A DNA stretch of 36,093 bases from assembly GCA_016288825.1 (NCBI GenBank), contig JAEELH010000190.1, positions 1 to 36,093 of the forward strand. Reading direction: 5' to 3'. Each line of letters begins with the position of its first letter. The first letter of the stretch is position 1. This stretch comes from Lachnospiraceae bacterium (lineage in GTDB: Bacteria > Bacillota > Clostridia > Lachnospirales > Lachnospiraceae). Of the stretch, positions 1-36,093 are shown in pieces. Both the position numbers and the translations under genes were made by a program. The notes beneath the pieces are model-generated. The model saw only the letters and a list, made by a program, of their open reading frames with translations. It did not search any database and had not been told where the DNA came from.

Positions 1-69
1 CGAATAACATTGATAAGATAGTTGGCTTCATTGGTTGATACTTGATCTAAAATGTAAGGAGAGACGGTA

Positions 70-465
70 ATGACAGTACAATTGATCCTGGCGATAGTTT
101 TTATCACGCTGGCACTTGTCTTTTATACAATCGGCGTTTGGTGGGAGCGTAGGAACGGATCCTTGAGAATAGTACATTTTGTTTTCTTTTGCATGGGTCT
201 TGCGTGTGATATTACTGGTACGACGATCATGTCGGTTATGGCAAAAACTGGGAATATAAATGCAGATGGTGGAATGGTAAGTATTCATGGGATCACAGGA
301 GCGATAGCAATAGTGTTGATGTTGCTACATGCTTTATGGGCTTTAATCGTGCTTGTAAGAAAAAGGGACTCTGAAAAACATAACTTTCACAGGTTTAGCA
401 TGTTTGTTTGGGTTATATGGCTTGTACCATATCTTATTGGAATGATAATGGGGATGAAAGGATAG
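70..465 (+). CDS. Small 4-TM membrane protein, HsmA/TIGR03987-like
   Basis: ORF 131 aa, SD-like aaggaga upstream; hydrophobic pattern and motif FYTIGVWWERR...HFVFFCMGLACDITGTTIM resemble the TIGR03987/HsmA family. Confidence 0.6.
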   Translation: MTVQLILAIVFITLALVFYTIGVWWERRNGSLRIVHFVFFCMGLACDITGTTIMSVMAKTGNINADGGMVSIHGITGAIAIVLMLLHALWALIVLVRKRDSEKHNFHRFSMFVWVIWLVPYLIGMIMGMKG

Positions 466-562
466 ATGTGATTCAAAAAGAGATTTCCATACCTGGGATA
501 TTGAAAAGGGAGAGCCTATGCTTTGCATGATGGAAATGCTATCTTAAGGGAAGGGCATTAAT

Positions 563-1120
563 ATGTTAAAACGAGTCATTATCGGACAGGTGCTTCTTAT
601 CATCTGCTGTATCATATACATCCTCTGGTGGTACCGGGGATTTAGGCCGGGATCGACGGTGAGCCGTGTGGGAGGGATCAATGGCATACTTCTATTCCTT
701 ACGATGGCGGTTGGAGTTGCCGGGCTGGCGCTGACACTTATATCGCTTCCAAGATCTGCGGAGCCAATGATAAATCCGATGTATATAATCATCGCCGGGA
801 TCGTAGGGTATGTGGTGTTCCTAATTATAACAAAGATGTGCTTTCAGAGGGCAGTGACTACAGAACTGTTTCTTATCACCGGATGGACGATGCTGGAGGT
901 GGCGGTTGTCAACAGGTTAAACGCAGCGGGAGCCCTTACTATGAATGAGATGATCATTATGCTTGCGGTGATCATGGTAGCATTCATTATCAGCATGATC
1001 CTGTATGTAGCATATTACAGGATGGATGAAATGAAAGCCTTTTATGCCGCAATGGTTCCGCTTGTTACGGAAGGGGCCACGATGGCAGTGCTAGTGGGAA
1101 TGATGATAAAAAAGACATAG
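563..1120 (+). CDS. Hypothetical multi-pass membrane protein
   Basis: ORF 185 aa with about 6 hydrophobic segments; SD-like gggaagg upstream; followed by a terminator. Confidence 0.65.
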   Translation: MLKRVIIGQVLLIICCIIYILWWYRGFRPGSTVSRVGGINGILLFLTMAVGVAGLALTLISLPRSAEPMINPMYIIIAGIVGYVVFLIITKMCFQRAVTTELFLITGWTMLEVAVVNRLNAAGALTMNEMIIMLAVIMVAFIISMILYVAYYRMDEMKAFYAAMVPLVTEGATMAVLVGMMIKKT

Positions 1121-1123
1121 TCT

Positions 1124-1164
1124 GAAAAAACGGCATCTCCGGTAGTTCGGGGATGCCCTTTTTT
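1124..1164. terminator. Bidirectional intrinsic terminator between convergent genes
   Basis: aaaaaacGGCATCTCCggtagttcGGGGATGCCctttttt: 9-bp stem (one G-U) with A-tract and T-tract on opposite sides. Confidence 0.85.
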
Positions 1165-1177
1165 GATGATCAAAGTT

Positions 1178-2140
1178 TTATATTACGTAGAACCAAGCCT
1201 CGTCCTGTTCGAAATCGCCTGTATCAATGAGCTGGCCGTCCTTGCCTTTCATCACAAGCTCCTGATTCTTGATGGTGACTCTGGTCCCCTCGGGAACGGA
1301 AGCAGTGATAAATGCATTGGAGCCGATAACGGAGTTTTTGCCGATAACGGTCTTGCCGCCGAGGATGGATGCTCCGGAGTAGATAGTGACATTGTCTTCG
1401 ATGGTAGGGTGGCGCTTGACTCCGTGAAGGGCCTGACCTGCAGCGGTAGAAAGAGCGCCCAGGGTTACGCCCTGATATACCTTGACATGATCACCGATCT
1501 GGGTGGTAGAACCTATAACCACGCCGGTTCCGTGATCGATGAAAAAGTACCTGCCGATAGTAGCTCCGGGGTGGATATCGATTCCCGTAGCAGAATGCGC
1601 ATACTCTGTCATCATCCTGGGGATGAGGGGCACATTGAGAAGGAAAAGCTCATGTGCCAATCTATTGATGGTGGTAGCCAGCAGACCGGGATAGGAGAGT
1701 ATGATATCGTCCTTGTTGTAGGCTGCCGGGTCTCCATTGTAACTTGCGGTCAGATCCGTGTCCACAAGATCCCTGACATGGGGGATCTTATTGCAGAAGG
1801 TAAGTGCAAGGCAGTATGCCTGCTCCTCCATCTTGACGGGATCTGTATTTTCCGGTGCATCATACTTGAGCACGATGCCTATCTGCTTTGAGAGGTTGTA
1901 AAGCACATCCTCTATAAGTACTGTAAGATTACCCTGAAGGGAATAACTTTTATAAACCTGATCTCTGTAGTAGCCGGGAAAGACTATCCGAAGAAGCTTC
2001 TGGATGATGGTACGGATAGCCTCCTTATCAGGCTGGTTAAAGGGTGTCAGTGTATCGATGTCACGTCCGGATTCGTAGTCGGTCAAAATCGTATTGACCA
2101 GATGGCCGACTTCCTTGGTGCCGCTTTCTCTGCAAGTCAT
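1178..2140 (-). CDS. cysE: Serine O-acetyltransferase (EpsC/CysE-type, hexapeptide repeat)
   Basis: 320 aa; GIDIHPGATIGRYFFIDHGTGVVIGSTTQIGDHVKVYQGVTLGA left-handed beta-helix signature of serine acetyltransferase with long N-terminal helical domain. Confidence 0.9.
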   Translation of the reverse strand: MTCRESGTKEVGHLVNTILTDYESGRDIDTLTPFNQPDKEAIRTIIQKLLRIVFPGYYRDQVYKSYSLQGNLTVLIEDVLYNLSKQIGIVLKYDAPENTDPVKMEEQAYCLALTFCNKIPHVRDLVDTDLTASYNGDPAAYNKDDIILSYPGLLATTINRLAHELFLLNVPLIPRMMTEYAHSATGIDIHPGATIGRYFFIDHGTGVVIGSTTQIGDHVKVYQGVTLGALSTAAGQALHGVKRHPTIEDNVTIYSGASILGGKTVIGKNSVIGSNAFITASVPEGTRVTIKNQELVMKGKDGQLIDTGDFEQDEAWFYVI

Positions 2141-2152
2141 GATAAAAAACTC

Positions 2153-3268
2153 CTAAATAAAAACTGATTCTGTAAAATAAGGCTCAATGCCGTCTGCTGT
2201 CTGGTAAGCGGCATCCTTGACCCAGCCCTTGACGCCGGATTCGGTCTCTATGAAAAGGCTGGTCTTGCCGTCCTTGCAGTAGTATTTGGTAACATCAAGC
2301 TGTGTGCCGGCTTTGAGTTTTATCTTTTTCTTTTTGGCATTCTTTTTGATCGTCTTAAGATCGGGTGTCGTATAGACATACATGGGATGCTTCAAAGTAT
2401 GAGACCAGTCCTCCATATTGTAGTAGGGAGTACCGTCCTCAAGATACTGAACATGTATGCTGGCGGAAATATCATAGGTACCGTTGGTCTTGGCCTTGAG
2501 TGTGCCTTTTTTCTTATTGACAGTAACCATCTGAAGCTTGCCGTTTTTGTTGGCAGTATCGATGCAACCAAAATCAATGGTGCATCTCCACTGTCCCAGG
2601 CCTGTGCCGGTTCCGAAGAAAACGTCCATGCTAAGATGATTGCCGGATACTTCGGGGGCCTTAGTGCTGTATGCGGTACAGTAGTCTATGTCGTCCTCAT
2701 CAGTCATGGTGAAAAGCTCACGAAGCCAAGCGGACTTTACCAGTGCGAACTTGCCGGTAGCAGGCTTGTACTGATAGAAGCGGGGATCCGTCATATCACT
2801 GTCATCAAGCAGATTAAAGAATAAAAAGACACTGCCGTTTTCCAGCCGGATAAGGCGAAGTGAATTGGTGTCGCGGACAAAATTCTTTTTAGCTTTGGTA
2901 GAAGCAGCGTCATACTCAGCCTTGTCGGCCGTGACAGATTCCTCGTCATCAAAGTAAAAATACATGGGATTTTTGTCGGCCAGAGTCTGGGTGGCTGTCT
3001 TGCCGGTATCGGAAGCCTTGAAAGTCACCTCTATATCTGTATATTGTCCGTCTCCATCCTCGGATCCAACGGGTTTGAAACTAAAAATGTCATTTTTACC
3101 GTCGCCGGTCACGTCGATCTTGGCCGTCTTGTTGTATGAAGTGTAAGCAAAAAGCGGCTTATTGACTGTGGTATATATCTTGGCAGATGCAACGGGTGCG
3201 TTAAAATTAGCACATCCCAGTGCCAATACTCCTGTAAGGATAATTGATGTCAGTTTTTTCTTGTTCAT
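2153..3268 (-). CDS. Secreted protein, putative SH3-like C-terminus
   Basis: 371 aa; signal peptide MNKKKLTSIILTGVLALGCANFNAPVASA; DVTGDGKNDIFSF repeat-like motif; C-terminal KLKAGTQLDVTKYYCKDGKTSLFIETESGVKGWVKD resembles bacterial SH3; ggaggt SD. Confidence 0.7.
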   Translation of the reverse strand: MNKKKLTSIILTGVLALGCANFNAPVASAKIYTTVNKPLFAYTSYNKTAKIDVTGDGKNDIFSFKPVGSEDGDGQYTDIEVTFKASDTGKTATQTLADKNPMYFYFDDEESVTADKAEYDAASTKAKKNFVRDTNSLRLIRLENGSVFLFFNLLDDSDMTDPRFYQYKPATGKFALVKSAWLRELFTMTDEDDIDYCTAYSTKAPEVSGNHLSMDVFFGTGTGLGQWRCTIDFGCIDTANKNGKLQMVTVNKKKGTLKAKTNGTYDISASIHVQYLEDGTPYYNMEDWSHTLKHPMYVYTTPDLKTIKKNAKKKKIKLKAGTQLDVTKYYCKDGKTSLFIETESGVKGWVKDAAYQTADGIEPYFTESVFI

Positions 3269-3365
3269 AGTATACCTCCGTGTATAACCATCTAAGGAAA
3301 GGCTTTGATAAGCGTTTCTTAAGGTTTAATATACCATTTTACGTAGGGATTTACCACAGTTTTTG

Positions 3366-3394
3366 TTGGAAAAGTGCTATAAATAGGATATAAT
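3366..3394 (+). promoter_or_regulatory. Sigma-A-type promoter for the 3402 operon
   Basis: TTGGAA-17 bp-TATAAT; -10 ends at 3394, 7 nt before ATG 3402. Confidence 0.6.
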
Positions 3395-3401
3395 TGGGTC
3401 T

Positions 3402-4694
3402 ATGGATATAAAAATGAGCAAAGTCCTTACGGGGCCGGCACCTTCGGTTTTTAATCTGGAGAGCTGTAATCTGAGCGGATTATCACTTCGGGAAGCCAAG
3501 CGGGAGATAGATCGCAGGCTTCTTGAGGGAGAGTGCGCCTTTCCGGCGGATCTGGCTCGGGGCGATACGGTTTTCCATAGGGTTATGAGAGAGTATGCCG
3601 GTCGTAGTGCGGATATCCTCAGCGGTGGTTATTCGGAGTCTCCGGTTGCTATCTTTGGAGACGGTGAGAAGGCCCGGGAGCTTGCAGAGGGACTTCGGAA
3701 AAGACATGTCTGCTGTGATGTATATCCGATTTCGGACTTAGAACCATCTGAGGATGGACCCAGGACTCAGGGAGATGTACTCAGGATCGGCAAGTGCACA
3801 TACCGCATGGCCGTGATCATGGAGCAGGATGCGACCGCCCGCAGTTTTGAGGTATTTGATACACTTCCGCTTCCGGAGACCTTCACTCATATGGGTGAAA
3901 AGCTTCATGTGCTGGAGTTTCAAATATACAGGGTGCCGGAGGAGAGGCTTTCGGATACGGAGTCCGAGGCGCAGAGTATCGTTTCGGACCTTATTGGCAA
4001 AAAGCTTCATGAGTGTATAGTAACTCCGGATTCGGACTACCTTAGATATTATCACTATGAGCTTTCAGGGGCGTCTGTTTACTTTGTTTGTAATCAGGGC
4101 ACCAAGGAGTTTAGGGGAAGGCTGATCATCGAGCATCCTATGCGCAATGCAGCCAATTCCCATCACGAAAAAAATGTCCGTCGTCTTTCTCTTAACACCA
4201 AGGCTATGGCGCCGGGGGTGGCATATACCTTTGATTCCTGGTCGGGGATCGTTGACAGGGCGGATTACATGGACGGTTCTTTTTCCATGACACTGGAGCC
4301 GGGCAAGAGCATCTTTCTTATTTTAGACAGGACTATTTCAAGTCTTGATGAGATAGGCAGGGCGCTGCCCAAGGATTATCTGGATCTTTTCCATTGCAGG
4401 GTCGTTCGCATGGAAGAGGACTGGAGTGCTGCGGAGGATGGCGGATCCGGTGCCAGCAGAGCTGTTTTTGAAGCAGAGAATAACAAGAGATACTTCCTGG
4501 AGATTGCCGATGCAGATGGCGGAGTGGAGTGCTTTGTCAACGGCGAGAGTATGGGAGTTCAGATATTACCGGCTTTTTGGTTTGATCTTAAAAAAGGAGT
4601 TAAGCCCGGACGCAACGAGCTGCTGATCGAAGTCATGTCAGAAGGCGGTAGCGGCAAGACGAGAGGCATCCGGCTTATAGAGTTTGGCGTATGA
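3402..4694 (+). CDS. Hypothetical protein; C-terminal beta-sandwich resembling glycoside hydrolase (GH2/GH106-like) tail domains
   Basis: 430 aa; C-term RYFLEIADADGGVECFVNGESMGVQILPAFWFDLKKGVKPGRNELLIEV matches the usual galactose-binding-like sugar-binding-domain pattern; no catalytic barrel visible. Confidence 0.55.
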   Translation: MDIKMSKVLTGPAPSVFNLESCNLSGLSLREAKREIDRRLLEGECAFPADLARGDTVFHRVMREYAGRSADILSGGYSESPVAIFGDGEKARELAEGLRKRHVCCDVYPISDLEPSEDGPRTQGDVLRIGKCTYRMAVIMEQDATARSFEVFDTLPLPETFTHMGEKLHVLEFQIYRVPEERLSDTESEAQSIVSDLIGKKLHECIVTPDSDYLRYYHYELSGASVYFVCNQGTKEFRGRLIIEHPMRNAANSHHEKNVRRLSLNTKAMAPGVAYTFDSWSGIVDRADYMDGSFSMTLEPGKSIFLILDRTISSLDEIGRALPKDYLDLFHCRVVRMEEDWSAAEDGGSGASRAVFEAENNKRYFLEIADADGGVECFVNGESMGVQILPAFWFDLKKGVKPGRNELLIEVMSEGGSGKTRGIRLIEFGV

Positions 4695-6637
4695 TAGAAG
4701 ATTATCTCAGGGCAAAAAGGATCGGAGACAGACAGGTGTCCAAGTCTCGTGGGCGTGGTGAGTATCCTTATCTCCCCGCGCTTGATGACATGGTTTCGCC
4801 TGCTGATATCGCATATGAGGAGCACGTGGGACTTTTGGAGATACCCACGGACCAGATTGTCGGGACCAAGACCTCCGGCAGGAGCAATGCTTTTTCCAGG
4901 GATTTCATGCCTGTACTGGAACCGGACAGTGAGTTTGCAACCAAGTGGTCGTCTCTTTATGATTCCCAGCTTCAGGAGGGTATCAGGGACGCTATCAAGG
5001 TCTATGAGTACCGCAGGCGCTTTTATGTCCAGGAGGGCAACAAGCGTGTCTCCATTACCAAGTATGTGGATGTATCCAGTATTTTGGGAGACGTTACCAG
5101 GGTTGTTCCCAAGTGGTCTGATGATCTTGACACCAGGATTTACTACGAGTTCCTGAAGTTCTACAGGGTCTGTCCTTTTTATGAGATCGCATTTACTCAG
5201 GAGGGTGGCTACGAGCGTCTGGCCGAGGTGATGGGTGAGAATCTTGAACAGACCTGGCACGAGGAGTCGGTAGAACTTTTGAGAAGTGCCTTCAGATCAT
5301 TTGAGAGAGTGTATTTTTCATGCCATGGTGATAAGCTTTCCATTACGGCGGGAGATGCTTTTCTGATCTATACCCAGGTATATGATGTCCCTTCCATCAT
5401 AGGTATGGACGAGGGACTCATGATCAAGCACATGGGCAAGCTTTGGACGGAATTTTTGGTTGCTGATACCGATGACAAGATCTCTTTGGTAGAGACTCCC
5501 GATGCCGGCAAAAAGGATACGGGTATCCTGGGCACGGGCTTTGGAAAAAGGACCAGAAATTATACGGCGGACAAGCCTCTTAAGATAGGCTTTATTTTCG
5601 ATAAAACACCTGATACATCAGCATGGAATTATTCTCATGAGCTGGGACGTAATCACCTGGCAGATTGTTTTGAGGGCAGAGTAAGTACGAAAGCGTACTA
5701 CTCCTGTGCTACGGATGAGGATGTCAGGCGTGCGGTTGATGATGCGGCTTCTGAGGGCTGCGAGGTTGTGTTCACGATATCACCCTCGCAGATGCCTGAG
5801 ACTCTTCGGAGTGCTCTGCATTTCCCAGATATCAGGTTTATGAACTGCTCCATCAATCTGTCACACACCAGTGTCAGGACCTACTACGGCAAGATGTTTG
5901 AGGCAAAGTATCTGATGGGCGCTCTGGCGGCAACAGCGGCGGAGAATCATCGCATCGGATATCTGGAGGGATACCCGCTTTACGGTTCCATTGCCAATAT
6001 CAATGCTTTTGCGGTAGGTGCAGCCATGGTGGACCCTAAGGCAGAGATCTATCTTTCCTGGTCAAGTCTTAAGATGGGAGAGTGGTGGCAGGAACAGATC
6101 ATCAAGGAGGGGATCAAGGTATTCTCCGGTCAGGATCTCATCGCACCGTCACAGACCTCCATGGAGCATCGTGAGTATGGCGTTTATATCCGTGAGGATG
6201 ACGGCAGTACAGTTAATCTTGCGACTCCGGTTTGGGACTGGGGACGCTACTACGAGCTTATAGTAAAGACCATTTTTGACGGAAGCTATGATCACCAGCC
6301 GGTGGATAAGACACGGGCACTCAATTACTGGTGGGGGATGGGTTCCGGAGTTATAGATGTTATAATGTCACAAAAGCTTTCCTATCAGACACGCAAGATG
6401 ATTACCGCCCTGCGTCACGGGATAGTCTGCGGTAACATACACCCCTTTGACGGTGAGTTGCGTTCAACCACAGATATCATACAGGGGCCGGATGGCGGAC
6501 GACTTTCCAATGATGCGATCATCCGTATGGATTGGCTTTGCGACAACGTTATAGGCGAGATACCCAGGATGGATGAGATCCGCGATGAGGCAAGATCCTC
6601 CATAGAGGTCAGCGGTGTTGTGGAGGACAAGAAATGA
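4691..6637 (+). CDS. ParB-like N-terminal domain fused to BMP/Med-family (PnrA-like) periplasmic-binding-fold domain, no signal peptide
   Basis: 648 aa; N-part LEIPTDQIVGTKTSGRSNAF...LQEGIRDAIKVYEYRRRFYVQEGNKRVSITKY (ParB-like GxRR-type box); C-part KIGFIFDKTPDTSAWNYSHELGRNHL...YYGKMFEAKYLMGALAA (BMP signature); ATGA overlap with upstream gene. Confidence 0.75.
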   Translation: MIEDYLRAKRIGDRQVSKSRGRGEYPYLPALDDMVSPADIAYEEHVGLLEIPTDQIVGTKTSGRSNAFSRDFMPVLEPDSEFATKWSSLYDSQLQEGIRDAIKVYEYRRRFYVQEGNKRVSITKYVDVSSILGDVTRVVPKWSDDLDTRIYYEFLKFYRVCPFYEIAFTQEGGYERLAEVMGENLEQTWHEESVELLRSAFRSFERVYFSCHGDKLSITAGDAFLIYTQVYDVPSIIGMDEGLMIKHMGKLWTEFLVADTDDKISLVETPDAGKKDTGILGTGFGKRTRNYTADKPLKIGFIFDKTPDTSAWNYSHELGRNHLADCFEGRVSTKAYYSCATDEDVRRAVDDAASEGCEVVFTISPSQMPETLRSALHFPDIRFMNCSINLSHTSVRTYYGKMFEAKYLMGALAATAAENHRIGYLEGYPLYGSIANINAFAVGAAMVDPKAEIYLSWSSLKMGEWWQEQIIKEGIKVFSGQDLIAPSQTSMEHREYGVYIREDDGSTVNLATPVWDWGRYYELIVKTIFDGSYDHQPVDKTRALNYWWGMGSGVIDVIMSQKLSYQTRKMITALRHGIVCGNIHPFDGELRSTTDIIQGPDGGRLSNDAIIRMDWLCDNVIGEIPRMDEIRDEARSSIEVSGVVEDKK

Positions 6638-7308
6638 AGATCCTTGTTCTGGCCGATGTAGAGAACAGGGGACTATGGGATTTTTACGAAAAGTCTAAGA
6701 CAGAGGATATCGATCTGATCATATCCTGCGGAGATCTGAATCCGGACTACCTGCAGTTCCTTGTTACCATGACGTCATTGCCCCTTCTGTATGTCAGGGG
6801 CAATCATGATAAAAAATATGATCATAATCCGCCGCTTGGGTGTATACCGATAGATGATACCATATATAATTTCCGGGGGCTTCGTATTCTGGGCCTGGGC
6901 GGAAGTATGCGTTATCATGATGGTACGGATATGTATACCGAGTCCGAAATGCGACATAGGATCAGCAAGCTTCGTAAGCGCATGATGATGACAGGCGGCT
7001 TCGATCTGCTGGTGACTCATGCTCCTGCAGCGGGATACGGTGATATGGAGGATCTGCCACACAGGGGTTTTCAGTGCTTCAATACTCTGATAGAAAAGTG
7101 GCGTCCGAAATATATGGTACATGGACATGTTCATAAGGAGTACGGGCATTTTGTCCGAAGTCGGACTCACGAGACAGGGTGCAGCATTATCAATGCTTAT
7201 GACGCTTATGTTTTGGAGGTTTCGGATGATGAGCATCCGCCCTATGGCAAGACGGGCTCACCGCTTTATGATATGTATATTTCTATAACCGGGAAGGGAA
7301 GGCAATGA
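6634..7308 (+). CDS. Calcineurin-like metallophosphoesterase
   Basis: 224 aa; ILVLADVENRG...IISCGDL...YVRGNHD...LLVTHAP...VHGHVHKEYG metallophosphoesterase motifs; ATGA overlap with upstream gene. Confidence 0.85.
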   Translation: MKILVLADVENRGLWDFYEKSKTEDIDLIISCGDLNPDYLQFLVTMTSLPLLYVRGNHDKKYDHNPPLGCIPIDDTIYNFRGLRILGLGGSMRYHDGTDMYTESEMRHRISKLRKRMMMTGGFDLLVTHAPAAGYGDMEDLPHRGFQCFNTLIEKWRPKYMVHGHVHKEYGHFVRSRTHETGCSIINAYDAYVLEVSDDEHPPYGKTGSPLYDMYISITGKGRQ

Positions 7309-7658
7309 GTTCTGACAACAAAGAGAAGCAGTATGAACTGCTCCGCAGATGGATAAGCCGGGATGAGAGGGCCGGTACTAAGGACGCAGTTCGTTATCAT
7401 AGAATGAAAAAAGAGGCTGATCGTGCCGGTGGAGGAGAGATCCTGAGACTGTATCTATGGTGGTATTTTGACAGGATGACAGGCGTAGACGGCAGCAGTT
7501 TTTTTGAAAGCGAGGCCGGAGAACGGTGCATGGCCCTTATCAGGGGAGATGTTTCCGAGGACAGATTGACGGGCTGGGTGCCCTATGTTATCGTTACGAT
7601 CCTTGTTGTTTTGACAGGTGTACTTATCTTCCTCAATATATATACCGGGAGGCTCTGA
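7305..7658 (+). CDS. Small protein with a single C-terminal TM (tail-anchored-like)
   Basis: 117 aa; charged N-terminus, C-term WVPYVIVTILVVLTGVLIFLNIYTGRL; ATGA overlap with upstream gene. Confidence 0.65.
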   Translation: MSSDNKEKQYELLRRWISRDERAGTKDAVRYHRMKKEADRAGGGEILRLYLWWYFDRMTGVDGSSFFESEAGERCMALIRGDVSEDRLTGWVPYVIVTILVVLTGVLIFLNIYTGRL

Positions 7659-7663
7659 TATAT

Positions 7664-7927
7664 ATGAATTCAAGCGAAGAGATGACGATGTCCGTTTCGC
7701 CTATATGCAGGGGTGAGGACGGAAAAAAGTACGCCTATGTTTCCTTCGAGGCAAAAGGACGAAGGGCTGAGGGAGTTATCCCGGCCTGCCGCATAAAATC
7801 TGCGGATCGGTTTACTCCGGAGGAGATAGATGCACTTGAGGTTTATATGCGTGAGAATCTGCCTACATTGAAAAAGATGGCGGCGCAGATCAACGTGATG
7901 GATGCGTTCCTTAACAACAATAACTAA
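7664..7927 (+). CDS. Small hypothetical protein (87 aa)
   Basis: Start reassigned from 7526 to ATG 7664 (MNSSEEMTMSVSPICRGEDGKKYAYVSF...), with gggagg SD; avoids the long overlap with the upstream gene. Confidence 0.65.
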   Translation: MNSSEEMTMSVSPICRGEDGKKYAYVSFEAKGRRAEGVIPACRIKSADRFTPEEIDALEVYMRENLPTLKKMAAQINVMDAFLNNNN

Positions 7928-7942
7928 TATGAGGTGATCAAA

Positions 7943-8779
7943 TTGAAGTTTTTTACAACATCCATGGTAGCACTGGTTTTAGCCTTTCTTTTGGCAATGG
8001 TAGTCAACCTTCCATTCCTGAGGAGAGACAGTATTTCCCATAAGGGTTCCGGCAAGGGAATGATAGCCGTAAGGGTTATCCTTATATTTGTCATTTTCTT
8101 TGTTGCCGGCGGCTTTATCTATTTCAATATTTACTATCATGCTGGAGAGACTGCCGAGGAGGCCATGAAGGGCAGCGAGACAGTCAAGGTTGTTGAGGTG
8201 GCTCACGGCAGGATGTTTGACGGACCGGGAGAGGACACGGCACTTGTTTTCTATCCCGGAGCCAAGGTTGATGCCCCGGCATATGCACCTCTTATGATGG
8301 CTCTTGCTGAGAGAGGAATAGATGTATTCCTGCCTGATATGCCGATCCGCATGGCTATGTTCGGAAGAGGATTTGCCGCAGATTATGTTGACGCTTATGA
8401 TTATGATACCTGGATCATGGGTGGCCATTCTCTTGGCGGCGCTATGGCCAGCTTTTTTGCTACAACCCGTCCTGACAAGATCGACGGAATATTGATGCTG
8501 GCGTCATATCCCTCAAAACCCATTTTGGAAGATCAGGTTTTGTATTCTGTTCTCGGAACCAGTGACGGTATCATTAACTGGAAGCTTTACGAGGAAGATA
8601 AGAAAAACTGGCCCAAGGAAGCTAAAGAGATCAAGATAGAGGGCGGCAACCATTCCGGATTCGGTGATTACGGTCTCCAGCAGGGCGACAATGAAGCGGC
8701 TATCTCCAATGAGGTCCAGTGGAGCGCTACGGTCAAGGCAGCACTCCAGATGCAGGCGGAGATAAAAGCAAAGAAGTGA
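7943..8779 (+). CDS. Membrane-anchored alpha/beta hydrolase
   Basis: TTG start at 7943 preceded by gaggtgat SD (ORF track start 7934 GTG lies within the SD); two N-terminal hydrophobic segments; nucleophile elbow GGHSLGG; GGNHSGFGDYG near the C-terminus. Confidence 0.75.
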   Translation: MKFFTTSMVALVLAFLLAMVVNLPFLRRDSISHKGSGKGMIAVRVILIFVIFFVAGGFIYFNIYYHAGETAEEAMKGSETVKVVEVAHGRMFDGPGEDTALVFYPGAKVDAPAYAPLMMALAERGIDVFLPDMPIRMAMFGRGFAADYVDAYDYDTWIMGGHSLGGAMASFFATTRPDKIDGILMLASYPSKPILEDQVLYSVLGTSDGIINWKLYEEDKKNWPKEAKEIKIEGGNHSGFGDYGLQQGDNEAAISNEVQWSATVKAALQMQAEIKAKK

Positions 8780-8824
8780 CCGGATGTATAGATATATGGT
8801 TATAAGGGTATGAAAGGAAATATC

Positions 8825-10375
8825 ATGAGAAGTAATAAGGGTAGAAAAATAGGTGTTGTGCTTCTTGCGCTGCTGATGGCGTTTACGCTTTCGGCCGGAC
8901 AGATAGCCGTTTCACAGGCGGCATCTCCTTCACTCAAGAAGTCCAAGATCGGACTTACCGTGGGAGAAAAGTATAAGCTTACTGTCAAAAACCTTCCCAA
9001 GGGTGCTAAGGTCACATATTCCTCAAGTAAAAAGGCAGTTGCGGCTGTTTCCAAAAAGGGAGTTATCAAGGCAAAGAGTGCGGGCAAGGCAAACATCAAA
9101 GTCACTATTAAAAAGAAAAATAAGGTGATCAAAAAGCTTACCTGCAAGGTTACGGTAAGGGCAGTCGGCATTTCTGAGGACGAACCCTACACACCCAAAG
9201 TAGATCCTCTTTTTTCAGGAGATAAGAGTGCAAAGCTTGACGATGCATTTGTTAAGCAGACCATGAACTTCTCAATCGATCTTTTTAAGGCGAGTACGAC
9301 TTCGGATATAGCAGAGGGAGACAATGTTCTTATCTCATCACAGTCTGTTCTTACGGATATGATGATGGCGACAGGCGGTGCCAAGGGAACAAATCTCAGC
9401 GAGCTTGAGAAAGTTATGTGCGGCGATGTAGGCTTTGAGACCTTCAGGAAGTCTCTTTCGGACATGAATGCCAGGATGATCTATTCAGATCCGGTGAGAT
9501 TTCATATCGCTAATTCCGTCTGGATCAGAGATGATGCTGATAGGATACAGGTAAAGCAGGATTTCCTGGATCAGGGACTTAAGTATTATAACGCTGAGTC
9601 TTACCAGCTTCCTTTTGACGAGGCCATGGTGACAAAAGTCAATGACTGGGTCAATGACAACACTCTGGGAATGATCCCTAAACTTTTAGATAAGGTCCCC
9701 TCGGAGGATGATGTGATGCACCTTATCAATGCACTTGCTTTTGAAGGGGCGTGGGCTGATCAGTATGACGATTATCAGGTGCTTAAGGACCAGACATTTA
9801 AGTCCGGTTCCGGACAAGAGTACAAGGTCAACATGCTTTGTGACAAGCAGGGAGCATACCTCAAGGATGATAATGCGGTTGGCTTTACCAGACTTTACAA
9901 GGGCGGACAGTATTCATTTGTAGCTATCCTTCCCGATGAAAAGCTTGGGGTTGAAGGTTACCTTAAGTCCATGACCGGTGATTCATTTACAAAGTTCTAT
10001 AACAGCAGAGAGTACGGCGCAGATGTTTATACCAGACTTCCCGAGTTTAAGTATGATTACAATACAGAACTCAATGGCGCCCTCCAGAATATGGGTATCA
10101 AAGAGGCCTTTACACAGGCAGCTGATTTTTCGGGAATGGCTGATACAAAGTCCGGAGCACTTTATATAGGAAAGGTTGTTCACAAGACACATATCGAACT
10201 TGATAAGAATGGTACCAAGGCAGCGGCTGTGACAGATATTTCAATGGTAGACGCAACATCCATACAGGATCCTAAGCCTCAGATCAATATTTATCTCGAT
10301 AGACCTTTCATCTATGCTATAGTTCAGACAGAGACCGGTCTTCCGGTGTTTATGGGAGTGGTTAACAAGTTTTAG
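8825..10375 (+). CDS. Secreted serpin with N-terminal Big2 (Ig-like) domain
   Basis: Signal peptide; Big2-like SPSLKKSKIGLTVGEKYKLTVKNLPKGAKVTYSSSKKAVAAVSKKGVIKAKSAGKANI; serpin core NALAFEGAW, hinge NGTKAAAVTD, DRPFIYAIVQTETGLPVFMGVV; ATG 8825 preferred over 8810 (aaagga SD). Confidence 0.88.
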   Translation: MRSNKGRKIGVVLLALLMAFTLSAGQIAVSQAASPSLKKSKIGLTVGEKYKLTVKNLPKGAKVTYSSSKKAVAAVSKKGVIKAKSAGKANIKVTIKKKNKVIKKLTCKVTVRAVGISEDEPYTPKVDPLFSGDKSAKLDDAFVKQTMNFSIDLFKASTTSDIAEGDNVLISSQSVLTDMMMATGGAKGTNLSELEKVMCGDVGFETFRKSLSDMNARMIYSDPVRFHIANSVWIRDDADRIQVKQDFLDQGLKYYNAESYQLPFDEAMVTKVNDWVNDNTLGMIPKLLDKVPSEDDVMHLINALAFEGAWADQYDDYQVLKDQTFKSGSGQEYKVNMLCDKQGAYLKDDNAVGFTRLYKGGQYSFVAILPDEKLGVEGYLKSMTGDSFTKFYNSREYGADVYTRLPEFKYDYNTELNGALQNMGIKEAFTQAADFSGMADTKSGALYIGKVVHKTHIELDKNGTKAAAVTDISMVDATSIQDPKPQINIYLDRPFIYAIVQTETGLPVFMGVVNKF

Positions 10376-10384
10376 GAGGAAGTT

Positions 10385-10780
10385 ATGAATAAGATAGGAA
10401 GTTTTTTGAATGAGGCGGGAGTATTCTATCTTGCAACAGTAGATGGTGATCAGCCCAGGCTTCGTCCTTTGGGTATGCATCTTTCCATTGATGATGTAGA
10501 GTATTTTGGCGTTGGCGACTTTAAGGCTGTTTACAGACAGCTTTTGGCTAATCCCAAGTGCGAGATCGTAGCTGCCAAGCCCAACGGCCACTGGCTCCGC
10601 TATACAGGCAAGGCAGTTTTCGATGATGATCCCAAGTACGCTGAGATCGCACTCAAGGATTCACCGAACCTCAAGGATATTTATAATGAAGAAACAGGCC
10701 ACAAGATCATGATCTTCCACCTGGAAGATGCCACTGCAGTGGACATCGAGATTATGGGCGAGGGAGAATCCCTATTGTAA
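10385..10780 (+). CDS. Pyridoxamine 5'-phosphate oxidase family protein
   Basis: 131 aa; FYLATVDGDQPRLRPLG split-barrel flavoprotein signature. Confidence 0.85.
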   Translation: MNKIGSFLNEAGVFYLATVDGDQPRLRPLGMHLSIDDVEYFGVGDFKAVYRQLLANPKCEIVAAKPNGHWLRYTGKAVFDDDPKYAEIALKDSPNLKDIYNEETGHKIMIFHLEDATAVDIEIMGEGESLL

Positions 10781-10849
10781 TTGAGGATATCAATCTTGAA
10801 CAATCTTTGCTAGACTGGTTGTGATGAAAAACAACAGCAATAATAAATA

Positions 10850-10987
10850 GCACCGGAGCGTGTGTGATACCCGTAGCGACCTTTGTTTTCCGTCGTCACT
10901 TACGCGTCGTATTTTGACGCGTTATGTGACGTGACGAGAAAAATATGAGCGAAAGCGTGTCGCCAAGGGTATTACACCGTCCGGTGC
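10850..10987. repeat. Long imperfect palindrome (multi-hairpin) between convergent genes; possible bidirectional terminator or palindromic element
   Basis: Outer arms GCACCGGagcgtgtgtgaTACCC / GGGTAttacaccgtCCGGTGC; inner CGTCACttaCGCGTC / GACGCGttatGTGACG; T-tract gttttttt follows on + strand. Confidence 0.7.
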
Positions 10988-10993
10988 GTTTTT

Positions 10994-13588
10994 TTATATT
11001 CTATTTTTTATACTCGCAACAAGTCTATCATCCGTCTTATCGATGAGGATTACATCATCAGCCTGTATCTCACCTCCAAGTATGATCCTTGCAGACAGCG
11101 TTTCAACATGCTTCTGCAAGAACCTTTTGAGCGGCCTTGCGCCGTACACAGGATCAAATCCATTCTCGATAATATAATTTCTTGCAGCATCAGTGAGCTC
11201 AACACTAAGTTCTCTGTCTGCGATCCTCTCGTTAAGTTCCTTCATAAGAAGATCTGTAATACTGCCGATGGCCTCTTTGGTCAGAGGTGAGAACATGATA
11301 GTCTCATCAAGTCTGTTCAAGAATTCCGGTCTGAAGCTTGCGCGAAGTTCAGCCATGACCATCTCTCTAGCTTCATCCGATATCGTACCATCCTCGGTGA
11401 TACCGTCAAGAAGAGCACCGGCGCCGATATTAGATGTAAGGATGATGATAGTGTTCTTGAAGTCTACGGTCCGTCCCTGGCTGTCGGTTATACGGCCGTC
11501 ATCCAATACCTGAAGCAGGATGTTGAATACATCCGGATGAGCCTTTTCTACTTCATCAAAGAGAACTACGGAGTAGGGCTTTCTTCTTACAGCCTCAGTA
11601 AGCTGGCCACCCTCATCATATCCTACATATCCGGGAGGCGCTCCGATAAGGCGTGAAGTGGAGTGCTTTTCCATGTACTCGGTCATATCGATCCTGACGA
11701 TGTTGTTCTCGTCATCAAAGAGGGCAGCAGCAAGTGATTTTGCAAGTTCTGTCTTACCCACACCGGTAGGTCCCAGGAAAAGGAAGGAGCCGATGGGCTT
11801 TCCGGGATCCTTGATACCTGCTTTGGATCTGATGATGGCCTCGGTAACCTTTTCGACAGCCTCATCCTGACCGACAACTCTGGATCTGAGCTGCTCATCC
11901 AGATGGAGAGTCTTGTTACGCTCGGTTTCGGAAAGCTTGGCTACGGGTATCCCGGTCCATCTGGAAACGATGGCAGCGATCTCATCATCCGTAACGGACT
12001 CATGGACCAGTGAGACATCTTTCTTTTTAAGCTGCTCTTCCTTTTCGGCAAGATCCTGCTCGAGCTGTGGAAGCTTGCCGTACTGGAGCTCTGCGGCTTT
12101 TTCGTAATCATTGGACTCCTGAGCCTTTTCAATCTCGCTGCGAAGCTTTTCCAGTTCCTCTCTAAGGGAAGAAACACGGCCCACTGCATCTTTTTCGGTT
12201 TCCCACTGAGCCTTCTTGGCGGAAAAGTCATCCTGAAGCTCGGAAAGATCCTTTTGAAGGGCATCAAGACGGTCTTTGGAGATGCTGTCCGTTTCTTTTT
12301 TGAGAGCTGTTTCTTCTATTTTAAGTTGTGTAATTTTTCTGTTGAGCTCATCCAGCTCTGCGGGCATGGAATCCAGCTCCGTTTTAATGGAAGCGCAGGC
12401 CTCGTCCACAAGGTCGATTGCCTTGTCGGGAAGGAAGCGGTCGCTGATATATCTGTCGGAAAGAGTAGCAGCGGCTACGAGAGCAGCGTCGGTTATCTTG
12501 ACGCCGTGGTATACTTCGTATCTTTCCTTGATGCCGCGAAGGATGGAGATGGTATCCTCAACAGTAGGCTCATCCACCATAACCGGCTGGAATCTTCTCT
12601 CGAGGGCGGGATCCTTTTCTACATATTTTCTGTACTCGTCCAAAGTGGTGGCACCGATGCAGTGAAGTTCGCCACGGGCCAGCATGGGCTTCAGCAGATT
12701 GCCGGCATCCATGGAACCCTCGGTCTTGCCTGCCCCGACTATGGTATGAAGCTCATCTATGAAAAGGATGATCTGGCCGTCAGACTTTTTGACTTCTTCG
12801 AGAACGGCCTTGAGTCTTTCCTCGAACTCACCGCGATACTTGGCACCTGCGATAAGGGCGCCCATATCAAGGGCAAAAACACGCTTGTCTTTGAGAGCCT
12901 CGGGAACGTCGCCTCTTACGATACGCTGGGCCAGACCCTCTACGGCTGCGGTTTTACCTACGCCGGGCTCGCCGATAAGAACTGGGTTGTTCTTGGTCTT
13001 GCGGGAAAGGATACGGATCACGTTGCGGATCTCCGAGTCTCTTCCTATTACAGGGTCAAGCTTTTTGTCCCTGGCGCGCTGGACCATGTCGTATCCGTAC
13101 TTCTCCAGTGAATCGTAGGTGTCCTCCGGATTGTCGGAAGTGACACGCTGGTTTCCGCGAACGGTGGAGAGGGCTTCAAGAAATCGCTCTCTTGTAATGC
13201 CGAATTCCCTGAACTTTTCCTTGATGGCAGAATTGGGATTCTTGATCATGGAAAGGAAAAGGTGCTCAACGGAAACGTACTCGTCACCAAAAGCCTTTGC
13301 TTCGTCCTCAGCGGTGATCAAAACTTCATTGAGTTTTTTGCCCACATAGACATTGGCTCCGCCGGAGACCTTAACTCTTTTTTCCACAAGCGCCTCAGCG
13401 TCTGCTTTAAAATAAGGAAGATCTATTTCCATCTTTTCGATGAGTCTGGGGATCAGACCATCCTCCTGCGAAAGGAGGGCAAGAAGGAGATGCTCCTGCT
13501 CGATCTCCTGATTACCGTGTTCAACAGCCAGCTTCTCGCAATCATTGATGGCTTGCACGGACTTTTGTGTAAACTTCTGTATATTCAT
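10994..13588 (-). CDS. clpB: ATP-dependent chaperone ClpB
   Basis: 864 aa; two AAA+ modules with GEPGVGKTA and GPTGVGKTE Walker A motifs, middle coiled-coil domain, ClpN repeats; ggaggtga SD. Confidence 0.97.
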
Positions 13589-13637
13589 AAAGCCTCACCT
13601 CCGAAAATGAATAACTACCTATTTATAAATCGAGTTT

Positions 13638-13666
13638 AGTTTATCACGAATTAGCACTCTCGTCAA
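13638..13666 (-). promoter_or_regulatory. clpB promoter (minus strand)
   Basis: On the minus strand TTGACG-17 bp-TAAACT; the -35 lies in the CIRCE spacer. Confidence 0.65.
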
Positions 13667-13677
13667 GAGAGTGCTAA
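13651..13677. promoter_or_regulatory. CIRCE operator (HrcA binding site)
   Basis: TTAGCACTC-N9-GAGTGCTAA, perfect consensus inverted repeat. Confidence 0.97.
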
Positions 13678-13812
13678 TTGCGATAGTTGAATGATTATGA
13701 TACAGTATGGCTTAGTTGATTAGTGCAAATATGGTCTCTTGCGCGGTCAATGGTACCGTACCGCCCGATACAATAGTGTACTTAAATAAATACAAGAATT
13801 TTAAATTAGTGC

Positions 13813-13841
13813 TTGCAATCCGTTGAATTCTAATGTATACT
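13813..13841 (+). promoter_or_regulatory. Promoter for the S10 operon
   Basis: TTGCAA-17 bp-TATACT, about 240 nt upstream of rpsJ. Confidence 0.7.
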
Positions 13842-13949
13842 ACCACTTGCTGTGACATTGATAGCTATGAAGCGTGAGGTTGCTGCGAATTGAGATTAAC
13901 CCACTCATACGCAGGTTTTCCGTGGAGCGAATGTCTGAGTCGAGAACAA

Positions 13950-14082
13950 GACGACAAGTCACTGTACTAAAAGGTCTACTATATTGTAGAAACACCGTGC
14001 GTTTTCATATAGGACACACACGGGAGAGTGTACAGTCACCGCTTGTCGTACTACAAAGTGCGAAAAGGAGGCGACTTTTTTT
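13950..14082 (+). ncRNA. Structured rpsJ 5' leader (putative cis-regulatory RNA)
   Basis: Long-range stem ACGACAAG-tc-ACTGTAC (13951-13967) with GTACAGT-caccg-CTTGTCGT (14030-14049), enclosing hairpins tctac/gtaga and ccgtg/cacgg; aaagt/acttt pair flanking the SD. Confidence 0.65.
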
Positions 14083-14400
14083 ATGGCAACACAGGTAATG
14101 AGAATCACACTCAAGGCTTACGATCATGAGCTGGTAGATGCTTCTGCAAAGAAGATCATCGACACTGTTAAGAAGAACGGTGCAGACGTTTCAGGTCCCG
14201 TACCCCTTCCTACTAAAAAGGAAGTAGTTACGATCCTTCGTGCAGTTCATAAGTATAAGGATTCACGTGAGCAGTTTGAGCAGAGGACACACAAGAGACT
14301 CATCGATATCATCACACCTACCCAGAAGACTGTTGACGCACTGTCACGTCTTGAGATGCCTGCAGGTGTTTACATTGATATAAAGATGAAGAACAAGTGA
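14083..14400 (+). CDS. rpsJ: 30S ribosomal protein S10
   Basis: 105 aa; [35 protein letters not shown]. Confidence 0.98.
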
Positions 14401-14577
14401 TTATTCAGGCGTAGATCCGAGATACGCGACCTCATGCTTGCATGAAAGGGAGCGGATGAGGATCGAAGGCCGCATAGGCTATCCTAAAGTACATGAGCAA
14501 GAAGCGGAGCGGATTGCGAATGAAGTTTAGGATAAAGCATGAATAATCTGGTTAAGAACGATAAACGATAATCGTTC
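14399..14577 (+). other. Structured intergenic element between rpsJ and rplC
   Basis: Inverted repeats gattattca/tgaataatc, tatcctaaa/tttaggata, cctcat/atgagg, gaacgat/atcgttc. Confidence 0.55.
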
Positions 14578-14597
14578 CAATGACTAAGGAGGTATTT

Positions 14598-15275
14598 ATG
14601 AAAAAGGCAATTCTTGCCACAAAGCTTGGCATGACACAGGTTTGGAATGCAGACGGCGAGCTGGTACCCGTTACCGTACTTGAGGCTGGCCCCTGTGTAG
14701 TAACACAGATCAAGACAATCGAGAACGATGGCTATGAGGCAGTTCAGGTTGGTTTTGGCGACAAGCCTGTTAAGGTAGTTACCAAGGATGCTGCAGGACG
14801 TAAGAGCGTTGCTCATCGTCACGGTATCAACAAGCCTGTTAAGGGTCATCTTGACAAGGCAGGTGTTTCACCTAAGCGTTATATCAGAGAGTTCCGCTTT
14901 GAGAACTCCGGCGAGTATCAGCTTGCTCAGGAGATCAAGGCTGACATCTTTGCTGAGGGAGATAAGGTAGATGCTACTGCAATCTCCAAGGGCAAAGGCT
15001 TCCAGGGCACTATCAAGCGTCTTGGACAGCACAGAGGACCCATGGCACATGGTTCCAAGTTCCATCGTCATCAGGGATCCAACGGATCATGCTCCACACC
15101 CAGCCGTGTATTCAAGGGCAAGGGAATGCCCGGACACATGGGATCAGTAAGAGTAACAATCCAGAACCTTGAGATCGTTCGTGTTGATGCAGAGAAGAAC
15201 CTGCTCCTTGTTAAGGGTGCGGTTCCCGGACCCAAGAAGTCACTTGTGACGATCAAGGAATCAGTTAAGGCGTAA
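14598..15275 (+). CDS. rplC: 50S ribosomal protein L3
   Basis: [16 protein letters not shown]...; start at 14598 after aaggagg SD (track start 14580 lacks an SD). Confidence 0.97.
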
Positions 15276-15307
15276 CGATTTTACAGATGATGAAAGGAGG
15301 AGCTATC

Positions 15308-15928
15308 ATGGCTCAGGTATCCGTATTTAATATGGACGGCAAGGAGGTCGGAAAGATCGATCTCGCCGATGCCGTTTTCGGAGTAGAAGTTAATGAACAC
15401 CTGGTACATCAGGCAGTGCTGCTTCAGCTTGCCAACAAGCGCCAGGGTACACAGAAGGCTAAGACCCGTTCCGAGGTTTCCGGAGGCGGACGTAAGCCTT
15501 GGAGACAGAAGGGCACAGGTCATGCTCGTCAGGGTTCAACCAGAAGCCCTCAGTGGACAGGCGGCGGTATGGTATTCGCACCCGTTCCCAGAGATTACTC
15601 ATTCAAGATGAACAAGAAGGAAAAGAGAGCAGCTCTTAAGTCTGCACTTTCCAACGCTGTTAATGAGAACAATCTCATCGTTGTAGATAAGCTTGAACTT
15701 TCCGAGATCAAGACCAAGGAGTTTGCAAAGGTTCTTTCAAACCTTGATGCAGCAAAGTCACTGGTAGTTCTTGGAGACATGAATGAAAATGTTGTTGCAA
15801 GCGCACGTAACATCCCTGATGTTAAGACTACACAGACATCCGAGCTCAATGTATTCGATGTACTTAAGTATGGCAAGGTAGTCATCACACAGGATGCTGT
15901 TAAGACTATTGAGGAGGTGTATGCATAA
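15308..15928 (+). CDS. rplD: 50S ribosomal protein L4
   Basis: [19 protein letters not shown]...[29 protein letters not shown]; start at 15308 after aaggagg. Confidence 0.97.
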
Positions 15929-16227
15929 TGGCAAACATTCAGTATTATGACGTCATTCTTCGTCCGGTAGTTACCGAGAAGAGCATGGGCCAGATGGGCG
16001 AGCGTAAGTACACCTTTTTCGTACATCCTGAGGCTAACAAGGTTATGATCAAAGAGGCTGTTGAGAAGATGTTCGACGGCGTCAAGGTTTCAAAGGTCAA
16101 CACCATGAACTGCGACGGCAAGAAAAAGCGCCGTGGCATGACCTACGGAAGAACAGCAAAGCAGAAGAAAGCTGTTGTATTCCTTACAGAGGATTCAAAA
16201 GAGATCGAGATCTTCTCAGGTCTGTAA
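15928..16227 (+). CDS. rplW: 50S ribosomal protein L23
   Basis: [15 protein letters not shown]. Confidence 0.97.
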
Positions 16228-16283
16228 AATCCTCATCCATACGCACAAAAGCGTGATATCAAATGTTGTGAAAGGAGTTAGAA

Positions 16284-17129
16284 ATGGGAATCAAAACATA
16301 CAACCCATATACACCTTCCCGGAGGAATATGACAGGATCAGATTTTTCCGAGATTACAAAGAAAGAGCCTGAGAGATCACTGCTTACTTCCAAGAAAAAG
16401 CATGCTGGTCGTAACAATCAGGGTAAGATAACAGTTCGTCATCATGGCGGCGGCAATCGTAACAAGTATCGTATCATCGATTTCAAGCGCAATAAGAAGG
16501 ATGGAATTCCCGCAAAGGTTGTTGGTATCGAGTACGATCCTAACCGCAGCGCTAATATCGCTCTTATCTGCTATGCAGACGGCGAGAAAGCATACATCCT
16601 GGCACCCGAGGGTCTTAAGGACGGCATGACCGTAATGAGCGGTCCTGATGCCGAAGTAAGGATCGGCAACTGCCTTCCTCTTTCAGAGATCCCTGTAGGT
16701 ACCATGATCCACAATATTGAGCTTCATCCCGGCAAGGGTGGCCAGATGGTTCGTGCAGCAGGTAATGCAGCACAGCTCATGGCTAAAGAAGGAAAGTACG
16801 CAACACTTCGTCTTCCTTCAGGCGAGATGAGAATGGTACCCATCGGCTGCCGTGCAACCATTGGTACTATCGGTAACGGAGACCACAACCTTATCAAGAT
16901 CGGTAAGGCAGGACGTAAGCGTCACATGGGTATCCGTCCTACAGTCCGCGGTTCAGTTATGAACCCCAATGACCATCCTCATGGAGGTGGTGAGGGTAAG
17001 GCACCTATCGGTCGTCCCGGTCCCTGCACACCTTGGGGTAAGCCGGCCCTTGGTCTTAAGACACGTAAGAAGCATAAGGCTTCTAACAAGCTCATCGTTA
17101 GAAGAAGAAACGGCAAGGGATTGAAGTAA
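16284..17129 (+). CDS. rplB: 50S ribosomal protein L2
   Basis: [25 protein letters not shown]...[20 protein letters not shown]. Confidence 0.98.
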
Positions 17130-17139
17130 GGAGGATAAC

Positions 17140-17421
17140 ATGTCACGTTCACTTAAAAAAGGACCTTTCGCTGATGAAAGCTTATTAAAGAAGATAGATG
17201 CACTGAATGCGTCTGGTGACAAGTCGGTTGTTAAGACCTGGTCCCGCCGTTCAACTATCTTCCCTCAGTTCGTAGGACACACCATCGCCGTACATGACGG
17301 TCGTAAGCATGTGCCCGTTTATATCACAGAGGATATGGTAGGACACAAGCTTGGAGAGTTCGTTGCTACCCGCACATATCGCGGACACGGCAAGGATGAG
17401 AAGAAGTCCGGCGCAAGGTAA
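17140..17421 (+). CDS. rpsS: 30S ribosomal protein S19
   Basis: [19 protein letters not shown]. Confidence 0.98.
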
Positions 17422-17447
17422 GTTCAGATTGAAAGGAGATTTTTGTC

Positions 17448-17834
17448 ATGGCTAAGGGACATAGAACCCAAATAAAGCGTGAGAGAAACGAAATTAAAGA
17501 TACACGCCCCAGCGCTAAGCTTTCCTATGCTCGCATTCCCGTAAGCAAGGCTTGCTTCGTTCTTGACGCAATCCGCGGCAAGGATGTTCAGAGCGCACTT
17601 GGAATTTTGGCGTATAACCCCCGGTATGCATCCGGTGTGATCGAGAAGCTCTTAAAGTCTGCGATCGCTAACGCAGAGAACAATAACGGTCTCAAGGCAG
17701 AGGATCTGTACATTGCAGAGTGCTATGCAAACAAGGGACCTACGATGAAGCGTATCCAGCCCAGAGCACAGGGCCGCGCATATCGTATCGAGAAGAGAAT
17801 GAGTCACATCACCATCGTTTTGGATGAGAAATAA
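17448..17834 (+). CDS. rplV: 50S ribosomal protein L22
   Basis: L22 signature [25 protein letters not shown]. Confidence 0.97.
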
Positions 17835-17845
17835 GGAGGTTATCA

Positions 17846-18511
17846 ATGGGACAGAAAGTTAATCCGCACGGGCTGCGTGTCGGCATCATAAAGGACTGGG
17901 ATTCCAGATGGTATGCCGAGAGCGAATTTGCAGATTACCTCAAGGAGGATCATGAGATCCGTACTTTCCTTAAGAAGAAGCTTTACGCTGCAGGTGTTTC
18001 AAAGGTTGAGATCGAGCGTGCTTCCGATAGGGTTAAGGTAGTTGTTCATACAGCTAAGCCCGGCGTTGTAATCGGTAAGGGTGGAGCAGAGATCGAGAAG
18101 ATCAAGAGCGATCTTGCAAAGCTTACCGACAAGAAGCTTGTTGTAGATATCAAAGAGGTTAAGCGTCCTGATAAGGATGCACAGCTGGTTGCAGAGAATA
18201 TCGCAGGTCAGCTTGAGAACCGTGTTTCATTCCGTCGTGCTATGAAGTCATGCATCAGCCGTTCCATGAAGGCAGGAGTTCTTGGTATCAAGACTCAGTG
18301 CGCAGGACGTCTTGGCGGTGCAGATATGGCTCGTACAGAGACATACAATGAGGGAACAATTCCCCTTCAGACACTTCGCGCAGATATCGATTATGGTTTT
18401 GCAGAGGCAGACACCACTTATGGTAAGGTAGGTGTTAAGGTCTGGATCTACAAGGGAGAGGTACTTCCCGGCAAGAAAAATGCCCAGAATGAGGAAGGAG
18501 GCAAAAACTAA
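17846..18511 (+). CDS. rpsC: 30S ribosomal protein S3
   Basis: [26 protein letters not shown] domain [11 protein letters not shown]. Confidence 0.98.
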
Positions 18512-18939
18512 TGTTAATGCCTAAGCGTGTTAAGCATCGTAAGCAGTTCCGTGGCACTATGACCGGAAAAGCGATGCGTGGAAACAAGATCACATTTGGT
18601 GAGTTCGGTATCGTATCTCAGGATCCTTGCTGGATCACAGCAAATCAGATAGAGGCAGCCCGTATCGCCATGACACGTCATGTAAAGCGTGGTGGTAAGG
18701 TTTGGATCAAGGTATTCCCTGATCATCCCGTATCAGCTCAGCCTGCTGAGACTCGAATGGGTAAAGGAAAGGGTGCTCTTGATTACTGGGTAGCTGTAGT
18801 TAAGCCCGGCCGTGTTCTTTTCGAGATCGCCGGCGTACCTGAAGATGTTGCAAGAGAGGCACTTCGCCTTGCTACACATAAGCTCCCCTGCAGATGCAAG
18901 ATAGTATCTCGCGCAGATTTGGAAGGCGGTGAAGCATAA
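18511..18939 (+). CDS. rplP: 50S ribosomal protein L16
   Basis: [15 protein letters not shown]...[24 protein letters not shown]. Confidence 0.98.
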
Positions 18940-19142
18940 TGAAGAGTAGAGATTTTGTAAAGGATCTGGACGCACAGTCCGTTGATGAGCTTAATGCTCG
19001 TCTCGTAGAGGCAAAAAAGGAACTTTTCAATCTGAGATTTCAGAATGCTACAAATCAGCTGGATAACACCGGAAGGATCCGTGAAGTTAGACGCAATATC
19101 GCAAGGATATCCACGGTACTTACCCAGAAGGCAAATCAGTAA
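18939..19142 (+). CDS. rpmC: 50S ribosomal protein L29
   Basis: [32 protein letters not shown]. Confidence 0.97.
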
Positions 19143-19166
19143 TCGGATTGAGAAAGGAGAAAAGCC

Positions 19167-19424
19167 GTGGAAGAAAGAAATCTTAGAAAGACCCGGGTGG
19201 GTATCGTTGTCAGCGATAAGATGGACAAGACCATCGTAGTTGCAGTTCGTGACAATGTTCGCCATCCTCTTTATAACAAGATCATCAAGAAGACTTATAA
19301 GCTTAAGGCTCATGATGAAGAGAATAACGCTCATGAGGGCGATACCGTTCGCGTTATGGAGACCAGACCACTTTCCAAGGACAAGAGATGGAGACTGGTT
19401 GAGGTCGTAGAGCGCGCTAAGTAA
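19167..19424 (+). CDS. rpsQ: 30S ribosomal protein S17
   Basis: [35 protein letters not shown] start. Confidence 0.97.
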
Positions 19425-19434
19425 GGAGGAAGAG

Positions 19435-19803
19435 ATGGTACAGCAGGAAAGCAGATTAAGGGTAGCCGACAATACCGGTGCGAAGGAGCTGCTTTGCATC
19501 CGTGTTATAGGCGGATCTACCAGGAGATATGCCAATATCGGCGATGTAATTACTGCCAGCGTCAAAGATGCAACACCCGGTGGTGTTGTTAAAAAGGGCG
19601 ATGTAGTTAAGGCAGTCGTAGTCCGCACCAAGAAGGGTGCACGTCGTAAGGATGGCTCATACATCAAGTTTGATGAGAATGCAGCAGTTATCATCAAGGA
19701 CGACAAGACTCCGAAAGGAACCCGTATATTTGGACCCGTAGCTAGAGAGCTTCGTGACAAGCAGTTCATGAAGATCGTATCTCTCGCTCCGGAGGTATTA
19801 TAG
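19435..19803 (+). CDS. rplN: 50S ribosomal protein L14
   Basis: [24 protein letters not shown]. Confidence 0.98.
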
Positions 19804-19812
19804 GAGGAAAAC

Positions 19813-20124
19813 ATGGCTACATCGAAGATTAAAAAAGGCGATATGGTTCGTGTTATCGCAGGTGCCGAGAAAGACAATGAAGGCAAGGTAATCGCAGTTG
19901 ATCACAAGAAGGGCACAGTTACTGTTGAGGGTGTTCGCATGATCAAGAAGCACACAAAGCCTTCTATGGCTAATCAGGCCGGCGGCATCATTGAGCAGGA
20001 AGGACCTATCGATATTTCCAACGTAATGCTTCTCGTCGGTGGTAAGACGACCCGTGTCGGATTCAAGATGGATGGTGACAAGAAGGTCCGCTACGCCAAA
20101 GCAACCGGCGAAGTGATCGATTAA
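19813..20124 (+). CDS. rplX: 50S ribosomal protein L24
   Basis: KOW motif [22 protein letters not shown]. Confidence 0.97.
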
Positions 20125-20137
20125 GGAGGATAGGGCG

Positions 20138-20677
20138 TTGAGTAGATTAAAAGAACAGTATCAGAGCGACATCGTCGCAAAGATGACATCTAAATTCGGC
20201 TATAAGAACGTCATGGAAGTTCCCAAGCTGGATAAGATAGTAGTTAACATGGGTGTTGGTGAGGCTAAAGAGAATCAGAAGATCCTCGAGGCTGCTATGA
20301 CAGACATGGAGGCTATCACAGGACAGAAGGCCGTTATTACTAAGGCTAAGAATTCTGTGGCTAACTTCAAGATCCGTGAGGGAATGGGAATCGGATGCAA
20401 GACCACACTTCGTGGCGAGAAGATGTATGAGTTTGCTGATCGTCTGATCAACCTCGCACTTCCCCGTGTCCGTGACTTCCGTGGAGTTAACCCTAACTCA
20501 TTTGACGGCAGAGGAAACTATGCTCTCGGAATCAAGGAGCAGATCATTTTCCCTGAGATCGAGTATGATAAGGTAGACAAGGTTCGTGGTATGGACATCA
20601 TCTTTGTTACCACAGCCAAGACGGATGAAGAGGCAAGAGAGCTGCTTAGGCTTTTCGGAATGCCTTTTGCGAAGTAA
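20138..20677 (+). CDS. rplE: 50S ribosomal protein L5
   Basis: [39 protein letters not shown] start after aaggagg. Confidence 0.97.
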
Positions 20678-20689
20678 GGAGGAGAGACC

Positions 20690-20875
20690 ATGGCAAAGAA
20701 GTCAATGAAGATCAAACAGCAGCGTAAGCAAAAGTTCTCCACCAGAGAGTACACACGTTGCAGAGTTTGCGGTCGCCCTCATAGCGTGCTCCGCAAGTAT
20801 GGCATCTGCCGCGTATGCTTCCGTGAGATGGCTTACAAAGGCGAGATCCCCGGTGTCAAGAAGGCTAGTTGGTAG
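20690..20875 (+). CDS. rpsN: 30S ribosomal protein S14, type Z (zinc-ribbon form)
   Basis: 61 aa with CRVC...CRVC zinc ligands. Confidence 0.97.
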
Positions 20876-20923
20876 ACCGGCGACACTATTTATCTATTTA
20901 ATAAAACAGGAGGAAAACATATC

Positions 20924-21325
20924 ATGACAATGAGTGATCCTATCGCAGATATGCTTACCAGAATCCGTAATGCCAATACTGCGAAACATGACACCGTAGA
21001 TATCCCCTCTTCCAAGATGAAGGTTGCTATTGCCAACATCCTTGTAGACGAGGGTTATATAGAGAAGTATGAGCTCCTTGATGAGGGTAACTTCAAGAAC
21101 ATCCATGTTACCATGAAGTATACCGGTCAGAAGAAGGACCGCATCATTACTGGAATCAAGCGTATCTCCAAGCCCGGACTTCGTATCTATGCCGGCAAGG
21201 ATGAGATCCCTTCAGTTCTCGGAGGACTTGGCGTAGCCATCCTTTCAACAAACAAGGGAATCCTTACTGATAAGCAGGCTAAGAAGGAGCAGGTTGGAGG
21301 AGAAGTTCTGGCTTTCGTTTGGTAG
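20924..21325 (+). CDS. rpsH: 30S ribosomal protein S8
   Basis: [18 protein letters not shown]. Confidence 0.98.
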
Positions 21326-21441
21326 ACCGAAAGCTTCGAGACAAATCGGAGCGATAGCGACAGATGAGTCCGAAGCGAGGTCGTTCTGTGAGATTAGCAA
21401 GCGCAAGCCGTAGGCACCGCGCGAGCTTAGCGAAGCAGAAC
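21325..21441 (+). other. Structured intergenic element between rpsH and rplF
   Basis: gacc...gcttcg / cgaagc..ggtc and gttctg/cagaac inverted repeats in a 163-nt spacer. Confidence 0.5.
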
Positions 21442-21488
21442 TTCCTTGTGAAAATAGTAGTATATAGGAAAAATAATAGGAGGCGAAG

Positions 21489-22028
21489 ATGTCACGAGTA
21501 GGAAGAATGCCTATCGCGGTACCTGCAGGCGTTACTGTAGATATTGCAGAAAATAACCATGTGACGGTAAAAGGACCCAAGGGAACTTTGGAGAGAACTC
21601 TCCCGTCCGAGATGGAGATCACAAAAGAGGGCGAGGAGATTATTGTTAAGCGTCCCAACGACCTCAAGAGAATGAAGTCGCTGCATGGACTTACCAGAAC
21701 CCTTATTTCCAACATGGTCATCGGTGTTACTGATGGTTATCAGAAGGTTCTGGAGGTTAACGGTGTAGGTTTCAGAGCTGCTAAGCAGGGTAAGAAGCTC
21801 ACACTTAACCTTGGATTTTCACATCCTGTAGAGATGGAGGATCCTGAAGGTATCGAGACAACAGTTGAGAACAACATCATCACTGTTAAGGGTATCGACA
21901 AAGAAAGAGTTGGCCAGTTTGCGGCAGAGATCAGGGACAAGAAGCGTCCTGAGCCGTACAAGGGCAAGGGAATCAAGTATTCCGATGAAGTTATCCGTCG
22001 TAAGGTCGGAAAGACCGGTAAGAAGTAA
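21489..22028 (+). CDS. rplF: 50S ribosomal protein L6
   Basis: [15 protein letters not shown]...[11 protein letters not shown]. Confidence 0.98.
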
Positions 22029-22043
22029 GGAAAGGAGTAAGAG

Positions 22044-22412
22044 ATGGTCAGCAAGAAATCAAAAGCTGTTGTTCGTGAAAATAAGCACAGAAGACTTCGC
22101 CATACGCTCTCCGGTACTTCTGAGAGACCCCGTATGTCAGTGTTCCGCAGCAACAATCATATGTATGTTCAGATCATTGATGATACAAAGGGTGGTACGC
22201 TGGTAGCTGCTTCTACAGTAGAGAAGGAAGTATCAGACGGTCTCAAGAAGACTAATGATACCGATGCTGCAAAGAAGCTTGGCGGCGTAATTGCAAAGCG
22301 TGCTCTCGATAAGGGAATCAAGACGGTGGTATTTGACAGAGGTGGTTTCATCTATGCAGGCAAGGTTGCCGCACTCGCAGATGCAGCCAGAGAAGCCGGA
22401 TTGGATTTTTAA
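22044..22412 (+). CDS. rplR: 50S ribosomal protein L18
   Basis: RPRMSVFRSNNHMYVQIIDD; FDRGGFIYAGKVAALADAAREAGL. Confidence 0.97.
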   Translation: MVSKKSKAVVRENKHRRLRHTLSGTSERPRMSVFRSNNHMYVQIIDDTKGGTLVAASTVEKEVSDGLKKTNDTDAAKKLGGVIAKRALDKGIKTVVFDRGGFIYAGKVAALADAAREAGLDF

Positions 22413-22425
22413 GGAGGAAGCATAG

Positions 22426-22938
22426 ATGAAGCGTTCAATGGTTGACGTAAGTCAGATAGAAGAATTAAAAGAGAATGTTGTTTCCATCAAGCGCGTTACC
22501 AAGGTAGTTAAGGGTGGACGTAATATGCGTTTCACCGCCCTGGTAGTTGTAGGAGATGAAAACGGACATGTTGGTGCCGGCCTCGGTAAGGCTACCGAGA
22601 TCCCGGAGGCGATCCGCAAGGGCAAGGAAGATGCTATCAAGCAGATGATCACCGTTAAGCTCGATGCGAATCACAGTATCACACATGATATAACCGGCAA
22701 GCACACAGGAGCTTCCGTACTTCTTAAGAAGGCTCCCGAAGGTACCGGTATCATCGCAGGCGGTCCTGCTCGTGCAGTCTGCGAGCTGGCAGGGATCACA
22801 AACATCCGTACAAAGTCCCTGGGTTCATCAAATAAGCAGAACGTTGTTCTTGCTACAATTGATGCACTTTCACAGCTCAAGTCACCCGAGGAAGTTGCTG
22901 CTCTCCGCGGCAAGTCTGTAGACGAGATCACCGGCTAA
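22426..22938 (+). CDS. rpsE: 30S ribosomal protein S5
   Basis: S5 signature [30 protein letters not shown]. Confidence 0.98.
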
Positions 22939-22949
22939 GGAGGTATAAG

Positions 22950-23132
22950 ATGGCTAGCAAACTTAAAATCACTCTTATCAAATCCCCCATCGGTGCAGTT
23001 CCGAAGAATAAAAAGACAGTTGAGGCTCTTGGTCTCCGTAAGATCGGTAAGACAGTTGAGATGCCTGATAACGATGCTGTCCGCGGGATGATACAGAGAG
23101 TTCGTCACTTGGTATCAGTAGAGGAAGTATAG
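22950..23132 (+). CDS. rpmD: 50S ribosomal protein L30
   Basis: 60 aa; [37 protein letters not shown]. Confidence 0.97.
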
Positions 23133-23142
23133 GAGGTATCCC

Positions 23143-23583
23143 ATGGATTTATCTAATTTACAGCCCGCTGAAGGCTCAAGATCCAGCGATAATTTCCGCA
23201 GGGGTCGTGGCCATGGAAGCGGTAACGGAAAGACCGCAGGTAAGGGACACAAGGGTCAGAAGGCTCGTTCAGGTGCTCCCCGTCTCGGTTTCGAGGGAGG
23301 TCAGATGCCTCTTTTCCGCCGTATTCCCAAGCGCGGATTTAAAAACAGAAATACACTCAACATTGTTGGCATTAATGTATCCGATCTTGAGAGATTCGAG
23401 GACGGTGCAGATGTAACTCTTGAGAGCCTTATCGAGTATGGTGTTATCAAGAACATCCGTGACGGTGTTAAGATCCTTGGTAACGGCAACCTTACAAAGA
23501 AGCTCAATGTAAGAGTTAACGCATACAGTGCCAGTGCAAAAGAGAAGATTGAGGCTGCAGGCGGAAAAGCAGAGGTGATCTAA
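23143..23583 (+). CDS. rplO: 50S ribosomal protein L15
   Basis: [13 protein letters not shown]...[24 protein letters not shown]. Confidence 0.98.
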
Positions 23584-24899
23584 TGTTTGAGACGATCGTA
23601 GGCGCTTTCAAAGTAAAGGATATGCGTAAGCGCCTGTTATTCACATTCCTTATGCTGATCGTTGTCAGGATGGGATCACAGCTTCCCGTTCCCGGCGTCG
23701 ATCCGGATGTCTTCAAGGAGATGTTTGGCAATGTCGGTGATTCCATGAATTTCTTCAATTCAATCACCGGTGGTTCTTTTGAGCAGATGTCTATCTTTGC
23801 ACTTAACATCACACCTTACATTACGGCATCCATTATCATCCAGCTCCTTACCATCTCTTTCCCCAAGTTGGAAGAGATGCAGAGAGATGGAGAAGATGGC
23901 CGCAAGAAGCTTACACAGATCACCAGATATCTTACTATCGGCCTTTCTGTGATCGAGGGTCTTGCAATGGGCATCGGCTTTGGTCGTAATGGCTACCTTA
24001 CAGAATACAACGCACTTTATGTTATAATTCTGATCGCTGCACTTACTGCAGGTTCTGCAGTACTTATGTGGATAGGCGAGCGCATTACCGAAAGGGGTGT
24101 GGGCAATGGTATTTCTATCGTCCTCATTATCAACATCCTTTCAAGACTGCCTCAGGATCTGAACTCTCTCTTCGAGCAGTTCGTAAGCGGCAGATCTGCA
24201 GCACCCGCTGTTCTCGCAGCAATTGTCATCATCGGCATTATCGTAGGACTTGTTATCCTGGTAGTTATCCTTCAGTGTGCAGAGCGTAAGATCCCTGTAC
24301 AGTATTCCAAGAAGCTCCAGGGCAGCCGTTCATTCACTGGCGCACAGTCCACATATATACCTCTTAAGGTCAATACCGGTGGTGTTATCCCTGTAATCTT
24401 CGCACAGTCGATCATGCAGACACCCGTTATCATTGCAGCTCTTGCAGGTGCAAACAACGCAGGCGGTTTCTGGGGTGGAGTTCTTCGCGGACTTTCCCAG
24501 AGCAACTGGTTCAACAGAGATAACTGGATCTACTCTATCGGTGCGGCAGTTTACATTCTTTTGATCATTGCTTTTGCATATTTCTACAGCTCCATTACTT
24601 TCAATCCTTTGGAGATTGCAGACAATATGAAAAAGAGTGGCGGATTTATCCCGGGTATCCGTCCCGGTAAGCCCACCAGTGAGTATCTGCAGACAGTTCT
24701 TTCACGCATCATCTTCATCGGTGCGGTTGGCCTGTCAATAGTTTCAATCCTTCCGATCATGCTCAACGGCCTTTTCAAGGCTTCAGTATCCTTCGGTGGA
24801 ACATCCATCATCATTATCGTGGGTGTTGTAGTTGAGACATTAAAGCAGATCGAGTCACAGATGATGGTCAGGAATTACAAAGGATTCCTGTCAGAATAA
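23583..24899 (+). CDS. secY: Preprotein translocase subunit SecY
   Basis: 438 aa, 10-TM SecY; GIRPGKPTSEYLQTVLSRI. Confidence 0.98.
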   Translation: MFETIVGAFKVKDMRKRLLFTFLMLIVVRMGSQLPVPGVDPDVFKEMFGNVGDSMNFFNSITGGSFEQMSIFALNITPYITASIIIQLLTISFPKLEEMQRDGEDGRKKLTQITRYLTIGLSVIEGLAMGIGFGRNGYLTEYNALYVIILIAALTAGSAVLMWIGERITERGVGNGISIVLIINILSRLPQDLNSLFEQFVSGRSAAPAVLAAIVIIGIIVGLVILVVILQCAERKIPVQYSKKLQGSRSFTGAQSTYIPLKVNTGGVIPVIFAQSIMQTPVIIAALAGANNAGGFWGGVLRGLSQSNWFNRDNWIYSIGAAVYILLIIAFAYFYSSITFNPLEIADNMKKSGGFIPGIRPGKPTSEYLQTVLSRIIFIGAVGLSIVSILPIMLNGLFKASVSFGGTSIIIIVGVVVETLKQIESQMMVRNYKGFLSE

Positions 24900-24906
24900 A
24901 GGTATT

Positions 24907-24934
24907 AAAGTCACACAGATCACTGTGTGGCTTT
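24907..24934 (+). other. Hairpin between secY and adk
   Basis: AAAGTCACACAG-atca-CTGTGTGGCTTT, 12-bp stem with one G-U; no downstream T-tract. Confidence 0.6.
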
Positions 24935-24956
24935 ATACTATGATACAGTATTATAA

Positions 24957-25616
<660 letters not shown>

Positions 25617-25621
25617 GACCA

Positions 25622-25888
25622 ATGCGATTTACCATGGCAAGGTCCCTTGCCGGACATGACAAGGACAGGTTATATGTTGTCACCGGGACACAGGGCGATA
25701 TGCTCAGTCTCGTGGACGGGAGGATCCGAACCTTGGATCGGCCCAAGTATAAAAAGAAAAAGCATCTGCAGATGGTGATCCATATTCCGGCTGAAGTATC
25801 TGACATAGTCGGAGACGCAGAGGTCTGGGAGGATCATCTGGTGCGCAAGGTTATCAAAGAGTACACGAGACTTACTGGTGATGCATAA
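25622..25888 (+). CDS. KOW-domain RNA-binding protein (L14e-like)
   Basis: 88 aa; [46 protein letters not shown], located before infA as in other Firmicutes. Confidence 0.85.
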
Positions 25889-25910
25889 AGGGCATCGGAA
25901 AGGAATTCAA

Positions 25911-26129
25911 ATGTCAAAGACAGATGTAATTGAAGTAGAGGGTAAGGTTATTGAAAAGCTTCCCAACGCCATGTTTTCTGTTGAGCTTGAAAACGGCCAT
26001 CAGATCCTGGCTCATATAAGTGGTAAGCTTCGTATGAACTATATACGTATCCTTCCCGGCGACAAGGTTACAATTGAGATGTCACCCTATGATCTGTCCA
26101 AGGGCAGGATCATCTGGAGAGATAAGTAA
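25911..26129 (+). CDS. infA: Translation initiation factor IF-1
   Basis: [53 protein letters not shown]; start moved to ATG 25911. Confidence 0.97.
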
Positions 26130-26149
26130 AATAATCTAAAATAAAACTC

Positions 26150-26178
26150 TTGACAGCAGGAGCGCAAACGCATATAAT
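26150..26178 (+). promoter_or_regulatory. Consensus sigma-A promoter upstream of rpmJ
   Basis: TTGACA-17 bp-TATAAT, both hexamers exact consensus. Confidence 0.9.
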
Positions 26179-26208
26179 ACTATGCGTATGCGCTCTGCTT
26201 TTCTTTTT
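26156..26208 (+). terminator. Intrinsic-terminator-like hairpin overlapping the promoter
   Basis: gcaggagcgcaaacgcata-taatac-tatgcgtatgcgctctgc then ttttcttttt; near-perfect 18-19 bp stem. Confidence 0.7.
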
Positions 26209-26271
26209 GAGTGCATAAAAAATCGTTTCTAATTGGATCAAGCCAGGGCGAGGAAGGAGGAGAGATTTCTT

Positions 26272-26385
26272 ATGAAAGTCAGATCGTCTGTAAAACCTAT
26301 GTGCGAAAAGTGCAAGGTAATCAAGCGAAAAGGCAGCATACGGATCATTTGTGAGAATCCGAAGCATAAGCAGAGACAGGGATAG
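26272..26385 (+). CDS. rpmJ: 50S ribosomal protein L36 (absent from supplied ORF track)
   Basis: [37 protein letters not shown], 37 aa; ggaaggagg SD region upstream. Confidence 0.97.
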
Positions 26386-26448
26386 TAACTATACCTGTAA
26401 CCTTTATTGTTTTTTGTTTAAATTATTAAGAAAGAAGGAGAATTACAC

Positions 26449-26820
26449 ATGGCTCGTATTGCAGGTGTAGATTTACCCAGAGAAAAAAGAGTCGAGATCG
26501 GCCTTACATACATCTATGGTATCGGCAGAGTAACTGCCGGCAAGCTTCTTGATATTGCAGGTGTAAGCCCTGATACCAGGGTTAAGGATCTCACTGACGA
26601 AGAGGTAAAGAAGATTTCAGACGCCATCGAGAGCGAGGGCGTTGAGGTAGAGGGTGATCTCCGCAGAGACACCGCACTTAATATCAAGAGACTTCAGGAG
26701 ATCGGATGCTATCGTGGTATCCGTCATCGTAAGGGACTTCCCGTTCGCGGACAGAAGACCAAGACTAACGCACGTACCCGTAAGGGACCCAAGCGTACTG
26801 TTGCTAACAAGAAGAAGTAA
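26449..26820 (+). CDS. rpsM: 30S ribosomal protein S13
   Basis: [26 protein letters not shown]. Confidence 0.98.
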
Positions 26821-26846
26821 TCTTACGATAGAGAAAGGATTTTGAT

Positions 26847-27239
26847 ATGGCTAAACAAGTTAAAAAGACAACGAGGAGGCGTGAGAAGAAAAATGTTGAG
26901 CACGGTCAGGCTCACATTCAGGCTTCCTTCAACAATACTATTGTAACTATTACCGATGCTGCAGGTAACGCTCTTTCATGGGCAAGCGCCGGCGGTCTTG
27001 GTTTCCGTGGTTCCAGAAAGTCTACTCCCTACGCTGCACAGGTAGCGTCAGAGACAGCAGCTAAGGCAGCTCTTATTCACGGCCTTAAGACTGTAGATGT
27101 TTTTGTTAAGGGACCCGGCTCAGGTAGAGAGGCTGCTATCCGTGCGCTTGACGCATGTGGTATCAGGGTTCTGTCCATCCGTGACGTAACACCTGTACCT
27201 CACAACGGATGCCGTCCGCCTAAGCGTAGAAGAGTCTGA
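26847..27239 (+). CDS. rpsK: 30S ribosomal protein S11
   Basis: [44 protein letters not shown]. Confidence 0.98.
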
Positions 27240-27260
27240 TCAGGGAAGGAGTAGATAGAA

Positions 27261-27854
27261 ATGGCAGTTAATAGAACACCTATTTTAAAGAGATGCCGCT
27301 CCCTCGGATTGGAGCCCGCATATCTCGGAGTGGACAAAAAGTCCAAGCGTCAGCTGACCCGTTCCAACCGTAAGGTTTCAGAGTACGGTCTTCAGCTTAA
27401 GGAAAAGCAGAAAGCAAAGTTCATCTACGGAGTACTTGAGAAGCCTTTCCGCAATTACTATAAGAAAGCAGACCGCCAGAAGGGTATGACAGGTGAGAAC
27501 CTTATGCGTATCCTTGAGAGCCGTCTTGACAACGTTGTTTTCCGTCTGGGTCTTGCTCGTACACGTCGTGAGTCCCGTCAGGTTGTTGGACATAAGTTCA
27601 TCACTGTTAATGGCAAGGTTGTTAACATTCCTTCATATCAGGTTAAGCCCGGTGATGTTATCGAGCTTCGTGAGAGTGCAAGGAGCATGACACGTTTCAA
27701 GGAGATCATGGATGCCACAGGCGGACGTATCATCCCTGAGTGGCTTGATTATAACGAGGATAAGTTCCAGGGAACAGTTAAGGAGCTTCCTAATCGTAGC
27801 CAGATCGACGTTCCGGTTGACGAGATGCTTATCGTCGAGTTGTATTCTAAATAA
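27261..27854 (+). CDS. rpsD: 30S ribosomal protein S4
   Basis: S4 domain LESRLDNVVFRLGLARTRRESRQVVGHKFITVNGK. Confidence 0.98.
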   Translation: MAVNRTPILKRCRSLGLEPAYLGVDKKSKRQLTRSNRKVSEYGLQLKEKQKAKFIYGVLEKPFRNYYKKADRQKGMTGENLMRILESRLDNVVFRLGLARTRRESRQVVGHKFITVNGKVVNIPSYQVKPGDVIELRESARSMTRFKEIMDATGGRIIPEWLDYNEDKFQGTVKELPNRSQIDVPVDEMLIVELYSK

Positions 27855-27915
27855 GAGTTGACGGTTTAGCGTTTCTACATAAGAAACCACCTAATTAAGC
27901 CAGGAGGATAACCGA

Positions 27916-28875
27916 GTGTTTGAATTTGAGAAACCCAATATTGAGATCGCAGAGATTTCCGAGGACAAGAAATACGGTAAGTTCATTGTTGAGCCTCTTG
28001 AGAGAGGTTACGGAATTACCCTTGGTAATTCACTTCGCCGCATTATGCTTTCTTCTCTTCCCGGTTGTGCAGTAAGCCAGGTCAAGATCGACGGCGTACT
28101 TCACGAGTTTTCATCCATTCCGGGAGTTAAGGAGGATGTGACTGAGATCATCATGAACATCAAGGAGCTTGCTCTTCGCAACAACAATTTCTCTGATGAG
28201 GTCAAAAGCGCTTATCTTGAGTTTGAGGGTGAGGGCGAGGTCAAGGCTGCAGATATCCATTTTGACAGCGACATCGAGATCATGAATCCCGATCTTACCA
28301 TAGCCCATCTCAACGGCGGCCCTGACAGCAAGCTTTTCATGGAGCTTACTATCACCAATGGCCGGGGTTATATCAGCTCGGAGCGTAACAAGAATGAGGA
28401 TACTCCTATTGGAGTTATCGCTGTAGATTCCATCTACACACCTATTGAGCGTGTCAACATGAAGGTGGAAAATACCCGTGTAGGTCAGGTTACAGACTAT
28501 GATAAGCTTACACTTGAGGTTTACACCAACGGCACAATAGATCCGGACGAGGCAGTTTCACTTGCTGCCAAGGTTCTGTCCGAGCATCTTAATCTGTTCA
28601 TCAATCTTTCTGATGCAGCAGAGAATATCGAGATCATCCACGAGACCGAGAGCGAGAGTGTTACACAGCTTTCCGACATGCAGATCGAGGATCTGGAGCT
28701 TACAGTTCGTTCATACAACTGTCTCAAGCGTGCAGGTATCGGCACTGTTAAGGAGCTTTGTGACAAGACTCAGGACGAGATGATGAAGGTTCGTAACCTT
28801 GGACGTAAGTCCCTTGACGAGATCCTTCAGAAACTCGATGATATGGGTCTTAGTCTCAGGAGATCAGAAGACTAA
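27916..28875 (+). CDS. rpoA: DNA-directed RNA polymerase subunit alpha
   Basis: [25 protein letters not shown]; alpha-[26 protein letters not shown] start. Confidence 0.98.
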
Positions 28876-29010
28876 TTTACTTTTAATGGAACCACAGAAA
28901 GGTAAGTCCAAAGAGCGCTTTCTGCGGAATCTCCATGATGGAAACAGGAGCTCTGTCCGGTAATTCCGATGTGTTCGGCGGGGTTCACCACCTAAGAGGA
29001 GGATAATAAA

Positions 29011-29535
29011 ATGGCAAAGTATCGTAAGCTTAGCAGAACTTCCGCACAGCGTAAGGCACTTCTGCGCAACCAGGTAACACAGCTTCTTTGGCACGGCAAG
29101 ATCGTAACTACTGAGGCTAAGGCTAAGGAAGTTTCCAAGATCGCTGAGGGTCTTATCGCTCTCGCTATCAAGGAGCGCGACAACTATGATGAGGTTACCG
29201 TTTCTACTAAGGTTCCCCAGAAGGACAAGGACGGCAAGCGTGTTAAGGAAGTTGTTGACGGCAAGAAGGTTACTGTTTTTGACACAGTAGAGAAGACAAT
29301 CAAAAAGGATCAGCCTTCCAGACTTCATGCTCGCAGACAGATGCTCAAGGTTCTTTATGATGTTAAGGAGTCAGGAGACAAGAAGCGTGAGACTAAGAAG
29401 GTAGATCTGGTTGCAAAGCTTTTCGACGAGTACGGTCCCAAGTATGCAGGCAGAGCAGGCGGATACACCCGCATCATCAAGATTGGACAGCGCAAGGGTG
29501 ACGGAGCTCTTGAGGTAGTACTTGAACTCGTATAG
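29011..29535 (+). CDS. rplQ: 50S ribosomal protein L17 with internal insertion
   Basis: MAKYRKLSRTSAQRKALLRNQVTQLL...LHARRQ...GGYTRIIKIGQRKGDGALEVVLELV; 174 aa. Confidence 0.97.
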   Translation: MAKYRKLSRTSAQRKALLRNQVTQLLWHGKIVTTEAKAKEVSKIAEGLIALAIKERDNYDEVTVSTKVPQKDKDGKRVKEVVDGKKVTVFDTVEKTIKKDQPSRLHARRQMLKVLYDVKESGDKKRETKKVDLVAKLFDEYGPKYAGRAGGYTRIIKIGQRKGDGALEVVLELV

Positions 29536-29552
29536 TTTGTTTCTAAGATGAG

Positions 29553-29667
29553 ACTGTGGAGCAGTTCGTTGTTCCCTTTCATTCCGAGCAAGACGAGAAA
29601 TCTCAACCCTGGGGTTTCTGTCATGTATGGGATGATGGGGATGCGGATGGCTTCACAGTATTTTTTT
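29553..29667 (+). other. Long extended hairpin with T-tract between rplQ and potA (terminator or attenuator/structured RNA)
   Basis: actgtggagc / gcttcacagt (one G-U) enclosing tcattcc/gggatga and agaaa../..tttct pairing; followed by attttttt. Confidence 0.6.
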
Positions 29668-29688
29668 GCATTGATATAGGAGTATAAC

Positions 29689-31119
29689 TTGAAAGACTCA
29701 GGACTTATCGTTTTAGAACATATCACAAAAAGTTATGTTAATGATATCCCGGTTATCGAGGATCTGTCCCTTTCCATTCGAGAGGGGGAGTTCCTTACTT
29801 TGCTTGGTCCTTCGGGGTGTGGCAAGACCACCATCCTTCGTATGATAGGAGGATTTGAGAAACCGGATCATGGCAAGATCTTTATGGATGGAAAAGAGAT
29901 ATCGGATCTTCCACCAAATCTCAGACCGGTCAACACAGTATTTCAGAAGTACGCCCTTTTTCCATTTCTCAATGTATATGACAATATAGCCTTTGGCCTG
30001 AAGCAGAGACATCTTCCGGCTGATGAGATCAGGAAAAAGACGGAAAAGGTTCTGGAAATAGTAGATCTTGAGGGCTTTGAAAAAAGGCAGATATCCACTC
30101 TTTCAGGTGGACAGCAGCAGCGTATCGCTATTGCAAGAGCCATTGTCAACGAACCCAGGATCCTTCTTTTGGATGAGCCTCTGGGAGCCCTTGATTATAA
30201 AATGAGACAGGAGATGCAGTTGGAGCTTCGTCAGATGCAAAGGGAGCTTGGCATCACCTTTGTTTATGTTACCCATGATCAGGAAGAGGCCCTTACCATG
30301 TCGGATCGTATCGTCGTTCTGGCGGATGGTATCATCCAGCAGGCAGATACTCCCGAGATGATCTACAGAAAGCCGGCCAACATATTTGTAGCCGACTTTA
30401 TAGGCGTTTCCAATATCTTTAACGGTTTTGTGACTTCATCTACCGGTGCCAGATTCCTGGAGCATGATTTCTCCTGCGAGAGTGATCTTCCCATCGGAAG
30501 CAAGATCATGGCCATGATCAGACCGGAAAACGTGACCATAGTTCCTGAAGAAAGTGGCCAAGTCACCGGAAAAGTCGACGGATCGGTCTTCAAGGGTGAT
30601 GTATATGAGGTGACTGTCATATCCGGTAAAAGTGAGATCCTTGCTTATTCTTCAAGATCCTATGATGAAGGGACAAGTGTTGGTATCAACATGGAACCCG
30701 GATCTATCCATCTTATGCCCTTTGATGTTTCAACCAACAGATTTGAGGGCGTATTTGACGATAAGTACGAAGTCGTACTTGAGGATGTTACTTTTGCTCC
30801 CGATATTTCAAAGATCATACCCGGAGCTGTTATGGATAACGGAGTCTGGAAGGGACCGGACAAAAAGCCGCTGGCTCTTCAGGGAAGAAAGGTTCAGGTA
30901 TACTTCGATCCCTCCGATGCACAGCTTTCGGATGATGAAAATGCGGGTATCGTTGTTGGAAATATCGCATCCATCATCTATGTAGGTGATCATTATGTTT
31001 ATATTGTTCGAAGTGATAATGACTGGGATTACTATGTTGATGATGAGTGGCTCTGGAACGCAGGTGACAGGGTAGGAGTTGTTGTTCCGCAGGAATGCAT
31101 TAAGTATAGATTGGTTTGA
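29689..31119 (+). CDS. potA: Spermidine/putrescine ABC transporter ATP-binding protein with extended C-terminus
   Basis: LLGPSGCGKTTILRMIGGFE; LSGGQQQRIAIARA; TTG start after aggag; 476 aa. Confidence 0.9.
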   Translation: MKDSGLIVLEHITKSYVNDIPVIEDLSLSIREGEFLTLLGPSGCGKTTILRMIGGFEKPDHGKIFMDGKEISDLPPNLRPVNTVFQKYALFPFLNVYDNIAFGLKQRHLPADEIRKKTEKVLEIVDLEGFEKRQISTLSGGQQQRIAIARAIVNEPRILLLDEPLGALDYKMRQEMQLELRQMQRELGITFVYVTHDQEEALTMSDRIVVLADGIIQQADTPEMIYRKPANIFVADFIGVSNIFNGFVTSSTGARFLEHDFSCESDLPIGSKIMAMIRPENVTIVPEESGQVTGKVDGSVFKGDVYEVTVISGKSEILAYSSRSYDEGTSVGINMEPGSIHLMPFDVSTNRFEGVFDDKYEVVLEDVTFAPDISKIIPGAVMDNGVWKGPDKKPLALQGRKVQVYFDPSDAQLSDDENAGIVVGNIASIIYVGDHYVYIVRSDNDWDYYVDDEWLWNAGDRVGVVVPQECIKYRLV

Positions 31120-31122
31120 TAG

Positions 31123-31902
31123 ATGAAACTGGAGAGAAGATATCTTGCAATTCCATATGTGATCTTTCTGGTAGTGTTTGTTGTACTGCCTCTTATTGTA
31201 GTGACTTATTATGCTTTCACCAACGGCGAGGGACAGCCAACCATTTCTAATTTTGTCACCTTTTTTACAAATGCCAGGACTATCGGTACCTTTTTATACA
31301 GTCTTTTTGTGGCAGTGGTGACGACCCTGGTATGCCTTTTGCTTGCCTATCCTGCGGCCTACATACTTGCAAAGGGTTACTTTGCGGGTAAGGGTGGTAT
31401 GCTGCTTCTGGTTGTTATGCCTATGTGGATCAATTTCACCCTCAGGCTTACCGCGCTCAAGGAGCTTTTGGATATGATTGAGGGCAATCTGGCTATGTAT
31501 CCTTTTCTTAATACCATCATCGGCCAGACATATGATTTCCTGCCCTTTATGATCCTGCCTATTTATAATTCTCTCACCAGGATGGATCATTCGCTCCTGG
31601 AAGCAGCGGAGGATCTTGGGGCAGGCAAGGCATCTGTCCTTATCAAGGTCATGCTGCCTCTTTCCATGCCCGGTATCATAAGCGGTGTTACCATGGTATT
31701 TTTGCCTTCCATGACAAATTACGTTGTGCTTGATATGCTTTATAATTCTACATTTATCATGGGAAGCCTCATCGGAAGCTATTTCTCGTCATATGATTGG
31801 CACAACGGGTCAATGGTTGCGGCGACTTTGCTGCTCCTGATCGTACTTATCACTTATATTGCAGAGGGCGGATCCTCTGCTTCAGGAGAAAGGAGGGGCT
31901 GA
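31123..31902 (+). CDS. potB: Spermidine/putrescine ABC transporter permease
   Basis: EAAEDLGAGKASVLIKVMLPLSMPGIISG permease (EAA) motif; adjacent to potA. Confidence 0.9.
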   Translation: MKLERRYLAIPYVIFLVVFVVLPLIVVTYYAFTNGEGQPTISNFVTFFTNARTIGTFLYSLFVAVVTTLVCLLLAYPAAYILAKGYFAGKGGMLLLVVMPMWINFTLRLTALKELLDMIEGNLAMYPFLNTIIGQTYDFLPFMILPIYNSLTRMDHSLLEAAEDLGAGKASVLIKVMLPLSMPGIISGVTMVFLPSMTNYVVLDMLYNSTFIMGSLIGSYFSSYDWHNGSMVAATLLLLIVLITYIAEGGSSASGERRG

Positions 31903-31903
31903 T

Positions 31904-32692
31904 TTGAAAAAGACATTTCATATTTTTTGGATAGTCCTTATCCTTCTTTTCCTCTATCTGCCTATCATGGTCCTTGCGGTGTACAGTTTTACCTCATCAA
32001 CCATGATCGGTTCCATCAGGGGATTCTCTCTGCATAATTATGAGACTCTGTTCACTACACCGGAGCTTATGGATATGATCCGGGGCACCTTCCTTTTGGC
32101 CTTTGTAGTAGCGCTTATATCTACGATCCTGGGCTCTCTGGGAGCTGTAGGTGCCTTTTACAGCAAAAAGAAGACCAGGTCAGCTATCGAGCTTTTGGGA
32201 CAGATTCCCGTGGTCAATGCGGACGTTGTTACGGGATTTTCGGTATGTATCCTTCTCATCGTTTTTTTCGGTATGAACAAAAATACTTACATACCTCTTG
32301 TGATAGGATTATGCGTTTTGTGTACACCTTTTGTTTATCTTCAGGTAATGCCCAGACTTTCAGGTATGGATCCGTACTTGTATGAGGCGGCTCTGGATCT
32401 GGGATGTACGCCGTCTCAGGCTATGATCAGGGTCATCCTTCCGGAGATAATTCCGGGGATGGTGAGCGGCTTTTTGACAGCACTTACGCTGTCTCTGGAT
32501 GACTATTTTATTACGTCATACACCAAGCCGGCGGTTTTCAATACTATTTCCACCTATGTTGTTAACGCCACAAAGGGCGCCCAGACCGATGTCAAGACAG
32601 CACTGTGGGCTCTGTCTACTCTGCTTTTTGTGGTCATAGTTATAGTGGTTGTTATGATGAATCTTACGGGAAGCAGGGAGGAGGACAGGTGA
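31904..32692 (+). CDS. potC: Spermidine/putrescine ABC transporter permease
   Basis: EAALDLGCTPSQAMIRVILPEIIPGMVSGFLTALTLSLDDYFIT; start moved to TTG 31904 after aggagggg. Confidence 0.9.
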   Translation: MKKTFHIFWIVLILLFLYLPIMVLAVYSFTSSTMIGSIRGFSLHNYETLFTTPELMDMIRGTFLLAFVVALISTILGSLGAVGAFYSKKKTRSAIELLGQIPVVNADVVTGFSVCILLIVFFGMNKNTYIPLVIGLCVLCTPFVYLQVMPRLSGMDPYLYEAALDLGCTPSQAMIRVILPEIIPGMVSGFLTALTLSLDDYFITSYTKPAVFNTISTYVVNATKGAQTDVKTALWALSTLLFVVIVIVVVMMNLTGSREEDR

Positions 32693-34092
32693 AAAGAAAA
32701 ATTAAAGCGCTGATCTGTGCCCTTGCCCTTATTTTGCCTGTCGTTTCTCTGACTGCCTGCAAAGGAGCTTCAGACAATACACTGGTACTCAGGGTGGCAA
32801 ATTGTGAGGAGTATATCGACCTGGGTGACTGGGATGAGGATGAGGTCATATCCCTGCCGGATGAGGAGGATATCTTCGGGGAGGATAGTATGATATCGGA
32901 CTTTGAAGAGTGGTATGAGGACACCTACGGTATCAAAGTAAAGGTAGAATACTCCACCTACGGAACCAACGAAGAACTCTACAATCAGATGAGTCTGGGC
33001 AATACCTTTGATCTGGTGTGCCCCTCTGAATACATGATAATGAAGCTTATGGAAGAGGGGAGACTGGAGCCTTATTCTCAGGACTTTTTTGATGAGAGTG
33101 ATGAAAACAACTACTACATAAAGGGAGTATCGCCCTATATCAGAGATGTGTTTGATTCTCTTGAAGAGGGGGGCGAGAGCGTCAGGGATTACGCTGCAGG
33201 CTACATGTGGGGTACCATGGGTATCGTTTATGAGCCGACTGAGCTTTCCGAGGAGGACGTATCTCACTGGAGTATCCTTTTGGACAAGGATCACGCCAGG
33301 CGCATAACCATGAAGGACGCTGTCAGGGACTCCTATTTTGTAGGACTTTCCATCCTCAGAGCCCGTCAGTCGGCTACGGGAAGTCCGGCTTCGGACGTAA
33401 AAAGTGAAAAAGAGCTGTCAGACCTTTTGAATGATACTTCACAGGAGACTGTGGATCAGGTTGAGGAGATATTGTCCGATATGCGACTCAATGCCTATTC
33501 GCTGGAGACAGACAGCGGTAAGGCGGATATGGTCAGCGGTAAGGTCATCGCAAATATGCAGTGGTCGGGAGATGCCGTATATACCATGGACCAGGCGGAT
33601 GAGGATGATGTAAGGCTCTGCTACAGCGTGCCGGAGGAGTGTTCCAATCTGTGGTTTGACGGATGGAGCATGCTTAAGAAAGGCCTTTCGGAGGATAGCG
33701 GTAAAAAGCATGCGGCCCAGGCCTTTGTCAACTTTATATCCAGACCGGATAACGTGATCCGCAATATGTATTATATCGGCTATACTTCCGCTATCTCAGG
33801 CGGTGATGATCAAAGGATATTTAAATACCTGGAGGATTGCTACGGTGCTGAGGACGGGGACGAGTCTGCTGAGTATGATCTGTCTTATTTCTTCGGCGGT
33901 GATGATGCAGCAGGAGAGTATGTTCTGGATGCTGATCCGGACCAGCTTACAAGGCAGTTATACGCGGCTTATCCTACCAGAGAAGTCCTTTCCAGATGCA
34001 GTGTTATGAAGCCCTTTGACCCCGATGCAAATCGCCGTATTTCCCAGATGTGGATCAACGTTCGATGCGTGGATATTTTTACAAAACACTGA
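32689..34092 (+). CDS. potD: Spermidine/putrescine ABC transporter substrate-binding lipoprotein
   Basis: Start moved to GTG 32689 (GTGA overlap with potC); lipobox LTAC; LRVANCEEYIDL...YEDTYGIKVKVEYSTYGTNEELYNQM. Confidence 0.9.
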   Translation: MKRKIKALICALALILPVVSLTACKGASDNTLVLRVANCEEYIDLGDWDEDEVISLPDEEDIFGEDSMISDFEEWYEDTYGIKVKVEYSTYGTNEELYNQMSLGNTFDLVCPSEYMIMKLMEEGRLEPYSQDFFDESDENNYYIKGVSPYIRDVFDSLEEGGESVRDYAAGYMWGTMGIVYEPTELSEEDVSHWSILLDKDHARRITMKDAVRDSYFVGLSILRARQSATGSPASDVKSEKELSDLLNDTSQETVDQVEEILSDMRLNAYSLETDSGKADMVSGKVIANMQWSGDAVYTMDQADEDDVRLCYSVPEECSNLWFDGWSMLKKGLSEDSGKKHAAQAFVNFISRPDNVIRNMYYIGYTSAISGGDDQRIFKYLEDCYGAEDGDESAEYDLSYFFGGDDAAGEYVLDADPDQLTRQLYAAYPTREVLSRCSVMKPFDPDANRRISQMWINVRCVDIFTKH

Positions 34093-34113
34093 CCTGAGGG
34101 ACAGTGTTTTTTT
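34083..34113 (+). terminator. Intrinsic terminator of the pot operon (overlaps potD stop codon)
   Basis: aaaACACTGacctgagggaCAGTGTttttttt. Confidence 0.85.
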
Positions 34114-34142
34114 GTTGACTGAGAAAAATAGACAAGGTAAAC

Positions 34143-34190
34143 TTAAGGAAACACTGATTAAATCTGTGTTTCCTTAAATCAGACCTTTTT
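34143..34190 (+). other. 12-bp perfect hairpin upstream of the phosphatase gene
   Basis: TTAAGGAAACAC-tgattaaatct-GTGTTTCCTTAA, then atcagaccttttt. Confidence 0.7.
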
Positions 34191-34224
34191 AGGGGTTATA
34201 GTTAGGTTGAGAAAAGGGGAAAAA

Positions 34225-36093
34225 ATGGGAAATAACAAGAGAAAAAAGAGGATAACCAGAGGTCTTCAGAAGAAGGTGTTCACACTCTGCATCATGCTTG
34301 TGGTTACAGCGATCCTTGGATTTGCCTTAATGGGAATGATTCAGCTCCACACCCTTAGGAAGATGGCAAATAATACGGGAGAGACTCAGGCAAAAGCAGT
34401 TCGCAGCCAGTCCGAGGAGTCCATGATGCAGATGGCTGAGAACAGCATGAAAAACATGGCATTTCAGGCAGCGGACAATACAGACTGGGAGATGTATGTG
34501 CTGCGTAATGAGGCTGTCCTCCTGGCGGCACAGGTGGAGGATGTCTTTCTTCATCCGGAACAATACGGAGAACAACCGGTTGAACTTCCCCAGATGGAAA
34601 ACGCCGGGAAACTGGCTCTCCAGCTCATGCTGTCCGAGGATGCGGATCCTTCGGAAGAAGAAATGGTAATGGTCAGGAAGCTGGCGAATCTGGAACCTTT
34701 AATGAAGAAGATGATCGAGGAGAATGAGTACGATACTCAGGATCTTATCATTTCCATGCCCAATGGCGTTTCGCTTTTCATGGATGTGACTTCAGAGGTT
34801 AAGTTTGATGAGGATGGTTCGATCCTTCCTTATGATCCTAAGGAGCGGCCTTGGTGGAAGGAGGCAATAAAGAATAAGGACGTAGTCCTTACTCACGCCG
34901 TTCACAGTACACTTCTTAATTTAAGTGAGATCGAATGGGGTGTGCCTGTTTATTTGGATGGCGAGCTTGTGGCCGTGGTGGAAAGTTCAGTGCGCCTTGA
35001 TACATTTCAGACCTTTGTTTCCGAAGTTCTCATTGGAAACAGAACTTTTTCTATTGTGGTCAGTGATGACGGTAAGTTGGTGTATTCGCCATTTTCAGAA
35101 GGAGAGCTGAAGATGGATGAGATGCTTTCTACCGATATCGTTGATTCGGACAATGACGAGCTGGATACTGTACTTCATGAAGCGCTTAGCGGAGAGGTTG
35201 GGTTTTCAGAGGCTACGGTGAACGGAAAGCGCTATTGTATAGCTTACGCCCCCATGATCACGGTAGGCTGGGCTCAGCTGATATTTATGGAAAAGGATAT
35301 TCTGGAGCAGCCCACAGAAGCTTTGCTGGAGAAGCTCGATGAAACATCCGGAAATGCCATCCGGCAATATGAAAGCAGCTTCCGTCAATCTTCAATACTT
35401 ACCATTGTTGTGATGATCCTTCTGGTGATAAACGCCGTGCTGGTAGCCCTGATGTTTTCAGGTAAGCTTACGAATCCCATCAACCGTATGACGGAAACCG
35501 TACGTCAGATCGCAGGAGATAATTTCAACTTTGAGATGGATGATATCTACCGTACCGGAGATGAGATCGAGCTTCTGGCAGAAACCTTCGGAGAGTTGTC
35601 GGAACGCACCAGAAAGTATATCCAGGAGATCATGGATATTACAGCAGAGAAGGAGAGGATCGGTGCAGAGCTTTCGGTTGCGGCCAAGATCCAGCAGGAT
35701 ATGCTGCCGCAATCCTTCCCCATTTATCCGGACAGGAATGATTTTCGCGTGTTTGCAACTATGGATCCCGCAAAGGAAGTTGGGGGAGATTTCTACGATA
35801 TCTTTATGATCGATGATGACCATTTGGTTCTTGTAATGGCTGATGTTGCGGGTAAGGGAGTTCCGGCGTCACTTTTTATGGTGATCAGCAAGACCCTGAT
35901 CAAAACCTGTGCCATGGCGGGAGGAAGTCCATCAGAGATTCTAAGCGATGTAAACATTCGTTTACGCGAGGGGAATAAATCTTCAATGTTTGTTACAGTG
36001 TGGTTTGCTGTTGTAACCCTGTCCACCGGAGAAGTGGTGGAGGTTAATGCAGGACACGAAAAACCCCTCCTTCTTCAGAAAAAGGACGGAGAA
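34225..36093 (+). CDS. Membrane sensor (Cache-like) + HAMP + SpoIIE/PP2C-type serine phosphatase, truncated by window end
   Basis: Open frame from ATG 34225 to the window edge, absent from ORF track (no stop); N-term TM, extracellular DPKERPWWKEA Cache-like motif, second TM, HAMP NPINRMTETVRQIAGDNF, IQQDMLPQSFP...MDPAKEVGGDFYDIFMIDDDHLVLVMADVAGKGVPASLFM. Confidence 0.92.
   Translation, partial: MGNNKRKKRITRGLQKKVFTLCIMLVVTAILGFALMGMIQLHTLRKMANNTGETQAKAVRSQSEESMMQMAENSMKNMAFQAADNTDWEMYVLRNEAVLLAAQVEDVFLHPEQYGEQPVELPQMENAGKLALQLMLSEDADPSEEEMVMVRKLANLEPLMKKMIEENEYDTQDLIISMPNGVSLFMDVTSEVKFDEDGSILPYDPKERPWWKEAIKNKDVVLTHAVHSTLLNLSEIEWGVPVYLDGELVAVVESSVRLDTFQTFVSEVLIGNRTFSIVVSDDGKLVYSPFSEGELKMDEMLSTDIVDSDNDELDTVLHEALSGEVGFSEATVNGKRYCIAYAPMITVGWAQLIFMEKDILEQPTEALLEKLDETSGNAIRQYESSFRQSSILTIVVMILLVINAVLVALMFSGKLTNPINRMTETVRQIAGDNFNFEMDDIYRTGDEIELLAETFGELSERTRKYIQEIMDITAEKERIGAELSVAAKIQQDMLPQSFPIYPDRNDFRVFATMDPAKEVGGDFYDIFMIDDDHLVLVMADVAGKGVPASLFMVISKTLIKTCAMAGGSPSEILSDVNIRLREGNKSSMFVTVWFAVVTLSTGEVVEVNAGHEKPLLLQKKDGE

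Follow-up and report, generated by a model that had tools for sequence, protein, structure and literature searches.

A ParB/Srx-fold and BMP fusion protein, predicted to be cytosolic, is paired with a calcineurin-like phosphoesterase in Lachnospiraceae and other gut bacteria

The window analyzed here is a 36,093-nucleotide stretch of DNA from a Lachnospiraceae bacterium (assembly GCA_016288825.1, contig JAEELH010000190.1). It encodes a 648-residue protein combining a ParB/Srx-fold domain, a helical region, and a BMP ligand-binding domain, and the gene for a calcineurin-like metallophosphoesterase starts inside its stop codon (ATGA). The features of the locus are as follows:

3402-4694, forward strand: upstream gene, 430 aa, ATGA overlap with the fusion gene; C-terminal part jelly-roll-like
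4691-6637, forward strand: fusion gene (ParB/Srx-fold, helical, BMP), 648 aa, ATG start, without signal peptide
4808-5110, forward strand: predicted ParB/Srx-fold domain, approximately residues 40-140 (AlphaFold2, Foldseek, hhalign)
5033-5047, forward strand: EGNKR (residues 115-119) at the position of the GxxR P-motif, invariant in 56 N-terminal domains
5126-5476, forward strand: predicted helical domain, approximately residues 146-262 (AlphaFold2 model)
5567-6568, forward strand: BMP (PF02608) ligand-binding domain, residues 293-626
5624-5626, forward strand: W312, the equivalent of AtzT Tyr45, W in 104 of 106 family members
6634-7308, forward strand: calcineurin-like metallophosphoesterase, 224 aa, ATGA overlap with the fusion gene (Pfam Metallophos, structural model, conserved adjacency)

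Shortly downstream of the fusion gene lies a core housekeeping region, a cluster of ribosomal protein, SecY, adenylate kinase, and RpoA genes (14580-28875, forward strand), and the fusion gene is not on an obvious mobile element. A mobile-element origin was also rejected: the gene occurs at full length in two plasmid records, one of them a 0.9-Mb Collinsella record that looks chromosomal, as rplA, nusG, and tuf flank the pair, and in one 10-kb faecal record labelled as phage. The upstream gene (3402-4694) was rejected as part of the module as it is not conserved beside the pair; its product matches only the rhamnosidase jelly-roll end, weakly, with no catalytic domain recognized. Elsewhere, the window encodes a serine acetyltransferase-like protein (1181-2140, reverse strand; EpsC score 151.8 against a cut-off of 150, and below the CysE cut-off), a 521-residue protein that joins a serpin (protease inhibitor) to a Big_2 domain of the bacterial Ig-like type (8810-10375, forward strand), and ABC-transporter genes for an ATPase, two permeases, and a solute-binding protein (29689-34092, forward strand). 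Two antisense reading frames (4559-5260 and 6775-7236, reverse strand) were taken as overlap artefacts.

The first-pass annotation described the fusion protein as intracellular, without a signal peptide or lipobox, and this description holds. A frame check gave an open frame of only 661 residues around the gene, with about a dozen codons between the upstream stop and the ATG, so an earlier in-frame start could lengthen the protein by no more than a dozen or so residues and would not bring in a signal peptide. The protein starts with MxxDYxxAxKxG, which is kept across the fusion family. No 19-residue window near the N-terminus of the protein or its 105 relatives reaches membrane-like hydrophobicity (peak of 1.52 within the first 60 residues), and no signal peptide, lipobox, or transmembrane segment was found in these 106 members. 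Based on the short upstream frame, the conserved N-terminus, and the lack of a hydrophobic segment, the fusion protein is almost certainly cytosolic.

The N-terminus has no significant match in Pfam, NCBIfam, PHROGs, or PADLOC. Nevertheless, the ParB/Srx-like segment proposed earlier from the sequence is recovered when residues 1-290 are modelled by AlphaFold2 together with 55 relatives in the alignment (pLDDT 91, with the ParB/Srx-fold part above 90). The best Foldseek matches of this model in the PDB are Noc (E 7e-5), ParB, sulfiredoxin, PadC, and SbnI. Together with profile homology to stand-alone ParB-like proteins, these matches predict a ParB/Srx (ParB-CTPase) fold. The protein does not appear to be a canonical ParB, as Pfam gave neither a PF02195 match nor a significant helix-turn-helix domain match, and no ParA-like family was seen among the recurrent neighbors, which were clustered rather than annotated. 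Plant sulfiredoxin (6ky4) superposes on the model at 2.8 A over 88 columns. The catalytic cysteine of sulfiredoxins sits in an (F)GGCHR motif, whereas the fusion protein has EGNKR at the related position and lacks this cysteine, and so does not qualify as a sulfiredoxin. Within EGNKR, G116 and R119 are invariant among the 56 N-terminal domain sequences. The GxxR P-motif with its arginine is needed for nucleotide binding by the ParB-CTPase fold; the motif alone does not show such binding, as 17 of 28 purified ParB-fold proteins bound no nucleotide in vitro (PMC12704722). The model also places a helical region, absent from the first-pass annotation, as a separate unit between the ParB/Srx and BMP domains; its counterpart in one stand-alone relative (L112) matches DUF4032 at 24.6 bits against a cut-off of 23.8.

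The first-pass annotation read the two domains correctly and overlooked both the stand-alone ParB-like relatives and the adjoining phosphoesterase, the latter being the best lead on what the fusion protein does. The phosphoesterase matches Pfam Metallophos and its model (pLDDT 92.5) has a calcineurin-like fold, nearest to MPPED2 (E 5e-10), followed by aq_1956, TT1561, purple acid phosphatase, Dbr1, and Rv0805. Four metal motifs (GD, GNHD, H, and GHxH) do not vary within the family and are shared with the class III phosphodiesterases MPPED2, Rv0805, and TT1561. However, identity to MPPED2 is only 17-18%, and the motif-I histidine of the class III enzymes (DxH) is replaced, motif I being DxE or DxV in the family and DVE in the window copy. 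The phosphoesterase also matches PADLOC PDC-S10, a predicted anti-phage candidate family (E 2.6e-17), and the PDC-S10 model may hold unnoticed calcineurin-like enzymes adjoining ParB-like proteins. In one genome in which no ParB-like gene was found (G061; L126, 1501-3593), an ATGA overlap couples the phosphoesterase to an adenine deaminase-like gene, named from its sequence, which offers one hint at the substrate of the phosphoesterase.

Among 107 full-length fusion loci, found in Lachnospiraceae and relatives, Erysipelotrichaceae, and Coriobacteriia, the phosphoesterase is adjacent in 102. It lies downstream on the same strand in 97 and is convergent in five (L023-L027), which indicates that the adjacency survived inversion. 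The co-directional genes are within 30 bp of each other in 84 of the 96 pairs analyzed and overlap by exactly 4 bp in 36 of the 96. Neighbor clustering revealed neither a conserved permease beside the fusion gene nor a third conserved partner, as no other neighbor family exceeded 18 genes, at 17 loci at most.

Residues 1-290 also retrieved stand-alone ParB-like proteins of approximately 320-340 residues from 300 genomes of the phylum; there are also shorter forms of 125 and 208 residues. Profiles of the fusion N-terminal domains and the stand-alone proteins align with an hhalign probability of 98.5 (E 2.8e-15, 140 columns), the latter having DGNHRVAAAK in place of EGNKR and weak profile matches to ParB_N (E 0.006) and SerK (E 1.3e-4). 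Several match 4Fe-4S ferredoxin domains; in L112 (1429-2445), L117 (1480-2472), and L134 (466-1410), the ParB/Srx-like protein ends in a double [4Fe-4S] ferredoxin-like domain and lies beside the phosphoesterase. A Sir2-like deacetylase gene follows in L112, L113, and L117. All of the first eight stand-alone loci adjoin the same calcineurin-like phosphoesterase, here 37-40% identical. Because this enzyme accompanies stand-alone ParB-like proteins that end in a ferredoxin-like domain or in nothing, the conserved unit, judged from sequence, is the phosphoesterase with a ParB/Srx-fold protein, the predicted sensor domain being exchangeable. In the phosphoesterase tree, the stand-alone-associated and phosphoesterase-only copies split from the fusion-associated copies with support of 100/99. 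One gain or one loss of the BMP domain would account for the data, with the reservation that the midpoint root is arbitrary and the bootstrap had not fully converged. The Coriobacteriia copies nest among those of Lachnospiraceae, which suggests transfer between phyla.

The two genes also co-occur across genomes. In the sample of 300 genomes, the phosphoesterase is present in 17, a ParB-like protein in 18, and both in 16; among 146 genomes of the order, the corresponding numbers are 44, 45, and 43. The hypergeometric probabilities of this co-occurrence are 1.9e-23 (phylum sample) and 2e-33 (order) by genome and 1e-17 by genus, with shared ancestry taken into account up to the genus level only. 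Linkage alone does not explain the pattern, as both genes are present on different contigs in several genomes of family f8 and in G403; G043, G394, G405, and G436 are examples of such unlinked co-occurrence. Conversely, the phosphoesterase is found without a ParB-like protein in the whole genus g277 and in G359, G390, G061, and G479. In g277 (in the order of G161), the ParB-like gene has been lost from an otherwise similar gene order (DUF-phosphoesterase-nth). The phosphoesterase can thus function by itself, and a regulatory role suits the ParB-like protein better than that of an essential subunit.

The BMP/Med-type domain expected in the C-terminal half is confirmed by Pfam (PF02608, residues 298-569; 70.4 bits against a gathering cut-off of 24.1, E 1.7e-19). 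The nearest solved structures, Brucella 3s99 (E 6e-29) and AtzT (6pi5, E 8e-27), contain the same domain with the stacking aromatic kept as W312, but are exported, single-domain proteins that bind guanine or adenine, whereas the fusion protein is multidomain and predicted to be cytosolic. The guanine ligand of AtzT is sandwiched by Tyr45 and Trp194, with further contacts from Ser97, Glu165, Asn218, Asn220, and the Phe98 backbone (PMC6834077). In an alignment of the 106 fusion-family members, Gly replaces Glu165 in 100, a counterpart of Trp194 is missing in 104, the Phe98 position is Pro in 74, the Ser97 position is S, A, or T, and the Asn220 position is Asp in 95 (D482 in the window). This does not amount to an AtzT-type purine site: what is left of it is a single aromatic, S/A/T in place of Ser97, and Asp in place of Asn220. 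The pocket residues do not support guanine or adenine as the ligand by homology, and the nucleoside-type ligand suggested by the first-pass annotation should not be assumed, as the guanine-holding Glu and Trp are lost. Both are retained in L024 and L025, from families outside Lachnospiraceae. The fusion family has its own set of pocket residues (S310, N385, C386, S387, K406, and D556). The cleft is under selection but re-tooled, so that it probably takes a specific ligand rather than simply guanine or adenine.

We propose, as a reading that seems plausible if somewhat short of probable, that the two genes form one cytosolic sensor-enzyme module in which the ParB/Srx-BMP protein would control the phosphoesterase. 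Closure of the BMP clamshell on a cytosolic small molecule would alter the ParB/Srx domain, either in its shape or in its nucleotide-bound state; the ParB/Srx domain would dock on the phosphoesterase and raise or lower hydrolysis by this enzyme of a nucleotide-like phosphodiester or phosphoester. The intracellular ligand-sensing switch suggested by the first-pass annotation is likewise a hypothesis. In other clostridia, an Fe-S domain replacing BMP on the same core would give a redox rather than a metabolite input. The module reading draws on the adjacency, the co-occurrence of unlinked genes, the pairing with stand-alone ParB-like proteins, the ParB/Srx fold, and the family-specific BMP pocket. 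It is weakened by the genomes that have the phosphoesterase without a ParB-like protein, the missing motif-I histidine, and the insufficiency of GxxR alone as a sign of nucleotide binding. ParB-CTPase folds bind CTP, ATP, or GTP and are fused to many regulatory and enzymatic domains (PMC12704722). In a more general and more tentative form, the pair may be an intracellular signalling module in which a dedicated phosphodiesterase is under the direct control of a ParB/Srx nucleotide switch whose sensor is exchangeable (Fe-S in some clostridia, BMP in gut Lachnospiraceae and Coriobacteriia).

Alternatively, the two proteins could be opposing enzymes, with the ParB/Srx domain acting as a small-molecule kinase of the SerK/SbnI type, the phosphoesterase removing the phosphate, and the BMP domain either selecting the substrate or detecting it. 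SerK and SbnI share the fold and a related motif position with the fusion N-terminus, SbnI superposes on the model at 2.6 A over 91 columns (Foldseek), and the stand-alone relatives, besides their weak match to SerK (5x0e), have a DGNHR resembling the kinase DGHHR. However, the fusion family has EGNKR, the catalytic glutamate that the kinases have outside the motif was not identified, and ParB-fold proteins are diverse, with many not being kinases; on balance, we consider this unlikely. It is also improbable, in our view, that the phosphoesterase is a housekeeping enzyme of nucleotide salvage merely co-regulated with a separate purine or nucleoside sensor acting, for example, on DNA. The closeness of the BMP domain to guanine- and adenine-binding proteins, the coupling to adenine deaminase in G061, and the persistence of the phosphoesterase alone in some genomes fit such a scheme, but the AtzT purine contacts are mostly lost, and the tight co-occurrence when unlinked and the pairing with two ParB-like architectures favor direct cooperation. 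An anti-phage defence pair, as the PDC-S10 match might suggest, is very unlikely given the largely lineage-bound inheritance, the stable gene pairs, the absence of recognized defence-island neighbors, and the lack of a PADLOC match for the fusion protein. An ordinary ABC-transporter substrate-binding protein, as the Pfam Bmp match and the annotation of a Collinsella relative would have it, is barely tenable for a protein whose 106 family members lack export and membrane signals, which is fused to a cytosolic fold, and beside which no permease is conserved.

The fusion protein resembles the ParB-CTPase fold fusions described by Kaljevic et al. (2025; PMC12704722) in its fold, GxxR P-motif, and lineage-specific fused domain, with no parA partner recognized. 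That survey was seeded with PF02195, to which the fusion family gives no significant match, and its main text mentions neither a BMP fusion nor a phosphoesterase partner. Among open-licence papers, we found no description of a BMP-ParB protein paired with a metallophosphoesterase, nor did open-licence papers yield anything on a BMP family with a metallophosphoesterase in Lachnospiraceae or on DUF4032. The pair thus appears to be undescribed so far, while the theme of ParB-fold domain fusions with varied NTP specificity has already been published (PMC12704722).

The first-pass annotation expected similar Lachnospiraceae proteins under generic BMP names, and the NCBI entry for the Collinsella relative, "BMP family ABC transporter substrate-binding protein," fits this expectation; that name is very likely a misannotation, which the present analysis exposes. 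BMP proteins are usually seen as exported parts of transporters, whereas here the domain appears as a cytosolic, receptor-like unit on a predicted nucleotide-switch fold. In common gut bacteria, the resulting BMP-ParB/Srx protein goes together with a single enzyme, and the pair offers a concrete, testable case for roles of the ParB-like fold outside DNA segregation.
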